From positions 1,770,630 through 1,834,629 of the forward strand of contig OX638316.1 in the NCBI GenBank assembly GCA_951812525.1: a DNA stretch of 64,000 nucleotides, in the 5' to 3' direction. The notes beneath the pieces are model-generated. The model saw nothing but the letters and a program-made list of their open reading frames with translations, was not told the DNA's origin and made no database searches. Origin of the DNA: an uncultured Poribacteria bacterium. Its GTDB lineage: Bacteria; Poribacteria; WGA-4E; WGA-3G. Both the position numbers and the translations under genes were made by a program. Of this stretch, positions 1 to 64,000 are shown piece after piece. How positions within the stretch are numbered: position 1 is the first letter of the stretch; each line of letters opens with the position of its first letter.

Positions 1-2
1 GA

Positions 3-134
3 TTTGTGTTTGCCGGGGAAATTGGGTATTGGCATAGTTACCTTGAAAACGGAGCGTTGGGTCTAAATCTTAATCTTGCTGAACGCGCGAAAGCCCTTCC
101 GAACCGCACGCCTCGCAACCAATCATTAAAATAA
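3..134 (+). CDS. C-terminal fragment of unknown protein (gene begins before window)
   Basis: An open frame enters from the left edge and ends at a TAA at 132-134, giving 43 residues. The end is rich in small polar residues (GEIGYWHSYLENGALG, then AERAKALPN). I do not recognise the family from this piece. It is the only + strand gene before the 6 kb region and is followed by about 450 bases without a gene. It could be a true C-terminus or a decayed end; the balanced codon use and clean stop favour a real gene end. Confidence 0.5.
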   Translation, partial: FVFAGEIGYWHSYLENGALGLNLNLAERAKALPNRTPRNQSLK

Positions 135-240
135 TAGCAGTTTTAGTAGGGAAAGTCAAATCGTAAGGTTAGCCATTCAGTCCTTGTGGAACCGTAGTAG
201 ATTTTACAATTAACCTGAGTTTGGTAAAAACGACCTGTAC

Positions 241-303
241 CGCAAACTGTTAGTTTGCGATACTTTTGGGTTCACTTTGCACGACACAAACTAACAGTTT
301 GTG
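241..303. repeat. Pair of inverted hairpin repeats
   Basis: Unit 1 (241-259) is CGCAAACT-GTT-AGTTTGCG and unit 2 (285-303) is CACAAACT-AAC-AGTTTGTG. Each is a perfect 8-bp-arm hairpin with a 3-base loop, and the cores are reverse complements of each other, so the pair can also fold as one large stem. Such paired palindromes suit a REP-like dispersed repeat or a transcript end between the converging genes. There is no clear T tract. Confidence 0.7.
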
Positions 304-397
304 CTGTACTACTTTCTTTTCAGCATTGCGATACGTTAATCCTAAGGATGATGCTTTTCCAGATTCAGGTAGACGGTTACCATACCTACAAAGTTCA

Positions 398-443
398 GAG
401 AAAGGGTGCATAATTTTGAAAAAATGGGTTTGAAAGGAAAATA
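398..443. repeat. Direct repeat, copy 1 (copy 2 at 1925-1970)
   Basis: The stretch GAGAAAGGGTGCATAATT followed by an A-rich segment and TTTGAA closely matches 1925-1970 in the same orientation. The two copies flank the sigma gene. Read on the - strand the core is AATTATGCACC, recalling the TTATGCA start of the boxes at 31577, 31791, 41172 and 43371. Confidence 0.6.
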
Positions 444-581
444 TCTGTCGGAGGGTTTCCTAAGATGGGGCAATTGCAGTTGGCGAGGTTAGGAAGAACC
501 GCGGATGGATTCTTCCACAGATCCTCGCTAAGAAAAATAAAGGTTGATTTTTCCTGAGATTCGGTAGTTCACTGATCGTTC

Positions 582-1796
582 TTAACGGTCAAATTGAGTG
601 TGTCCGAGATGCACGATTGTCATACTCACGAAGTTCAGGAAAAAGGAAAAGGCATCGTTTTTCTGTTCAATGAGGTTATCTTCCGTGCGCGCGACTAACG
701 TTTCATCCATCAACAACGCCACGGCTTTCTCTATTTCACTTTCTGAGATACTGCACCGCTTTGCTAAATCCTCAACCGATTTCTTACCGTCCACCAACTG
801 TCTTAAAACAGCGACTACGGTAGGATTTGTGAAAAGACTCGCAAGTTTCACAATGTCAGCATCCGGTGCTTTAGATAGAAAATTATCGACGCTGGTCGTC
901 CAGTATGCAACACGCGCTGTCGTTTTTCCGGGTGCGGTACGATAGCCACCGACATAACCCCACGAGATCTGGCTTTCAGCATTCGTCGGCGGATGACATA
1001 GCGTTCTAAGTGCTTCACTTCTTTCTGGATCATGAAACTTCATGTTATCAGGGTGAAAAGCGTCCGATTCAGCTGCGATACCGCGGATTTCTTTTTGCAA
1101 GTCAGCGATCTGACCTTGTAGTTCCTTCAACCTTGCTTCGACCTTGGCTTCATCTCTCGTTTCCTCTGTCATGATGGTTTCTCCTTTCGCCTGCTTTTGA
1201 GGATGATGTTTCCGTTCACCTGTAATGTCTAATACCTCTTGGATCATGAATTCATATTTCTTTAGTTGTTGCTTCGCGCGGTGGAGGCGACTCTTAATCG
1301 TATTTTCTGAGACACCTAAAAACTCACCTATTTCTGGAGATGTCATCTCTTCAAAGTAGTGGAGTGTAATAACCTCGCGGTCGTTCTCCTTCAACTTCTC
1401 AAGCAATTTTACGACGAGTTCGCGTTGTGCTTCAGCAGTTGTTTTCGTGTGTTCTGCGGCAACATATCGGGAATACGCCTCTGTCTCTATTTCCGAGATG
1501 TCGGTTTCTTCGAGTGGTTCAGTCTGTACGCTGTTTTTTCGGAGCCGTGCGATACAGCGTCGATTCGCAATCTGATGAAGCCACCGTGTAAATTGTGTGG
1601 GGTCTTCCAAGGTCTCCAGTTTCTGATAGACTTGAAGGAAGGTCTCCTGCACAATATCTTCAGCGATCTGGAAGTCTCCGATTTTTCGCCATGCGAGCGT
1701 GTGGATCTGTTTTTGGTATTTTCTTACCAAACTCGCAAAGGCGTTCTGATCGCCGTCAAGGATACGCTGAATTAACTCAACATCAGTACTTTTCAT
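582..1796 (-). CDS. ECF-type RNA polymerase sigma factor with fused helix-turn-helix tail
   Basis: 404 residues from the ATG at 1796, chosen because CTGGAGA lies just upstream; a longer frame starts at 1826 without a ribosome site. Residues 1-185 form sigma regions 2 and 4: LVRKYQKQIHTLAWRKIGDF, then GVSENTIKSRLHRAK as the region 4 recognition helix. Residues about 209-245 are a charged coiled coil and about 310-375 look like an ArsR-type winged helix (VEDLAKRCSISESEIEKAV). A strong internal site (AAAGGAG before an in-frame ATG at 1172) suggests the C-terminal 196 residues were, or still are, a separate cistron. It directs core polymerase to its own regulon; the tail may act as an anti-sigma or co-regulator (inference). 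The N-terminal half closely resembles the two sigma fusions at 28024 and 38229. Confidence 0.85.
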   Translation of the reverse strand: MKSTDVELIQRILDGDQNAFASLVRKYQKQIHTLAWRKIGDFQIAEDIVQETFLQVYQKLETLEDPTQFTRWLHQIANRRCIARLRKNSVQTEPLEETDISEIETEAYSRYVAAEHTKTTAEAQRELVVKLLEKLKENDREVITLHYFEEMTSPEIGEFLGVSENTIKSRLHRAKQQLKKYEFMIQEVLDITGERKHHPQKQAKGETIMTEETRDEAKVEARLKELQGQIADLQKEIRGIAAESDAFHPDNMKFHDPERSEALRTLCHPPTNAESQISWGYVGGYRTAPGKTTARVAYWTTSVDNFLSKAPDADIVKLASLFTNPTVVAVLRQLVDGKKSVEDLAKRCSISESEIEKAVALLMDETLVARTEDNLIEQKNDAFSFFLNFVSMTIVHLGHTQFDR

Positions 1797-1924
1797 CAGA
1801 CATCTCCAGGGAATTATTTTCACCAAACGGATTTATACGATATGCACATTTCGGTCGGTAGATACGCTTAAAAAACGCGACGAAATACCCTATCCATTCA
1901 ATATATAATGACGCGAGTTAGGCG

Positions 1925-1970
1925 GAGAAAGGTGCATAATTCTGGAAAGAAGTGAATTTGAATGAGAGGA
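1925..1970. repeat. Direct repeat, copy 2, upstream of sigma gene
   Basis: Matches 398-443 (GAGAAAGG-TGCATAATT, then TTTGAA). It lies about 130 bases upstream of the sigma start, so it may be part of the promoter region of that gene, with the downstream copy left by a duplication. Confidence 0.55.
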
Positions 1971-2060
1971 TTTTAATGGAGAGTGATGTGATTACAAACC
2001 GTGTCTACAAATCGTGATTATTTGCTTTGTTCATCAGTTATGATGTCTTGGAGGTATATG

Positions 2061-2372
2061 TCATAGGTTCGTGACATACTCAATCTCTTTTTCTATGTAG
2101 GGCTTCAGGCGCGGTTTGATCGACTTAGCAGTAACAAGATCAATCTTCTTCTCAAACAGATCCTCAAGGAAAAGAGCCAACCCCATGTAGTCATGAAAGG
2201 TCGATCTTTCCAATTCAACGAGTAGGTCGATGTCGCTTGAGGCATGTGCTGTTCCATTCACGTAAGAACCGAACAGTCCAATTTGCTTGACACCATATTT
2301 TCTCAGTATTTTCCGATTGTCTGCAAGTGTCTGTTTGATGAAGTGTTTGCTAAGAACTGTTTGATTATTCAA
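2061..2372 (-). CDS. MNT-type minimal nucleotidyltransferase
   Basis: 103 residues. The motif GSYVNGTAHASSDIDLLVE (residues about 36-54) is the G-S-x10-D-x-D signature of DNA polymerase beta-like minimal nucleotidyltransferases (MntA/COG1669). A third acidic residue probably lies in KKIDLVTA. Known MntA proteins pair with a HEPN RNase and silence it by AMPylation. No HEPN partner is visible on either side, so this is a lone copy or the partner was lost. The start is a TTG at 2372 with GGGGA seven bases upstream; an upstream ATG is absent. Function as an antitoxin is inference; the fold assignment is firm. Confidence 0.8.
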   Translation of the reverse strand: MNNQTVLSKHFIKQTLADNRKILRKYGVKQIGLFGSYVNGTAHASSDIDLLVELERSTFHDYMGLALFLEDLFEKKIDLVTAKSIKPRLKPYIEKEIEYVTNL

Positions 2373-2503
2373 TTTAAATTCCCCACTAAAACCTTTGAGG
2401 ACATGCCTAAAAGAGCCATAGTTGCATCAACATACAATATTATAACACAAAAATAGGAATTGCGAACAGTGTCGCGATTCGGAGATCAGTATGGTGGGTA
2501 GGT

Positions 2504-3997
2504 TTATTTGACAATTCTTCCATCGATGTACTGTTCTGCGACAGTATGTCCGCAGAGGCTTAACACCGTTGGGAAGACATCAACAGAGCGGATGCACTGT
2601 TCTGCAATTGGGTAATTCGTCGCAAGCGGAATGTGCAGGTGTTCCGCAATTAAGGCACCGTGTGTCGCCCGATGTTCAGGTATTTCATAACGGGCGCGTA
2701 GGTCGTAACCGTTCTCGGCACTTAGGACGAGGTCGCCTGTCCGTTCGCTATTGAAAATCTGCCACAATTGAACGATTCCATCTGGATAGGGACTGTTATA
2801 GGTTTCACGTAGTGCCTCTCGTGAGGACAGATTTTTGTAGTAAACGCCGTATCCGAGTGGATCTGTTCCAGTGAACTCGTAAGAGAAACGTAGCGGGTCT
2901 GAGGTTTTAAAGGTTGTCAACATACTATGTGGGTCTTCGCTATCTGCGTCTTGTAAGTAGCAAGAGATTCTCCCCTGTCCAGTTCGATTTTGGACAATGA
3001 TATCACCTGTCTCACTTTGTCCGGCAACGAATCCTAATCCTTCGAGTTCAGTCAAGGTAGTGATGACCCCTATTTGGAGAAGGTGCTCGAAAGACGTGCG
3101 CGCGCCCCAACCGTTTCCATGTAAAGTATTTTTGAAGTATAGGTGTGTCATCCCATTTCCGGATACCATACTGGCGGATACGGCACCTTGCCGCCAAACC
3201 TTTGGATAGTGCAAACATCGCCAACCGTTGTCGTCTAAGTGCTGTGGAATATCAATATGCGTATGTGTGTCGGTCATTCCGTGGTCGCTGGTAATCAGAA
3301 TGAGTGTCTCTTGAAGGGTATTTGCTTTTTGTAAAATATGGACGAGGTGTCCTATGGCGGTGTCGATCTCTCGGTAAGTTCGCATAACCTGTGGTGATTG
3401 GATGTGCAAGTGGTGAGAAAAGGTATCGACTGCGGGGAAAAGACACATGATGAACTTGTCCCCTGCTTCAGCGGCTTTGTGCAATTGTTGGGTGGCAATC
3501 TGGTTGACGAATCGCCAACGATGAGAGAAATGGGCATAGGTATAGACGAACGGCTTAATCCAGCCAGTCCGATTTTTGGCGGGCGGACATCCGCGGGTGA
3601 GTAGGTTATAGATATTACTTACGGATGAGAAGAAGTTGAAGAGTGTTGGATATCCTATGGGTAGGTCGGCTTCGAAGCGCAACCCGTCAATTCCCATGTA
3701 ACTGCAGACGCCGGGACGTTTGAAGTGGTGTGGCGGATGAAAATTCGATTTGGACAACCACCGAATACCTGGGATATTTGCTGTGCCGGGATACAACCCC
3801 ATGAAAAATGGAATAAAGGCGGGACCTGTTGTTGACGGAAAGACGGAGACCGCTTTATTCAGGCTGCCGCGATCTACGACGTATTTCTTGATATTCGGTA
3901 GGTCACCGTTTTCAAGCAGTCCTTTAAAGATTTTGTAAGGTGCCCCATCAATTATAATAAACACAAAACGTTTGAAGTGCGGTTCGATTGTTTCCAT
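2504..3997 (-). CDS. Type I phosphodiesterase / nucleotide pyrophosphatase-like hydrolase
   Basis: 497 residues of the alkaline phosphatase superfamily (PF01663 type). Visible are the first metal Asp in FIIIDGAPYKIF (near residue 18), the nucleophile region VFPSTTGPAFIP, metal ligands VDTFSHH and LITSDHGMTDTHTHID, and a late His in HRATHGAL. The family hydrolyses phosphodiester or phosphomonoester bonds with two zinc ions; the substrate cannot be read here. There is no clear signal peptide, so it is probably cytoplasmic. The ATG at 3997 is preferred over the GTG at 4000 because AAGGAG lies five bases before it. It stands alone, with about 90 bases to the gene upstream. Confidence 0.8.
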   Translation of the reverse strand: METIEPHFKRFVFIIIDGAPYKIFKGLLENGDLPNIKKYVVDRGSLNKAVSVFPSTTGPAFIPFFMGLYPGTANIPGIRWLSKSNFHPPHHFKRPGVCSYMGIDGLRFEADLPIGYPTLFNFFSSVSNIYNLLTRGCPPAKNRTGWIKPFVYTYAHFSHRWRFVNQIATQQLHKAAEAGDKFIMCLFPAVDTFSHHLHIQSPQVMRTYREIDTAIGHLVHILQKANTLQETLILITSDHGMTDTHTHIDIPQHLDDNGWRCLHYPKVWRQGAVSASMVSGNGMTHLYFKNTLHGNGWGARTSFEHLLQIGVITTLTELEGLGFVAGQSETGDIIVQNRTGQGRISCYLQDADSEDPHSMLTTFKTSDPLRFSYEFTGTDPLGYGVYYKNLSSREALRETYNSPYPDGIVQLWQIFNSERTGDLVLSAENGYDLRARYEIPEHRATHGALIAEHLHIPLATNYPIAEQCIRSVDVFPTVLSLCGHTVAEQYIDGRIVK

Positions 3998-4089
3998 CAC
4001 TGCTCCTTAAGTGTAATTAAACATCTATAGGTGGATGCGATTTATAACCGCGCTGAAACATCAATCGTCAAACTGGTGCAGAATATATA

Positions 4090-4344
4090 CTACGAATCCT
4101 TTGCTTGTGTATAGGTTTCCCATAATGCCTCTGGATTTTCAACAGAGAGACCGACGTTGCCGCATTCGCCACAAACGGTTGCTCTTAACGCTTCCCTGTG
4201 AGTTTTCTTAAAAATCTTGGCATCGGGGTTACCCTCTACCTCGACTTCTAAGTCGTGTCCGACTCCGGCGTCGTAGCGATCCCGAATCCGTAGGTTGGGC
4301 ATGACCTTTTCGGACCCACATCTACCGCATTTCATTGCAGCCAT
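4090..4344 (-). CDS. Small zinc-ribbon protein
   Basis: 84 residues with two CxxC knuckles, KCGRCGSEK at residues 5-13 and VCGECGNVG near residue 60, separated by a beta-rich stretch with RIRDRYD and LEVEVEGNPDAKIFKKTHRE. This is the layout of a single zinc ribbon. I do not recognise a named family; related short proteins with an N-terminal CxxC ribbon occur in many bacteria. GGAG lies about ten bases before the ATG; a second ATG three codons in is also possible. Role unknown. Confidence 0.7.
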   Translation of the reverse strand: MAAMKCGRCGSEKVMPNLRIRDRYDAGVGHDLEVEVEGNPDAKIFKKTHREALRATVCGECGNVGLSVENPEALWETYTQAKDS

Positions 4345-4537
4345 GTTAAAAAGTCTCCTCGTAATTTTCCTATACCTATACGAACTATTATAACCTAAAT
4401 TATGAGCGATGTCAATTTTCTATCAGGAAGTCACGAAATCGCTGAGTGTATGTAAATATTTTACCAGATTTCCGCTGTGCTGGGTCTACTATGATGTCCT
4501 CCTGTGCTAAGCAGTGGGAAGGCATCGTGTAGGTTTA

Positions 4538-5860
4538 CTACTTCAGAATAATCATTTTGCGCGTGGGGGAGATATTATCTGCCTGCATCTGGTAGAAGTA
4601 GATACCGCTGGCAACATGCTCTCCGTAAGCATTTCGACCGTCCCAATACGCTGCACGGCTTCTGCTCGTGTAGTAACCTTCAGATTGATGTCCGAGTTCT
4701 AAACGCCGGATTATAACACCGTGTGTATCATAAATGACGATCTGTACATCACTGGGGTTCGCCAAGTGATATGGTATCCATGTTTCTGGATTGAACGGGT
4801 TCGGATAGTTGGCAAGCAGCTGCGTCTTATTAGGACGAATTTTTGCCAACAATCGTTCGAGATACCCAATCACCTGCGTATATCTTTCCGTCCCCTTACC
4901 CATACCCCGCAAAATCTGAATTTGCGTTTGTAGCTGCTCTATGTTCAAGTTCGCAAGCCGTGTGGTATTAAGTAAACTCGCGGACGAAGGAGCATCGGAC
5001 GGGTCATCCAAGTGTTCAATCACAATCGCCATGTCAGTGTTGTCAACCACACCGTCGAAATTGACATCTGCCCGTGGGTTAGTAGTATCAGGATTTTGCC
5101 CCAAGGCAGCTGATACAATCAGCAAATCCGCTTGATCCACAGCACCGTCCTCGTTAATATCCCAAGGTGGATATTGTGCGATTTCAATATCCGCTGAGTT
5201 AAGGTGTGGCAATTTTGAAAGCGGATACGTATCCAGAATAGGATTCCCCATAAGGAGTATAATATGCAGATTTTCCAAGTCGGCGAGTGCTTCGACATCA
5301 CTAATTTGGTTGTATGAAAGTCTCAAAAATACAAGATTCAAGAGTACTCGGAGCGGTGCTGCATCACTGATATTATTACGATCTAGATTCAACTCTGTGA
5401 GAGTTGTCAACGCAGAGAGCGACGTTACATCACTTATTTCGTTCTGAGGGAGGCCTAACTGCGTGAGATTTGTCAACCCTTCAAGCAGCGTAAGATTACT
5501 AATTTCGTTCTGACCGAGAGACAGGTGTGTGAGATTTGTCAATCCAGCGAGCGGTTCGACATCCCTAATCTGATTGTTATCAAGCGTGAGGCTCGTCAAA
5601 CCTGTGGCGTGATTCAGTCCTGTTAGGTCGGTAATCTGCCGGTTTGGTGCTTCTAACATTGTTATACTTTGTAGTGCCGTAACTGTGATAGATTCACTGT
5701 CATTTATTTCAAGTGTCTGTCGAATTGCAGCTGCCAAGTTAGCATCTGGGACATGAACTATTTCTGGTATGTTGGATAGAGGAATATATTGCGCTTGGGC
5801 AATGCCCGTCAAACTGCTGACTGCGAGTATAATTAAAGAAAACACACAAACCCTTTTCAT
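4538..5860 (-). CDS. Secreted leucine-rich repeat protein with dockerin-like pair and FlgD-like C-terminal domain
   Basis: 440 residues. Residues 1-23 are a signal peptide ending AQA. Residues about 62-225 are SDS22/internalin-type LRRs (LTNLTHLSLGQNEISNL). Residues 233-285 hold two calcium-loop motifs (DINEDGAVDQADL, DVNFDGVVDNTDM) of the dockerin type. Residues 346-440 are the FlgD/T9SS type A-like domain (NYPNPFNPETWIPY, YYTSRSRAAYWDGRN, ASGIYFY, RKMIILK). In the FCB group such domains sort proteins to the outer surface; here that is inference. AAAGGAG lies ten bases before the ATG. A surface adhesion or recognition role is likely. Confidence 0.85.
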   Translation of the reverse strand: MKRVCVFSLIILAVSSLTGIAQAQYIPLSNIPEIVHVPDANLAAAIRQTLEINDSESITVTALQSITMLEAPNRQITDLTGLNHATGLTSLTLDNNQIRDVEPLAGLTNLTHLSLGQNEISNLTLLEGLTNLTQLGLPQNEISDVTSLSALTTLTELNLDRNNISDAAPLRVLLNLVFLRLSYNQISDVEALADLENLHIILLMGNPILDTYPLSKLPHLNSADIEIAQYPPWDINEDGAVDQADLLIVSAALGQNPDTTNPRADVNFDGVVDNTDMAIVIEHLDDPSDAPSSASLLNTTRLANLNIEQLQTQIQILRGMGKGTERYTQVIGYLERLLAKIRPNKTQLLANYPNPFNPETWIPYHLANPSDVQIVIYDTHGVIIRRLELGHQSEGYYTSRSRAAYWDGRNAYGEHVASGIYFYQMQADNISPTRKMIILK

Positions 5861-6210
5861 GGTTCTAATACTCCTTTATTAAACCCGGTTTTCAAGGTGA
5901 ATGCGATAATAATATTTGTGGAACCGGGGTTTCCGCAATGATAAGACTAGGGACTGTTGGGAGTTGCAAGTTTCTACGAAGTGTTCTATCTTTCGAGGAT
6001 ACTTACAAAACACAGTAATTGGGTTTACTAAGGAAATTTAAGATGTATATTTATATCCACATTTTCTGATGTGCTATACTTGAACGATTAGAAATATTAA
6101 ATGTTTACTTCAGTGGAATGCCATTCTTGATGTCTTGCCACTATGGTTGTGTTTATTGACCGAAATACAGTGAGAACAAAAGAGTGGTAATCCGCAACCG
6201 AACATTTAAT

Positions 6211-6240
6211 TTGACAACCTATGATATAATGTTGTATAAT
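6211..6240 (+). promoter_or_regulatory. Sigma-70 type promoter
   Basis: TTGACA at 6211-6216 and TATAAT at 6235-6240 are both full consensus with an 18-base spacer. A second TATAAT at 6225-6230 is too close to serve the same -35. The promoter points at the small truncated RHH frame at 6293 and perhaps at the genes beyond. Confidence 0.75.
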
Positions 6241-6254
6241 AATTACATGTAATT
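6241..6254. promoter_or_regulatory. Perfect 14-bp palindrome, likely operator
   Basis: AATTACATGTAATT starts directly after the -10 hexamer, where a bound dimer would block initiation. An identical palindrome lies at 6404-6417 inside a 21-base direct repeat that includes the TATAAT. Ribbon-helix-helix regulators usually repress their own promoter through such sites, and RHH genes lie just downstream (6293 truncated, 7710 intact). The RHH link is inference. Confidence 0.6.
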
Positions 6255-6292
6255 AAATTATATGTATTTAACAAAACAGAGGAGATTTTAAG

Positions 6293-6394
6293 ATGTCAGA
6301 ATTTGATGCGAAACAGGGCAAAAAAAAGCACCGAGAAAGACGAAGGAAGCACAGAGGCGGAAGGTGCGAGCGAAGAAGGGATAATGTCGTATAA
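6293..6394 (+). pseudogene. Truncated copy of the RHH regulator gene
   Basis: A 33-codon frame (MSEFDAKQGKKKHRERRR...RRDNVV) reproduces the N-terminus of the intact gene at 7710 (MSEHDAKQGKKRHRERRK...RDNVV), including the upstream segment with TATTTAAC and GGAG. It stops exactly where the RHH domain should begin. At that point the sequence changes to a second copy of the promoter-proximal repeat (6397-6417). The DNA-binding part is missing, so it cannot act as a repressor; a basic 33-residue peptide could still be made. Confidence 0.75.
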
Positions 6395-6403
6395 TGGTAT
6401 AAT

Positions 6404-6417
6404 AATTACATGTAATT
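6404..6417. repeat. Second copy of the 14-bp palindrome
   Basis: AATTACATGTAATT again, at the end of a 21-base direct repeat (6397-6417 matching 6234-6254). It may be a second operator, or the scar of the recombination that removed the rest of the truncated RHH gene. Confidence 0.7.
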
Positions 6418-6585
6418 GATTTCTACTAAAGTTTGGATAATTTAGGTGTTGTTATAAGGTTAGAACATAGAAATGTTTAAGGTAATTTCTATTCAATCCA
6501 ACCTATCACGCGGAGATTCTTAAAATATTGAACAAGTTTAGTAAGTATTTAGAAACTACGTGTTTAATCTGTGGAGGATTGATTT

Positions 6586-7112
6586 ATGCACGGATCGATG
6601 CGAGGTTTCGACAGTGGCAGGTCATCTCGGCGGAGAATGCGTTATTCTGAGGGAAAGCCACGCTTCCGGAAGTTAGACCATGAGCCACTGTCGACAACGG
6701 AAGATGTCCCTGAACTCCTGAAAGAGCAGGTGGAAGCACTACTTGAAACGGGCGAAGAGATCAAGATTTCTATTTCGACGGATCTGCGTTTTGATGGGGC
6801 GTATGGCAAGGATTGGCTGTTAATTACGAATAGGCGGCTCATCGCCTTCAATCAGAATGATGTTCTCGGTCACAATATGCGCGAGGTGCCTCTCTCATCT
6901 GTCGAAGGGCATTGGAACAACTCATCCAAGGAAGAACGGTATTCGCTATTGCGCATAGGTTGTCAACCCTTAAATACGCCGACCGACTTGTTGTGCTCAA
7001 AGATGGAGGGGTTGACGAAATCGGGACGCATGAGGAACTGATTGCTAAAGACGGAACCTATGCCGGTTTGTGTGAGAAGCAGACTGAATTGTCAAAAATT
7101 CGCGCATGGTAA
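6586..7112 (+). pseudogene. ABC transporter gene with large internal deletion
   Basis: The 5' part (6586 to about 6900) encodes a basic N-terminus and a PH-like/GRAM-like domain (ISISTDLRFDGAYGKDWLLI, TNRRLIAF) that precedes the membrane part in some exporter-type ABC proteins. The 3' part, in another frame (about 6909-7112), is the end of the nucleotide-binding domain: GRTVFAIAHRLSTL (H-loop), YADRLVVLKDGGVDEIGTHEEL. All transmembrane helices, Walker A, signature and Walker B are absent, and the frames do not match at the junction near 6900-6908. A deletion explains this. GGAGG lies eight bases before the ATG, so the first half may still be translated (151 residues, tail out of frame). The following DUF1854 gene is the usual partner. 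Confidence 0.8.
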
Positions 7113-7137
7113 TCTGAGTCTAAAGGAGGATATATTC

Positions 7138-7647
7138 ATGAAGGATGCGATTAAGGTTACTGATAAATTTACGTTCCTTGATGCAAAAAGTGTCAGGATT
7201 GAGCGGAACGCGTTTGAAGATTTGGTTGTTCAACTTCCAGACGGATCGATTCGGACGAAGGTCGAACCCGTCTGCGCTTTTCCTATAAGTGAAACCAGCC
7301 GATATATTTCTCTAATAGACGAAGAGTCTAACGAGATCGGCATTATTGAGGATATAAAGCATCTCCCACACGAGTCCCGCAGGATTCTCGTTGAGGAGCT
7401 ACAGAAACGCTACTTTATGCCGAAGATTACCAAAATTAACGCGCTTGAGGGCCAGTTTGGAATTACACAGTGGGTGGTTGAAACTTCGCAAGGAGATGTG
7501 CAGTTCGGTTTGCGCAGTCGGTACGATATTGTCACGCTTGAAAATGGACGCGTTCTGATTAAGGATGCAGATGGGAACCGCTATGAAATTGAGAACTACA
7601 ATAAGTTGGACCCGAAAAGCATCGCGCTACTTGAAACCCAAATGTAG
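7138..7647 (+). CDS. DUF1854 family protein
   Basis: 169 residues from the ATG at 7138, which has AAAGGAGG ten bases upstream. The sequence (FPISETSRYISLIDEESNEIG, then IEDIKHLPHESRRILVEELQKRYFMP) fits DUF1854 (PF08909), found beside an ABC transporter and, in some bacteria, near cyanophycin genes. No signal peptide or membrane segment. Its partner transporter just upstream (6586-7112) is destroyed, so this gene is probably without its usual function or about to decay. Biochemical role unknown. Confidence 0.75.
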   Translation: MKDAIKVTDKFTFLDAKSVRIERNAFEDLVVQLPDGSIRTKVEPVCAFPISETSRYISLIDEESNEIGIIEDIKHLPHESRRILVEELQKRYFMPKITKINALEGQFGITQWVVETSQGDVQFGLRSRYDIVTLENGRVLIKDADGNRYEIENYNKLDPKSIALLETQM

Positions 7648-7709
7648 GCACACCACTGGTAAGGAACAGATATGAAAAATGTATTTAACGAAACATAGGA
7701 GATTATAAG

Positions 7710-8078
7710 ATGTCAGAGCATGATGCCAAACAGGGTAAAAAAAGGCACCGTGAGAGACGAAAGAAGCACAGGCACGCAGATGGTGAACGAAAAAGGGATA
7801 ATGTCGTAATGGTCAGGGTTGATGAAGAAAATCTTACCCGGATTGACGAACTCGTGGAATCTGGACAATTTAGAAGTCGTTCTGAAGCGACAGCGTTCCT
7901 TATCGGTGAAGGTGTCAAGTCCAAACAGCAGATGTTTGAGAAGATGTCGGAAAAGGTTTCTCAGATCCAGGACTTGAGAGCTGAACTTGAGGCGATGATT
8001 GCTGAAGATACGAAACTGTCCGAATCGGTTGAACAGAACACAGGTGAAACATCTGATCAGGAAGGAGTAAATCAATGA
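7710..8078 (+). CDS. Ribbon-helix-helix DNA-binding regulator
   Basis: 122 residues. A very basic N-terminus (GKKRHRERRKKHR) is followed by an Arc/MetJ/CopG-type RHH domain at residues about 30-68: NVVMVRVDEENLTRIDELV, then RSRSEATAFLIGEGV. An acidic coiled-coil tail follows (QIQDLRAELEAMIAED). It would dimerise and bind a palindromic operator; the perfect palindromes at 6241 and 6404 are candidates. GGAG lies nine bases before the ATG. The stop overlaps the esterase start (ATGA), so the two are translationally coupled. A toxin partner is not evident, since the downstream gene is an exported esterase, so an ordinary regulator is more likely than an antitoxin. Confidence 0.8.
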   Translation: MSEHDAKQGKKRHRERRKKHRHADGERKRDNVVMVRVDEENLTRIDELVESGQFRSRSEATAFLIGEGVKSKQQMFEKMSEKVSQIQDLRAELEAMIAEDTKLSESVEQNTGETSDQEGVNQ

Positions 8079-8965
8079 TGCGAATTGTAGTCGTGCTCGT
8101 GTTAATTCTGTTTTCTCTTGCCGGCACTTTGGTGTTGGCGCAACGTCAAGCTCCCAAGATTCCAGAGGGCATAACGGTACATCGGGATGTGGCTTATGTT
8201 ACCGATGGACACGAACGCCAAAAATTGGATCTCTATGTGCCAGACGAAGGAGAGAACCTACCCCTCATTATCTGGGTGCATGGGGGTGCCTGGCTCGGTG
8301 GCAGCAAGGAACGTTATGCCCCAATGGAATACCTCAAATCCGGCTATGCCGGTGCGAGCATCAACTATCGCTTGAGCCAGCACGCTATTTTTCCTGCCCA
8401 GATTGAGGATGTAAAAGCGGGTGTGCGGTGGCTGCGCGCGAATGCGGAGACCTATCGCATCGATCCAAATCGGTTTGCAGCATGGGGTTCATCTGCCGGT
8501 GGACACTTGGTTGCGATGCTCGGCACGGCAGGCGATATAACGGAATTTGAGGTGGGTGAGAACTTGGAGGTATCCAGTCGAGTGCAAGCCGTCGTCGATT
8601 ACTTCGGTCCGACGGACTTCATTCAGATGGACGCGTATCGTCTTCCAGACGGACTCGTGCATGACGCACCTGATTCTCCAGAATCTAAATTAGTAGGCGG
8701 ACCTATTCAGGAGCATAAAGACCGTGTCGCGAGCGCGAACCCTATCACCTACGTCTCCAAAGACGATCCACCTATTCTAATTATCCATGGAGATCAAGAT
8801 AAACTTGTCCCGTATCAACAGAGCGTGTTGTTGAAGGATGCCCTAGAGAAGGTGGGTGTCGCAGTTACACTCTACAATGTAGTCGGAGAAGGGCACGGCG
8901 GATTCAAAGATCCGAAAGTCCCAGAATTGACGAAAGCATTCCTTGAAAAGCATTTGAAGCCATAG
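8075..8965 (+). CDS. Secreted alpha/beta hydrolase (BD-FAE-like esterase)
   Basis: 296 residues. A hydrophobic signal peptide spans residues 1-22. The oxyanion motif HGGAW is at 69-73, the nucleophile GSSAGG at 138-143 (Ser140), the acid is likely Asp242 in HGDQDKLVP, and the base is His274 in GEGHGGF. This is the layout of carboxylesterases that deacylate sugars or small esters (PF20434/PF07859 type). The length is normal and all catalytic residues are present. It overlaps the RHH gene by four bases, suggesting one transcript and possible control by that regulator. Substrate not determinable from sequence. Confidence 0.85.
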   Translation: MMRIVVVLVLILFSLAGTLVLAQRQAPKIPEGITVHRDVAYVTDGHERQKLDLYVPDEGENLPLIIWVHGGAWLGGSKERYAPMEYLKSGYAGASINYRLSQHAIFPAQIEDVKAGVRWLRANAETYRIDPNRFAAWGSSAGGHLVAMLGTAGDITEFEVGENLEVSSRVQAVVDYFGPTDFIQMDAYRLPDGLVHDAPDSPESKLVGGPIQEHKDRVASANPITYVSKDDPPILIIHGDQDKLVPYQQSVLLKDALEKVGVAVTLYNVVGEGHGGFKDPKVPELTKAFLEKHLKP

Positions 8966-9104
8966 TCTAACCTAACCGCATCGCACGGTTCGCCTTAACA
9001 TTTAACGATATACGTCGAACAAACGACGATTTCTACTGGCCGATTTGTTTTTCTTTAAAATCTGCATAAACAGTTCTTGATGAGTGCCAATCAGCGGAGA
9101 ATGT

Positions 9105-10466
9105 ATGAGAACATCCAAGCATGACCTGACGCGTGGGAGCATTTCAAAAGCCCTTTTACGATTGGCTATACCCACATTTGTCAGTCAGCTGCTGCAAGAT
9201 CTGTTTAATGTAGTCGATATGATTTTCGTTGGTCGGCTGGGACCGGCAGCCCTCGTCGCTGTCGCCATGGGTGGAAATTTACTACGACTTGTCAGCATTC
9301 TCGCACACGGTATCTCAACGGGAACAATTATTCTCGTATCTCAGTTTCTCGGTGCTCGGAAGCGTATAGAAAGCGAGAACATTGCGATACAAGCCTTAAT
9401 GCTTAATGTGGTGTGTGCGCTGTGCATTGGGGGTTTGGGCTATCCGTTCGCTGAGTTTGGATTGTGGCTAATGGGGGTCGAACCAGAGGTCATTCCGCTC
9501 GGTGTTCCCTACCTTCGAGTGATGCTACTTGGAGCGGTAGTGATGTTTCTCTCTCGTACCCTCACCGCAATTTTCCGTGGTGCCGGAGATGCAGTGACAC
9601 CGATGACCGTCTTAATTTTTTCCTCGATTGTTAATATCGTTTTGGATCCGCTGTTAATTTTTGGACTCTGGGGGTTTCCGCGACTCGGAGTGGTTGGTTC
9701 GGCGTATGCGACGGTAATAGGTCAAGGACTCGGTGTCGCTGTCCTCCTTTACCTCTGTTTTAAAGGCGGAGGCGTGATTTCTCTGCGCTATGTTGAACGT
9801 CGCCCAAACTTTTTGATGTGGAGTCAAATCATGCGCTTAGGGATTTTTAGTTCCATGCAGGCGTTGTTGCGGCATGGCTCCCGTGTGTTATTTATTCGAG
9901 TCGTCGCTATCTTTGGCACTGACCCCGTTGCTGGTTATGCTATCTGTATGCGGTTGCGTAGTCTTGTTATGCATTTTGGTACTGCCTTCTCGAATGCTGT
10001 GGCACCAATGGTAGGGCAAAATATTGGAGCTAATCGTATTGAACGCGCCGAAAAGTCCGCTCACTTAGGTAGCATCTTAGCAGCGGTCATTGTCACTGTC
10101 ATCGGCATTTTCCTGTTCACGATTCCTCAGTTCTTTGTCGGTTGGTTTACGAACGAATCTGAGGTAATTGAAATCGGAAGTGTTTATTTGCGTTTTCTCG
10201 CAGCGACGTTTACATTCATGGTTGTTGCCAGTGTTTTGGGGCGTGCGCTCAACGGTGCCGGAGATACGGTGTCCCCGATGACGATTACAGGACTGTCGCA
10301 GTTCGGGGTCGGATTGATATTGGTGCTTCTTCTTTCCCAGTTAATAGGGCTGACAGGGATTTGGTGGGGGATTGCTGTATCAAACGTTGTGCAATGTCTC
10401 CTTATCGGATACTGGTTCAGACGCGGTGGTTGGAAAACACTAAAGTGGAGAGCCGCCGGTCCTTAA
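9105..10466 (+). CDS. MATE family efflux transporter
   Basis: 453 residues with about twelve hydrophobic helices in two homologous halves (LRLAIPTFVSQLLQDLFNVV near the start; GAGDAVTPMTV in the first half repeated as GAGDTVSPMTI in the second). It fits the DinF/NorM-like MATE group that exports drugs or cations using Na+ or H+. The ATG at 9105 is chosen for GCGGAGA five bases upstream; a GTG at 9084 has none. The last residues (KWRAAGP) run into a carboxylesterase remnant whose reading frame begins at 10462, so the extreme C-terminus seems to have been replaced by a deletion junction. The core of the transporter is intact. Confidence 0.85.
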   Translation: MRTSKHDLTRGSISKALLRLAIPTFVSQLLQDLFNVVDMIFVGRLGPAALVAVAMGGNLLRLVSILAHGISTGTIILVSQFLGARKRIESENIAIQALMLNVVCALCIGGLGYPFAEFGLWLMGVEPEVIPLGVPYLRVMLLGAVVMFLSRTLTAIFRGAGDAVTPMTVLIFSSIVNIVLDPLLIFGLWGFPRLGVVGSAYATVIGQGLGVAVLLYLCFKGGGVISLRYVERRPNFLMWSQIMRLGIFSSMQALLRHGSRVLFIRVVAIFGTDPVAGYAICMRLRSLVMHFGTAFSNAVAPMVGQNIGANRIERAEKSAHLGSILAAVIVTVIGIFLFTIPQFFVGWFTNESEVIEIGSVYLRFLAATFTFMVVASVLGRALNGAGDTVSPMTITGLSQFGVGLILVLLLSQLIGLTGIWWGIAVSNVVQCLLIGYWFRRGGWKTLKWRAAGP

Positions 10467-11099
10467 CATTTGGACACCGCGGATTCAGGATAATAAGAAG
10501 CTGCCCGTTATGGTCTGGCTGCATGGTGGCGGTTTTACAAATGGATCCTCGATTGAGCAGGTGGCTTATGACGGTGAAAATCTCAGCAGGAAGGGTGATG
10601 TTGTTGTTGTTTCTCTTAACCATCGACTGAATATTCTCGGTTACCTTGATCTGTCTGCTTACGGCGATAAATACAAGTACTCCGAGAATGTTGGAATGGC
10701 AGATATTGTGGCTGCTCTGGAGTGGATCAAGACCAATATCAATAACGTGCAACTGAAAGCAGACCAAAATGGAGCACCCGTATACACGTATGTATTCACT
10801 TATGAATCCCCGGTGATGGATGGGGTCGGGATGGCATGGCACTGTGCGGAAATCCCTTATATTTTCAACAACGTTGATATTGTCCCAACAGCACCGGCGG
10901 CGGAGAAGTTGCACATACGCTTGCGGACAAAATGAGTTCAGCATGGATTAACTTTGCTCGGAACAGTAATCCTAATCATTCGGGATTGCCTGAGTGGCCG
11001 GCTTTTACCAGCGAAGATGGTGCAACGATGATTTTCGATACCACTTGTGAGGTACGATACCACCATGACAAAGAGCTAATGGAGCTACTGGGTCCCTGA
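10462..11099 (+). pseudogene. Remnant of type B carboxylesterase
   Basis: From 10462 the frame reads LNIWTPRIQDNKKLPVMVWL, then HGGGFTNGSS, RGDVVVVSLNHRLNI-like text (actual KGDVVVVSLNHRLNILGYL) and NVGMADIVAALEWI: the first third of a PF00135 carboxylesterase. The nucleophile region GESAGG is missing; the text jumps to the C-terminal part (GAPVYTYVFTYESP, CAEIPYIFNN). A frameshift near 10910 then moves the final segment (MSSAWINFARNSNPNH, LPEWPAF) to another frame, ending at TGA 11097-11099. So there are a 5' truncation, an internal deletion and a frameshift. It overlaps the 3' end of the convergent CRTAC1-like gene by 15 bases. Confidence 0.85.
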
Positions 11100-12731
11100 T
11101 TCTTTGATGGTGATTATCTGATTCGGCGCGACATCTCGAATTACGTCCACGATACCGCTGGGCCATCTCACTTCAATGTGGTCGATGCGTTTGTGCGTGC
11201 CGATTCCAAAATGGAGGCGTAGGTCGTTTTGAGAAAGATAGCCCGATCCACCCCGGACTTCATCAATTTGGGTCAAATCGTCAGTTTGAATTTTTATCCG
11301 TGTGCCGATGCCTGCGCGATTGCTCCGCGTCCCAATCGTGCGAATCAGAATCCAATTGCTCTGATTTTCACTATCGTTGCGCAGTAGTTGGGGGGTATCA
11401 TTGGCGTTGCTGATTAGCACGTCTAAGTCGCCATCATTATCGTAATCTCCGGTGGCGATGCCGCGACTTACCTTACGCGACTGTAAACCACTTCCGGCAT
11501 TCATCCATTCGTTAGTGAAGTGTCCGTGTCCATTGTTAATCAATAAGTAGTTGTGTTGGGGATAGGTCGTTGTATCGTCGTATTTTTCGACCGTGTCTTG
11601 AAGATGACCGTTGGCGATTAGCAGGTCTTTGTCGCCATCGTTGTCCACGTCAAAAAAATCGACACCCCAGCCAACATAAGGAAGACTCTCCGCCATACCC
11701 ACCGCAAACGATAGATCAGTGAAAAAGTCGCCATTATCGTTGCGATAGAGGGCATTGGGTTGTTGTTGATAGTTGATTGCGATGAGATCTAAAAGTCCAT
11801 CATTGTCGTAATCGCCAAAATCGACCCCCATTGTTCCCTGTACGTTCCCGTTTTCGTCAGCCTCTACTCCTGCCATCCAACCGACGTTTGTAAATGTACC
11901 GTCTCCGTTGTTTTGATAGAGGAAATTCTCTCCCGCATCGTTGCCGACATAACAATCTGAATCTCCGTCGTTGTCGTAATCCCCGAACACGATACCCATC
12001 CCTTTTCCATCTTCGTTGTATACGCCCGCGGTGGTGGTGACATCGGTAAAAGTGCCGTCGCCGTTGTTGCGATATAAGGTGTCTGGTAGCCCTTCAAAAC
12101 TTTCCGGCGGACAGTAGGTCGCCACGCCTTTTTGTGTGCAGTTGGTGTGGGTTTCAAAGTGGAAGTCGATGTAGTTGGTAACGTACAAATCAACGAAGCC
12201 GTCGTTATCGTAATCGGCGAAGGCACAGCCAAGACTCCAACGGTTATCTCCAACCGCGGCGTGCTCCGTGACATCAGTAAAAGTGCCGTCCCCGTTGTTT
12301 CGGTAAAGCACATTCGCACCAAAATTCGTCACATATAAATCCAGATTGCCGTCGTTGTCATAGTCAGCGACAGCGCAGCCCGCACCGTAGCCGGTATCTC
12401 CAACACCCGCCTGTTCTGTGACATCGATAAAAGTGCCGTCGCCATTGTTACGATAAAGCCGATTGGTTGGCGGCGTGAGTGAGCTAAAACCGGGTAAATC
12501 TGTGCTGTTAACGAGATATATATCAATCAAGCCGTTCCCATCGTAGTCAAAGAAGGCGGCACCCGATCCAACCGTTTCTAGGAAGTACCGCTGCCCGCTT
12601 CTGCCATCGACGTGATGGAACTCAAGTCCTGCTGTCTCTGTGACGGCAGTAAATGAAATTTTACCTTCACCACCCGCCCAGCAGAGAGTATTAATTAAAC
12701 AGGTTATGAGAAAACAGATTGCGTATCGCAT
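11085..12731 (-). CDS. CRTAC1-like FG-GAP/VCBS propeller protein with ASPIC/UnbV domain
   Basis: 548 residues. A signal peptide spans about residues 1-19. Then at least six repeats of LYRNNGDGTFTDVTE with FGDYDNDGDSDCYVGN-type calcium loops form an integrin-alpha-like seven-bladed propeller. The C-terminal ASPIC/UnbV domain follows (GIGTRIKIQTDDLTQIDEVRGG, LRLHFGIGTH, VRWPSG). Such proteins are exported and bind calcium; a role in carbohydrate or surface interaction is probable but unproven. Repeats are intact and the length is normal for the family. It converges with the esterase remnant and may be the last gene of the TPR/CBM9 transcript, though a repeat-bearing gap (12732-12910) lies between. 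Confidence 0.85.
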   Translation of the reverse strand: MRYAICFLITCLINTLCWAGGEGKISFTAVTETAGLEFHHVDGRSGQRYFLETVGSGAAFFDYDGNGLIDIYLVNSTDLPGFSSLTPPTNRLYRNNGDGTFIDVTEQAGVGDTGYGAGCAVADYDNDGNLDLYVTNFGANVLYRNNGDGTFTDVTEHAAVGDNRWSLGCAFADYDNDGFVDLYVTNYIDFHFETHTNCTQKGVATYCPPESFEGLPDTLYRNNGDGTFTDVTTTAGVYNEDGKGMGIVFGDYDNDGDSDCYVGNDAGENFLYQNNGDGTFTNVGWMAGVEADENGNVQGTMGVDFGDYDNDGLLDLIAINYQQQPNALYRNDNGDFFTDLSFAVGMAESLPYVGWGVDFFDVDNDGDKDLLIANGHLQDTVEKYDDTTTYPQHNYLLINNGHGHFTNEWMNAGSGLQSRKVSRGIATGDYDNDGDLDVLISNANDTPQLLRNDSENQSNWILIRTIGTRSNRAGIGTRIKIQTDDLTQIDEVRGGSGYLSQNDLRLHFGIGTHKRIDHIEVRWPSGIVDVIRDVAPNQIITIKESGTQ

Positions 12732-12780
12732 AATAGTTGTCAGTTAACATTTTGTGGCAGTGTACGGGGGATTAGATTTT

Positions 12781-12857
12781 TCTGTAGGAGCGATCTCCTG
12801 ATCGCGACGCTCTAACTGTTTTCTGTAGGATGATCTCCCGATCGCGACTTTCTAACT
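12781..12857. repeat. Two tandem copies of a 36-37-bp intergenic repeat
   Basis: Unit 1 (12781-12817) and unit 2 (12822-12857) share TCTGTAGGA, GATCTCC, GATCGCGAC and TCTAACT. Each contains GCGATC...GATCGC or a degenerate form, able to make a short hairpin. This resembles a REP-like dispersed element lying between two co-directional genes. Confidence 0.7.
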
Positions 12858-12910
12858 TGGATACCATAACTCCTAAAATTGAACACTGACAACCCATAAC
12901 CTTTCCCAAA

Positions 12911-14233
12911 TTAGTCCGACACTTCCTCTTTCGCCTGGCGCACCTGATGGAGATATTCTTGCGCTTGTTTGTTATCGGGTGCCAATTTAAGAGCCTTCTG
13001 AAAAACGGTTTCAGCCGCGTTATAGTCTTTCATGGCGAGATGGATTGCGCCGAGCATATTGAGACTTTGCGCGTTTGGCATCGTTTCAGTTGCCTTTTGG
13101 GCGAGTTGGCGGGCGGTTTCCAGGTGGTGTTCAGATTCTTTTGGCTGGTCATACTGTTGATACAATAAACCGAGCATCAGATGCCCTTTGATATATTCCG
13201 ATTCAACCCCGATAGCGGTTTTGTAAACGGTAACTGCCTTTTTGCCCTGTTGATTCTGAATATAGAGTGCGGCGATTTTATCGTAAGCCTCCATCAAAGA
13301 GGCATCTATAAGAAGAGCGGTTTTATACTGCTCAAACGCTCTTTCCGGTTGGTTGTGTTCTGCATAAATGTTTGCAAGTGCTATATAGCCATCAGGGTCG
13401 TCCGGTTTTTCACGAATTTTCTGCTCTGCCGCATCAAGAGCATCTTGAAGTTCCCGAATCTGCTGTGCGATTTCGCGTTGGTGCCTTGCTGATTCAACTT
13501 GTCCGAGCCGGAAATAGCAACGCGCGAGATTATGGTGAAGTGCGAGATCCCCCGTACGATGCGGCAGTACACGCTCATATTCGCTAATTGCTTCCGCATA
13601 CTTGCCCATCTGCTGATAGGTAAAGCCGAGTTCAAATCTTGCTGTTGTGTGATTGGTGTCAATTGCCAACGCCTGCTGAAAGTCAGTGACTGCCCTATCA
13701 TACTCGCCCTGTTTTGTGTAGATAATTCCACGATTGCAGTATATCTCTGGCGATTGCAGCTTCAGTTCAAGTGCCTGTGTATACGTTTTCAGCGCAAGGT
13801 CAAACTTGAACTGTGCGTGATAGATGTTTCCCAATCCAAGATATGCTTGAGGGAACCTCGAATCTAATTCGATTGCTTTTTCATAGTGTGCAATCGACTC
13901 CGTAGTTTCCCCACGCTCTGCAAGCAGGATTCCCATCACAGCGTGTGCTTGCAAGATATTGTCGTTGAGTGCCAATGCTTTTTGGAGGGCATTGATAGCG
14001 TCATCTGTCCGTCCCATTTTCCAGTAGACCATACCGATGCCGCTGTGTGCCTCGGAGAAGTTAGCGTCTAACTGTAGCACCTTTTGGTATTCACGCAGTG
14101 CCTCATCGAAGCGTTGCTGGTTAGCAAACGTCCCCGCCCGACGATAGTGCCGTAGCAACGGATCAACGCGTTGGGCATTCACCGCGAAACAGAAGCAGAA
14201 CAGAATGAGAACTACGAGGGACAGATATCTCAT
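12911..14233 (-). CDS. Secreted tetratricopeptide repeat protein
   Basis: 440 residues. Residues 1-20 are a signal peptide (LSLVVLILFCFCFAVNA). About eleven TPR units follow, for example AHSGIGMVYWKMGRTDDAINALQ and ALDIDTNHTTARFELGF-like text, with a short charged helix near residue 235-255 splitting two TPR arrays. TPR arrays are protein-binding scaffolds, here outside the cytoplasm. Its ATG overlaps the stop of the CBM9-like gene (ATGA at 14230-14233), so the two are translated together. This suggests that it assists assembly or binding of the two CBM9-like proteins or of the CRTAC1-like protein downstream (inference). Confidence 0.85.
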   Translation of the reverse strand: MRYLSLVVLILFCFCFAVNAQRVDPLLRHYRRAGTFANQQRFDEALREYQKVLQLDANFSEAHSGIGMVYWKMGRTDDAINALQKALALNDNILQAHAVMGILLAERGETTESIAHYEKAIELDSRFPQAYLGLGNIYHAQFKFDLALKTYTQALELKLQSPEIYCNRGIIYTKQGEYDRAVTDFQQALAIDTNHTTARFELGFTYQQMGKYAEAISEYERVLPHRTGDLALHHNLARCYFRLGQVESARHQREIAQQIRELQDALDAAEQKIREKPDDPDGYIALANIYAEHNQPERAFEQYKTALLIDASLMEAYDKIAALYIQNQQGKKAVTVYKTAIGVESEYIKGHLMLGLLYQQYDQPKESEHHLETARQLAQKATETMPNAQSLNMLGAIHLAMKDYNAAETVFQKALKLAPDNKQAQEYLHQVRQAKEEVSD

Positions 14234-15186
14234 TGATGGGCTTGCTTGATTTTACCCCACGTTACTGGGAGTTTACCACTCGGATCGACAGCAGCGGTTG
14301 TGCTGAAAATTATATCGCCCAACACGCCAGGGCTGTTATCATTTTCAAAGTCACTTGACCACGCCATCGCACCACCTTGTGGGGGATCATAGATCGGATC
14401 AACATCCATTACGGTAATATCAAATCCGATGACATCTCCGTCATCCGGTTTAATCCGTTTTCCGTAGTAGGCATCGAAGATTTTCCAGGGCATGCGGATC
14501 TCAAAAGTGTAGCTGGCTCCGTCATTTTTCGCCATAATGTGTCCCTTTGCTGGACTGTTGAGTTCCGGGTCCTCGACTTGACCGTCTCTCTGAAATGCGG
14601 CTCCGGCACCGCGTGTGGTCAGTGGGACAATCTCCCAGAAGGTGTCATCCGGTTCGTAAGTGCTAATCGCGGCAATAGCAGCTGTATCGAACTTCTTATT
14701 TCCGAACTTTTTGGTAGGTGCATCGTGTTTGGTATCAAAGCAGAACCAATACCCATCAAAATTCCTGCTATCTCGTGCTGCGAAAGGCGGTCCTAATTCG
14801 TTAATGTCATCGTCAACGACCTCAAAAGCAAAATAAAGATTGTCATCATCCCACATCGTCATCCATGTAACATGGAGATCATCGTCGCCATCAATCTGTC
14901 CCCGGCTCACGCGATCCCCACCTTTATTTGTGTTGCGACCGGCACCGCCGCCTGCAACAATTTGATACCAATCCTGCGGTTTTGTGGTAATTTCTTGTGC
15001 AAGGCTTCTAACAATCTCCCATTCTATAAGATCACCATCAATAGTAATGGCCCCTCTCCTCGGAGCACTGATTGCCTCACCACCCGAGTGTGTAAACCCA
15101 TCTGTCGTGAGGAAGATTAGCCAGATTGAAGTGAAGGTTACAACAGGCAAAATGAGCATTTTTAGGGCGTTAGTTGCGAATTTCAT
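14230..15186 (-). CDS. Secreted CBM9/DOMON-like domain protein with conserved WG-IK tail
   Basis: 318 residues from the ATG at 15186; an in-frame ATG at 15201 is possible and neither has a strong ribosome site. A signal anchor (LKMLILPVVTFTSIWLIFL) is followed by one PF06452-type carbohydrate-binding family 9 fold (AITIDGDLIEWE, LHVTWMTMWDDDNLYFAFEV, FEIRMPWKIFD, FENDNSPGVLGD). In known members this fold binds sugars or sits in ethylbenzene-dehydrogenase-like proteins. The C-terminus AVDPSGKLPVTWGKIK matches five other proteins in the window. Paralogue of the next gene upstream (15322-16338). Overlaps the TPR gene by four bases. Confidence 0.8.
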   Translation of the reverse strand: MKFATNALKMLILPVVTFTSIWLIFLTTDGFTHSGGEAISAPRRGAITIDGDLIEWEIVRSLAQEITTKPQDWYQIVAGGGAGRNTNKGGDRVSRGQIDGDDDLHVTWMTMWDDDNLYFAFEVVDDDINELGPPFAARDSRNFDGYWFCFDTKHDAPTKKFGNKKFDTAAIAAISTYEPDDTFWEIVPLTTRGAGAAFQRDGQVEDPELNSPAKGHIMAKNDGASYTFEIRMPWKIFDAYYGKRIKPDDGDVIGFDITVMDVDPIYDPPQGGAMAWSSDFENDNSPGVLGDIIFSTTAAVDPSGKLPVTWGKIKQAHQ

Positions 15187-15254
15187 GAAGTCAACCCCCA
15201 TTTTATTGTTGAAATTTTTGGGAAAGTTTATGCCAAATTACCTTGAGGTGTTAA

Positions 15255-15276
15255 GGGCGGAGTAACGTCTCCGCCC
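15255..15276. repeat. Intergenic hairpin, 8-bp arms
   Basis: GGGCGGAG (15255-15262), loop TAACGT, CTCCGCCC (15269-15276). It lies between the two CBM9-like genes. There is no T tract in the direction of transcription, so it is more likely a REP-like or mRNA-stability hairpin than an intrinsic terminator. Confidence 0.65.
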
Positions 15277-15321
15277 ATCTTCTGCGTGAAAAAAATAAGA
15301 GGGATCGCGATTAATTGAAGA

Positions 15322-16338
15322 CTACTTGTAACCGCGTTTGATTTTACCCCACGTTGACGGCAATTTGTCTTTCGGATCGACAGACGTTGCACTGCCGACA
15401 ACCTCGTTGGAAATCATAAGATCGCCGAGCACACCGGGGCTGTTGTCGTTTTCAAAATCACTCGACCAAGCGACTGCGCCGCCAAGGGGTGCGGCGTAAG
15501 AACCTGGGGCATCACCGTCGATATCTGTGATTGTAATGTCGAATCCGATGACTAAGCCGTCCGTAGGAGCGAGAGCTGCGCCGAAAAACGGCTCAAAAAC
15601 CGACCAAGGGAGACGTATCTCAGCGGAATATCCGCTGCCGGTTTTCTGACCTGCGACGTGTCCGTTACCCGGTTCGCCCAACTCTGGGTCCACGGCAGCA
15701 TTCAACGATTGTGACCACGCCCCGCTTGTACCTGCGGTCGTTACAGGCGCAAAAATCCAATAGTGGTCGTCCGCTTCATAGGTGCTGTTATCGGCGACGT
15801 GTTTCGTCTCAAATTCATGGTGCGGAAACTCAAATACAGGCGCATCGTGCTTGGTATCGAATATCAACCATATCCCGTCAATATCCCCATCCCTAGTGGC
15901 GAGGTCATTGGCATACGCATGGTGGGTGTCGTCGGTAATATCGAACGCAAAATAGAGATAGTCGTCATCCCATAACGTTGCCCAGCGCGCCAGGAAATCG
16001 TCGTCACCATCGAATTTGCCACGACTGACTCGGAGTCCGCCATCATTGGTGTCGCTGCCAGCACCGCCCCCGGGAATAATCTGATACCAGTCTTGGTTAT
16101 GTTTCGGATCGCGAGGGTCTACGACAATGTCTTGCAGCGGTGAAGCTTCTTGAAATATTGCGTCCCATTCTGCCTCATCGAGCATTCCATCAATTGTAAT
16201 AGGTGTTTCGGTTTTTTTACTTGTTACCTCGCCGCCTGAGTGTGCCATCACCGACAGTGTAGAGAGTGTGAATAAAACACAGCAGGCGATAGTGAACAGA
16301 TTGAATTTTACACACAGCAATTTTTTTGGAATAAACAT
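15322..16338 (-). CDS. Secreted CBM9/DOMON-like domain protein, second paralogue
   Basis: 338 residues from the ATG at 16338, which has AGGAG seven bases upstream; a longer frame to 16437 has no such signal. A signal peptide (FTIACCVLFTLSTLSVMA) is followed by a PF06452-type domain: ITIDGMLDEAEWD, ARWATLWDDDYLYFAFDI, EIRLPWSVFEPF, FENDNSPGVLGDLM. It parallels the downstream gene through the whole domain, including the HSGGE after the signal peptide, so a local duplication made the pair. It ends SVDPKDKLPSTWGKIK, the shared tail. A role in binding extracellular polysaccharide is likely but not shown. Confidence 0.8.
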   Translation of the reverse strand: MFIPKKLLCVKFNLFTIACCVLFTLSTLSVMAHSGGEVTSKKTETPITIDGMLDEAEWDAIFQEASPLQDIVVDPRDPKHNQDWYQIIPGGGAGSDTNDGGLRVSRGKFDGDDDFLARWATLWDDDYLYFAFDITDDTHHAYANDLATRDGDIDGIWLIFDTKHDAPVFEFPHHEFETKHVADNSTYEADDHYWIFAPVTTAGTSGAWSQSLNAAVDPELGEPGNGHVAGQKTGSGYSAEIRLPWSVFEPFFGAALAPTDGLVIGFDITITDIDGDAPGSYAAPLGGAVAWSSDFENDNSPGVLGDLMISNEVVGSATSVDPKDKLPSTWGKIKRGYK

Positions 16339-16558
16339 TGTGAATCTCCTATTGGTAACCTTCGCTGTAAAACGCAAAGATGTTTCTGTTTTTTTAGAAA
16401 CGTGCTTGGAATCTGGGAACCCAAGCAATAGAGACATTGGTTGGACTAATGAACTGTATGTGCATTGCTTGTCATTGTGGGGGGTTCCCTATCCACAATT
16501 GGCGGATGGACCTATAAATAAACTTTATCGGAAGTAAAAATAAAAGTCAAGTAAATAA

Positions 16559-17239
16559 TCAACGTTTCAACGCCACTGAAACGCCATCGCGGAGCGGAAT
16601 AATCGTCGAGAATACTTCAGGCGAACTATAGAGGAGCCGTGTTACCTCTCTAACACCGATCGTGGCATCGTGGAACCACTTCTCCTGTTCATTAAGTCCT
16701 TCTGGAGCATTCCCTGGCTTTTGTGTAATGACGCGTCCACCCCAGATCATATTGTCTGTGATAAACAACCCACCGCTCCTGAGCCGTGGAATCGCTTTCC
16801 GAAACGCTTCGGGATATCCGTCTTTGTCGATGTCGTTGTAAATGATGTCAAATTCACCTTCGGTTTCATCTATGATTTCAAGGGCGTTGCCGACGCGATA
16901 GTCAATGCGATCTGCGATACCACCGCGCGCGAGATATTCCGCGGCCCGATCGGCGTTCTCCTGCGATCCGTCTGTACAGATGATAGAGGCTTCCGGTTTT
17001 TGCAATGCCTTCGCCATCCAATACGCTGAATAGCCAAAACCTGATCCCATCTCGAAAATCCGTGTCGGATTCGTTAGCAGCACTAATTGGTGCAAAACAC
17101 GTCCGACAAGCGGTCCAACGATAGGAAAACGATTTGTCTGTGCATGCGCTTCCATCTCCGTGAGTACTTCATCGCGTTCAGGAATAATATCAAGTAGGTA
17201 GTCGTCAAGCGACGGATTAAGAATACTAAAACGTTGCAT
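16559..17239 (-). CDS. SAM-dependent O-methyltransferase (caffeoyl-CoA OMT-like)
   Basis: 226 residues from the ATG at 17239 with AAGGAG six bases upstream; the frame runs on to 17401, but that stretch reads through the hairpin repeat at 17255 and the end of the next gene. SAM-binding motif I is IFEMGSGFGYSAYWMA, the acidic ribose ligand is CTDGSQENA, and the metal/substrate region is YNDIDKDGYPEAF with FITDNMIWGGRV. This is the PF01596 family, which methylates catechol-type hydroxyls with a divalent metal. Cytoplasmic. It follows the Gfo/Idh/MocA gene by 44 bases and may share its transcript. Confidence 0.85.
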   Translation of the reverse strand: MQRFSILNPSLDDYLLDIIPERDEVLTEMEAHAQTNRFPIVGPLVGRVLHQLVLLTNPTRIFEMGSGFGYSAYWMAKALQKPEASIICTDGSQENADRAAEYLARGGIADRIDYRVGNALEIIDETEGEFDIIYNDIDKDGYPEAFRKAIPRLRSGGLFITDNMIWGGRVITQKPGNAPEGLNEQEKWFHDATIGVREVTRLLYSSPEVFSTIIPLRDGVSVALKR

Positions 17240-17254
17240 AAATAACTCCTTGCT

Positions 17255-17276
17255 GGCGAGGTTTCCTAACCTCGCC
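17255..17276. repeat. Hairpin repeat, 9-bp arms
   Basis: GGCGAGGTT (17255-17263), TCCT, AACCTCGCC (17268-17276), then CATTTTTT on the + strand. It sits between two - strand genes, so the T run is on the wrong side for terminating them. The same GGCGAGG stem occurs at 41342-41365 and in degenerate form near 482, 43538 and 55087, marking a dispersed family. Confidence 0.7.
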
Positions 17277-17283
17277 CATTTTT

Positions 17284-18411
17284 TCAGCTGCCTTCTTCTC
17301 TCTGCCATCGTTCGAGGGGATGTTCGCGTGGCGTGAGCGGCATAGATATACGCCTCCCCTGACGATGTGATTCCCATGTCGCGTGAATCATTTCGAGGCA
17401 ATCGCGACCGTCCCTACCGCTGGCGAATGGGTCCCGGTCTTCTTCAATGGCTTCGATCAGGTCATGTAGCATAAGGCGTTGCAATAACAACCGTATTGAT
17501 GCTTCATCTCGTGGATTGCCTTGCTCGTCAAGGTCTTCGGCGGATAGATGCACGGGTTCCCACGCTTCTGCTGGTGTTTTGTGTTGCCCTTTGTGGATAA
17601 ACATCGTCGTGCCGACGCTCTCTCGGATGGCAATTCTGCCTTCAGTGCCGACGATGTCAATACCGTAAGCGTTATCGTTGGTCTGTGGCTGTGCAAGGAA
17701 CTGCACATCTGCGTGAACGCCGTTCTTGAAACGGAAGGAGGTGTGTCCGCGTTCACCGAGCACAAGTCCTGCGTCGCGGTCGAATGCGTGGACCTCTTGG
17801 GTGTGTTTGATGTCGTCAACGGTTGACTCGCGCCCGTCCATCTGCACGAGGTGTGCGTGTGTCCATTCGACGTCGCCGCTGAAAAGTCGTAACCAATCGT
17901 AGAGATGCGTGCCCATTTCCATGAGCGAGTTCCCCACCTTGCGTCCACCTTTATCCGTTGCTTTCATCAGGACGACATCGCCGATCTCGCCTTGTTCGAT
18001 CAGCGAAAGGACGTGACGATTATACGGACTGGCGCGCTTGATGTGGTTGATGGCAAACTTGACATCATGTTGGTCACAGGTTTCGACCATCTCATCGGCT
18101 TCAATAAGGTTTAGAGCAGTCGGCTTTTCACAGAAGACGTGGATGCCGCGCTTTGCTGCGGCGATTGTTGGTGGGTGGTGCATGGGTGCCTGCGTCGGGA
18201 CGATGACAATATCGGGTTGTTCCGAATCAAGCATTTTTTCGTAGTCGTCGTAGATGGCTTTGACACCGAACCGTTCGCTCCATGCTTTTGCTCGTTCTGG
18301 ATTGATTTCCGCTCCAGCAACGAGTTGACAGTTCTCTTCTAACTGCACTGCATCGGCATGAGATCCACCCATGCCGCCTAAACCGATAATCGCAATACGA
18401 TAGTTGTTCAT
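17284..18411 (-). CDS. Gfo/Idh/MocA family oxidoreductase
   Basis: 375 residues. N-terminal Rossmann motif IIGLGGMGGSHADAV (residues 8-22), the family motif CEKPTALN (about 94-101), and the C-terminal alpha/beta domain with KGGRKVGNSLMEMGTHLYDWL. The family oxidises or epimerises sugars and cyclitols with NAD(P); the exact substrate cannot be read. No signal peptide. Length is typical. The methyltransferase gene lies 44 bases downstream, and an intrinsic terminator (18495-18533) separates it from the WD40 gene upstream. Confidence 0.85.
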   Translation of the reverse strand: MNNYRIAIIGLGGMGGSHADAVQLEENCQLVAGAEINPERAKAWSERFGVKAIYDDYEKMLDSEQPDIVIVPTQAPMHHPPTIAAAKRGIHVFCEKPTALNLIEADEMVETCDQHDVKFAINHIKRASPYNRHVLSLIEQGEIGDVVLMKATDKGGRKVGNSLMEMGTHLYDWLRLFSGDVEWTHAHLVQMDGRESTVDDIKHTQEVHAFDRDAGLVLGERGHTSFRFKNGVHADVQFLAQPQTNDNAYGIDIVGTEGRIAIRESVGTTMFIHKGQHKTPAEAWEPVHLSAEDLDEQGNPRDEASIRLLLQRLMLHDLIEAIEEDRDPFASGRDGRDCLEMIHATWESHRQGRRISMPLTPREHPLERWQREEGS

Positions 18412-18494
18412 ATTTGTTTTTGCCTTACATTTTTTGCCAAGAAGATATATGCTACGTTTGCAACTATCATAGCAACTTCAGGGTTGAGGTGCAA

Positions 18495-18533
18495 CAAAAA
18501 AGTAGGTGGGTTTGAAAACGCACCTACCTTTTT
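18495..18533 (-). terminator. Intrinsic terminator after the WD40 gene
   Basis: Read on the - strand: GTAGGTG (18527-18521), a 12-base loop, CACCTAC (18508-18502), then a run of T (18501-18495). The other strand also has a T run (18529-18533), so it could act both ways. It lies 42 bases past the stop of the WD40 gene. Confidence 0.8.
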
Positions 18534-18574
18534 AGTGGAAACCGAAAGCAAAGCTTGACCTACAGAAAGATGTT

Positions 18575-20911
18575 TCACTTTCGGATCAGCATTTTGCGGG
18601 TTGCGGAGAAGTCGCCTGCATTGATGGTGTAGAGATAGATACCGCTGCTGATGAGTTCTCCCGTCTGATTGCGTCCATCCCAGTAAACTGCCTGCGATTG
18701 TGAGGAATAGTCGCCTGCCGGGATTCTCCCAAGCGATAAGCGGCGTACTAATTGACCTGTCGTGGCATAGATGTAGATCGTAACATCGCTTTCGTTGGCA
18801 AGTTGGAAGGGGATCCACGTTTCCGGGTTGAAAGGGTTGGGAAAGTTTTGTAGGAGTTGATTCCGCTTTACTGCCCCTAACATCACGATCTGCTTACCTT
18901 TAGGATCAACAGCGACAGGCTGCGAAGGTAGCAAAGCCTTTGCGTCCCAGATATGGATTTGTCCAGTATTGGCGTGTGAAAGCAGAACGGTGCCATCTCG
19001 ACTTAGGGCAAAATAGTTTTCAATAGGAGGGTGGTCGAGTGGTGTGTTTGTCTGCCACTCCCAAATTTCGAGGTTCCGATCGCGGGCGGCGAAGAGATAA
19101 CGACCATCTTGGGTAAAATGTGCTGGAAAGCCTGTATTGAGCGTCCTTAGAAGTTCCGGATGCTCTGGCAAGAGTTTCCAGATTTGGGTATCACGGGTTC
19201 TCGGGACTGCCAACACAGGCGAACCGTCCGCATCGGACGTGAAAGCGAGTCTTGAATGGCTGGAGAGTTCTGGTACCTTCCACGCATATTGAAAAGTGAA
19301 GGTGTCGCCATCGCGTTTCCATAACACGATCCAGTACTGCCAGACATTATTGGTATGCGTGCGGGTGTAGGCTGCCAGATATTCATCGTTTTCACTGAAC
19401 GTAAAGAGTGAACTGATGTCAATCTCGGGTCCGTCTTCTGTCATGGGTCTTTGAAGTTTCTCTGGATTTTCGAGATCAAAAAGGAAAATGGACTTGAACC
19501 CCCGTGCTGCGACCCATCTACCGGTTGAACTGAAGGCGATGTCAGAATATCCATAGTTATACTGAAATCGGTTTTCAACAGCACCTGTGTGGAGATTGCG
19601 GACTTCGATCCAAGGGTCTCGACCGATGGCGATTTTTTGTCCGTCCGGAGAGATGGCGAATTCGCGAAAAAGATTGTTCTCCGCAGAAGTGAGTGTGCGC
19701 ATCTTCTGTGAAGGCACATCCCAAGTCTTAATAAAATATCGAGATACGGAAACAAATGTTTGACCGTCGGGACTCAGCATATCGTCCCAACCGTAGGCGA
19801 AATCCGCCCAGACGTTCAGCGGCTGTTTGCTTAGGAGATCCCATAACACGATAGCATCGGAATAGTGTAGGAGCAGCGTTTCCCCGTTTGGTGAAATTGC
19901 TATTGCTTCTAATTCATAAAAGTCATCTCCGAATATATCAATCTGTTTTCCAGACGCAACACCCCAGACGCTGACCTGATCGTCCCAACCGATCCAAGGT
20001 TCTCCCCCCGACCTGCTGAGGCTTGCTGTCTGCATTGCAACATAGAGATGTTGACTGTCTGGACTGAACACTGCGTCTGCCATCCTTCCGATGCCAGTCT
20101 CTTCTTGCCATAAGAGTTGCTGCGTCTGTGTATCCCAAACGTAAACTTTATTCCCTCCCCTCTCAAATGTCGCAAGGCGTGTTCCATCGGGACTGATAAC
20201 TACGTCTTCAACCCAGTTACCGGTGTGTCCTTCAAAATGCCCTTCCAAACTGCGTGTTTCGACGTCCCACAATTCGACATCTGAACGCGTTGAGGCGACA
20301 ATGAGATAACGACCATCTGGTGTAAAAACCGAGGCGTGATCGCGTGGATAGGACGAACAGGTCCTACCGCCATCCCTGTAAGAATGGCATTGGTTGGATG
20401 GACGGCGTTCCCCTATCAGTTTTCCTATAAACGCACCCGTCCGCCAGTTCCATAACTGGATCTGATCATCATAAGAGGTTGCCAACAGTGGTGCCGTTGG
20501 ACTAAATGCTGCGACTCTGATTATGCCTGACATGTCCCATTGGGATACGAGTTCACGAGCATTGACATCCCAGATGTTTACGGTAGTTGTCCTTGAATCA
20601 CCAGAGGCATTCAAGATTGCCAGATGTTCCAGAGTTGGGCTGATGAAAACATGGCTGACGTGTGTTATACTATTTATGCGTTCACCGAATTCGTCAATAA
20701 CTTCATTTGTGAATGGGTTAAGAATCTGAATGTGTGTTGGAACGACACGCAAGATGGTTTCATTGGAAAGAAAGGCGTGTTGTTGTGGCAGGGGTTGTCC
20801 AATTGTTGCGATAGGCTGAATCCCAAACGCGAGACAGGGAAGATAAATGAGGCTCATCAGGGCAATATGAAATTGCAAACTGCGTCTGAAAAGATTGGTG
20901 CGCACTTTCAT
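18575..20911 (-). CDS. Secreted WD40-like propeller protein with FlgD-like C-terminal domain
   Basis: 778 residues. A signal peptide (about 1-30) is followed by some twelve WD40-like repeats with SPDG or SPNG turns (VVISPDGTRLATFERGG; IAISPNGETLLL), enough for two propellers. A linker AVDPKGKQIVMLGAVK resembles the WG-IK tail of other proteins here. It is directly followed by the FlgD/T9SS type A-like domain (NFPNPFNPETWIPFQ, AVYWDGRNQTG, SSGIYLYTINAG, RKMLIRK). AGGAGG lies six bases before the ATG. A consensus sigma-54 promoter lies about 75 bases upstream (20987-21003). A truncated paralogue is at 41407 and a tiny remnant of a third at 43598. Likely a surface-exposed sensor or adhesin. Confidence 0.85.
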   Translation of the reverse strand: MKVRTNLFRRSLQFHIALMSLIYLPCLAFGIQPIATIGQPLPQQHAFLSNETILRVVPTHIQILNPFTNEVIDEFGERINSITHVSHVFISPTLEHLAILNASGDSRTTTVNIWDVNARELVSQWDMSGIIRVAAFSPTAPLLATSYDDQIQLWNWRTGAFIGKLIGERRPSNQCHSYRDGGRTCSSYPRDHASVFTPDGRYLIVASTRSDVELWDVETRSLEGHFEGHTGNWVEDVVISPDGTRLATFERGGNKVYVWDTQTQQLLWQEETGIGRMADAVFSPDSQHLYVAMQTASLSRSGGEPWIGWDDQVSVWGVASGKQIDIFGDDFYELEAIAISPNGETLLLHYSDAIVLWDLLSKQPLNVWADFAYGWDDMLSPDGQTFVSVSRYFIKTWDVPSQKMRTLTSAENNLFREFAISPDGQKIAIGRDPWIEVRNLHTGAVENRFQYNYGYSDIAFSSTGRWVAARGFKSIFLFDLENPEKLQRPMTEDGPEIDISSLFTFSENDEYLAAYTRTHTNNVWQYWIVLWKRDGDTFTFQYAWKVPELSSHSRLAFTSDADGSPVLAVPRTRDTQIWKLLPEHPELLRTLNTGFPAHFTQDGRYLFAARDRNLEIWEWQTNTPLDHPPIENYFALSRDGTVLLSHANTGQIHIWDAKALLPSQPVAVDPKGKQIVMLGAVKRNQLLQNFPNPFNPETWIPFQLANESDVTIYIYATTGQLVRRLSLGRIPAGDYSSQSQAVYWDGRNQTGELISSGIYLYTINAGDFSATRKMLIRK

Positions 20912-20986
20912 GGGAAACCTCCTGATACTTCAGCAGTAGCCATAAAGATAATCAATCACCGTTCGTGATGGTTCTATTTATCCTAA

Positions 20987-21003
20987 AGCAATTTTCGTGC
21001 CAA
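20987..21003 (-). promoter_or_regulatory. Sigma-54 (-24/-12) promoter, copy 1
   Basis: Read on the - strand: TTGGCACGAAAATTGCT, a full match to the RpoN consensus TGGCACG-N4-TTGCW with GG at -24 and GC at -12. It points at the WD40 gene, whose ATG lies about 75 bases on. Identical 17-mers occur at 42029-42045 and 46810-46826. Confidence 0.85.
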
Positions 21004-21073
21004 AGACAATTCACGTTCAAAATGCCAATTAAAGAGAGGTTTTCCTTGAAATTGTAGGATGTGTCGTTTTCGG

Positions 21074-21090
21074 TGTTCAATTTATGAACG
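21074..21090. promoter_or_regulatory. Dyad upstream of sigma-54 promoter, copy 1
   Basis: GTTCA-ATTTA-TGAAC is a perfect dyad 71 bases upstream of the -24 element. Equivalent dyads lie at the same distance upstream of the other two copies. This is where an enhancer-binding activator would bind; the activator gene is not in the window. Confidence 0.6.
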
Positions 21091-21184
21091 GTTTTGTTCA
21101 AAAATATGGGGGCATCTGCACAATTGCGGGCAAATAGTGGGTAATGGAAAAAATGACAGGTATGTTACGACAATAGGGAAGATG

Positions 21185-22219
21185 CTACTTTCTCTCTTTT
21201 AATGAAGTTTGTGTCTTCACTTTTGCCCAAGTCGTGGTGCGTGAATGGGGTTGTGGTGATACAGACAAAACGTACGCAGGATTAAACCAATCTCCGCCAA
21301 AATTCGATTTAATATGCGTCAACTGGGTCCGAGCACCACCGTTCACGTCGACTTTGAAGATTTGTAGATGTCCGTTAATTTCCTGTTTGTAAAGGACTTC
21401 TTCTCCATTGGGTGATAATGCCGGAACCATTGCCGTAGGACCAGCTTCATCAGCGAGCTGCTGGAGCCCAGTGCCGTCTCGGTTGATAATATAGATTGTT
21501 AGCTTGTCCATCCATACGTCGGGCACACGTTCACCAGCTGCGAGAAGTGGCAGCGGGTTGTTATTCCAAGAAAAGGCGAGTTTGTCGCCCGCAGCAGACC
21601 AAGAAGGAAAAGATTGCCCATCGAGAGCTTTACCTGGCAGAAGTTGTTTTTGCGTGCCTGTGTGGATGTTGACAAGTGCGAGTCGGCCCCCAATCGGACC
21701 GCCTACTGAACAGGCGATTTCTGTCCCATCGGGTGACCATGCCGGATACATAGCATTCACGAGAGGTGCTTCTTTCTGTTTACCTAAGGTCGCAATGTAG
21801 ATGATGGATAAGCGAAGGTCGGGAGTTTTGTGCATGTGAGCAATCTGTTTACCATCGGGTGCCCACGTCGGATAGTATCTATAAACGACCTTCTTGAAGA
21901 CGCGTCGAACATCAGAACCATCTGGGCTCATCAGGTAAAGGTCTCGAACGCCATGACGATCGGAGACGAATAGAATCTGATCACCGGTCGGAGACCAAAC
22001 GGCTTGAAGATCCTCTGCGCGATGTTGTGTAAGGTTGACTTGTTCAGAGCCGTCAGGATTCATAATGTAGACTTCGCGATTGCCGTCGCGTGTGGAGGTA
22101 AACAGGATTTTGGGAGTCGTCGGTGCCTTTGCGAAAAGTGGAGAAATGTTTGCACACAGCAATGTTATGCTAAATGTTATGAAGGTAAAAATGGCGACAG
22201 TTTTCCAATCGAAATACAA
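21185..22219 (-). CDS. Exported TolB-like PD40 propeller protein with WG-K tail
   Basis: 344 residues. A signal peptide (FTFITFSITLLCANISPLFA) is followed by PD40 repeats: ILFTSTRDGNREVYIMNPDGSEQVNLTQ, then AVWSPTGDQILFVSDRHG and similar blades, making a six-bladed TolB-type propeller without the TolB N-terminal domain. The C-terminus SVSPQPHSRTTTWAKVK is a variant of the tail shared with five other proteins. The start is a TTG at 22219 with no strong ribosome site; no better in-frame start is seen. Likely periplasmic; partner unknown. Confidence 0.75.
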   Translation of the reverse strand: MYFDWKTVAIFTFITFSITLLCANISPLFAKAPTTPKILFTSTRDGNREVYIMNPDGSEQVNLTQHRAEDLQAVWSPTGDQILFVSDRHGVRDLYLMSPDGSDVRRVFKKVVYRYYPTWAPDGKQIAHMHKTPDLRLSIIYIATLGKQKEAPLVNAMYPAWSPDGTEIACSVGGPIGGRLALVNIHTGTQKQLLPGKALDGQSFPSWSAAGDKLAFSWNNNPLPLLAAGERVPDVWMDKLTIYIINRDGTGLQQLADEAGPTAMVPALSPNGEEVLYKQEINGHLQIFKVDVNGGARTQLTHIKSNFGGDWFNPAYVLSVSPQPHSRTTTWAKVKTQTSLKERK

Positions 22220-22369
22220 ATGATGTATGCTCGTACCCCTTGGTCTGATTTACTATAAGAAGATCGGGTTAGAAACCCTCCACAAGTTTTACTAAAATAT
22301 CTACTTGTTTCTATAATTCACCATAGTCCTGATCTATCGTTCTTTAACAGCAAAGCGAATAGAGAGAAT

Positions 22370-23728
22370 CTATCTATCTATATTAGAAATCAATCCGTCT
22401 TTTTCGATGACTGCTTGTCGTGCCCTTCCCCAGAATGAACTTCCGGGACCGACTGACTGCCATTCACCGGCTCTAAAGGTAAATACAACATAGTCTTTTT
22501 CATCGTCTGAAAGGTTATCTGGGTACATTGCATCGGTTGCCCAATTGGCGTAATTGAAAGGTTCACCGCTATCCCACTGCCACTCGCCCTCTTTTTTAAC
22601 ATCGGTCAGTCCAATCCAAAAAGGTGCGCCGCCGAAGATCACTTGAACCCAGTTTTGTTCTGCATCATCATTGATAGAAACGAGGTGTGCACTTTCCTCA
22701 ACTGCCTTGCGCTGGGCATCGTACCAGTTCTCGCAACGAATCTTTTTGTAAGCGTGCCCATTCGTTGGATTAATGACCCACACACTTTTCGCTGGGGGCG
22801 GCGTCGGTGGTTCTCGAAATTCAACCTCACCCGGAGTCGGAATGGCATCGTCGGGTGGTTGAACGGCAGTTTGTTTACTTCCAAGTGTGAAAAGCACCTC
22901 ATCAGGTTGCACATCATCCTTGAGTAGAAAGGGACCAACACCAGCAGTAAGGCCGTTATATTCCAGGGACACGGTGTAGTACCCTGGCTCATCCATATAT
23001 TGGACGAAATAACCATCGGCATCTGTAGAAAAGCCTGTTCCAAGACTCCCACTGTGATTCGGTCGGAATTCATGACGTTGATCCAAGTGAAGACGTCCTT
23101 TGGCATCAGCAAGCGGTGTGCCATCAGGGTCCATAACGCGTCCACGTATTCGCAGGCGCGGCTTGACGATAATTTTGAGATTTTCGATGGTTACACCGGG
23201 CTGAATTGCGAACGTGATTCCCTCAGAAAAGTCGGGATCTCCCATACTGAAGACGGTAACATTTCCAACTTGAATAGCGTAAATCCGTTTATCGGGTTCA
23301 TGCCAATTAAAGTGCATCAATTCATGCTGCATTTCTTCTCTTGGTGGAGACGTTTTCGAGTTAATCATGTCGTGAAAGATCTCAATCTTATCTAACGGGA
23401 TGCTGGGACCTGCGCTTAATTGAACAGGTCCAGGCTGGATATTAGTGGCGACGAAAGTCCCATCTGAATCGGGCGGCACCGGAACGATATGAGGCATCTG
23501 TTCATGCGAACTGCGGGTTAGAAAACCGTCACGAAGTTGCATAGATTCAATGGCGAAGATGAAACCCGCAACGCCGTTTCCATCTAAATCAACAACGCGA
23601 CCGGATAACCCACCAAGTGCCTGTAAATCTTTTTCCACAGTCTCCGTTTCAGCCGAAATGTCTGCTCCAAAAAAGCAAAGAAAAAGCACGAATACTGTTA
23701 GTCCTTGTCTGGTGTAAATAGGATTCAT
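22370..23728 (-). CDS. Secreted protein with carboxypeptidase-regulatory-like repeats and C-type lectin domain
   Basis: 452 residues from the ATG at 23728, preceded by AGGAG; an upstream in-frame ATG at 23776 lacks one. A signal peptide is followed by two CarboxypepD_reg-like beta sandwiches (LSGRVVDLDGNGVAGF; IRGRVMDPDGTPLADA). The C-terminal 140 residues are a C-type lectin-like domain: NGHAYKKIRCENWYDAQ, SAHLVSINDDAEQNWV, FWIGLTDVKKEGEWQWDSGEP, YANW. WIGL and WxWxSGEP are core CTLD motifs; only one cysteine is evident, so disulphides are lacking. Close paralogue of the next gene upstream. Likely surface glycan or protein recognition. Confidence 0.8.
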   Translation of the reverse strand: MNPIYTRQGLTVFVLFLCFFGADISAETETVEKDLQALGGLSGRVVDLDGNGVAGFIFAIESMQLRDGFLTRSSHEQMPHIVPVPPDSDGTFVATNIQPGPVQLSAGPSIPLDKIEIFHDMINSKTSPPREEMQHELMHFNWHEPDKRIYAIQVGNVTVFSMGDPDFSEGITFAIQPGVTIENLKIIVKPRLRIRGRVMDPDGTPLADAKGRLHLDQRHEFRPNHSGSLGTGFSTDADGYFVQYMDEPGYYTVSLEYNGLTAGVGPFLLKDDVQPDEVLFTLGSKQTAVQPPDDAIPTPGEVEFREPPTPPPAKSVWVINPTNGHAYKKIRCENWYDAQRKAVEESAHLVSINDDAEQNWVQVIFGGAPFWIGLTDVKKEGEWQWDSGEPFNYANWATDAMYPDNLSDDEKDYVVFTFRAGEWQSVGPGSSFWGRARQAVIEKDGLISNIDR

Positions 23729-23756
23729 GTCAATATCTCCTGATGTCTTGTTGTGG

Positions 23757-25010
23757 TTAACGTCTTTTCCCGTCAACCTCTACTTCCGGTAACACAATGG
23801 TGAGATGCTCTTTTTCCAGAATCGCTCTCTCAGTGAGGTGTGCAACCGGACCGTCTTGGCGCGTCTCTTGCCACTGTCCTGTTAATCCGATGAGGACCGC
23901 GTAATTCTGATGTGTCTCGGTGTTTTGATCGGATTTTTCACCCGTAGGAGTTTTCTCCAACCAGATCCAATTGCTGTAGGTGACGGGTTCACCGTTATCC
24001 CAGTGTGGGTTATCTGCTTTTGAAGCGTCGGTGATTCCGATCCAATAGTTTTCTTTTCCAAAGACTTCAAGGAGCCATTCCTGTTCCGCTGCATCGTTGA
24101 TAGCAACGAGATGTGCGCCTTGCGCAGCGGCTTGCGTATGTGCCTCTTCACGGGTTTCACAGTATATTCTTTTGTAGGCGTGTCGGTTTTCAGGATTCAC
24201 TGCCCACATACCTTGCCGATCCCGCTCCCATGCGGCTTTAAAACGTTCCATATTCGGCATCGGAGCAGCTACTTGTTCGGGTTCAGGAGACGGTTCAACG
24301 TCAAGGGTCAAGACGAGGTCATCATAACGCTGTCCATCTTCAATCAGAACCTCCTCGGATTTGGCAGACCGACCCTGATATGCCACAGAAACAGTGTAAT
24401 AAGCAGGCTCATCCAAATATCGCACAAAGTAGCCGTTTTCGTCTAACTGCGTTTCGCCACCACCGCCGCCACCACCAGTCCCATCTATATCACGCCGCTC
24501 AACCCTTAGATCAACTCTTGCGTTGCGAAACGGAGTTCCGTTTGTAGATACGACGCGCCCGCGGATCCGCATACGCGGACGAACAATTATCTCCACATCT
24601 TTGACGTCCGCTCCCTGCACAATAGCAAAGGTAAAACCACCAAGGTGGGACCGATATTGATCCACATAGAAAGTCATTCCCTCAATTATCGCCGAGCGAA
24701 GCTCATAATCTGGGGGCGGTTGAGGGAGTAGCATTAATTTAACAGACGGTGAAGTAATATTGCCAATTGAGAATTCCCCATCTTCATTCGTCTCGCCTTG
24801 TTGAGAAGGGAGAAATACGGGTTCATCCTGATCTTGGGGTGTGGTGACTCTGAATGCGGGCAGTACCAACCTGAGGTTAGCGATCGGTTTCCCTGCCTCG
24901 TCAACAACGCGACCAGAAAATGTTGCAGCGAAACTCTGGAGAGGCATTGAAAGCAAGAGCCAGATACAACTGATAAAAACGACAAACAGAAGGACATGAG
25001 AACGGTTCAT
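23757..25010 (-). CDS. Secreted protein with carboxypeptidase-regulatory-like repeats and C-type lectin domain, paralogue
   Basis: 417 residues from the ATG at 25010 (GGAG upstream); the longer frame to 25070 is unsupported. Same plan as the downstream gene: signal peptide (SHVLLFVVFISCIWLLLSMPLQ), two regulatory-like sandwiches (FSGRVVDEAGKPIANL; IRGRVVSTNGTPFRNA), then the CTLD (HAYKRIYCETREEAHTQAA, GAHLVAINDAAEQEWL, NYWIGITDASK, WDNGEPVTYSNW). A glycine run of seven (near residue 190) interrupts the second sandwich and is absent from the paralogue, so replication slippage is possible. The 28-base gap between the two genes suggests one transcript and a tandem duplication. Confidence 0.8.
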   Translation of the reverse strand: MNRSHVLLFVVFISCIWLLLSMPLQSFAATFSGRVVDEAGKPIANLRLVLPAFRVTTPQDQDEPVFLPSQQGETNEDGEFSIGNITSPSVKLMLLPQPPPDYELRSAIIEGMTFYVDQYRSHLGGFTFAIVQGADVKDVEIIVRPRMRIRGRVVSTNGTPFRNARVDLRVERRDIDGTGGGGGGGETQLDENGYFVRYLDEPAYYTVSVAYQGRSAKSEEVLIEDGQRYDDLVLTLDVEPSPEPEQVAAPMPNMERFKAAWERDRQGMWAVNPENRHAYKRIYCETREEAHTQAAAQGAHLVAINDAAEQEWLLEVFGKENYWIGITDASKADNPHWDNGEPVTYSNWIWLEKTPTGEKSDQNTETHQNYAVLIGLTGQWQETRQDGPVAHLTERAILEKEHLTIVLPEVEVDGKRR

Positions 25011-25126
25011 GATGAACGTCTCCTTTGGTTGATAGTTGTGAAATTGAGCAATACTACACTGTCTGTACAATGAAGGTTTTATGCCACTTGCTAACCCTAT
25101 TGATCAAAGGTGCTAATAGAAGTTTC

Positions 25127-27037
25127 TTACTCAAAAGCATTTGCGACGGCGACGAGGTCAAGGATATTGACAACACCATCACCATTGACGTCTACCCTCG
25201 GGTTGCTGGACTTCTCCATTCCAATATGTTGTGCGACCATTACCAGATCCAGCACATTCACGACCCCATCTTCATTGACATCACCGACGATATCCACTCC
25301 TATATCTATGTTCCACGTCTGTTCCCAACTCTGTCCCTTTCGGACACTTTCCAAGAAACCGTGTGTTCTAACCAATCCTTTATCCCTCAACATCCAAGGT
25401 GCTCGAATCCGGATGGTTGGTAAGACACCCCATATCGTGTAAGCCTCTTGAAACGGTTGGTAGAATTCAGGCTCTGCATCTGGGTTTGGGACATGGTAGC
25501 CGTAAGGTATTGTCCAAGGTGAAAACAGAAAAGAGCTGATGGGGTGCGGTTGTTTATTATGGCGACTCCACCGTTGTGCTAAGTTCGTATTGAAGAAGGT
25601 AACTTCATGAACATTTTCCCCACCAAGCACAATTCCCGGCATCGCCTCCCTTAATTCCTTATGCGTTAGGATGTTACCTTCTGCACAGGTTAATCCGTCT
25701 ATAAGCCCATTTGGATCATTTTTAACAAGTGTATTGATATCCAAGTGGAATCCATCTATCGGATAGGTCTCATACACCGTTTTTAGTTGCTGAACGACAT
25801 ACTTTCTGAAGATGCTTGACGCTGGATTGATATAAGCCGTTGAGTATGGGTATGATGGATCATTCCACCTATAGCCAAGTTTGTGTCCTGTGATTGGATC
25901 TCGAAGGTGAAACTGCTCAACTTCTGAATACAGCGGATGATTCGGTTCACAGCTGACAGGATTTGCAAAGGGCATGACCCGAAACCCATAGCTATGCGCC
26001 GCTTCCAGAAAAGCACCAAATTCGGGTTTGGGTGTGTGATCAGGGAGAATCTCACTCCCGTCTGGATTTAACTGGCGCCAATCCAGCAGATATATCAAGG
26101 TCGTTGAAGGATTTACATGCTCTGCTACTATCGGTAGAATATCTACGTTCAAATTCAGGTAAAGAACCAATTCAAGTTCTTTGACCCATACGGGGGGTTT
26201 CTTGGGGTGGAAAGTAGTTTCCATCCACTTGCGGTAAATTTCCGCCGGGACATGCCAATCACCTCGGTAGGCGTTCAAATGCCACTCAACGGATGTGATC
26301 TCATTCTTTTCTCGGAACGGTGCGAAATTGTCCGTCTGAAAACTGACACCAAAATGTTCGGCACTCCGCCGATAACGGACCTCTTTGAACCGAAATGTTG
26401 TATCCGCGCTCCGCACAAAGAACCCACCATCTCCACCTTGCAGGATAGCGAGTTGTGCCTCCCACTTCTCTGGATACTTAAAACCCCAATCGCGAATCTC
26501 AGTGGAGGCATCAATGATTTCACCACCATGGGCAGGTAGTATCACGTCAACCTGCTGGCTATTGAGATATTCACATCCCCACATAACACCTATAAGCCCA
26601 CCAAACGCCGAGGTGCCAGTCTGATGGATCACTAAATCTTGGGTCCCTGGATCTATTGATATACGCAGGCGCACGGTTTTATCTGTTCTATAATCAGAAT
26701 GATACGCGACTTCTACAGCCAAGGGTGCTAATCTTCTGGTTTCTACGTCCCACTGCTCATTTATAGGTTCATCCCTTCCATAGCGTCCTTCCTCATATTG
26801 TATTAATAGACCCCTTCGTGTATTTGAAGGACCTTGAGATGGTAGCGTATACGTTTCCTGTGTGAGTTTGTTGTGAAAGTGTATCAGCATGCCATGTTCA
26901 AAGCGCACACGATACCGATCCGTCTCCGCAAACACATTGCCCGCTTCATCAACCGTCAAAGTGTTAGAAAACCCAGCAGCCACCAAAACAAACTGCCATA
27001 TCACGATATATGCCAATTTCGCATAGAACTTTCTCAT
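25127..27037 (-). CDS. DUF6259-type glycoside hydrolase-like protein with dockerin-like C-terminus
   Basis: 636 residues. A signal peptide is followed by an N-terminal beta-sandwich (residues about 30-270) and a TIM-barrel region resembling DUF6259 and GH36/GH31-like enzymes: LIYLLDWRQLNPDG, FRVMPFANPVSC, TYPIDGFHLDINTL, IVLGGENVHEVTFF. The Asp of GFHLD and the Glu of GGEN are plausible catalytic residues. The last 65 residues carry a dockerin-like pair (DVNEDGVVNVLDLVMVAQHIG, DVNGDGVVNILDLVAVANAF). GGAG lies eight bases before the ATG. A fragment of the same dockerin end lies just upstream at 27099-27150, so part of this region was duplicated. Confidence 0.75.
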   Translation of the reverse strand: MRKFYAKLAYIVIWQFVLVAAGFSNTLTVDEAGNVFAETDRYRVRFEHGMLIHFHNKLTQETYTLPSQGPSNTRRGLLIQYEEGRYGRDEPINEQWDVETRRLAPLAVEVAYHSDYRTDKTVRLRISIDPGTQDLVIHQTGTSAFGGLIGVMWGCEYLNSQQVDVILPAHGGEIIDASTEIRDWGFKYPEKWEAQLAILQGGDGGFFVRSADTTFRFKEVRYRRSAEHFGVSFQTDNFAPFREKNEITSVEWHLNAYRGDWHVPAEIYRKWMETTFHPKKPPVWVKELELVLYLNLNVDILPIVAEHVNPSTTLIYLLDWRQLNPDGSEILPDHTPKPEFGAFLEAAHSYGFRVMPFANPVSCEPNHPLYSEVEQFHLRDPITGHKLGYRWNDPSYPYSTAYINPASSIFRKYVVQQLKTVYETYPIDGFHLDINTLVKNDPNGLIDGLTCAEGNILTHKELREAMPGIVLGGENVHEVTFFNTNLAQRWSRHNKQPHPISSFLFSPWTIPYGYHVPNPDAEPEFYQPFQEAYTIWGVLPTIRIRAPWMLRDKGLVRTHGFLESVRKGQSWEQTWNIDIGVDIVGDVNEDGVVNVLDLVMVAQHIGMEKSSNPRVDVNGDGVVNILDLVAVANAFE

Positions 27038-27098
27038 AACTTCATCTCCATAGGTCTCTCCGATCTCTATTTCTTACGCCCTAGTAAACGGTTTTCGC

Positions 27099-27150
27099 GA
27101 AAGGTGCAATAGAAGTTTCCTATTCAAAGGCATTCGCGACGGCGACGAGA
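27099..27150 (-). pseudogene. Remnant of a dockerin-like gene end
   Basis: On the - strand this reads LVAVANAFE-stop followed by AGGAAACTTCTATTGCACC, nearly identical to the 3' end and trailer of the DUF6259 gene (25105-25155). Nothing of the rest of that gene remains here. It lies between lgt and the DUF6259 gene. Confidence 0.75.
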
Positions 27151-27192
27151 TGGTGGTTTTTCGACGCTTACCTCCGATACACCCATCGGTGC

Positions 27193-27942
27193 TCAGTCTT
27201 CAACCACACGCGGACAACTCCGCAGGAAAAAAATCAGTCCAAGCCCTATAACAAACACAATAACACTAAAAATCTGCGGCACCGACATCCAACCCAACAC
27301 ACGCGGTGTAATACGCCAAAATTCCGCAATAAATCGCTCTATACCCAACAACATAAGACTGATGCCGAAGGTTGTCCCAGGAACGTTTTCAAACCTATGA
27401 CGCTGCGACCAGAGAATTCCAAAGAATGTGAACGACATAAGCGACTCATATATAGGGGTCGGGTGCACAGGAACATCGGTCGGGACAGTGCCGTTTGGGA
27501 ACGCCATCGCCCACGGGAGATCAGACGGGGGTCCGTAGTCGCCGTCCCCAGCAAGGAGACACCCGATTCTACCGATGCCGTATCCGAGGATGACCGTCGG
27601 TCCGATGATGTCAACTGTAGCGAAGAACGGGTTCGGAGCGCGGAGGACTACTATCGTAACAGCGAGACACCCACCGATGAGACCACCATACCATACCACT
27701 CCGCTCGTGGAGAAGAGTTCTTGGATATTTATTGCACCGTCCAAAAATGCGGAATAGAGTTTCGCGCCGACAATCCCACCGATAGCCGCCGCCATAACAA
27801 TCGCGGATGCCTGCTCTGGCACAAAACCGCGTCGTTTCAACTCATATTGTATCACAAAGCCGACTGTAATAAACGCAGTGGCTAACATCAAGCCAAAAGA
27901 GTTGATGCCGACAGGTCCAAAATCAATAAGGGTAGGATACAT
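27193..27942 (-). CDS. lgt: Prolipoprotein diacylglyceryl transferase
   Basis: 249 residues with about seven membrane helices. The Lgt signature is present as YGIGRIGCLLAGDGDYGPPSD (residues about 136-156, with the Arg of GRIGC), preceded by VWYGGLIGG near residue 80 and followed by HPTPIYESL. The enzyme transfers diacylglycerol from phosphatidylglycerol to the lipobox cysteine of prolipoproteins in the inner membrane, the first step of lipoprotein maturation. Length is normal, slightly short. One likely client, the lipoprotein at 43712, is in this window. Neighbouring genes are unrelated and it seems to be transcribed alone. Confidence 0.9.
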   Translation of the reverse strand: MYPTLIDFGPVGINSFGLMLATAFITVGFVIQYELKRRGFVPEQASAIVMAAAIGGIVGAKLYSAFLDGAINIQELFSTSGVVWYGGLIGGCLAVTIVVLRAPNPFFATVDIIGPTVILGYGIGRIGCLLAGDGDYGPPSDLPWAMAFPNGTVPTDVPVHPTPIYESLMSFTFFGILWSQRHRFENVPGTTFGISLMLLGIERFIAEFWRITPRVLGWMSVPQIFSVIVFVIGLGLIFFLRSCPRVVED

Positions 27943-28023
27943 TTATTCGCCTTCAATTGGTTTTTAGTATGTAGTAACGTGGAAATCGACTTTGAGATTT
28001 CACCGAGTCTTATGAGTGTTCTA

Positions 28024-30936
28024 CTATTTATGGGATAGATTGTAATCTTTTTCCTTAAGCGATATATGAAAGATTCCTTGGTGTTGGGTAGCGATGTAAA
28101 GTCTATCACCATCAACGACAAGTGAGCGAACTTTACCCGGAACGCTTGGGGAAATCTGCTCCCATTTGCCGCGTGTATCTGAGCGGTAAACCCCGGTATC
28201 GCCAGCACCATAAACGGTTCTGCCGTCTACAGCAAATCTGTTTATGATGACTTTATCGGTGAGTGAGCGCCAGTATGCCCCGGTCTCTGAAGATAGAACG
28301 CCGGTATCTGTTGCGACAAAAACCGTTGAACCTACAAAGACGATCTCGTTGAAACGGGTGAAAGGTCGTGGTAGGTTGGGTGTAACGTCTCTCCAACTAG
28401 TGCCGCTATCAAGCGACTGAAATAACTTTCCGTCGCGTTTCCCAACGTAGACGGTTTCCACTGAGACTGCCAACTTGAAACCATTTTTTAAGTCGGCATC
28501 AGATTGTTCAACGGGGTCTACCAATCCGGTGTCTATCCATTCTGGGGTACCAAGTTTCCACTTGAAAAGCCGCTGCTGGTATTCTGCGTAGAACGTCTTC
28601 CCACCGACGGCAAATGCTCCAGCTCTTACACGGTCTCCGCGACCTGACGCTTGTTGAACATCTAAAGCGGGGACATCTTGGATTCGTGTGAGCACATTGC
28701 CATCGGGGGATAAGCGGTATATCCACGGCTCGTCTCCTTCTTCTGAGATTGCATAAAGAATGTTGTCAGCTATCGCCAACTTGGAATCACCATAGAAGCC
28801 GTCGTCACGGAAATTCTCCGGTGCCGGACTGAAATCAATCTGAACGGTTTCCCACGAGTTTCCGCCGTCCGTTGATTGGACCAGGTCTTGATTGGGCGTA
28901 TGGGCATAAAGTCTGTTGTTATACGCAAACAGATCAAGTATGTCAGTTCCTATCATTCCATTCATAAACAGATGCCAAGATTTACCGGCATCAATCGTCC
29001 GATAAACACCTGTGTATGCTGCTCTGTAAAATGTATTCTCGCTTACCACAACAGATGGATAAGGACTGAGCGTGAACGCATGCATGTCATATCCGAGATT
29101 TGACCAAGTCTGTCCGGCATCTGTGGAACGGAATCGACTTAGAGCTTGTGCAAAGATAGATTGCCCCGCAACTAACAAACTGATGCCCGTTGGGACTTTT
29201 AGAGAGTGAGATTCATCTGCGGGAGTTATGTCAGCCCACGACGCTCCCAAATCAGTCGAACGGAAAATCCTGTTCATACTTGGACTGTCGTCATTCATCA
29301 TCTGTCGTATATCCATTGGCTTTGACCAGATCTGTTGAAATTCAAGAAAATTAGGACCTGTTGCAACATAGAGACTGCCTTCAGAGAATTCTAAGGAATA
29401 GATGGATCCGGGTACATCGACAAGCAATCGCTCCCAAACCCCTGAATTGAGACGGTAGAGTCCATTGTCCGTGCCAGCGAATAACGTGTCTTGGATCCCA
29501 GCCACTACAGAAAGCGTTCTGTCTGTCAACCCGTTGTTTAAAGGTTTCCACTGTTTGCCAGCATCTGTGGAGTGGAAAAAGCCGTTATTTTGCAGGGCAA
29601 GGTAGATTGTAGTATATGGTGCCTCACCCGTGAGAAAAAGTCCAATAGCATATCCATGAGGTCGTGTACAAAGTGGATCCCACGTTTCGCCGTTATCGAT
29701 TGAAGTAAAGATGTTATCATTAGAGAGAATATAAAGTATGTCTTGATGTTCTGCCATAGGGATCCGCTTAGGCACTCGGAGTTCTCTGGTGGGTATACCG
29801 CTATCTATGAAGGTCCATGCGGGTGTGTTCGGCTTTAATTTGTAGATACCTGTCGGTGAAGAGGTGTAGAGCGTTCCGTTGGATGCGGCAAATATACCGA
29901 ATGCGGGACCCCCTTGCGGTCCGGTTGACTGCGTCCACTGTGCCGAAGAAAAAATGCGTGAATTTTTCGATGCGTTGGATGCTGAGACCCGCTCAGAAAC
30001 TTCTGCGCCTGCACCTGTACTTTTACTGGTAGTTGCACGGCCTGGTTGATTTCGGACATCCTGTTTTTCATCAATATTAAGGATGATAGGAACATCAACG
30101 ATTTCAATGGTAGGTTCGGATGTTGCCTCAAAACTATAAGGTCTCTGAAATCGGGTGAGATGCCGATTGCTGACACCGAGTATGAATAATAGCATAACGG
30201 CAGCAGCACCGAAAGCAACCCATGGCAGCAGCGGTTTTGTAGTAGAAGCGGCTGTGGGTTTCATGTCAGGAACCTGGCGCATGATATTCTGGGTGAGGTT
30301 AGCGGGGACTTGAATGCTACCGAGTGTTTCGCTAATCAAGATTTCTTCTTCGCCTTGTAAACGCTGTCGTGCCCGATGCAGCCGACTCTGTATCGTGTTC
30401 GCTGATACCCCAAGGAATCTACCAATCTCTCGTGTTGTCATCTCACCGAGATAATAGAGTGTGACGACAGTGCGTTCACTTTCTGGAAGTTTTTTAAGAA
30501 GTCTTTCGACGATTGCGAAACGCCGTTCGGTTGCTTCCGTCTCGCGCTGATCGGAGACATAACGCTCATAAGCCAACTTATTAAGTTCTTTCACAGATGT
30601 ACCCTCCAGTGACTGCACCGCAGATTTATGCTTCCGCATCCAATTCAGACAGAGTCGGTTCGCAATGACGTAGAGCCAACCAGCAAATAGGGTGGGATTT
30701 CTCAGGGTTGAAAGTTTTTCGTATGCACGGAGGAAGGTGTCTTGTGTAATCTCTTCGGCATAGTGAAAATCGCCGATCTTCCGCCAAACGAGTGCGTGGA
30801 TGCTTTTTTGATACTTTTCAACTAAGATGCCGAATGCCTCGTCATCGCCTTCCAAGATATCGTAAATAAGTTGAACATCTTCTTCTATCATCGGATGCTC
30901 CATTGATTGGTTGTCAGTCAGGTGGTTATCAGCCAT
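28024..30936 (-). CDS. ECF sigma factor fused through a membrane helix to a Ycf48/BNR-like propeller
   Basis: 970 residues. Residues about 20-200 are sigma regions 2 and 4 (KYQKSIHALVWRKIGDFHYA; TREIGRFLGVSANTIQSRLHRAR). A single transmembrane helix spans 236-257 (LLPWVAFGAAAVMLLFILGV). After a linker, about 330-970 form a propeller of repeated SIDNGETWDPL, STDAGKQWKPL, STDGGNSWETV and SLDSGTSWRDV Asp-box blades, as in Ycf48 or sialidase/BNR folds. Topology predicts sigma inside and propeller outside, a one-protein transmembrane signalling device. Planctomycete ECF01-Gob factors with WD40 tails are the nearest known parallel. The start is uncertain among residues 1, 12 and 16. The frame is intact, so it is unlikely to be an assembly join. 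Confidence 0.85.
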   Translation of the reverse strand: MADNHLTDNQSMEHPMIEEDVQLIYDILEGDDEAFGILVEKYQKSIHALVWRKIGDFHYAEEITQDTFLRAYEKLSTLRNPTLFAGWLYVIANRLCLNWMRKHKSAVQSLEGTSVKELNKLAYERYVSDQRETEATERRFAIVERLLKKLPESERTVVTLYYLGEMTTREIGRFLGVSANTIQSRLHRARQRLQGEEEILISETLGSIQVPANLTQNIMRQVPDMKPTAASTTKPLLPWVAFGAAAVMLLFILGVSNRHLTRFQRPYSFEATSEPTIEIVDVPIILNIDEKQDVRNQPGRATTSKSTGAGAEVSERVSASNASKNSRIFSSAQWTQSTGPQGGPAFGIFAASNGTLYTSSPTGIYKLKPNTPAWTFIDSGIPTRELRVPKRIPMAEHQDILYILSNDNIFTSIDNGETWDPLCTRPHGYAIGLFLTGEAPYTTIYLALQNNGFFHSTDAGKQWKPLNNGLTDRTLSVVAGIQDTLFAGTDNGLYRLNSGVWERLLVDVPGSIYSLEFSEGSLYVATGPNFLEFQQIWSKPMDIRQMMNDDSPSMNRIFRSTDLGASWADITPADESHSLKVPTGISLLVAGQSIFAQALSRFRSTDAGQTWSNLGYDMHAFTLSPYPSVVVSENTFYRAAYTGVYRTIDAGKSWHLFMNGMIGTDILDLFAYNNRLYAHTPNQDLVQSTDGGNSWETVQIDFSPAPENFRDDGFYGDSKLAIADNILYAISEEGDEPWIYRLSPDGNVLTRIQDVPALDVQQASGRGDRVRAGAFAVGGKTFYAEYQQRLFKWKLGTPEWIDTGLVDPVEQSDADLKNGFKLAVSVETVYVGKRDGKLFQSLDSGTSWRDVTPNLPRPFTRFNEIVFVGSTVFVATDTGVLSSETGAYWRSLTDKVIINRFAVDGRTVYGAGDTGVYRSDTRGKWEQISPSVPGKVRSLVVDGDRLYIATQHQGIFHISLKEKDYNLSHK

Positions 30937-30986
30937 TAGCAGAGGGATTCAGAGATCCCGTCCTACAAGTGAACTAATTATTTTAT

Positions 30987-31466
30987 TCAATTACTGGCTT
31001 GCTTGAGTCTACCCCACAGTGTCTTTTGCTTTTCTGTGCTCGGTGAGACAGGAAAAAAGTTCTCCGGAACCCACTCAGGCGTCGCACCCTGAGATAATCC
31101 ATTTATTATCTCAACTGACGCACCGTTATCCACAGCATTTACGACATAGATGGCACCATCACCGAAGACTTCATCCACGGGAAGTCTCTCACCGGGTCCC
31201 GGCCACCGCACCACCTCCTTGAACGAATAAGCGATCCACGTTCCATCGGGTGACCACGTGTGTACAGTCCCTTTTTTTCCGTTACTGATTCTGAGTTTTT
31301 GTAGGTTCTTATCAGTGCTATCTATGAAGTAGAGCTCAGCTTTCCCTTCATGCTCAGAAATAAAAGAGATTGCCCGAATCATATCAGCTTCTGCATATAT
31401 GACGAGAAAACTACTACTGAGTAATAACGTGATCCATAACAGGGCATGTGTGAATCTTCTTTTCAT
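30987..31466 (-). CDS. Short exported PD40-like protein with WG-LK tail
   Basis: 159 residues from the ATG at 31466; the longer frame to 31505 is less likely because the signal peptide (FTHALLWITLLLSSSFLVIYA) begins here. The N-terminus (FISEHEGKAELYFIDST) and C-terminus (WSPDGTWIAYSFKEVVRW, GERLPVDEVFGDGAIYVV, SVSPSTEK-like PVSPSTEKQKTLWGRLKQ) match both ends of the 347-residue protein at 42251, but the central blades are absent. So it is an internally deleted paralogue with about two blades left, too few for a propeller on its own. It ends with the conserved tail and has the upstream box at 31577. Confidence 0.7.
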   Translation of the reverse strand: MKRRFTHALLWITLLLSSSFLVIYAEADMIRAISFISEHEGKAELYFIDSTDKNLQKLRISNGKKGTVHTWSPDGTWIAYSFKEVVRWPGPGERLPVDEVFGDGAIYVVNAVDNGASVEIINGLSQGATPEWVPENFFPVSPSTEKQKTLWGRLKQASN

Positions 31467-31576
31467 TATTAATTTCCTCCTAAAGCGTTGTATCCACAGG
31501 AACAAGTAGGATCAACGGAAATACAGAAAATAAAGAATTTAATAAAAAAGACGTACTGATATATGTTCCCGCTTGT

Positions 31577-31613
31577 TAAAGACACATTTTTACTCCGGAT
31601 GCTTGCATAAAAT
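31577..31613 (-). promoter_or_regulatory. Conserved upstream box, copy a
   Basis: On the - strand it begins TTTTATGCAAGCATCC and ends AAAAATGTGTCTTTAA. It lies about 110 bases before the short PD40 gene. Related copies are at 31791, 41172 and 43371. Confidence 0.6.
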
Positions 31614-31790
31614 GAATAAATTTAATTTTTTAGTGATGATCCGGGCTGGACAGATTTGAGGTTGAAAAGCAAGAAGTAGAAAAAAGGGTGTCTTTTTGAG
31701 AGGACTGTGTAGGTTCCACCGGTTAGATGGCAAAGTGCATTCCGCGCCTATCAATGTTTCTTTCAGAGAGGCTGAGTCAATTTATTTTAC

Positions 31791-31825
31791 ATTATGCACG
31801 ACTTTCCCTTAAAATTGTGTCTTTA
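31791..31825 (+). promoter_or_regulatory. Conserved upstream box, copy d
   Basis: ATTATGCACG then CTTTCCC and TTAAAATTGTGTCTTTA. The last 17 bases are identical to copy b upstream of the sigma-LRR fusion. It faces the LamG-like gene at 31924. With copy a it forms a divergent pair in the 457-base intergenic region 31467-31923, which otherwise shows no gene. Confidence 0.6.
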
Positions 31826-31923
31826 TAAGCAAACATTATGCGTCTAAACCGTGTTCCTTTGGACCTTGACACAAGCTTGTTATTGTGTATTAATTGTTGG
31901 TTAATACGTAAAGGAGAATTTCG

Positions 31924-32727
31924 ATGAAGTTAGCGGCGATTGGAATTACAATTTTGCTCCTTACCCTTCCGGCATCGGCGGAAACATTTCTAGCGGATTT
32001 TGACAACGGAAACTTGGACGAATGGCAAGAATTTAATATGCGCGATGCGCCCGACGGGACTTGGAAAATCATTAACGATGAATTGCATGGCGTAAGCCCA
32101 GATGCAGCAATACGTCTACTCACAATCGGTGATGAAACGTGGAGCGATTACACCATTGAATTCGATGTCAAACTTCTCAGAAAACGTGGTCGCGGAAATA
32201 TTACTGTTGCTGCTCGGATTACCGGAGATTGGGCAGCATGGTGCATGATCGGTGATGACCCATTTGGCGAGAATATTTCTATGGTTGCATATTCGGCAGG
32301 TAATTTTCGAGATCCTTCACCGTTTATTATTTTCGCTTCAGAACCGCATCAAGCTTTGAATATGCAGGAATGGACGAAACTTAAGTTGGGTGTTGAGGGA
32401 AATACGCTAAATTTTTGGATTAATGGAAACCACATTCTTGGACCTGTCCGACTTCCGAACCGTCAAACTTTCAAAAACTTTGACGTTGCCAGAAAGCAGC
32501 ATCTCGAAGAACATCATGCAGATGACGAGAATTGGCAATTTCGACCGATGCAATTAGGTAGGTTCCAAGACCTTCTAACAGGTGGAGTGGGTATAGGTCT
32601 CTCTAATCACACGGCAAGATTCGACAATATTGTCATTACGGGTGAAAGCATACCCGGCATACATGGCTTGTCGGTAGATCCCAGATCAAAAGTAGCGACG
32701 CTGTGGGGGCATCTGAAAAGTCCTTAG
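31924..32727 (+). CDS. Secreted LamG/3-keto-disaccharide hydrolase-like sandwich protein with WG-LK tail
   Basis: 267 residues. A signal peptide (LAAIGITILLLTLPASA) is followed by one concanavalin-like sandwich: FLADFDNGNLDEWQEF, WKIINDELHG, DYTIEFDVKLL, WTKLKLGVEGNTLNFWING, TARFDNIVITG. This is the fold of LamG and DUF1080 proteins, which bind or cleave sugars; no catalytic residues can be named. The C-terminus SVDPRSKVATLWGHLK is the shared tail. AAAGGAG lies seven bases before the ATG and the conserved box (31791-31825) lies about 100 bases upstream. It precedes the S9 peptidase gene by 61 bases and may share its transcript. Confidence 0.75.
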   Translation: MKLAAIGITILLLTLPASAETFLADFDNGNLDEWQEFNMRDAPDGTWKIINDELHGVSPDAAIRLLTIGDETWSDYTIEFDVKLLRKRGRGNITVAARITGDWAAWCMIGDDPFGENISMVAYSAGNFRDPSPFIIFASEPHQALNMQEWTKLKLGVEGNTLNFWINGNHILGPVRLPNRQTFKNFDVARKQHLEEHHADDENWQFRPMQLGRFQDLLTGGVGIGLSNHTARFDNIVITGESIPGIHGLSVDPRSKVATLWGHLKSP

Positions 32728-32788
32728 CACACAAGAGATGTCGCGCCCTAGAAAAGTTAACAGTTTTCCTCTTAAAAAGGAGAAAAGA

Positions 32789-35071
32789 ATGCGGTTTCCA
32801 ATGTTTAACCTACTGCTCTTCTGTTTGCCACTTCTTAGCATCAGTTACCTCACTCTCTGCCACGCTGAAAGTGATGCTGAACCACAGACTCGCACGTCTA
32901 AATTACTAAACCCGTCAGATATTATCCGAATAAAATCACTGGCATTTGATACAGTATTAAAACTCTCTCCAGATAGAAAATATCTCGCCTATACAGTGGC
33001 AAACCCTGAGCGAAAATCTATCTCTCTACCAAGAACTACAAAAGCCTCTAATTTTCTGCCGACCGGTGCCCTAAAGAATCACCACAATTGTGAAATTTGG
33101 GTTACACATATCAGCACCCGAGAATCCCATATACTCACCTCAGATGTAGGGGGCAATTGGGCACCTCAATGGTCCCCCAATGGACGTTATGTCGCCTTTT
33201 ACTCCGATCGGACCGGAACATCACAACTCTGGGTTTGGGACAGGATCGAAAATAAACAGCGGCGAATTAGTGAAAAACCGATCAGTGCGATATACGGTTT
33301 TGAGGTGCCGATATGGACGTCAGATGGGAAACATCTGATTACCAAGTTACGACCAGAAGGTGAAGATTATTTCAAAGTTAGCACATCCGATTCCGATGAA
33401 CAGGCTATTAGCGTCTGGGAAACTGGAACCGATGCACAGGCAGATACTGCGAGGAAAGCACAACGCCCTGGACACGTTCATGGAGATTTAGCCATTCTTG
33501 ACTTCGAGACTGGAGCGTCTTCAATTCTTACAAAGGGATTATACGCACTAAACATGCTTCTTTCTCCCAATGACGACGTAGTCGCTGTCCTCAACCTAAT
33601 AGGACAGGAAAAATTGACTTCCCAAGCAGAACTTTTTGAGTTGCTTTTAGTGCCCCTTGACGGAACTCCCATACAACGTTTAGCAACAAACATCACAAAC
33701 GGATTGCGAAATATCAGTTGGTCACCAGACGGGAAATATCTCGCATACATGCATCCAGATGGAATGTTTCTGGTTGCGACAGACCGGAATGAACAACGTA
33801 ATCTTACGGCAGACCTTGCAGAGAAACCTAACTTTTTCACACATGCACTGTGGAACGAGTCCAGTACCACTATTTTCTCTGGTTTCGATGGACACGTCTG
33901 GGAACTTCAGACAGACGGAAGTGGCGGACGCAAACTTACAGAAGGGTTAAATCGAAACATCCGTGAAATCGTTCCCGGAAGAAATCCATACACTGCCTGG
34001 GAATCAAATGACCCACATTCTATTTATCTACGGACCTATGATCCTAAGACCAAGCATGCTGGCTTCTATCAGGTCGAAATCGCTGAAGCACAGGCTATCC
34101 GTCTATTTGAAGCACCAATAAACATGACCGGTTTTTGGTGGGAAAGGAATCTGGGGAACAGCGAACAGATTGTTCATATAGCAGAGGCCGCAACTTATCC
34201 GGAGGAGGTATGGATATATGATATAACGTCAGGAAAACGCCGCCAGATTACTAACTTGAACCCGCATTTGTCCGACATTCGTTTCGGTGAAACTCGGCTT
34301 ATAGATGCTCAAACGACGGACAGACAACACTTGCAAGGTGCTTTGATGCTGCCTGTTGACCACGAGGAAGGGAAACACTATCCTTTGGTTGTGTTGATCT
34401 ATCCGAGTGTCAACTTATCGGATTCGGTTTATAATTTTGGATTTGGAACCAATATCATTAACTTTCAGCTGTTAGCAAATCGAGGGTATGCAGTGCTTGC
34501 TATCGATATACCGCTCCATACGAACGAACCACTCAAAGAGATACCTGAGTTCGTACTACCTGCAGTAGACAAGGTCATTGAAATGGGTATTACCGATTCG
34601 GATCGGCTGGGAATTATGGGCTATAGTTACGGTGGCTATGGCACTGTGGGCGTGATTGCTCAAACGACGCGTTTCAAAGCTGCTGTCGTCGGTGGTGGGG
34701 TCTATAATATAATCAGTTATTACAATTGGCTGGGTAAAGACGGGCGTAGCGGTGGCATTGGCTGGGCAGAAGGTGGACAGGGACGTATGAGTGGATCGCT
34801 GTGGGAACAACGCCAGCAATATATCGACAATTCACCAATATTTCACTTGGATAAAGTCGAGACACCACTCCTTATTTATTGTGGAGACGGATACGATGGG
34901 GGTGATTTCGCGCAATCAAGAGAACTCTTCTCTGCTTTACGTCGGCTTAACAAGACAGCGACCCTTGTTCGCTACCACAGTGAAATGCATAATCCGCCGA
35001 CGTGGCGTCCTGAGCACCGAGTCGATGCATGGGACCGTATTATGGGTTGGTTTGAAAACCACCTGAAATAA
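32789..35071 (+). CDS. Secreted S9 family peptidase (prolyl oligopeptidase/acylaminoacyl peptidase type)
   Basis: 760 residues from the ATG at 32789 (AAGGAG six bases upstream); the frame extends to 32738 without a signal. A signal peptide precedes an N-terminal WD/PD40-like propeller (LAYTVANPERKS, WSPNGRYVAFYSDRTG, WSPDGKYLAYMHPDG). The C-terminal alpha/beta hydrolase domain has the nucleophile GYSYGGYG (Ser613), an acidic residue in YCGDGYDGGD, and the catalytic His in HSEMHNPP (His734). The family cleaves short peptides, often after proline; the propeller limits access. Full length with all residues present. Exported, probably for peptide scavenging. Confidence 0.85.
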   Translation: MRFPMFNLLLFCLPLLSISYLTLCHAESDAEPQTRTSKLLNPSDIIRIKSLAFDTVLKLSPDRKYLAYTVANPERKSISLPRTTKASNFLPTGALKNHHNCEIWVTHISTRESHILTSDVGGNWAPQWSPNGRYVAFYSDRTGTSQLWVWDRIENKQRRISEKPISAIYGFEVPIWTSDGKHLITKLRPEGEDYFKVSTSDSDEQAISVWETGTDAQADTARKAQRPGHVHGDLAILDFETGASSILTKGLYALNMLLSPNDDVVAVLNLIGQEKLTSQAELFELLLVPLDGTPIQRLATNITNGLRNISWSPDGKYLAYMHPDGMFLVATDRNEQRNLTADLAEKPNFFTHALWNESSTTIFSGFDGHVWELQTDGSGGRKLTEGLNRNIREIVPGRNPYTAWESNDPHSIYLRTYDPKTKHAGFYQVEIAEAQAIRLFEAPINMTGFWWERNLGNSEQIVHIAEAATYPEEVWIYDITSGKRRQITNLNPHLSDIRFGETRLIDAQTTDRQHLQGALMLPVDHEEGKHYPLVVLIYPSVNLSDSVYNFGFGTNIINFQLLANRGYAVLAIDIPLHTNEPLKEIPEFVLPAVDKVIEMGITDSDRLGIMGYSYGGYGTVGVIAQTTRFKAAVVGGGVYNIISYYNWLGKDGRSGGIGWAEGGQGRMSGSLWEQRQQYIDNSPIFHLDKVETPLLIYCGDGYDGGDFAQSRELFSALRRLNKTATLVRYHSEMHNPPTWRPEHRVDAWDRIMGWFENHLK

Positions 35072-35228
35072 GCTTACCCGTGAAATTAATCCCAAAGACA
35101 TGGTCAAAAAGCTGCTCTTCCATCTATAGCTTGATTAAGAAGGTAGTTCGCGTGCTGCCCTGAACGAGCACACACTTTCTATCTCCTTTTCTCACTACCG
35201 GCGGCTTGTGAGCGAGATTATTCACTCG

Positions 35229-35285
35229 TCAAAAGGCATTTGCGATAACGACGAGGTCGAGGACATTGACGACCGCCATCGCTGT
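35229..35285 (-). pseudogene. Remnant of a dockerin-like gene end (frameshifted)
   Basis: On the - strand this reads VVNVLDLVVIANAF-stop, the usual end of a dockerin-like pair, but one extra G in the GGCGATGGC segment breaks the frame upstream. No other part of that gene is recognisable in the surrounding 264-base gap (35072-35335). Confidence 0.7.
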
Positions 35286-35335
35286 TAAGGTTGGGGCAGC
35301 TTGCCAAATGATTACGACTCGGAACAGCACTTCTA

Positions 35336-38143
35336 CTATTTCAAAATCACCATTTTCCGTAGGAAGGACAGCTGATCCGCTTGGAGTTGGTAGAAATAAA
35401 TACCGCTTGCAACACGCTCACCAACATTATTTCTTCCGTTCCAATAGGCGGCACGGTTCTTGTTGGTGTAGTAGCCTTCCTGCTGATGTCCGAGGTTTAA
35501 ACGCCGGACGACGGTGCCGCGTGTGTCATAGATAGTAATATGCACGTCACTCGGATTGGCTAACTGATATGGCATCCACGTCTCGGGGTTGAAGGGGTTA
35601 GGATAGTTGGCAAACAACTGTGTCTCTTTGGGAATCAGTGATACTAAGAGACGTTGAAGGTTGGCAATGCCGTGTTGGAAGGCAACGGATCCGTCATTTT
35701 CAAGCTCCGCGTGTTCTATCCACGCCTGTACCGTCGCAGCGTCGAAACCCTGTATAGCGTTCATGGCAAGCATAGAAGGCGCAGCAGTCGTGGTATCACC
35801 GAAATGTTGTGCGACGAGAACGAGGTCAAGGATATTGACGACGCCATCGCCGTTGACATCCGGGACATCTTTGCCGAAGGCATTGGCGACGGCAACGAGG
35901 TCAAGCACATTTACCTGTCCATCTCTATTGACATCCCAAGCGGGTATAAGCTGAACGGTGAGCACCTGTTGTGTTGCTGGTGTGTTTGGGTTGTTTGCGT
36001 CATCCGCTGCAACATTCTCGTTGACATTAAGAATAACGGTGCCGCTGGTCGTCGGTGTAATCATTGCTGTGTAGGTCATTGCATCTTCACTTGCTGTCCA
36101 TGCGGTAATTGTCGCCGTTGCTGTACCGCTGATGGAAACATCCGTTTGCCTGAAATCAGAGACGGGTTCTGTGAAGCTAATGACGGCATCAAATGCTCCG
36201 TCTTGTGTATCTGAAGACACTGCAATACTGACCTCTGGACGTGTTCTGTCAGGGGGCACGACCTCTTTGAGATAGATTTCACCATCTAAGTCTGGGAGGG
36301 TGTGCCAACGTTTGTTTTCCACGCCGCTTGCCACACCCGACACCTTCTCAGGGAGTTGTATCATCCGTGGTTTTCCGCTGCGGTTATAGACTGCCCACCC
36401 GTTGGTAAACTCACGGATAAACAGACCTTCAATTGAGATGTTTTTAGGAGTTATGTAGAGTTGGGCTTTCTCACCGACAGGACGACCAAGCGGCGCATCC
36501 CAGAAATCATACCAATAATGTTGGTGTGTATGATCACCCGGTTCGCCACGCTCGTGTTCAGCGGAGTGCCCCTCCCATATCTCATAGAGATGCGTATGAT
36601 TTGAAGAGGCGATGCCACTGACAAAGTTGACATAACCATTTGAATGTGTAAGGCTCAGTGTAGTAAAGGCACGCATCCAACGTTGATTTGTGGGACTATC
36701 AAGAGGTACCCTTTTATCTGCCCAACCTTCCAAGCAATTGATTTGCGGTTCACGAAAGTTCTGCTCTGACCATAACAACGTGCTTTCCATGTTAGCGAGC
36801 CCTGCGTGATGGCGACCATCTATGGTCTCCATAAAAGTGCCATTTACATAGGGTGCAGAACGCGGAATCTTGGTGTAATTTGTGTTGACGATAATCAGAA
36901 AATCGTTCCTGCTGACTCCCTCGCGGATACGCCGAAGCAATGAAATCGCTGCTTTCCCGACATCACCTGCATAATAACGGATAAAAGGTTCTTCCTGCCA
37001 TTCATCTCCGTGCCATTCATCCCGCCACCAATCCAAGAAAATGCCATCATAGAGTCCGCATTTGGCAATCTCAATCGCTTGTCCAACAAAGTAGTCTTGC
37101 ACTTCCGGTAATGTGAAGTCAATAAGAAATGCCCCCCATCCAACATCTTCGATTCTGTTTCCTAATTCATCCCTCAACCAAAAGGGGGAATCCTCTGGAT
37201 ATACACTCGGATGTGCAGCGTAATAGTCTAACGTAACAAGAAAAATCATATTTGGATTCCGAGCAAGCATCGCATCCTGCTGTTTCTTTGCGAATTCAAA
37301 GTCTCCAAAGATTTTCACACCCTCAGGGGTCGCACGCCACCGCAATCCATATCTCAGCCCAGTGAAGCGTAAGTCGTGGTATGCTAAGCGGTCATCCCAT
37401 GATAGACTTGGTAAGTTGATAATATTTGCCCATGCTGAGAAAATTGAAGGATAGTCACGATCCTCAATTCGCTCAGAAACTGGTATACTCTCTAAGTTAC
37501 AAGATTCATCGTACACGAATTCTGTCAACTTCGATGTTGGGATAGCAGAAACATCGCCAGCTAAATTGCCATTAATTATGAGCACTTCAAGGTTCACCAA
37601 TCCCGCAAGCGGTGAGAAATCTTCAATCTGATTGTTGCTAAGTGAAAGGTCTCTTAGATTCACCAACCCCGCAAGGGGCGAAACATCGACGATCTGGTTG
37701 CTCCACAAACCCAGCACCTCAAGGCTTACAAGCCCAGCAAGCGGTGAAACATCTGAAATGGCGTTGCCTCCCAAATCCAAGAATGTGAGTTTCGTCAAAC
37801 TCGCAAGCGGGCGAAGGTCCTGGATACGATTTTGTGCAACAATAAGAACTTCAAGGTTTATAGCATACTCTAAACCTGTGAGATCGCTGATCTTTTCAGT
37901 TATCTGAAGTCTCAATATATCTAGCACAGCCAATTGCAGCATATCCGCTTTCGTCAAGGGTATATTTGTATCTATTTCAAGTTCCTGACGAACAGCCTGC
38001 CGGAGATTCGGGTCCGGCATCCAGTTTTCTTCTTGAGCGAAAGTTGCTACAGAAAAGCAAAAAAGTATGATAGCGACGATGCAAAGTTCCCGTCCGAGTT
38101 TAAGTCGAGGTTTGAGGTTGATGAAATAGTGTTGATTTCGCAT
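35336..38143 (-). CDS. Secreted LRR, glycosidase-like, Ig-like, dockerin-like protein with FlgD-like C-terminal domain
   Basis: 935 residues from the ATG at 38143; the frame to 38206 reads through a dockerin remnant. A signal peptide is followed by LRRs (about 65-235: LTKLTFLDLGGNAISDVSPL), then a TIM-barrel region resembling hypothetical glycosyl hydrolases of the GHL15 type (CGLYDGIFLDWWRDEW, with Asp as candidate acid; FTTLSLTHSNGYVNF). Next are an Ig-like sandwich (VSIAVSSDTQDGAF), a dockerin-like pair (DVNRDGQVNVLDL, DVNGDGVVNILDL) and the FlgD/T9SS-like end (NYPNPFNPETWMPYQ, ASGIYFYQLQADQ). Its LRR and barrel parts are paralogous to the adjacent sigma fusion. Probably a surface glycan-recognising or degrading protein. 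Confidence 0.8.
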   Translation of the reverse strand: MRNQHYFINLKPRLKLGRELCIVAIILFCFSVATFAQEENWMPDPNLRQAVRQELEIDTNIPLTKADMLQLAVLDILRLQITEKISDLTGLEYAINLEVLIVAQNRIQDLRPLASLTKLTFLDLGGNAISDVSPLAGLVSLEVLGLWSNQIVDVSPLAGLVNLRDLSLSNNQIEDFSPLAGLVNLEVLIINGNLAGDVSAIPTSKLTEFVYDESCNLESIPVSERIEDRDYPSIFSAWANIINLPSLSWDDRLAYHDLRFTGLRYGLRWRATPEGVKIFGDFEFAKKQQDAMLARNPNMIFLVTLDYYAAHPSVYPEDSPFWLRDELGNRIEDVGWGAFLIDFTLPEVQDYFVGQAIEIAKCGLYDGIFLDWWRDEWHGDEWQEEPFIRYYAGDVGKAAISLLRRIREGVSRNDFLIIVNTNYTKIPRSAPYVNGTFMETIDGRHHAGLANMESTLLWSEQNFREPQINCLEGWADKRVPLDSPTNQRWMRAFTTLSLTHSNGYVNFVSGIASSNHTHLYEIWEGHSAEHERGEPGDHTHQHYWYDFWDAPLGRPVGEKAQLYITPKNISIEGLFIREFTNGWAVYNRSGKPRMIQLPEKVSGVASGVENKRWHTLPDLDGEIYLKEVVPPDRTRPEVSIAVSSDTQDGAFDAVISFTEPVSDFRQTDVSISGTATATITAWTASEDAMTYTAMITPTTSGTVILNVNENVAADDANNPNTPATQQVLTVQLIPAWDVNRDGQVNVLDLVAVANAFGKDVPDVNGDGVVNILDLVLVAQHFGDTTTAAPSMLAMNAIQGFDAATVQAWIEHAELENDGSVAFQHGIANLQRLLVSLIPKETQLFANYPNPFNPETWMPYQLANPSDVHITIYDTRGTVVRRLNLGHQQEGYYTNKNRAAYWNGRNNVGERVASGIYFYQLQADQLSFLRKMVILK
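37632..37907. repeat. 276-bp repeat within LRR coding region, copy 1
   Basis: Nearly the same sequence as 39634-39909 in the same orientation, spanning LRRs of both neighbouring genes. Translated on the antisense strand the two differ at only 7 of 91 positions, far less than the flanking domains, which points to recent duplication or gene conversion. Confidence 0.75.
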
Positions 38144-38164
38144 ATTATCCTCCAAATACGTTTG

Positions 38165-38226
38165 AGATGATGAGACGATAAAGAACATTGACACTGCTAT
38201 CGCCATTGAGATCGGCAGATGCGTCT
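38165..38226 (-). pseudogene. In-frame dockerin-like remnant after the sigma-LRR fusion stop
   Basis: Directly after the TAG of the sigma-LRR-glycosidase gene, the same frame continues SADLNGDSSVNVLY, the first calcium loop of a dockerin-like pair. A nonsense change, or loss of sequence, seems to have cut this end from the protein. Confidence 0.65.
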
Positions 38227-38228
38227 AG

Positions 38229-40988
38229 CTATTTCAGGTAGATTTCACCGTCTAAATCATGAAGGTGATGTGTTGTGCTTCTGACGCCGCTATGGATACC
38301 TGTCGCGGGTTCTGGTAACTGGATTTCTCTCGTCTTTCCGCTGCGATTGTATACTGCCCAACCGTTGGTGAACTCACGGATGAAGAGCCCTTCGATAGAG
38401 ACGCCTTCCTTATTATTGTAGAGTTGCCCTTTTTCACCGATAGGTTTGCCGAGCGGGGCATCCCAGAAAGGGTGCCAGTGAACAACAGGTTCACCACCGT
38501 TCGGGTTAATAGATGAGGAAAATAAGCGAAATTTATATTCCACATAGCCATCTGAATGTGTTAAACTCAGCGTCGTAAAAATACGCATCCACTGCTGATT
38601 TCGTGGGGAATCTGGTGGTTCTCCCTCAATCCCTAATCCAGTCAAACCATTGATGTGTGGTTCTCGGAGATGGTTTTCTGACCAAATTACGGCTTCTTCA
38701 ATACTTGGAAGACTCTCCCGACTATAGCCGAGAGTGCGATACTGTTTATCGACATCTGTCATTTCACTAAGCGGTATTTCAAAGGTAGGAAATGTTTCCC
38801 TGTACGTGCCGTTAATATATTCTGCCCATCTCGGGATCTTATCTTTGTTAGCGTTTACCATTATCAAGAAATCGTCATCTACCGTGGAGCGAATGCCTTG
38901 CAAGATTTTATCACGTGCGACGTGTTCTGCTTCAAGTGTTCGATACTCACGAAGCCTTCGCCCTTCACTCCAATGATCAAGGAAGATTCCGTCAAACAAT
39001 CCGCACGATGCGATAGCCTTCGCTTGGTTGACCGCCCATTTTTGCGTTTCAGGCAATGTAAAATCCAACAACGCCTCACCCCAACTATCTACAATACGAT
39101 TGCCATTTTCGTCCCGAAGCCAAAGGTCTTGTAGAATACCATCTTCAGGATATCTATAGGCAGGTAGACCACTGAAATATACAACCGGAACAAGGAGTAT
39201 CGCATTGGGGTTAAACGCCAAAAGCGCATCTCGCCGCTCTTTAGCTCTTTGGAAATCGCCAATCAGATGAACGCCAGCCTTGGTAGTTTTGAACTTAAGA
39301 TCCAGTGTTTCAGGACAACAAAAATAAAGATCGAAGTAAGCTATAGGTTCATCTGCTGATAACCACGGAAGCTTCGGTAGTATAGGTGGGCGGTTTCTGA
39401 CGGAAGACCATGATCCGAAGATGGATGGATATTCGCGGACTTCAACCCGGGGTATAACGGGGGGTCTGGGCAATTCACATTCTGAAGCGGTACTGCCCGG
39501 ATTACCTTCAGAATGCAGAACCTCTATATTGGTGAGTTTTGTGAGTAGTGAAAGGTCAACGATCCCATTGTTACGTACATTCAATTCCCCCAAACTTGTC
39601 AAGGCAACAAGCGATAAAATGTCGGTAATCTGATTGTTGCTAAGTGAAAGGTCTCTTAGGTTCACCAACCCCGCAAGGGGCGAAACATCGACGATCTGGT
39701 TGCTCCACAAACCCAGCACCTCAAGGATTACAAGCCCAGCAAGCGGTGAAACATCTGAAATGGCGTTGCCTCCCAAATCTAAGAATGTGAGTTTCGTCAA
39801 ACTCGCAAGTGGACGGATGTCTTGGATACGATTTTGTGCAACAATAAGAAGTTCCAAGTTTATGGCATGCTCCAAACCTGTGAGATCGCCGATCTTTTCA
39901 GTTATCTGAAGTTTTACTGTATCTAACGCAACCAGTTGGAGCATATCCGCTTCTGTCAAGGGTATATCGGTATCTACTTCAAGTTCTTGACGAACCGCCT
40001 CTCGCAGTGCAGCATCCGGCATCCAGTGTGTCTCCGAAACTCTAAGTGAATCTTCTTCCGAGGCATTGGGCATTGCATCCCTTTCAGAAGTTTGTAAACC
40101 CGCATTACTGCTTTTACCAGCAGTCGCAGTACGTCCCCCCTGATTTCGCACAGCCGGCTTCGACACAATATCAAGGACGATAGCGGTATCAACAATTTCA
40201 ATGGTAGGTTCAGACGCCGCATCGAAACTATAGGGTCTCTGAAAACGGATGAGGTGTTGATTGCTCACACCCAGCAGCAAGGCAACCAAAATTACGGCTG
40301 TGCCAAAAGCAACCCATGGCAACAACGGTTTCCCAGTTGGAGTCGGTGTGGGTTTGAGACCGGCAACTTGCCGCATGATGTTCTTGGCGAAGTCAGCAGG
40401 GAATTGTACACTACCGAGTATTTCGCTAATCAAGATTTCTTCGTCACCCTGTAATCGTTTCCGTGCTCGATGGAGCCGACTATGGATTGTGTTCACCGAC
40501 ACCCCCAAGAGTTTGCCTATATCCTTTGTTGCCATTTCACCCAGATAATGGAGCGTCACAACTGTGCGTTCACTCTCTGGCAATTTTTCGAGAAGCTTCT
40601 TGACGATTTGATAACGTCGTTTGGTTGCTTCTGTTTCACGTTCATCTGATACATAACGCGCATATGCCGATCTTTCTATGTCTTCCATAGGTGTGGTCTC
40701 CAGCGACTGCATGGTAGATTTTTGCTTTTTCAGCCAATTCATGCAAAGCCGGTTGGCAATGACATAGAGCCATCCAGCAAATAGGTTGGGATTCCTAAGA
40801 GTTGAGAGTTTTTTGTAGACTTGGATGAAAGTGTCTTGTGTAATCTCTTCGGCATAGTGAAAATCACCAATCTTTCGCCAGACAAGCGCATGAATTCCCT
40901 TCTGATACTTTTCCACCAAAACACCAAACGCCGAATCGTCGCCAGATAAAATATCGTGAATCAGTTGAACATCGTTTTCTCTCTCCAC
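38229..40988 (-). CDS. ECF sigma factor fused through a membrane helix to LRRs and a glycosidase-like domain
   Basis: 919 residues. Sigma regions 2 and 4 fill residues 1-190 (KYQKGIHALVWRKIGDFHYA; TKDIGKLLGVSVNTIHSRLHRAR). A transmembrane helix spans 222-243 (LLPWVAFGTAVILVALLLGV). LRRs fill about 320-495, and a GHL15-like barrel about 520-919 (CGLFDGIFLDHWSEG, FTTLSLTHSDGYVEY). Up to residue 260 it closely matches the fusion at 28024; beyond residue 320 it matches the secreted protein at 35336. So it is a chimera of a sigma-TM head and a surface-protein body. Expected topology: sigma inside, LRR-barrel outside. It ends at a TAG after HDLDGEIYLK, with an in-frame dockerin remnant beyond. The conserved box (41172) lies about 185 bases upstream. 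Confidence 0.85.
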   Translation of the reverse strand: MERENDVQLIHDILSGDDSAFGVLVEKYQKGIHALVWRKIGDFHYAEEITQDTFIQVYKKLSTLRNPNLFAGWLYVIANRLCMNWLKKQKSTMQSLETTPMEDIERSAYARYVSDERETEATKRRYQIVKKLLEKLPESERTVVTLHYLGEMATKDIGKLLGVSVNTIHSRLHRARKRLQGDEEILISEILGSVQFPADFAKNIMRQVAGLKPTPTPTGKPLLPWVAFGTAVILVALLLGVSNQHLIRFQRPYSFDAASEPTIEIVDTAIVLDIVSKPAVRNQGGRTATAGKSSNAGLQTSERDAMPNASEEDSLRVSETHWMPDAALREAVRQELEVDTDIPLTEADMLQLVALDTVKLQITEKIGDLTGLEHAINLELLIVAQNRIQDIRPLASLTKLTFLDLGGNAISDVSPLAGLVILEVLGLWSNQIVDVSPLAGLVNLRDLSLSNNQITDILSLVALTSLGELNVRNNGIVDLSLLTKLTNIEVLHSEGNPGSTASECELPRPPVIPRVEVREYPSIFGSWSSVRNRPPILPKLPWLSADEPIAYFDLYFCCPETLDLKFKTTKAGVHLIGDFQRAKERRDALLAFNPNAILLVPVVYFSGLPAYRYPEDGILQDLWLRDENGNRIVDSWGEALLDFTLPETQKWAVNQAKAIASCGLFDGIFLDHWSEGRRLREYRTLEAEHVARDKILQGIRSTVDDDFLIMVNANKDKIPRWAEYINGTYRETFPTFEIPLSEMTDVDKQYRTLGYSRESLPSIEEAVIWSENHLREPHINGLTGLGIEGEPPDSPRNQQWMRIFTTLSLTHSDGYVEYKFRLFSSSINPNGGEPVVHWHPFWDAPLGKPIGEKGQLYNNKEGVSIEGLFIREFTNGWAVYNRSGKTREIQLPEPATGIHSGVRSTTHHLHDLDGEIYLK
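39634..39909. repeat. 276-bp repeat within LRR coding region, copy 2
   Basis: Partner of 37632-37907; see there. It encodes the LRRs of the sigma fusion protein. Confidence 0.75.
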
Positions 40989-41171
40989 GAATCTCCTCCT
41001 AATAAACTGATTCGGGATGTTGCATTCCCCTGTCGTCGTTTGTCCCTTTTCGCACGCGATGATTTATCTAGTGCCTTCGATCAGTCGCATGTCATTGTGC
41101 CTTGGGTTCCATCCGCCGGAAACGGAAACTGGACATGTGGACAAACGCAAACCTTGATGGCATTATATTAT

Positions 41172-41208
41172 TTAAAGACACAATTTTAAGTGGAATGCTT
41201 ACATAATG
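41172..41208 (-). promoter_or_regulatory. Conserved upstream box, copy b
   Basis: On the - strand: ATTATGTAAGCATTCC then TTAAAATTGTGTCTTTAAA. It lies in the gap 40989-41406, which has no gene, and faces the sigma-LRR fusion gene. Confidence 0.6.
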
Positions 41209-41334
41209 TGAAAAAAAATGAAAATCTTTGGATTTTTTGGAAGTTGTTTGGTGGGTATCGGGTTCAGAATGCACGCTAAATCGTCGATTGTTAAAGTGTT
41301 GGCGTATTAGGAATAGCGGCAGATTCTGTTTCCA

Positions 41335-41365
41335 CAAAAAAAGGCGAGGCATGGTGACCTCGCCT
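41335..41365 (-). terminator. Intrinsic terminator after truncated WD40 copy
   Basis: On the - strand: AGGCGAGG, an 8-base loop, CCTCGCCT, then seven to eight T. It lies 42 bases past the stop at 41407, the same distance as the terminator after the full-length WD40 paralogue. Confidence 0.8.
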
Positions 41366-41406
41366 AACAAAAGTGAGAGTATTGTTTAAACTTTATCAGT
41401 TTTGGG

Positions 41407-41982
41407 TTATTTCCGGATCAGCATTTTGCGGGTTGCGGAGAAGTCGCCAGCATTGATGGTGTAGAGATAGACACCACTACTCACAGGTTCTCCTATCTGG
41501 TTCCGTCCATCCCAATAAACGGCTTTTGATTGTGAGGAGTAATTGCCTGCAGGGATTGTTCCCGGCGATAAGTGACGCACCAATTGACCTATGGAATTAT
41601 AAATCTGAATCGTGACATAACTTTCATCTATGAGTTGGAACGGGATCCACGTTTCCGGGTTGAAAGGGTTGGGAAAGTTTTGTAAGAGTTGATTCCGCTT
41701 TACTGCCCCTAACATCACGATCTGCTTGCCTTTAGGATCAATAGCGACAGGTTGTGAAGATAGCAGTGCCTTGGCGTCCCAAATCTGGATTTGCCCTGTA
41801 TTCGCGTATGAAAGCAGAATCGTTCCATCTCGGCTAACATCAAAATACTCTGGAATAGAGGGGTGATCGAGTTGAGTTTCTGCCTGCCAATTCCAAATTT
41901 GGAGGTGCCGCTCGCGGGCGGAGAAGAGATAACGACCGTCTGGACTAAAACGTACTGAGAAACCAGCATCCAGTGTTTTCAT
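41407..41982 (-). pseudogene. 5'-truncated WD40 / FlgD-like protein gene
   Basis: 191 codons matching the last quarter of the protein at 18575: RFSPDGRYLFSARERHLQIW, GTILLSYANTGQIQIWDAKALL, then AIDPKGKQIVMLGAVK, NFPNPFNPETWIPFQ, AVYWDGRNQIG, TINAGDFSATRKMLIRK. About 580 N-terminal residues, including the signal peptide, are lost. Yet the sigma-54 promoter and upstream dyad of the parent remain in place (42029-42045, 42116-42132), so the deletion removed only the 5' coding part. The start MKTLDAGF carries no signal peptide, so any product would stay in the cytoplasm. Confidence 0.8.
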
Positions 41983-42028
41983 GAGAAACCTTCGACAATT
42001 TCAGCTATGAAAAGTCTATTTGACCTAG

Positions 42029-42045
42029 AGCAATTTTCGTGCCAA
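42029..42045 (-). promoter_or_regulatory. Sigma-54 (-24/-12) promoter, copy 2
   Basis: TTGGCACGAAAATTGCT on the - strand, identical to copies 1 and 3. It lies 47 bases upstream of the truncated WD40 frame. Confidence 0.85.
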
Positions 42046-42115
42046 AGGCAATTACTTTCAAAACGCTTATATATGAGGATTTATCGTCGATATTGTGCGA
42101 TGTGTGGCTATTCAG

Positions 42116-42132
42116 TGTTCAATTTCTGGACA
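42116..42132. promoter_or_regulatory. Dyad upstream of sigma-54 promoter, copy 2
   Basis: TGTTCAATTTCTGGACA, an imperfect dyad 71 bases upstream of the -24 element, matching the position of the dyads at 21074 and 46898. Confidence 0.55.
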
Positions 42133-42250
42133 GTCGGAAAATAGGGATACCAGTTCACTTTTTTCGTCTCTCGTTGGTTTCCGTGAATACCGATGTATGT
42201 GCGTTCTGGACACTATGTGATTTCCATTTCCTTTTTAGTGCTTTGATCCG

Positions 42251-43294
42251 TTACCGGTTTGTTTGCTTGAGCCTGCCCCAGAGCGTAGTTTGTTTCTCTG
42301 TACTGGGAGAGACGGAAAAGAATGTTTCTGGCACCCATGCTAGATCCAAACCGAGTGAGAATCCATTCGCCAGCTCAATGGGTTCAGTGGCTTTACCTGT
42401 AGCCTTTACGAGATGGATCGCGCTATCGCCAAAGACTTCATTGATGGGGAGTCTCTCACCGGGTTTCAGCCAGCGGACTATCTTTTTGAAGCCATAGGCG
42501 ATCCACTGTCCATCGGGCGACCATGCTGGCTGACTGGCATCAGCACCTGCTCCTACTCGCGTAAGTTTTCGGAGATTGCTACCATCGGCATCCATAACGT
42601 AGATGTTGATGCCTTGATCTCCAGGATTCCCAGCAGCGTATGCAATCTGTTTGCCATCCGGCGACCATGAGCAGCCCGATAAGTTTCGAGCCCCTTTGAT
42701 TTGTTTCGATCTACCTCCATCAGCAGTCATTCTGTAGAGAAAATGGCGTCCAGGAACGCCTACAGCGTGGTGCCCGCCGCGATAGGAATCATAGACAATC
42801 CATTGGCTGTCTGGCGACCACGCGTGGTTTTGGTTGTCTCCCTTATTTGTCAATCGCCTGAGATTTGAACCATTTACATTGATTCTGTAGATATCCATAT
42901 TCCCCGTCCGATCCGAGACGAAGGCGATCCATTTGCCGTTAGGCGACCACGCAGGCCATAGGTCTCTACTGGGATGGTCTATCAACTTACGGATCTTCTC
43001 GCTTCTGATGTCCATCACGTAGATGTCCGGACTCCCAGCATGATTGGAGTGATATGCGAAAAAACGTCCATCCGGTGACCATGTGGGAGACGCTTTGTTA
43101 TCCGTGTTGGTTTCGATCCTTCGGAGATTCTGCCCTGTGCTATCAATGAGATAGAGATTAGATTTTCCTTCGTGCTTAGAAGTAAAAGAGAGTATCCTAT
43201 CTCTGGCTCCCTCTGCATTTTTAGTCAAAAGACTGATACTTAACAACAACGCAATCCCAAACATCGCATAAATCCGTATGTGTTTTATTGCCAT
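42251..43294 (-). CDS. Exported TolB-like PD40 propeller protein with WG-LK tail
   Basis: 347 residues from the ATG at 43294 (AAGGAGG five bases upstream). A signal peptide (MFGIALLLSISLLTKNAEG) precedes six PD40 blades: FTSKHEGKSNLYLIDSTGQNL, TWSPDGRFFAYHSNHAG, AWSPNGKWIAFVSDRTG, AWSPDSQWIVYDSYRGG, SWSPDGKQIAYAAG, AWSPDGQWIAYGFKK. This is the TolB propeller without its partner domains. It ends SVSPSTEKQTTLWGRLKQ, the tail shared with five proteins. Parent of the shortened copy at 30987. The conserved box (43371-43407) lies about 80 bases upstream. Confidence 0.8.
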   Translation of the reverse strand: MAIKHIRIYAMFGIALLLSISLLTKNAEGARDRILSFTSKHEGKSNLYLIDSTGQNLRRIETNTDNKASPTWSPDGRFFAYHSNHAGSPDIYVMDIRSEKIRKLIDHPSRDLWPAWSPNGKWIAFVSDRTGNMDIYRINVNGSNLRRLTNKGDNQNHAWSPDSQWIVYDSYRGGHHAVGVPGRHFLYRMTADGGRSKQIKGARNLSGCSWSPDGKQIAYAAGNPGDQGINIYVMDADGSNLRKLTRVGAGADASQPAWSPDGQWIAYGFKKIVRWLKPGERLPINEVFGDSAIHLVKATGKATEPIELANGFSLGLDLAWVPETFFSVSPSTEKQTTLWGRLKQTNR

Positions 43295-43370
43295 GAGGTC
43301 CTCCTTGTTCAATTCTACTGGAGAGTAAATAGATGTAAGTCTAAATCAAACCATAATATTATTGTACTAC

Positions 43371-43407
43371 TAAGGACACAATTTTTCGCGGGATGATTGC
43401 ATAAAAT
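43371..43407 (-). promoter_or_regulatory. Conserved upstream box, copy c
   Basis: On the - strand: ATTTTATGCAATCATCC then GAAAAATTGTGTCCTTA, followed 17 bases after TTGTGT by TATTAT, a possible -35/-10 pair. It faces the PD40 gene ending at 42251. Confidence 0.6.
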
Positions 43408-43537
43408 AAAAAATGGTATCTGGATTTTTTAGCAGTTATCCGGTGGATTCGGATTCCGGAGGCAGGATAAATCACTGGTTGGTAGAGTCTGGAAGTTGAT
43501 CCATAGTGGATGTACTGAAAGGTATTTTAAATGGAAA

Positions 43538-43556
43538 GCGAGGCACAGAACCTCGC
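43538..43556. repeat. Hairpin of the GCGAGG family
   Basis: GCGAGG, 7-base loop, CCTCGC. It lies the same distance past the remnant at 43598 as the terminators after the other WD40/FlgD copies and is probably the decayed terminator of that lost gene. Confidence 0.55.
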
Positions 43557-43597
43557 TGGCGGGGTATTTTGATGTATTAGCATCTCCACTTATTTCC

Positions 43598-43688
43598 CTA
43601 TAGAAGCATTTCACGAATAGCAGAAAAGTCGCCTGCGTTGATGGTATAGAAATAGACCTCACTGCTCACGAATTCTCCAGTCTGGTGA
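43598..43688 (-). pseudogene. Remnant of a third FlgD-like domain gene
   Basis: On the - strand about 27 codons read GEFVSSEVYFYTINAGDFSA then IREMLL-stop, matching GELISSGIYLYTINAGDFSATRKML of the WD40 proteins. The rest of the gene is gone. It lies in the gap between the Ycf48-like lipoprotein gene and the PD40 gene, which (43295-43711) has no other coding content. Confidence 0.75.
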
Positions 43689-43711
43689 GAAACAAAAGCA
43701 GTGTATTGAAC

Positions 43712-46528
43712 CTAGGATTCCGCATCTAATTTTCGCTTTAGAATAGTGCCATGCGCGCCCAGCACAACCATACCAAACCCTTCAACATAGTCAACGTGAT
43801 ATAAATCGTCGTCAGTCCCGGACTCCTCGATTTCCCATGTTGCACCACGATCCTTAGTATGCAAAATCAGTCCACCTTCTCCCACAATCCAACCTTCCAT
43901 TTCGTTGATGAAAAAGACGCTGTAGAAATGTGTACTTATCCCGGTGTTAACTGCTGACCATGCCAAACCACCGTCTGACGTGCGAAGAACGATACCGTCT
44001 CTTCCGACAGTCCAACCTTTTAGGCGATTCAGAAAAGAAACACCGTACAGGTCATATCCTGTGTTGGTTGTCTGAAGGTGCCATGTGTCTCCTTGATCAT
44101 TCGTCCAGAGTACCTTTCCCCACGATCCGACAGCCCAACCGTAGTGCTCTTCCACCATTTGGATGTCACGATAGGATGCCGAGGTCTCATTTTTTTGGTG
44201 TGTCCATATAGTGTCGCCATCCTTATTATGGAGGATAACGCCTTGTTTCCCAGCAGCCCACCCTTCACCGAAGCCTTGGAAGTGCGCGGCGTAAAGTTCA
44301 CACATTTCTTCTATGGGACGACTCTCTGCGTCGTAACCGCCTATTACTGGCTTGGTGGTTTCGTTCAAAACCTGCCATGTCGTCCCACCGTCGGTGGTGG
44401 ATAGAAAACTCCCGTCTTCGGTCAGCAACCAGCCGATCTCTGAAGAGACAAAATGCACAGCAATCAAAGGCGTATCTACAGGAGGTTCAACGCTCTTCCA
44501 AGTGTTGCCGCCGTCTAAGGTGCGGAGCATCGTTTTGGAATTACCGACTGCCCACCCTTCGATAGCGTTGATGAAGGAAATATCCGCTGATTTCACGCCG
44601 GAGTTCCCAGTTATTATTCGGAAGGGACCGTCGTTGCGTAAGGTCTCCCACCCCGCATCCATCTTCGGTAAATCGGGTTCGGTCTCCTCAAAGAGCCGCT
44701 TGCGTGGTGTGTATTTTGCTATTGACGGAATGGTATAGGCGATAGCGATGCCGTCTTCACCGACAGCAAATAATTTGTCTTCCGTGACACTGATGTCGGT
44801 AAGTTTTTTGTCTGTTCCACTGGTTTCCCGTGTCCACGTTTTGCCGCTATCCTCTGTGAGTAGGAGTGTTCCTTCATCGCCAACTGCTATCCCGACCGTG
44901 GGGGAGGCGAAGTAGATTTTGTTGAGGTTTGAGCGTGTGCGCGTGTATTGAGACTTCCACGTTTTGCCGCCATCGACGGTATGAAGGATGAGTCCATACT
45001 GTCCAGAGATCCAACCGAGATTAGCATCCACGAAATAAACCGAGTAGAGTTCGTTAAATGTTCCGCTTTCTTGCGGTGCCCATGTTTTGCCAGCATCGAT
45101 GGTGTGGAGGATTTTGCCGGGCCAACCGATAGCCCACCCCTCATTCGGCGACACAAAGCAGAGACCTTTTAGGAGTTCAAAGATGTAGCCGCGTTGCTCA
45201 ATCCAGTTTTCACCACCGTTGTTGGTATAGAAGATGCCGCCCATATCGCCAACAGCCCAACCGCGCTCACGATTTAAGAACTGCACATCGTGTAGCCCGA
45301 TCCAGTCGTATCCTTTTTGCACCTGCCATGTTTCCCCGTCTTCGGTATGCAGGATATAACCCGAATCCCCGATTGCCCATGCCTCTTCCTCGTCTACCGC
45401 TGTTACCTTATTTAGACCGACAGCGAGACCGCTTTCCTGTCGTTCCCAAGAGCGACCTTCATCCTCGGTTCGGAAGATTGCGCCGCGCCGTCCGACTGCC
45501 CAGCCGCGTCCACCTTCTGTCATATCTACACCTGCTAACGGTTCAGCACTGCTTTCGGCATCAATCGTCCACGTTTTTCCGCCGTCAGTCGAATGGAGCA
45601 TCGTTCCGTGGCTCCCCACTGCCCAGATATGTTTAGCATCAGGAGAATGCACAGCCAACAGATCGCTCCGTGTACCTGTCTGATGTACCGTCCAGGTCTG
45701 TCCGCCGTCTTGTGTGTACAGCACTTCACCACCTTGTGCTGCCAACCATCCGCTTTTAGCATCCGTGAAGCAGAGATCGAAAATTGCGTGTGTGTCCTCA
45801 ATGTCCGGTTCTCCACGGGTCCAGGTTTTTCCACCATCAGTCGTTGAGAGAACAGTAGCTCCAATTCCGACAGCCCATCCTGATTTTTGGTCGTTATCAA
45901 AGTGTATATTGAGCAGGCTATGCTCAGGTGCGACTGTTTCAAAATCCCATGTTTGCCCACCATCCGTCGTGTGCAATGTTGTGGCGAGTTGTCCGATCAG
46001 CCAGCCTTCGTTTTCGCTAACAAAGTGGACATCGAGGAGTGCTTCGCCCATCCCACTGGGACGGAAGTTCCACGATTTTCCGCTGTCTTCTGTATAATAG
46101 AGTGCGCCACCTTCTCCAGTTATCCAACCTCGCTGTTCGTCCAAGAAGTGAAGACTAATAAGACTCCCGTCTGTAACAACCTGCTTCTGCCATTTTTTGC
46201 CGCCGTTTTCTGTTCGTAAGAAGATTCCCTCGTTTCCGACAACCCAACCCCGTTTTTCATCTATGAACTGCATCTTATTCAGACGTGCTTCGGTGTGGCT
46301 GTTCTGTGTTTCCCAATTTGCGCCACCGTCTTCTGTGTAGAGGATTGTCCCTTTCTCTCCAATGACCCAGCCGTGCTTTGCATCGCGGAAGAAGACATCT
46401 CTGAATTCTACTTCCCAATCGGCTTTCCTAACGATTTCTGCCTCGACGGGTGCCGGTTGTTGGACCGATTTCACGCCACATCCACTGAGTAATACAAGCA
46501 GAGACGTAGCTATTATGACAATACGCAT
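43712..46528 (-). CDS. Lipoprotein with long Ycf48/BNR-like propeller array
   Basis: 938 residues from the ATG at 46528; the frame runs to 46657 but the lipoprotein signal MRIVIIATSLLVLLSGC with lipobox LSGC starts here. The remainder is some eighteen Ycf48/BNR-type units of the form LHTTDGGQTWDFE and GWAVGDMGGIFYTNNGGENW, enough for two or three propellers. Ycf48 in photosynthetic cells is an assembly factor; in other bacteria such arrays are surface proteins of unknown role. Lgt (27193) would lipidate it. A sigma-54 promoter lies at 46810-46826, giving a leader of about 270 bases. It is related to the propeller half of the sigma fusion at 28024. Confidence 0.8.
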   Translation of the reverse strand: MRIVIIATSLLVLLSGCGVKSVQQPAPVEAEIVRKADWEVEFRDVFFRDAKHGWVIGEKGTILYTEDGGANWETQNSHTEARLNKMQFIDEKRGWVVGNEGIFLRTENGGKKWQKQVVTDGSLISLHFLDEQRGWITGEGGALYYTEDSGKSWNFRPSGMGEALLDVHFVSENEGWLIGQLATTLHTTDGGQTWDFETVAPEHSLLNIHFDNDQKSGWAVGIGATVLSTTDGGKTWTRGEPDIEDTHAIFDLCFTDAKSGWLAAQGGEVLYTQDGGQTWTVHQTGTRSDLLAVHSPDAKHIWAVGSHGTMLHSTDGGKTWTIDAESSAEPLAGVDMTEGGRGWAVGRRGAIFRTEDEGRSWERQESGLAVGLNKVTAVDEEEAWAIGDSGYILHTEDGETWQVQKGYDWIGLHDVQFLNRERGWAVGDMGGIFYTNNGGENWIEQRGYIFELLKGLCFVSPNEGWAIGWPGKILHTIDAGKTWAPQESGTFNELYSVYFVDANLGWISGQYGLILHTVDGGKTWKSQYTRTRSNLNKIYFASPTVGIAVGDEGTLLLTEDSGKTWTRETSGTDKKLTDISVTEDKLFAVGEDGIAIAYTIPSIAKYTPRKRLFEETEPDLPKMDAGWETLRNDGPFRIITGNSGVKSADISFINAIEGWAVGNSKTMLRTLDGGNTWKSVEPPVDTPLIAVHFVSSEIGWLLTEDGSFLSTTDGGTTWQVLNETTKPVIGGYDAESRPIEEMCELYAAHFQGFGEGWAAGKQGVILHNKDGDTIWTHQKNETSASYRDIQMVEEHYGWAVGSWGKVLWTNDQGDTWHLQTTNTGYDLYGVSFLNRLKGWTVGRDGIVLRTSDGGLAWSAVNTGISTHFYSVFFINEMEGWIVGEGGLILHTKDRGATWEIEESGTDDDLYHVDYVEGFGMVVLGAHGTILKRKLDAES

Positions 46529-46809
46529 TATTTTTTCTATCCTCGTGTTTGCGTTGTTGGATTTCGAGACGTCTCGACGCGAATCGGTCATCGGAAAGCG
46601 GAATTTTTCCCACACGGGCAAAATTTGTCTTTGCTTTACGTCGTAACATTGTAGCACCTCTCAATAATTTTGCAAGTTCTGAACGCAATTCTCAGATTGA
46701 TGAGTGGAGCGATGCAACAATCGAGATTGGGAAAGCCCATTGCATCGCTCCATATTTTTCCCAAGGAGGCAGGCTCTCCCGGTTGGTTCGCAGTTGTGTT
46801 AATGATATG

Positions 46810-46826
46810 AGCAATTTTCGTGCCAA
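46810..46826 (-). promoter_or_regulatory. Sigma-54 (-24/-12) promoter, copy 3
   Basis: TTGGCACGAAAATTGCT on the - strand, identical to copies 1 and 2. It lies in the 493-base gap 46529-47021 between divergent genes and points at the lipoprotein gene. Confidence 0.8.
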
Positions 46827-46897
46827 AGACAATTCACTTGCCAAACGCCTTTAAGGGTGAGTTTTTGGTCGATATCGCGTGGAGGAATGCATTTCGG

Positions 46898-46914
46898 TGT
46901 TCAGTTTCTGGACA
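46898..46914. promoter_or_regulatory. Dyad upstream of sigma-54 promoter, copy 3
   Basis: TGTTCAG-TTT-CTGGACA, a dyad with one mismatch, 72 bases upstream of the -24 element and matching those at 21074 and 42116. Confidence 0.55.
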
Positions 46915-47021
46915 GATCTGTTCAAAATCTCGCGTCACAGAAGTCCTTGACATTCCTCAATTTTTCAAATATACTTAGCGGTGAAAGCAACTTTTATCTT
47001 TGCAACAGATCGGAGACATTC

Positions 47022-48059
47022 ATGCGGATTTTGATTATTGGTGGCACTGGACTGATTAGCACAGCTATTACGCGTTTTCTTGTCGAGCGTGGTGATGACG
47101 TGACGCTCTACAATCGCGGGCAGACTGAGGCTGATATTCCAGAAGGGTATGATACCATTACTGGCAATCGAAAGGATTACACCGACTTTGAAGCACAGAT
47201 GACAGAGATAGGGAATTTCGATGCCGTCATCGACATGATCGGTTTTGTCCCAGCAGATGTTGAGAGTGCGATCCGCGCATTTCGCGGACGTATCGGTCAG
47301 TTCATCTTTTGTAGCACGGTCGATGTCTATACCAAGCCGGCACGCCACTATCCTATTCGTGAAGATGCAGAACGACAACCGTTGCCGTCTTTCCCATACG
47401 CCTACAATAAAGCGAAATGCGAACGACTTTTGGAAGAGGCACACGAGCGTGGCGATTTTCCAGTTACAATCATCCGTCCCGCACACACTTATGGCGAAGG
47501 ACGCGGGCTGATTCATTCGCTCGGACTCGGCGGTGCTTATTACTTCAATCGTATCCGACTCGGCGAACCAATTATCACGCACGGGGACGGCTCTTCGCTC
47601 TGGGCGGCGTGTCATCGTGACGATGTTGGACGCGCCTTTGTTGAAGCCGTGGGCAATGACCAAACCTTCGGAAAAGGTTACCACACGGCGAGCGAGGAAC
47701 CGATGACTTGGAATCAGTACCATCAGACGGTTGCACAGGCGATGAATGCCCCTGAACCCGAACTAATTCACATTCCGACTGATTTCCTGTTTGAGATTGC
47801 GCCGAAGGCAGCAGAATGGTGCAGAGAGAACTTCCAATACAACAACATTTTCGATAATACAGCGGCAAAAACGGATCTGAATTTTCACTATACGATTCCG
47901 TTTGTTGAGGGTGTCCGTCGAATTGTTGCTTGGCTTGATGCACGGGACCGTATTCACGATAAAGATGAATCTCCAATTTACAGCAAAATTATTGAGAAAT
48001 GGAAACGTCTCAGTACAAAAGAGCGTTTTTTCGGGGAGTCTGACAGGACAGAGGTGTAA
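47022..48059 (+). CDS. NAD-dependent epimerase/dehydratase family protein
   Basis: 345 residues from the ATG at 47022 (GGAG seven bases upstream); the frame upstream to 46857 crosses the sigma-54 region and is not used. A Rossmann motif at the N-terminus (LIIGGTGLISTAITRFL), then FCSTVDVYTKP, YxxxK as YAYNK, and RPAHTYGEG. This is the extended SDR fold that changes nucleotide-sugars or acts on similar substrates; this subgroup (like isoflavone-reductase-like or UDP-glucose epimerase proteins) has no assigned substrate. Its stop touches the ATG of the next gene (TAAATG), so the two are co-transcribed. Confidence 0.85.
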   Translation: MRILIIGGTGLISTAITRFLVERGDDVTLYNRGQTEADIPEGYDTITGNRKDYTDFEAQMTEIGNFDAVIDMIGFVPADVESAIRAFRGRIGQFIFCSTVDVYTKPARHYPIREDAERQPLPSFPYAYNKAKCERLLEEAHERGDFPVTIIRPAHTYGEGRGLIHSLGLGGAYYFNRIRLGEPIITHGDGSSLWAACHRDDVGRAFVEAVGNDQTFGKGYHTASEEPMTWNQYHQTVAQAMNAPEPELIHIPTDFLFEIAPKAAEWCRENFQYNNIFDNTAAKTDLNFHYTIPFVEGVRRIVAWLDARDRIHDKDESPIYSKIIEKWKRLSTKERFFGESDRTEV

Positions 48060-49043
48060 ATGCAGTATTCAGTCTTTCTTTTTTATTCAAAGCGGAACGC
48101 TAAGGTTTCGTGCCTTGTCGCAATACTGACATTCTTGGTTATGATAGTAACGCCATCCAATTTACTGGCGGAAGGGTCTGAGGAAATGCAACCAAAAAAG
48201 GTAATATTTGAGACCGATATGTCTACCGACGTGGATGATGTCGGCGCATTGGCTGTGCTTCACGCCTTGGCAGATAGCGGAGAGGCTGAAATCCTCGCGA
48301 TCTCTTTCAACGAAGTACATCCGAGTGCTGCCAAGGCTATTTGTGCCATAAATACGTGGTACAACCGCGCGGACATTCCCATTGGTATCTATAAGGGTGA
48401 GCTCGCTGATCCTGATGAATCCAGCTATCTGGATACCGTCGCTAATTTCCCACACAATCTTCCAACTACTCCAACACCGAATTCCTTAGCACTTTATCAA
48501 CAGGTACTTCGTGAACAACCCGATAACTCGGTGACAATTATCAGCGTCGGATTCCTCAACAATCTCTACGATCTCCTGAAAGCCGATCCTGACCTTGTTG
48601 CCCAAAAGGTCACCGAACTCGTGGTAATGGCGGTGATTATCGACGATCCTTACAACACGGTTCGCCACGGTCTAATTGATAAGTCGGAATATGTTATCCA
48701 CAATTGGCCCACACCACTTGTTATCAGCCAACATGGCGAGTCTGTCTATACCGGCTCGAGACTCTCAGAGACGGCTGCTGAAAATCCTGTGCGTGAAGCG
48801 TTTTATCGTCGGTTCAACGGGCAATACAAGGGACGCTCCAGTTGGGATCAGCTTGCAGTCTTATACGGTGTACGGGGTCTCGGTGAGTATTTTACTGAGA
48901 TTACAGAAGGCAAAGGTAGGTTGTCGAACGGGTATGAATGGGAGATGAAACCCGGTTTTCGATCTTATCTGGATCCGAAGTTGTCGGATAGTGAGTATGT
49001 CCGTATTGTTGAAGACCTGATGATTAAGCCGCCGAAAAGATAA
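48060..49043 (+). CDS. Secreted nucleoside hydrolase family protein
   Basis: 327 residues. A signal peptide (LVAILTFLVMIVTPSNLLA) precedes an inosine/uridine-preferring nucleoside hydrolase fold (PF01156). The calcium-binding signature is ETDMSTDVDDVGAL (D-x-D-x-D-D style) and later residues include HGLIDKSEYVI. The family cleaves N-glycosidic bonds of ribonucleosides. Export suggests scavenging of external nucleosides, or a different sugar substrate. It starts one base after the epimerase stop. Its last codons (LMIKPPKR) and trailer recur at 51367-51402, after the two glycosidase genes. Confidence 0.8.
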   Translation: MQYSVFLFYSKRNAKVSCLVAILTFLVMIVTPSNLLAEGSEEMQPKKVIFETDMSTDVDDVGALAVLHALADSGEAEILAISFNEVHPSAAKAICAINTWYNRADIPIGIYKGELADPDESSYLDTVANFPHNLPTTPTPNSLALYQQVLREQPDNSVTIISVGFLNNLYDLLKADPDLVAQKVTELVVMAVIIDDPYNTVRHGLIDKSEYVIHNWPTPLVISQHGESVYTGSRLSETAAENPVREAFYRRFNGQYKGRSSWDQLAVLYGVRGLGEYFTEITEGKGRLSNGYEWEMKPGFRSYLDPKLSDSEYVRIVEDLMIKPPKR

Positions 49044-49112
49044 TCTGAAAAGCGTGCTTGCATAATTGCTGTTTGTAGTAGGGCAATTCATTTGAAAGGA
49101 ACACAAACCACA

Positions 49113-50186
49113 ATGGCAGACTTTTACACAGTTGAGAAGCAGGATGGACGTTGGTGGTTCATCACACCCAATGGCGTGTCGTTTTGGTCCATCGGCATGA
49201 ACCATATCGACTCGGCTGCGTTACGGTATGTAGAATCGGACGGCGTGTGGGAACGCGAATTCGACAACAGCCATGAACAGTGGCTACGCGCAGTCGCCGA
49301 TGATCTGCGGGACTGGGGCTTTAACACGATTGGCTGGACCCAAGAAGTCGTAATTATCAACGACGGCTACCACCGCCACTCGCGTCCCTTTACTTATGAG
49401 GAATACCAATGGGTGGACATGCCTTACTGCCACCTGCTACCTTTTACCGAGGCGCATCAGTGGCAGGTTGAGGTCCGTATGCCCGATCTAATGAGTTCCG
49501 ACTTCGAGGAGTGGTGTGATTACGTCGCCCGCGATGAGTGTGTACGCTTGCGTGACGATCCCAAACTTATCGGTTACTTTTACTGCGATTGTCCGCAGTG
49601 GGTGCACACCTCGCCCCACACGGAGTGGCGTGGATCGTTGGTCGATCCAGACCTGCTCGAATCAGATGCGGGTCGCCGCGAACTCTCGGCGATTGCCGAA
49701 CGCTACTACAAGGTCACCCATGACGCTATCCGCCGTTACGACCCGAACCACCTAATTTTGGGTGACCGATGGGAGGCAAACGCACTCCTACCCGAGGAAG
49801 TCGTCCAGGCAGCACTGCCTTACATTGATGTGCTCAGTTTTCAATGTTTTGGGACAGTAGAAAATATCGCCACGAAGATGCAACGCTGGGCGGGCTTCGC
49901 AGACCGACCGGTTCTGCTGGCGGACGCGGCTGGACATATACGCGCCCACGGCGACACAAGTTGGCCACCGACGGCGAATCGTTTGCACGATACAGACCAC
50001 TATCAACAAGTGATGGACGCACTCTGGGAGATCCCGCAATGCGTCGGATACCACTTATGTGGAGCCTACATTAGGAACAACGCACGCAAGTACGGGTTTC
50101 GCGACCGGGCAAATAATCCAATTAACGAGACGGTGGTTGGTATTCGCGCCATCAACACCGAAATGCAGCGGAGACAAAACCGATGA
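49113..50186 (+). CDS. Glycoside hydrolase-like protein (agarase-like TIM barrel)
   Basis: 357 residues from the ATG at 49113; a TTG at 49092 is an alternative. It opens WWFITPNGVSFWSIGMNHID, the start of a barrel seen in beta-agarase-like proteins, then RDWGFNTIGW, LIGYFYCDCPQW, HDAIRRYDPNHLILGDRW and VLSFQCFG. Acidic residues at strand ends are present but I cannot name the catalytic pair. No signal peptide, so it would act inside the cell or leave by another route. ATGA overlap with the next gene, its paralogue. G+C of this pair looks higher than that of its neighbours, and the pair is bracketed by copies of the nucleoside hydrolase tail, suggesting insertion. Confidence 0.7.
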   Translation: MADFYTVEKQDGRWWFITPNGVSFWSIGMNHIDSAALRYVESDGVWEREFDNSHEQWLRAVADDLRDWGFNTIGWTQEVVIINDGYHRHSRPFTYEEYQWVDMPYCHLLPFTEAHQWQVEVRMPDLMSSDFEEWCDYVARDECVRLRDDPKLIGYFYCDCPQWVHTSPHTEWRGSLVDPDLLESDAGRRELSAIAERYYKVTHDAIRRYDPNHLILGDRWEANALLPEEVVQAALPYIDVLSFQCFGTVENIATKMQRWAGFADRPVLLADAAGHIRAHGDTSWPPTANRLHDTDHYQQVMDALWEIPQCVGYHLCGAYIRNNARKYGFRDRANNPINETVVGIRAINTEMQRRQNR

Positions 50187-51358
50187 CACATACACTTGAC
50201 GCGTACGGCGGCACAACCCAACTGAAGGGAAAAAGCACCGGCTGGTTCCATCTGGAGGAACTCGGTGGACGCAGATGGTTCATCACGCCCGAAGGCAACG
50301 CCTTTTTCCCTGTGTCGCTTTCTCATATCTACACTGGCAACAGCCAACCAACCGTGCAAAAACTCTACAACGGTGACAAGGACGCGTGGATTGAAAAATG
50401 GTTCGACCAAACGCAGGCACTCGGATTTAACTGTGCACTCGCAGGCGCGACAAGCAAGTGTCGCGACCATCAGGGTTATGTGGATGTCGAGAAGGTGGAG
50501 GCACTGTTTCGCCGCGAGTCTTTCCCCTATGCTGCTGGACTCTTCTTGATCCCTCATCCCAACGAACTTCCGGAGGGTCAGGAACGTCCAGACATCTTCT
50601 CCGCCGCTTACCAAGAGTGGGTGGAAGAATTAGTAGCCAATGTCTGCTCGCGGTACGCCAACGATCCACTGATGATGGGATACTACTACGGTTTCGGTAC
50701 ATTCATCAAACCGGAGGGCTGGATTGACGCAATACCGTCGCTCGACAGCGAAGCACCACAGCAGGAGAATATCCGCAAAATGGCAATTCACCTGTACCGC
50801 ACGGTCCACGATGCGATACGTCAGCATGACCCCAACCACCTAATCCTCGGGCCTTATGTCAAAGAGCAGTCCTTCGATCTGAAAACATGGAAGGCTTTGA
50901 CACCCTATGTTGATATGCTTTCGCCCCAACATTTCAACCGCGACATCAGTTTTGCCGAACAGCGCGCAGCAACTGGCAGGTCAGTGCTGGTTTCTGACGA
51001 GGAGTCAGGTCATATTTTTGAAGCGTCACGCCAGAATCCGCGCAGTGTGACATCCGAGCACAAAGGCCGTATCTACAGCTTGCTGCTTGACCGCCACTTG
51101 CGAGACCCGAACGTGTGTGGCGTCAATTTTTGCGCCACGCTGTACGACCTTGACGACGGGCCGCTGATGGACATGTGGGGCATGATGGAAGGTCTGTACG
51201 ACTGGGACGGTAACCCAAAACCCGGTCTGGTGGGTGCCGTGCGGGAGGCAAACAAGGGAATCTATGAACGCGCAACAGAGCCTTATGGTACTGAACTCGC
51301 CGAGTTGGATGAGAAACTCTGCCGCACCAGAGACGAGGTCCACAAACACGTTCGTTAG
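50183..51358 (+). CDS. Glycoside hydrolase-like protein, paralogue of 49113
   Basis: 391 residues. It shares the opening (RRWFITPEGNAFFPVSLSHI), the helix LGFNCALAG in place of WGFNTIGW, YANDPLMMGYYYGFG, and HDAIRQHDPNHLILGPYV with the gene before it, which it overlaps by four bases. No signal peptide. The C-terminus continues for about 35 charged residues not present in the partner. The two probably work on the same substrate as a pair; a heterodimer is possible (inference). Confidence 0.7.
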   Translation: MTHTLDAYGGTTQLKGKSTGWFHLEELGGRRWFITPEGNAFFPVSLSHIYTGNSQPTVQKLYNGDKDAWIEKWFDQTQALGFNCALAGATSKCRDHQGYVDVEKVEALFRRESFPYAAGLFLIPHPNELPEGQERPDIFSAAYQEWVEELVANVCSRYANDPLMMGYYYGFGTFIKPEGWIDAIPSLDSEAPQQENIRKMAIHLYRTVHDAIRQHDPNHLILGPYVKEQSFDLKTWKALTPYVDMLSPQHFNRDISFAEQRAATGRSVLVSDEESGHIFEASRQNPRSVTSEHKGRIYSLLLDRHLRDPNVCGVNFCATLYDLDDGPLMDMWGMMEGLYDWDGNPKPGLVGAVREANKGIYERATEPYGTELAELDEKLCRTRDEVHKHVR

Positions 51359-51366
51359 GTCACCAT

Positions 51367-51402
51367 GAAGGAAAACTGATGATCAAACCTCCGAAAAAAT
51401 AA
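51367..51402 (+). pseudogene. Remnant of a second nucleoside hydrolase gene end
   Basis: Reads EGKLMIKPPKK-stop, followed by AAAAGCGCGCTTGCA. This matches the true gene end VEDLMIKPPKR-stop and trailer (AAAAGCGTGCTTGCA) at 49011-49061. So the glycosidase pair is bounded on both sides by the same sequence. Confidence 0.75.
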
Positions 51403-51403
51403 A

Positions 51404-51428
51404 AAAGCGCGCTTGCAAGCCGCCTACA
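51404..51428. repeat. Dispersed GCGC...TTGCAA hairpin repeat
   Basis: AAAGCGCGCTTGCAAGCCGCCTAC contains the palindrome GCTTGCAAGC (51411-51420). It resembles the repeat at 58825-58851, which has the same AAAAGCGCG start and CGCCTAC end. Confidence 0.6.
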
Positions 51429-51545
51429 GACGCATAATGTAGTATGTAGGAACAATCAGAACAATTTGATCACTTAACAAATTGAATCCCCACTCTTTTA
51501 GAATTGGGAGACTGTCAACAGACATCGTGGTAAAGAGGTCAGTCA

Positions 51546-52622
51546 ATGCTGAGAGAAATGCAGAATTTCAAATTCTATTTCACAGTAATAATCCTGCTTC
51601 AATTTATCGCCATCCTTTTCGCGCAAGAGATAGATATGGAACGCAAAGAAAGTGAACACCATTCAATGAATAGACTACGTGTAATCATGACATCGGATTT
51701 TCCACCGATTGGCGTCGTCAAGGGTGGTAACGTCCCCAATGATCAAAAGAGCGACCCTGATGATATGCAGTCGATAGTCCGATTCCTGTTGTATGCCAAT
51801 GAGTTTGACATCGAGGCACTGATAGCTTCAGCCGGCACCTTTGCCAACATAGCCAAGAAACAACACCTTCTGGATGTGATCGACCGCTACGAAACAGTAT
51901 ATGAGAACTTGAAAACACATGATCCCATGTATCCCACTCCGGACTATCTGCGTTCGGTTACTTTTCAGGGTCGTAGCGGCACCTGGGGCAAAAAGGGCAC
52001 TGTCAATATTGGTGAAGGCAAAGACAGTGGGGCCTCGGAGGCGATCATCAGCATCGTGGACAAACCCGATCCTCGTCCCGTCTATATTGGCATCTGGGGC
52101 GATTGCAGCGTTGTAGCACAAGCAGTGTGGAAGGTACAGAATACGCGCAGTGCTGCCGATCTGGAAACGTTCTTAAGCAAATTGCGTATCCATCAAATCG
52201 CGACCCAAGACGGCACGATTGGTTGGTTGCGCGACAATTTCCCAAAACTGTTCATCATTCACTCGCGAAAGACTTACCAGGGGATGTTCGGTGGAGATGA
52301 TCCGGTTTCAGACCTCGCCTGGGTCAACGAGAACATTCGCAATAACCACGGACCTCTCTGTGATGTCTATCCGCACGAAGGAATGGGATGCACCGGGGTG
52401 TGTGAAGGGGATTCACCTTCGTTCCTGTGGCTGGTGAGTGCGAATCGTGGATTGAACAACCCCGAAGATCCGACCCAAGAAAGCTGGGGCGGACAATTCA
52501 AACGCGTCGGGAACACCAATCACTATGTTGATGGGCCCGGTGGGTCGAGCATCTCCAAGTGGCGTTCTCACTATCAGGCGGAGTTCAAGGAACGCGCAGA
52601 CTGGTGTATCAGTCGCCCATAG
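51546..52622 (+). CDS. Secreted DUF1593 family protein
   Basis: 358 residues. A signal peptide (YFTVIILLQFIAILFAQ) precedes a DUF1593 domain (PF07632), a nucleoside-hydrolase-like fold: VIMTSDFPPIG, SDPDDMQSIVRFLLYAN (the metal-binding DPDD), IEALIASAGT, VYIGIWGDCSVVAQAV. The usual C-terminal sandwich of longer members is missing; length suits the single-domain form. The family is often annotated as cellulose-binding, but the fold implies cleavage of a glycosidic bond. AGAGG lies seven bases before the ATG. It continues the + strand cluster after a 187-base gap. Confidence 0.8.
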   Translation: MLREMQNFKFYFTVIILLQFIAILFAQEIDMERKESEHHSMNRLRVIMTSDFPPIGVVKGGNVPNDQKSDPDDMQSIVRFLLYANEFDIEALIASAGTFANIAKKQHLLDVIDRYETVYENLKTHDPMYPTPDYLRSVTFQGRSGTWGKKGTVNIGEGKDSGASEAIISIVDKPDPRPVYIGIWGDCSVVAQAVWKVQNTRSAADLETFLSKLRIHQIATQDGTIGWLRDNFPKLFIIHSRKTYQGMFGGDDPVSDLAWVNENIRNNHGPLCDVYPHEGMGCTGVCEGDSPSFLWLVSANRGLNNPEDPTQESWGGQFKRVGNTNHYVDGPGGSSISKWRSHYQAEFKERADWCISRP

Positions 52623-52655
52623 CCACACCAAAGTTATTATTCATGGAGAGTTTTA

Positions 52656-55064
52656 ATGGTAAGATACATTTTGCCAATAGTGATTTTTGCAAGCGCGGTT
52701 TCGCTCACAAATGCACAAAAATCGGAGATGAATATGATTGAACGTTGGGGCGTATATGAAGTAACTTTAAATGGACCAGACACAGGAAATCCGTTCACTG
52801 AGGTTCAGTTAACAGCGAAATTTTCACAGAACGATCGAACTTTTGAACCACACGGCTTTTATGACGGGAATGGGGTGTACAAAATCCGATTCATGCCCGA
52901 TGAAGTCGGCGAATGGACGTACATCACGAAAAGTAACCGTGCTGAACTCGACGGTCAGACGGGGCAGTTTACGTGTGTTGAACCGTCCGAGGCAAATCGC
53001 GGACCTGTGCAAGTCTATAAAAACTTTTACTTGCAATATGCGGATGGGACACCATATCACCAGTTTGGAACAACTTGTTATGCGTGGGCACATCAGGGAG
53101 ATGCGATGGAGGAACAGACACTCCAAACCCTTGCTGAAGCACCTTTCAACAAGATGCGTATGTGTATTTTCCCAAAAGACTACGTCTACAATAAAAACGA
53201 ACCCGTCTACTATCCGTTTGAAGGAGAACCGCTAAAGGATTGGGACTTCACAAAATTCAACCCTATATTTTGGCAGCATTTTGAGCAGCGCGTGCAAGAT
53301 CTTTTGGACCTCGGTATTGAGGCGGACATCATCCTGTTTCATACCTACGACCGGTGGGGTTTCGAGTACATGGATGCTGAAAGCGATGACCGATACATAC
53401 GCTATGCTATAGCTCGATTGGCGGCATTCCGAAACGTCTGGTGGTCTCTTGCGAATGAATACGACTTTATGCCTGCGAAAGAAGAATCGGACTGGGATCG
53501 GTTCTTCCAAATTATCCAAACGCACGACCCGTATCAGCGGTTGCGCGGCATTCACAACGGACGACGCTGGTACGATCACAGCAAGCCGTGGGTAACACAT
53601 ACAAGCATCCAGACCTCTAACATGGCACAGGGCATCCGCTATCGCACACAATACGGAAAACCTGTTATCTATGATGAGTGTCGCTATGAAGGCGATATTC
53701 CGCAAGGGTGGGGAAATATCACAGCGGAAGAGATGGTGCAACGCTTTTGGGCAGGCACCGTTTCGGGATGCTATGTCGGACACGGAGAAACATACAAACA
53801 CCCTGAAGACCTTCTCTGGTGGGCGAAAGGCGGCGTCCTGAGCGGTGAAAGTCCACCGCGAATCGCGTTCCTCAAGGACTTCATGGCTAACGCACCTGCA
53901 TTTGATACACTTGAGCCGAGCGGTGATGACACGGGTCGGTATATCCTCGCGAAACACGGAGAATACTATCTGGCTTATACAACCCAACCGCAGACGATAA
54001 CCGTGGATTTGCAAGGGGAACAGCCATATAAAGTCGATCGTGTGGATACTTGGAACATGAAAGTTGTTCCGGTCGGCACGGCGCAACCCGGAGAATATAT
54101 GTTTGCTGCACCGCGCGCGGGTTCTGCTTATCGCTTTACACCTTACGCACCGGCGGAGAAACTCCGTCCGGAAGCGAAAGCGTCTGCTGATGTGTTTCAA
54201 GGCAACGCACCCCTCACAGTGAATTTCTCCGCTGCAGGGGATCTGGCACACCATTGGACTTTCGGAGATGGCACAACATCGACCGAATCGAATCCGACGC
54301 ATGTTTACGAGGATGTTGGTCAATACGTTGCAACACTCACGGTAATGGACGAGGAAGGTGACACGGCAACGACATCACTGGCAGTTCATGTATCGCCAGA
54401 AACACCGGCTGACATCGGAACGCACACAGAATTTCCGGGTTCGCGCGATGGACTCGTTTTTCTCTGGCACAGTGCACCTGAAGGCAGTGGAGAGATTGAA
54501 CCGCGCGGAGAGGCAAAAATCAGCGAAGACGAACAGATGGATCTGATCGGTGGGGCGTTCCTCACCAAAAGCGTGAATGATAAGCTACTGGAAGCATGTC
54601 AGGCAAGCAACCAATTGACGCTTGAGTGTCTCGTTACAACAGATAATCTTGACCAAAGCGGCCCGGCGCGGATGATCTCCTTCTCAAACGACTCAACCCA
54701 TCGTAACTTTACTTTGGGACAAAATGGCAACCGTTTTGCCGTGAGAATTCGTACGCCGCGAACCGGAACGAACGCCATGAACGGTGAGTTCTCTTTCGGT
54801 AAGATTGAGGCGGGGAAACCCACGCACATCATCGTCAGTTATTTTGACGGAAACGTCTATTGTTACATTGATGGTGAGCTTAGCCATGTCAGCAACGGAA
54901 TCCAAGGGGATTTCAGCAATTGGGAACTCTATCCTTTGCTTTTCGGTGATGAAGCGAATGGTGGTCGGAATTGGGAAGGTAAACTCAGCCGCGTGGCGAT
55001 TTACAGCCGATTCGTCGGTGTAGAAGAGGCGGCGCATAAGTTCAAACTGGTTCAAGGTCAGTAA
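52656..55064 (+). CDS. Secreted DUF5060/DUF4038 glycosidase with PKD and LamG domains
   Basis: 802 residues. Signal peptide 1-20; DUF5060 sandwich at about 25-110 (ERWGVYEVTLNGP, GFYDGNGVYKIRFMP); a DUF4038/apiosidase-like barrel at about 120-430 (FGTTCYAWAHQGD, NKMRMCIFPKDY, NVWWSLANEYDFM with the likely acid Glu, IYDECRYEGD with the likely nucleophile Glu). A beta domain follows, then a PKD domain at about 515-590 (HHWTFGDGTTST) and a LamG-like domain at about 640-800. GGAG lies eight bases before the ATG and 33 bases separate it from the DUF1593 gene, so the two share a transcript. It probably attacks a plant or algal polysaccharide outside the cell. Confidence 0.85.
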   Translation: MVRYILPIVIFASAVSLTNAQKSEMNMIERWGVYEVTLNGPDTGNPFTEVQLTAKFSQNDRTFEPHGFYDGNGVYKIRFMPDEVGEWTYITKSNRAELDGQTGQFTCVEPSEANRGPVQVYKNFYLQYADGTPYHQFGTTCYAWAHQGDAMEEQTLQTLAEAPFNKMRMCIFPKDYVYNKNEPVYYPFEGEPLKDWDFTKFNPIFWQHFEQRVQDLLDLGIEADIILFHTYDRWGFEYMDAESDDRYIRYAIARLAAFRNVWWSLANEYDFMPAKEESDWDRFFQIIQTHDPYQRLRGIHNGRRWYDHSKPWVTHTSIQTSNMAQGIRYRTQYGKPVIYDECRYEGDIPQGWGNITAEEMVQRFWAGTVSGCYVGHGETYKHPEDLLWWAKGGVLSGESPPRIAFLKDFMANAPAFDTLEPSGDDTGRYILAKHGEYYLAYTTQPQTITVDLQGEQPYKVDRVDTWNMKVVPVGTAQPGEYMFAAPRAGSAYRFTPYAPAEKLRPEAKASADVFQGNAPLTVNFSAAGDLAHHWTFGDGTTSTESNPTHVYEDVGQYVATLTVMDEEGDTATTSLAVHVSPETPADIGTHTEFPGSRDGLVFLWHSAPEGSGEIEPRGEAKISEDEQMDLIGGAFLTKSVNDKLLEACQASNQLTLECLVTTDNLDQSGPARMISFSNDSTHRNFTLGQNGNRFAVRIRTPRTGTNAMNGEFSFGKIEAGKPTHIIVSYFDGNVYCYIDGELSHVSNGIQGDFSNWELYPLLFGDEANGGRNWEGKLSRVAIYSRFVGVEEAAHKFKLVQGQ

Positions 55065-55164
55065 GGATTCGCTGCCATACTATTGCTGGCGAGGTTTGAA
55101 TCTTGCCAACAATTTGCTTCCGTCAGATTTTACAATGTCGAATTCTGTCATATCAACAGTTAGA

Positions 55165-56148
55165 TTAGGAGGTTTGGGTACTTTCAAAGGGGAGTAACAT
55201 TTGCTCAGAGGAATTCTGGTTTACAACAGGCACAGTCCCCGCAGCTTCAACAGAGATGTGTTTTGCGATCTCCTCTGCACCATTAACTGGATCAAGGCTA
55301 TAACCTCCTAACTCAATTAGTGTCTCATTACCTTTTGGAGGGTTATCAAGACAGCTGGGGTTGAGAACAAAAAGTGGTATATCCATATTGAGGGCTGTTT
55401 TTGCAGCATTGAAGGTCCCACTCATTTTACCTTGTACATCTCGCTCAGGTCCCGATTCAATGACGACGACTGCCTTAGAGAGGGCACACACAAGTTTGTT
55501 TCGTGCCATTGCGTTGCGCGCGATCCACTTGGTATCTGGGTCAAATTGCGAAACTGCAAGCACATTCTGATCCCAATTGAATTTTTTAAATGCGTTTTTC
55601 TGACGCAGTTGATTGATGCCATTGGGAAGTACGAGTGTCGTTGTTCCTTCGGCCTCTAACGCACTTAAGTGTGCTTCTGAGTCAACACCTTTAGCGTACC
55701 CAGAGACAACGTTTATGCCTTCACCTGCAAGATCTCCAGCAAGTTTTCTTGCAATGCAAATCCCTTTATCCGATACGTCCCGAGCACCGACGATTGCGAC
55801 ACTATCTGACATGAGGCGTTTTTGCTGTCCTTTAACAAAAAGTATCGGCGAAATTTCACGGATATGCGGCGGAAAATCTGGGTGCCCTAGATAGATGATA
55901 TTGATTCCTCGCCTTTTGAGTTCCTCGTACGCTTTAGACACTTTCTCCCTATCTTCTGTACGAATTTTGCTATTAAGGATTTTCGCTAATTCTGGAAATT
56001 GCGTGGAAAGATCCTTTTGGCTGCGCGGTAATATTTCTGGGTTTAGATTGTCTGCTTCCAAGATTTCGGCAACCGAAACCAGAAGTTTGGGACCTATATC
56101 TCGCGTCTTAAAGAGTCGGAACCAAAAATAATCTCTGTTAATGCTCAT
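55165..56148 (-). CDS. DprA/Smf-like DNA-processing protein
   Basis: 327 residues. A helical N-terminus is followed by the DprA Rossmann core: HPDFPPHIREISPILFVKG, VAIVGARDVSDKG, VVSGYAKGVDSEAHLSAL, LVLPNGINQLRQKNAF, RNAMARNKLVCALSKAVVVIE and KGNETLIELGG. DprA binds incoming single-stranded DNA and loads RecA in natural transformation. The winged-helix end of many DprA proteins is not evident. Upstream by 33 bases is a ComFC-like gene, so two competence-type proteins form an operon, next to an FRG-domain gene. A defence role for such DprA variants has been proposed for related loci; here it is inference. Confidence 0.85.
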   Translation of the reverse strand: MSINRDYFWFRLFKTRDIGPKLLVSVAEILEADNLNPEILPRSQKDLSTQFPELAKILNSKIRTEDREKVSKAYEELKRRGINIIYLGHPDFPPHIREISPILFVKGQQKRLMSDSVAIVGARDVSDKGICIARKLAGDLAGEGINVVSGYAKGVDSEAHLSALEAEGTTTLVLPNGINQLRQKNAFKKFNWDQNVLAVSQFDPDTKWIARNAMARNKLVCALSKAVVVIESGPERDVQGKMSGTFNAAKTALNMDIPLFVLNPSCLDNPPKGNETLIELGGYSLDPVNGAEEIAKHISVEAAGTVPVVNQNSSEQMLLPFESTQTS

Positions 56149-56181
56149 TTTTCTGTCCTTGTTTGGGCCGGTTTTGGCAAT

Positions 56182-57033
56182 TCAATTACCACCTATCCGT
56201 GTTCGGGTAAGTGTTAGGACAAGCACATGTTGTACACCGCTTTGTCCATAAAGAACTTTGGTGGCTTCGGTCAAAGTTGTCCCGGAATCATAGAGGTCGT
56301 CGACTAACAAAACACAGCAATTTTTCAAATCTTGGGCCTGGACGGCAAATGCTCCGCGAAGTTGTTCGCGCTTACTTTCCATATCCGCGAGATTCTTGAG
56401 CGGTACCGTCCGTTTTACCTTTGTCAGATAATCCGTTCGGACTGACACATTCAGGAGCCACCCTATTGCCTGTGTGATTTCCGTAACAGGTTGAAAGTCC
56501 CTATTTATATCTGAAGATGGAATCGGAAGGATCGCCTTTAGATATGGAAGGACAAGGTGTCCGTCAACGGCAAATTTTTCTTTGACGAATTTAGCTGCAA
56601 TCTCTGCTATAGACTGAATCTTGGTTCTATCATGTCGATATTTTACCTGAAAAACCAATTCGCCAAATTCGGTTCGCTTCGTGTCATAGCCTCCGCTCGG
56701 CAATAGACGGCTTGATAACGTATGAACATCTAAAACCCAACCTGCTCGCCAATTTCCATTAATCTGTTGTGGATTGATATTCGCCATCCGGTATTGTGTC
56801 CTTACTACTAGTGACGATGCTTCACCTATCAGGACTGAACAGAATTCTCTCAGCCGACGGTGCATACTCTCGTAGTCTGGTTTCATGTTGACAGGCGACG
56901 ATATCCCATAGTTGAACTCTTTGTCGGTGTTACTAACAATTGTTTGCACCTTTGGACTGAATGGGACGCTCAAGACAGACTCTGTATACCTAATGAACAG
57001 TTCTAGTTCTTCAACAGTGTCCATATTGTACAT
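56182..57033 (-). CDS. ComFC-like phosphoribosyltransferase
   Basis: 283 residues. The C-terminal half has the PRTase plan of ComFC: VFQVKYRHDRTKIQS, LPIPSSDINRDFQPV, KREQLRGAF, then the phosphoribosyl-binding loop VLLVDDLYDSGTTL (residues about 240-253). The N-terminal 100 residues lack the zinc-binding cysteines of ordinary ComFC and are unlike any family I know. ComFC helps DNA uptake in transformation. Two ATGs (57033, 57024) are possible and neither has a clear ribosome site. It precedes the dprA-like gene by 33 bases and certainly shares its transcript. Confidence 0.8.
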   Translation of the reverse strand: MYNMDTVEELELFIRYTESVLSVPFSPKVQTIVSNTDKEFNYGISSPVNMKPDYESMHRRLREFCSVLIGEASSLVVRTQYRMANINPQQINGNWRAGWVLDVHTLSSRLLPSGGYDTKRTEFGELVFQVKYRHDRTKIQSIAEIAAKFVKEKFAVDGHLVLPYLKAILPIPSSDINRDFQPVTEITQAIGWLLNVSVRTDYLTKVKRTVPLKNLADMESKREQLRGAFAVQAQDLKNCCVLLVDDLYDSGTTLTEATKVLYGQSGVQHVLVLTLTRTRIGGN

Positions 57034-57306
57034 TTAAATTTCAATGGAATTCGCCCTACCAGAAGACTGCTATCTGGAAGATATGTGCTTGTTCTGATGC
57101 AGCCTTTGCCTATTAATTCTTGGTCCCTTCGGTCAATTTCGATTTGGTGTAATATTGTATGGACACGTTCAGAAGTCCTGTAAGGTTACAACTCAGTTCG
57201 TGCAACATGATCGCAATTCTTTACTATTCGTATAAGGATACCACAAAGTGAATTTGAAATCAACTTTTTCGTTGTGATTAATTCTTTGACCTCAGTGAAA
57301 TTGGAT

Positions 57307-58677
57307 TTACTCTGGCGACTTCATCAGCATTACGGCGATGTCTTTTGGCAATTTGGCTTCAATTCCCTCTTCAATCTCTGCAATATTTCGGTAATATTGG
57401 GAAAGAATATTGGTGATATCCAGTCCTCTATTTTCGGCAGCGATTAAGTCTGCTTTGGCATTTTTCCAGTTTTGCTCCTCAAGCCACATCATGATAAGGA
57501 GGTGATAATAGTTAGCCGCGTTGTGGGGGTTTAATTCTATCACCCTTCTATAGTCTTTAGCAGCACGATTAGTTTCACCTTTTTTTGTATAAGCACGAGC
57601 GCGGTCGGAATAGGCAACGGAAGAGGCAGTAAGTTCTATCACTTTGCTGTAGTCATTAATGGCATTGTCAATCTTTCCTATTCTCTCATAAGTAATGCCA
57701 CGATTGCGGTAAGCGTAAGCGAAATCTGAATTGAGTGTTATGGCCTTGCTATAGTCTTCGATGGCCGATTCATACTCTCTTTTGCTATCATAAGTATAAG
57801 CTCGATAGCAGTGAGCCTCTGCTAGTATCCGGTTGTCCACCGGCTGTAACGATATGACTTCATTGTAGTAAGCAATAGCATCATCGCGCCTATTTTCTTG
57901 TTCTGCTTCAATACCGCGGTGCAGATAATTGCGAGCATTTGGTTCAACGTATAGTCTGTCATGACTACGTAAACGAGCGAAACCGTCAAAGTCAGGAAAC
58001 ATCCTTGCTTCTATGATACCTGAAAATGTTCGTAGAGAGGCAAGGAGAGTTTCCTTGCTGTTTTTTAAGATTACGCATTCCGCTTCTGGTTCAATTTTGG
58101 TGCCCCCAAACAAGAAAACGGATTGTTGCGCGATAATGCGATTATTTTGCTGCTTAGGTTGCCATTGATACAGCGGATACCGGTCAGATTCATCTGGTTT
58201 GAAGAAGTGATCAAGGTTTTTGTGTAACGATTCTGATATAACTTTTTTGAAACGAACTGGATTATCGCCACGCACTGCGAAAACCTTACCATTTACATTC
58301 GGTTTAGAACGTTGTTGACAAGCCATCCATAGCGCAATTTGTGCACTGTAGGTAAAATCTATCAGGCAGGTGGCCGCGCCATAGTGCTGGAGTTCGGCAA
58401 GGAGTTCCAAATCGAAGAGTTTCTGTCCGTTTTTCAGGTCGTGACCTTCGAGACGTGCATCGCTAATCATTTCCTTGTTGATTTTAAGAAGTTTCGCGGG
58501 ATTGCTGCCATTTTCTCCAAGGCGGCGTGAAGCGGACGCTTCTATATCGTATTTTTGATTTGAAACACCTCGAAACAGATATTGTCCATCATTAAATTGA
58601 GCCACCCATTTCATAAATCCACTGAGCGTCTTGACGCGTCGCGATTCTTTCTGTCCCATTTCATTCGATCCTTCCAT
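57307..58677 (-). CDS. FRG domain and TPR repeat protein
   Basis: 456 residues. Residues about 12-240 form an FRG domain (PF08867): QYLFRGVSNQKYDIEASASRR, LAELQHYGAATCLIDFTYSAQIALWMAC and a later AQQSVFLFGG. Residues about 260-420 are TPRs (EAHCYRAYTYDSKREYESAIEDYSKAI, YRNRGITYERIGKIDNAINDYSK). FRG domains are predicted enzymes found in phage, toxin and conflict systems; their reaction is unknown. TPRs would bind a partner. Start at 58677 or at the ATG at 58659 (with AAGGA upstream). It lies 273 bases before the PRTase gene with no gene between. Probably a sensor or effector of the same module. Confidence 0.8.
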   Translation of the reverse strand: MEGSNEMGQKESRRVKTLSGFMKWVAQFNDGQYLFRGVSNQKYDIEASASRRLGENGSNPAKLLKINKEMISDARLEGHDLKNGQKLFDLELLAELQHYGAATCLIDFTYSAQIALWMACQQRSKPNVNGKVFAVRGDNPVRFKKVISESLHKNLDHFFKPDESDRYPLYQWQPKQQNNRIIAQQSVFLFGGTKIEPEAECVILKNSKETLLASLRTFSGIIEARMFPDFDGFARLRSHDRLYVEPNARNYLHRGIEAEQENRRDDAIAYYNEVISLQPVDNRILAEAHCYRAYTYDSKREYESAIEDYSKAITLNSDFAYAYRNRGITYERIGKIDNAINDYSKVIELTASSVAYSDRARAYTKKGETNRAAKDYRRVIELNPHNAANYYHLLIMMWLEEQNWKNAKADLIAAENRGLDITNILSQYYRNIAEIEEGIEAKLPKDIAVMLMKSPE

Positions 58678-58824
58678 GTCCTATTATGAAAATGCCATGT
58701 TTTATGAGAAGCATAAGCCGAATTTCAGATTCTCAAACAGGAATGTCTAACATACCGCCTCGCTAGGGCTAAAGGTTAGGGCATTGTTGTACTATAAACA
58801 TTTCGCCCTTACAGGGCTAAGATA

Positions 58825-58851
58825 AAAAGCGCGGTTGCAAACCGCGCCTAC
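58825..58851. repeat. Dispersed hairpin repeat, 8-bp arms
   Basis: AAAAGCGCGGTT-GCA-AACCGCGCCTAC. The arms GCGCGGTT (58829-58836) and AACCGCGC (58840-58847) pair perfectly. Related to 51404-51428 and, more distantly, 49049-49061. Confidence 0.7.
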
Positions 58852-58891
58852 ACGAGGAGAAGTCATTACTGCTGCAATTTGGGCTACTGTA

Positions 58892-59917
58892 TTAAACATC
58901 TATCCTATACACACGAGCAGCCGTGTCGTGGAACAGCGCAGCGCGTTCATCAGCCGAATAACCCGATGACAACCGTTTAAACGCATTGTACATCACGTGA
59001 TAGGAAAACGAAACCTTATCGACGGGGAAGTTGCTTTCAAACATGCACCGCTCCGGACCGAACTGTTCAATACAGAAATTCATGAAGGGTGCCATAGATT
59101 CCGCTAACTCTTCAGAACCGATCGGTTCTTCCCGTTCGTGCCAATCAAAACCGGTGCGAGGCATCCCAATGCCGCCGAGTTTCATGTGAACATTAGGACA
59201 TGCCGCTACCGCGGCGATACCGCTCCGCCAATTTGCCAGCACTTCGTCATCTCGACCGCCATAAGGACCGTCCCGCAGCAAACCGCCGATATGGTTTGAA
59301 ATAATCGTCAGATCGGGGACCGCTCTCGCGAAATCAGCGAGTTCAGGAAGTTGTGGGGCATATAACCAAGCCTCAAAAGACATTCCCATACCCGCCAAAA
59401 CCCGCGCACCCGCACGGAAGTTTTCACGTCCCAGTTGTCTTTCTGTTCTGTACGCGGAAGCCCCTGCTATTTCTGGGTGTGGATCCCAAGTAACAGAATG
59501 GCGAATCCCGCGAAACCGATTCGGGCTTGCTGCCTGCAAGGCTTCCAGTACAGGTTCAACCCGATCGCCGAGATTCAGGTTCGCATGTCCAACAATCGCT
59601 GCGGCAGCGCGACTCGTTCCGTATAAACCGCTTGCACTTGCAGCCGCCAACCCTTGTACGAATTCTACCTCACCAACAGGACGCATCTCCTCTGGTCCAT
59701 CAGCACGGTACATAGCTCTCGCCTCCACGAACACGGTAGAGCGTACATTGTGACCGCTGTTAATATCCGCCGCCAATTCGTGGAGCAGATACCGTTGATA
59801 CGGGATACGCTCGGTTCGGAAATCCCAAAAGTGGTGATGGGGGTCGCAGATCGGAATCTCTGGTTCCAATGTCGGTTCTTCGGTTAAAGCGAGCCAGTCG
59901 TTGCCTCCAAATGGCAT
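58892..59917 (-). CDS. Amidohydrolase-2 family metal-dependent hydrolase
   Basis: 341 residues of the PF04909 TIM-barrel family. Metal ligands are PICDPHHHFWDF (residues about 22-33, the HxH motif), with IISNHIGG supplying a later His and FESNFPVDK the conserved Asp region. The family cleaves or decarboxylates lactones and aromatic acids, often in sugar or aromatic breakdown. No signal peptide. GGAGG lies seven bases before the ATG. G+C appears higher than in the neighbours. It stands alone, facing away from the transporter gene across a 501-base gap. Confidence 0.85.
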   Translation of the reverse strand: MPFGGNDWLALTEEPTLEPEIPICDPHHHFWDFRTERIPYQRYLLHELAADINSGHNVRSTVFVEARAMYRADGPEEMRPVGEVEFVQGLAAASASGLYGTSRAAAAIVGHANLNLGDRVEPVLEALQAASPNRFRGIRHSVTWDPHPEIAGASAYRTERQLGRENFRAGARVLAGMGMSFEAWLYAPQLPELADFARAVPDLTIISNHIGGLLRDGPYGGRDDEVLANWRSGIAAVAACPNVHMKLGGIGMPRTGFDWHEREEPIGSEELAESMAPFMNFCIEQFGPERCMFESNFPVDKVSFSYHVMYNAFKRLSSGYSADERAALFHDTAARVYRIDV

Positions 59918-60418
59918 AAAAATACCTCCGTCTCTATAGTCAATTCAAGTTATTGTTCCGCGCCTCAAGTAACTGTAGAGCATCTCAAAGTTTTTGTCAA
60001 ATGGGTTTTATTGATGTCACTTTCACTGGATTCCAATACTACCTTCTGTTATATTAACGTGAGTTCGTTATGATTATCTACACCTTATAGGTTACTTTAT
60101 GAGGTTTGCTCAGCTTCACAAATGCCATGGGCACATTCGGCATTGATTCCCTATGTGCTTACTAATTCTATGCACTTGTAAATATCTATATTACATTTAG
60201 TAAACACGCTTTAAGTTTTTACATTGCGCTTTTCTTGCTTATGAGATACCTTTATGGCATAATAATAGCGGCGATGGCACAATTTGTATGTTAATCATTG
60301 GTAAACATAGGATTCGGTTTTTCAGCAATATGCTTATAGCGACAATTTCGTCCGTTGGAACTTCGTGATAATTTTTATTCGTGTTTTTGAGAAGTTCTGA
60401 TGAGTTAAAGGAGAGTGT
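59918..60418. other. AT-rich intergenic region between divergent genes
   Basis: About 500 bases between the amidohydrolase and transporter genes. It is AT-rich, especially 60050-60270, and holds no coding frame of note. It must contain both promoters; several TATAAT-like and TTGnnA-like words occur but none stands out. A TGGCAC at 60288 lacks the TTGC needed for a sigma-54 promoter. Confidence 0.5.
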
Positions 60419-62680
60419 ATGTTTTCAGAAGCATCACAAAAAACTGAAGGTCAGTCTGGTCACGGCTTTGGCACGGCTCCTGTATTTTTGGCTTCAATCA
60501 GTACAATTCTCGGTGCGATCCTCTTTTTGCGGTTTGGTTACGCTGTGGCACATGTTGGACTTTGGGGCACACTCATGGTTGTCGTGCTTGGACATCTCGT
60601 GACGGTTCCGACAGTTCTGGCGGTGTCTGAGGTAGCCACAAACCGACGGGTAGCGGGTGGAGGTGCGTACTACATTGTCAGCCGCTCCTTCGGTGCGAGT
60701 ATCGGTGGCACTATCGGGATCGCTCTGTATATTTCTCAAGCGATCTCGGTTGCTTTCTATATAGTCGCTTTTGCAGAATCGTTTCAACCGGTGTATGAAT
60801 GGGTTAAAGCCACATACGATTTGGAGTACGTAGATGCGCGCTGGGTGAGCCTTCCTGCTACACTCCTGATGGTAGTACTCATGCTGGTTAAAGGTGCTGG
60901 CGTGGGCGTGAAAGTTCTCTGGTGTGTCTGCGTAATGCTTGGAGCTTCAATTATCGCTTTCCTATTTGGTGAAGGTCCGGAATCTATACGACCCGAAGGA
61001 CTGAATCTTACAGCACGCATTGGAAACCCGGATAATTTCGGTACGGTTTTCGCGACGTGTTTCCCTGCCTTCACAGGTATGATTGCGGGCTTGGGGTTAT
61101 CCGGTGATCTCAGGAATCCTCAGAGAAGTATCCCGCTCGGCACGATCGGGGCGACATTCGCAGGTATGGTGATATACGTCCTTGTTGCCATCAAGTTGGG
61201 GCAGAGTGCTACACCTGAGGAGTTAGATAATGACCAATTTATCATGGCGCAAATTGCCCTGTGGAGTCCGGCAATCTACATCGGATTAGGTGCAGCTGCA
61301 CTATCTTCCGCGCTTGGCTCAATAATGGTAGCACCAAGAACGCTGCAGATGCTTGCCCGAGATAACGTTTTCCCTATTCCGCGACTGAATCGTTTAATGG
61401 AAACGGGCATCGGAAAAAGCCAAGAGCCAATATATGCGACATTCGTGTCGGGTGTCATTGCCCTCGTGTTTGTCGTCATAGGTGGTGTTGACTTTATCGC
61501 GCAAATTCTCAGCATGTTCTTCATGGTAACCTACGGCGCACTCTGTATGGTGTCGTTCCTTGAACATTTCGCAAGCAATCCATCTTATCGTCCAACTTTC
61601 CATTCTCGCTGGTATCTGTCCCTGTTGGGTACTGTCATGTGTGGACTGATGATGGTTCAGATAAGCGCACTGTATGCCCTCATCGCCGTTGTCCTCATGG
61701 TAGGCACCTATATTGGACTCCGCCGCAGTCGCCAAGGCGAACGCGACCTGTCCGCAATCTTCCAAGGTACAATGTTTCAACTAACTCGGTGGTTGCAGAC
61801 GACACTCCAGAAGAGTCGAGTTATGACCTCCGAAGGCGGATGGCGACCTTCGATTGTTGCTGTGACACGAGTAGGAGAACGACGGCTTGGGCATTTCGAT
61901 TTGCTCCGGTGGATCTGTCATCGGCACGGATTCGGTCACTTCATTCAACTTTTTGTTGGTGATTACACCTTTCCTAATGAGATAAAGGCACGTCTCCACG
62001 TTGATGAATTAATCAAACTGACAGAGGTCAGTAGAGCCGGCATCTTCGTTGATACCTTGATTTCTCCAACCTTCCAACTCGCTCTCACGCAGATAGTGCA
62101 GATGCCGGGGATTTCTGGTTTACCTAACAATTCCATCCTCCTTGAGTTTGATCAGGAGAGTGATGAGGAAATTAAAGAGGTCGAACAAGGCGCGCGGATC
62201 GCAGTGAATTCACTGTTCAACGTCTTGATCCTAAGATCGACCAGTTACCGTTTCGGTTATAAGTCTTCGATCCATGTATGGGTGACGGAAGAAAATTTGA
62301 AAAACGCTCCGCTCATGCTGTTGTTGGCGTATATTATTATAGGACACACCGACTGGAAACGTGCTGAAATTAGACTTTTCGCTTGTTCCGAATCTACGGT
62401 TGCTGAGCGTGAAGCTGGGAATGAAGCCGACAAGCTCTCCACACTGATGAGAGAAGGACGGTTGCCGATATCTATGCAGAATGTGACCTCTGTCTCCTAC
62501 GACAGCGCAGAAACTCTGGAAGAAGAGGTAACCCATCGCTCCGCTCAGGCTGACTTAATTATCACGGGATTAACGGCGGAAGACCTTGGTTCTGATGAAT
62601 TACCGCAAATACTACAGCGTTATGATGGCGTGAAAGATGTGTTGTTCGTGCATTCTATTGAGCAGATCTTGATCGACTAA
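60419..62680 (+). CDS. SLC12-like cation-chloride cotransporter / amino acid permease
   Basis: 753 residues. About twelve membrane helices occupy residues 15-440, with the APC-fold start APVFLASISTILGAILFLRFGYAV and SRSFGASIGGTIGIAL. The C-terminal 310 residues are a soluble domain (WRPSIVAVTRVGERRLGHFDLL, then KSSIHVWVTEENLKNAPLMLLLAYIIIGHTDW-type text) like that of cation-chloride cotransporters, which controls transport. Bacterial members move K+ or Na+ with Cl- or amino acids. AAGGAG lies seven bases before the ATG. It is followed 24 bases later by the fucosidase-like gene, which may share its transcript. Confidence 0.8.
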   Translation: MFSEASQKTEGQSGHGFGTAPVFLASISTILGAILFLRFGYAVAHVGLWGTLMVVVLGHLVTVPTVLAVSEVATNRRVAGGGAYYIVSRSFGASIGGTIGIALYISQAISVAFYIVAFAESFQPVYEWVKATYDLEYVDARWVSLPATLLMVVLMLVKGAGVGVKVLWCVCVMLGASIIAFLFGEGPESIRPEGLNLTARIGNPDNFGTVFATCFPAFTGMIAGLGLSGDLRNPQRSIPLGTIGATFAGMVIYVLVAIKLGQSATPEELDNDQFIMAQIALWSPAIYIGLGAAALSSALGSIMVAPRTLQMLARDNVFPIPRLNRLMETGIGKSQEPIYATFVSGVIALVFVVIGGVDFIAQILSMFFMVTYGALCMVSFLEHFASNPSYRPTFHSRWYLSLLGTVMCGLMMVQISALYALIAVVLMVGTYIGLRRSRQGERDLSAIFQGTMFQLTRWLQTTLQKSRVMTSEGGWRPSIVAVTRVGERRLGHFDLLRWICHRHGFGHFIQLFVGDYTFPNEIKARLHVDELIKLTEVSRAGIFVDTLISPTFQLALTQIVQMPGISGLPNNSILLEFDQESDEEIKEVEQGARIAVNSLFNVLILRSTSYRFGYKSSIHVWVTEENLKNAPLMLLLAYIIIGHTDWKRAEIRLFACSESTVAEREAGNEADKLSTLMREGRLPISMQNVTSVSYDSAETLEEEVTHRSAQADLIITGLTAEDLGSDELPQILQRYDGVKDVLFVHSIEQILID

Positions 62681-62704
62681 CGACGCGCCTGTGGAGGTTC
62701 GGCT

Positions 62705-64000
62705 ATGTTTCTGGTTTGGATCTGTTTCATCTGTTTGGAGGGAAAGATTCTGTTTAATCAAGAAAACACAGAAATTCGCGAATGGATCGTCGAAATTGTC
62801 CGGGCTGCAGGTAGTCATTCTGATGTCAATGCCGACCCCACGTTAAATAATCAAGAGCATTTGCAGTCCGTTGACGTTGCAGAAGGAATTAAAAAGTGGA
62901 TTGACGAGAAAGGAGAATCAGTCGTTGGCACCCGTGGTGGTCCTTTCGATCCTACCGACCAGTATGTAACGACCTACAGAGACGGCAAAATCTATGTACA
63001 TGTGCTTTCATGGGAGGGAGAGAACCATATTATCCTCCCAGCAATTATTGATCGGGTGGTGAAAAACGCTTGGATTCTTGGGAATCCTGAGGCTGACGGT
63101 GCTTCGTGGGGAATTGTGAGACAACATCCATGGGGGCTTATTGTTGTAGTCCCCGAGGAATACCAAAACGGTGTTGATGACATCGTTGTGCTTGATATTG
63201 AGGGAGATCCTGCTACACTTAAGAAGCCTCTATTGGTTGAGCCGGACCCTTCGGCAGTTATTTATCTCTTCGGAGACAGTGCCAAGGTAGAGGGTGGTCT
63301 TGTGCACATGCAGGCACCCGACTGGATCGAGGGTTGGAGCGAACAATCGAGTTCTGCCTCTTGGGAGGTTAAGCTTCGTGGTCCTTGCGACTATAAAGTT
63401 GCGATAACCTACACTGCGGATGTACATGCGGTTGGCGCAAAGTTCGAGATTGCTGCTGGTGAAAACAGAGTTATCGGTGATGTCAGTCAAACGACCGGAT
63501 GGGCGGGAGATTCTCAGAATTTTGAGAGGAGACTGCTTTCGGAAACACTATGGCTCCCCGCAGAGACAAGCACAGTTACGCTTCGTCTCATAGGAACCTC
63601 AAAACCTAAAGAAAATGTGAAAGTCCATTCCGTTGAACTAATTTCACCGGCTGCTGAAAAAGTCCTGTTTGCCTCAGAAGAGAAAGCCCAACAAATGCGC
63701 GCCAACACGGATTGGTTCGTCGCAGCGAAGTATGGTGTAATGTTTCACTGGTCAGTGACAACACAACCGTTGCGCGGTCCACAAAAGCCGTACCCAGAAG
63801 CAGTGCGTGCTTTAGACCTTGATGCTTTCGCCGATATGGTCAGTGAAACTGGTGCTGGCTATGTCATTTTCACGGCAGTCCACGGTATCATGCATTTTCC
63901 TGCCCCCTTAGCATCGATTGAAAATATTATGTCTGGACGTACGTGTGAACGGGATCTGATTGGGGAAATGGCTGACAAACTTCAGGAGCGCGGTATTCCG
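62705..64000 (+). CDS. Alpha-L-fucosidase-like (GH29) protein with permuted domains, partial
   Basis: 432 codons, open to the window edge. GGAGG lies seven bases before the ATG. Residues about 50-165 resemble the C-terminal part of GH29 enzymes (GIKKWIDEKGESVVGTRGG, GKIYVHVLSWEGENHIILP). Residues about 170-320 are a CBM-like sandwich (YLFGDSAKVEGGLVHMQAP, DYKVAITYTADV). Only then comes the start of a catalytic barrel (WFVAAKYGVMFHWSVT, DAFADMVSETGAGYVIFTA). In ordinary fucosidases the barrel comes first. So this is either a permuted or fused gene, or a truncated one joined to another. No clear signal peptide. The end lies outside the window. Confidence 0.7.
   Translation, partial: MFLVWICFICLEGKILFNQENTEIREWIVEIVRAAGSHSDVNADPTLNNQEHLQSVDVAEGIKKWIDEKGESVVGTRGGPFDPTDQYVTTYRDGKIYVHVLSWEGENHIILPAIIDRVVKNAWILGNPEADGASWGIVRQHPWGLIVVVPEEYQNGVDDIVVLDIEGDPATLKKPLLVEPDPSAVIYLFGDSAKVEGGLVHMQAPDWIEGWSEQSSSASWEVKLRGPCDYKVAITYTADVHAVGAKFEIAAGENRVIGDVSQTTGWAGDSQNFERRLLSETLWLPAETSTVTLRLIGTSKPKENVKVHSVELISPAAEKVLFASEEKAQQMRANTDWFVAAKYGVMFHWSVTTQPLRGPQKPYPEAVRALDLDAFADMVSETGAGYVIFTAVHGIMHFPAPLASIENIMSGRTCERDLIGEMADKLQERGIP

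Follow-up and report, generated by a model that had tools for sequence, protein, structure and literature searches.

A Poribacteria family of candidate one-protein receptors made of ECF sigma factors and exchanged outer domains

We analysed a 64,000-nucleotide stretch of a Poribacteria genome (the window) and found that the gene at positions 28024 to 30936 joins a complete extracytoplasmic function (ECF) sigma factor, one membrane helix, and a beta-propeller in a single 970-aa protein. It belongs to a family of such fusions whose inner parts are constant and whose outer domains have been exchanged, and many of the genes share one class of ECF-type promoter. The anatomy, the paralogue family, the exchange of outer domains, and the common promoter class can all be read from the sequences themselves; silencing by tethering, a ligand, and proteolytic release are steps that we infer. 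Taken together, we put the probability at about 60 per cent that the protein is a transmembrane receptor with a sigma factor as its output, silenced by tethering, freed by proteolysis, and feeding its own promoter.

The fusion protein and its paralogues

The features of the fusion gene are as follows.

28024 to 30936, minus strand: membrane-anchored fusion of an ECF sigma factor and a twin propeller, 970 aa (Pfam, TIGR02937, AlphaFold, VIA-align)
30625 to 30825, minus strand: sigma region 2, residues 38-104 (Pfam PF04542, Sigma70_r2)
30352 to 30513, minus strand: sigma region 4, residues 142-195, with recognition helix GVSANTIQSRLHRAR (Pfam PF08281/PF04545)
30166 to 30228, minus strand: transmembrane (TM) segment, residues 237-257 (hydropathy; same place in related frames)
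30037 to 30165, minus strand: conserved membrane-proximal stretch, residues 258-300, RFQ.PYSF.A.SEPTIEI..P..L...KP..RNQ.GR (column identity, low pLDDT)
28051 to 29946, minus strand: Asp-box twin beta-propeller ectodomain, residues 331-962 (Pfam, AlphaFold, Foldseek, VIA-align)

The frame runs from 30936 down to 28024 as 970 codons with no interruption, though, judging from the paralogue alignment, translation may begin at Met12 or Met16. The protein scores 94.8 bits against the ECF superfamily model TIGR02937 (cut-off 42.9) and matches SigW at 1e-31 in a profile search. It has regions 2 and 4 only, with region 3 absent, as in other ECF factors; within region 4, Sigma70_r4_2 matches residues 142-193. 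Mean hydropathy over 19-mers peaks at residues 237-255 (2.30), a segment nearly coincident with the helix at 236-257 described in an earlier note on this DNA, and 125 of 135 related frames have a hydrophobic segment at the same place. That note's reading of sigma regions 2 and 4, a single hydrophobic helix, and a propeller in one uninterrupted frame is thus borne out by Pfam, hydropathy, and AlphaFold.

Pfam identifies the C-terminal part as Asp-box/BNR. The AlphaFold model, run with 44 family members, contains the sigma helices and a propeller from about residue 334 to 962, with pLDDT mostly 80-90; residues 253-330 are disordered and the membrane-proximal stretch falls below 40. Among solved structures, the GH74 twin-propeller enzymes match best: VIA-align superposed about 570 residues with Z 22-24 and 16-19 per cent identity. 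The assignment to the twin seven-bladed GH74 type refers to this fold alignment as a whole, and sequence alignment to the solved chains spans single blades only. Foldseek matches include multi-propeller extracellular domains of Bacteroides sensors. Modelled likeness to the GH74 fold in itself says nothing on function.

Thirteen intact sigma-TM fusions are encoded in the same genome (one 5.06-Mb contig), all sharing the sigma part, the TM segment, and a conserved outer stretch of about 40 residues. Seven end in an Asp-box propeller, three in leucine-rich repeats (LRR), one in a Kelch domain, and two in a short beta-type domain; one of the LRR fusions also has GHL15 and lies in the window (38229-40988). 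With thirteen intact paralogues keeping it, and the hydrophobic segment in place in 125 of 135 related frames, the architecture is far above chance.

A query built on the TM and juxtamembrane residues found fourteen matches in this genome. Seven further genomes from the genus have between 2 and 56, sister-family genomes of the same order mostly have one to three, and the searches in other families of the class gave none. In public genomes, all seventy-four named loci with close relatives among the matches listed come from Candidatus Poribacteria. A phage origin for the family was considered and dropped, as viral contigs gave nothing beyond a 29 per cent match to region 4. Separately, the locus L004 (2647832-2650018 of the same genome) is a decayed copy without the sigma part, and the stretch upstream of it resembles a neighbouring WD40 gene read out of frame.

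Averaged by column, identity across 102 full-length fusions is highest in sigma regions 2 and 4 (0.83-0.84), with 0.71 in the TM segment. In the same set, which covers all ectodomain classes, residues 259-300 reach 0.76, compared with 0.44 in the linker that follows. The Q.PYS core of the membrane-proximal stretch survives in the sister families. Because the stretch is conserved under every outer domain yet predicted to be disordered, as a linear site would be, it is a candidate protease or partner site.

The outer domains (heads) fall into nine classes: Asp-box (48), M16 (15), Kelch (14), LRR (12, with or without GHL15), short beta (3), and two each of WD40, Reg_prop, helical, and TrxL, the last being a working name for a class with no Pfam match. 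On the sigma tree, Asp-box heads form the background, and parsimony requires at least fourteen head changes where the least possible number is eight, ruling out one clade per ectodomain class. Kelch heads need at least two changes on supported branches, and one is nested among Asp-box relatives. Every sister-family fusion long enough for its outer part to be read has an Asp-box head, so this is likely the ancestral type.

A shared promoter and its probable reader

The earlier note had proposed comparing the promoters of co-regulated genes. An ECF-type element is common to fusion genes and to genes for exported proteins, and its presence before the fusion genes lends the note's interpretation additional support. 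Within the genus the promoter has the form TTATGCA-N21-GTCTTTAA. Upstream of the fusion genes, a poly-T tract is followed by TTATGCA[C/A] and then, at a near-fixed distance, by GTC[T/A]TTAA; the -10 contains GTC. A two-block matrix scored above 20 in 44 of 99 nonredundant fusion upstreams, compared with 0 of 495 shuffles, 0 of 99 reverse complements, and 1.8 per cent of random segments. About half of the fusion upstreams have no site directly in front; some of these genes lie in operons, and others may be differently regulated.

We then searched with a profile of forty-five sites. These were drawn in part from fusion upstreams and included four sites in the window and several fusion sites of the same genome, so matches there are not independent, whereas sites before exported-protein genes elsewhere are. 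The genome has thirty-three sites at or above about 20 bits, among them sites before nine family sigma genes and before the operons of two more. Of the non-sigma first genes behind sites, 20/22 have an N-terminal hydrophobic segment; as this is also true of 22/39 window genes, the excess of exported genes is real but moderate. Most of these non-sigma products are exported proteins, among them Kelch, LRR, laminin-G, C-type lectin, FG-GAP, CotH, metalloprotease-like, redoxin, and TolB-like types.

Two other ECF sigma genes also lie behind the promoter (sites 163246 and 3852015), hinting at a cascade. Three family sigma factors (L016, L023, and L024) lack a TM segment, have other C-terminal tails, and carry the same promoter upstream.

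The profile placed six sites in the window, one of them near its left edge. The following five, and the genes around them, are relevant here.

582 to 1826, minus strand: related ECF sigma factor (L023), no TM segment, weak HTH-like C-terminal matches below Pfam cut-offs
1902 to 1948, minus strand: ECF-type promoter of sigma gene 582-1826, 24.9 bits
30987 to 31505, minus strand: short TolB-like exported protein, first gene of a putative operon, about 50 nt from the fusion gene
31573 to 31620, minus strand: ECF-type promoter of the operon of 30987-31505 and the fusion gene, 34.6 bits
31781 to 31827, plus strand: divergent ECF-type promoter upstream of 31924-32727, 37.2 bits
31924 to 32727, plus strand: exported 3-keto-disaccharide-hydrolase/LamG-like protein, putative regulon member
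35336 to 38206, minus strand: exported LRR-GHL15-dockerin protein, directly downstream of fusion 38229-40988 after a 22-nt gap
38229 to 40988, minus strand: second sigma-TM fusion, LRR and GHL15 ectodomain (Pfam, family alignment)
41169 to 41217, minus strand: ECF-type promoter of the second fusion, 41.2 bits
42251 to 43312, minus strand: exported TolB-like protein, putative regulon member
43368 to 43413, minus strand: ECF-type promoter of 42251-43312, 29.2 bits

No terminator was found between the 30987-31505 gene and the fusion gene, and a scan for housekeeping promoters near the fusion gene stayed below what shuffled sequence would lead one to expect. The TolB-like protein of 30987-31505 looks like a shortened form of the 353-aa one at 42251-43312 that lacks the central part of the repeat region. 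Searching the window alone for the exact consensus TTATGCA-N21-GTCTTTAA with up to three mismatches returned chance-level matches only; true sites use a spacer of 20 or deviate in the hexamers, and a profile is therefore needed.

The family's own sigma domains probably recognize this promoter class, which would make the fusion genes autoregulated. Within the genus, the number of sites follows the number of fusions (Spearman 0.86, n = 8, P = 0.007), falling to seven sites in a genome with only two fusions, and the other genera have a single site of the genus type between them. The sister families have a different element, GATNATY-N11-TGCRTCATNATA, with a different -35 and a similar -10. It has eight matches at up to one mismatch in nineteen genomes (none for the reversed control), of which six precede the fusion gene itself by 59-123 nt. 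The recognition helix of region 4 differs between the same lineages (GVSVNTIxSRLHRAR against GTSRGAILNRLYRAR). That the -35 and the recognition helix differ together argues for self-recognition, as one single contrast between lineages.

Another ECF factor might instead read the promoter class, with the fusions as mere targets whose own sigma domains serve other promoters. The occurrence of the element before the two other ECF genes (163246 and 3852015) and before the soluble members L016, L023, and L024 is in keeping with such a reader. We nonetheless regard it as distinctly unlikely, given that sites dwindle with fusions in the genus, that the sister-family sites stand almost only before the fusion gene, and that -35 and recognition helix change together.

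Membrane orientation and the mode of signalling

Charge distribution says little on which way the protein crosses the membrane. Lysines and arginines within 15 residues of the TM segment average 1.8 on the N-terminal side and 1.9 on the C-terminal side (102 proteins), and the positive-inside rule therefore does not favour an inner N-terminus with an outer C-terminus. The homologues of the ectodomains are more informative, since those with N-terminal signals are exported proteins. A lipoprotein-like protein of the same genome shares 71 per cent identity with a relative's TrxL-class head, Kelch heads share 46 per cent with an exported Kelch protein, and LRR heads are 33-52 per cent identical to exported homologues with N-terminal signals. 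In the window, the exported protein of 35336-38206, which has a signal peptide, shares 54 per cent identity, over 628 aa, with the outer part of the adjacent fusion (38229-40988). Four Kelch fusions even carry a C-terminal tail typical of exported proteins. For the family, then, the outer domain very probably lies outside the cell, in agreement with the extracytoplasmic C-terminal part proposed earlier. The propeller of 28024-30936 itself has a distant exported homologue in the window, a stand-alone Ycf48-like propeller (43712-46657) with about twelve repeat stretches and an N-terminal lipoprotein-like signal. At 22 per cent identity to the ectodomain, it leaves the outside location of this particular propeller to be argued by analogy with the family.

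In the mechanism that we favour, the sigma domain (residues 1 to about 195) is connected, through a short linker and a single membrane helix, to what would be a sensor outside the cell, a twin propeller resembling those of GH74 and of hybrid two-component systems. While held at the membrane, the sigma domain would most likely be barred from RNA polymerase or from its promoters. A signal received by the outer domain might expose the conserved membrane-proximal stretch, allowing a site-1-type cleavage there and then a site-2 cleavage in the membrane helix that frees the sigma domain. The freed sigma factor would transcribe from TTATGCA-N21-GTCTTTAA promoters, both those of the fusion genes (positive feedback) and those of genes for exported surface proteins.

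Pfam detects no anti-sigma domain in the fusion, which supports the anatomy of a one-protein signalling chain as first suggested. As no such domain fits between region 4 and the TM segment, tethering is the simplest means of silencing and cleavage the simplest means of activation. Proteolytic release is plausible. The genome has a gene for a site-2-type protease, which the earlier note suggested looking for, but 14/14 control genomes have one as well, and the presence of so nearly universal a protease proves little. We identified no site-1 protease.

The same receptor could work without proteolysis, its sigma domain being active in the membrane or switched by conformation or dimerization in the manner of CadC/ToxR, and the membrane-proximal stretch serving as a coupling or dimer element. 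The conservation of the TM segment and its flanking residues (0.71 and 0.76) would fit a coupling element, there is no anti-sigma domain needing destruction, and having a site-2 protease does not single out the genomes that carry the family. Against this, the membrane-proximal stretch is predicted to be disordered, and a sigma factor must accompany polymerase through initiation, which a tether would presumably hamper. Among the membrane-fused ECF factors that have been studied, release by proteolysis has also been shown for IutY and proposed for SCO4117 (PMC8999054, PMC5826349). We consider this account unlikely, although it is the strongest competitor to release by cleavage. A far more radical proposal is that the sigma part is a relic, now merely anchoring a protein that acts at the surface as an adhesin or enzyme. 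The outer domains do resemble secreted adhesins and enzymes, and a decayed copy (L004) exists. However, nothing in the family is better conserved than sigma regions 2 and 4 (0.83-0.84), which also score far above the ECF cut-off, and an anchor needs neither; we consider a relic highly improbable.

Comparison with known systems

C-terminal regulatory extensions have been described in ECF factors before, and a few ECF factors with a TM segment are known as well. The membrane-fused sigma factors known so far come from a few groups; they are usually not numerous and mostly include an anti-sigma part. The Bacteroides hybrid two-component sensors BT4663 and BT4673 likewise join an extracytoplasmic multi-propeller to a cytoplasmic output in one chain, the output being a histidine kinase and response regulator and not a sigma factor.

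We tested defining features of four systems (ECF52, IutY, ECF57, and RsgI), and the 970-aa fusion lacks those tested for each. ECF52 also combines an ECF sigma factor, a TM segment, and an outer ligand-type domain in one protein, and positive autoregulation and proteolytic release have been proposed for its member SCO4117 of Streptomyces coelicolor (PMC5826349). Proteins of this group, found in Actinobacteria only, have a zinc-finger anti-sigma domain before the TM segment, a proline-rich stretch, and a carbohydrate-binding module. The Poribacteria fusions differ in having no zinc finger, variable outer domains, and dozens of copies per genome. In the 970-aa protein, the gap between region 4 and the TM segment is about 40 residues, with no Pfam match to a zinc-finger anti-sigma domain and no cysteine in residues 196-233; Pfam likewise finds an Asp-box propeller in place of a carbohydrate-binding module. 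IutY of Pseudomonas putida, a member of ECF243, is similar in that an ECF sigma factor is fused to a membrane-spanning C-terminal part, and its release by proteases was demonstrated (PMC8999054). That part is a membrane-bound FecR-type anti-sigma domain, whereas the 970-aa fusion has no Pfam match to FecR or STN.

ECF57 (formerly ECF01-Gob) of the Planctomycetes has a protein-interaction extension and two conserved cysteines that link sigma2 and sigma4 (PMC8999054). It resembles the fusion in pairing an ECF sigma factor with a repeat-rich C-terminal extension, including WD40 repeats, that is partly beta-propeller. The comparison with this group made in the earlier note holds as an analogy only. 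The 970-aa fusion has a membrane segment, an exported-type outer domain, and an Asp-box twin propeller with no Pfam match to WD40 at E 0.01 (two of its relatives do carry WD40 heads), and the family alignment has one invariant cysteine column, not the two of ECF57.

The closest logic is that of RsgI/SigI, in which an N-terminal inside part and one TM segment are followed by divergent outer sensors. In Clostridium thermocellum these sensors include CBM, GH10, PA14, and peptidase-like domains on several paralogues, with signalling by stepwise proteolysis (PMC12203970). RsgI is a transmembrane anti-sigma factor with a separate sigma factor, while the N-terminus of the Poribacteria fusion is the sigma factor itself, tethered. 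Copy number, head exchange, the absence of an anti-sigma part, and the shared promoter set the family apart from known fused ECF factors. A literature search, mostly without subscription papers and the 2021 ECF reclassification, found no description of it and no paper joining Poribacteria with extracytoplasmic function; sigma factors are absent from the main text of a single-cell genome paper on Poribacteria repeat proteins.

A broader reading, which we hold tentatively and at somewhat less than even odds, is that Poribacteria have built a receptor repertoire from sigma factors, with dozens per genome, exchanged heads, and one promoter class driving a self-reinforcing surface programme. The promoter would then yield more receptors together with secreted proteins bearing the same heads, so that many inputs feed one programme. 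Such a family would be a large sigma-based signalling system of uncultured bacteria associated with sponges. Its sensors would be interchangeable, and its readable promoter gives Poribacteria a first predicted surface regulon. It would also offer a clean test of silencing by tethering alone, and the two lineages, with their different -35 elements and recognition helices, present a natural specificity swap.

Two further observations concern gene arrangement and protein ends. In three relatives' genomes, sigma-TM fusion genes adjoin one another in runs of about nine to thirteen within 30-45 kb (G005 C1:1528156-1572596, with about eleven within 45 kb; G001 C16:48072-87731; G018 C1:4393976-4424150). 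The tail carried by the four Kelch sigma fusions, V.P..KL.TTWG.IK, is also found on at least twenty-two otherwise varied proteins, most of which bear a signal, and resembles a motif for sorting or anchoring. Its carriers in the window are the products of 14230-15201, 15322-16437, 21185-22219, 30987-31505, 31924-32727, and 42251-43312, and it recurs at other loci of the genome.
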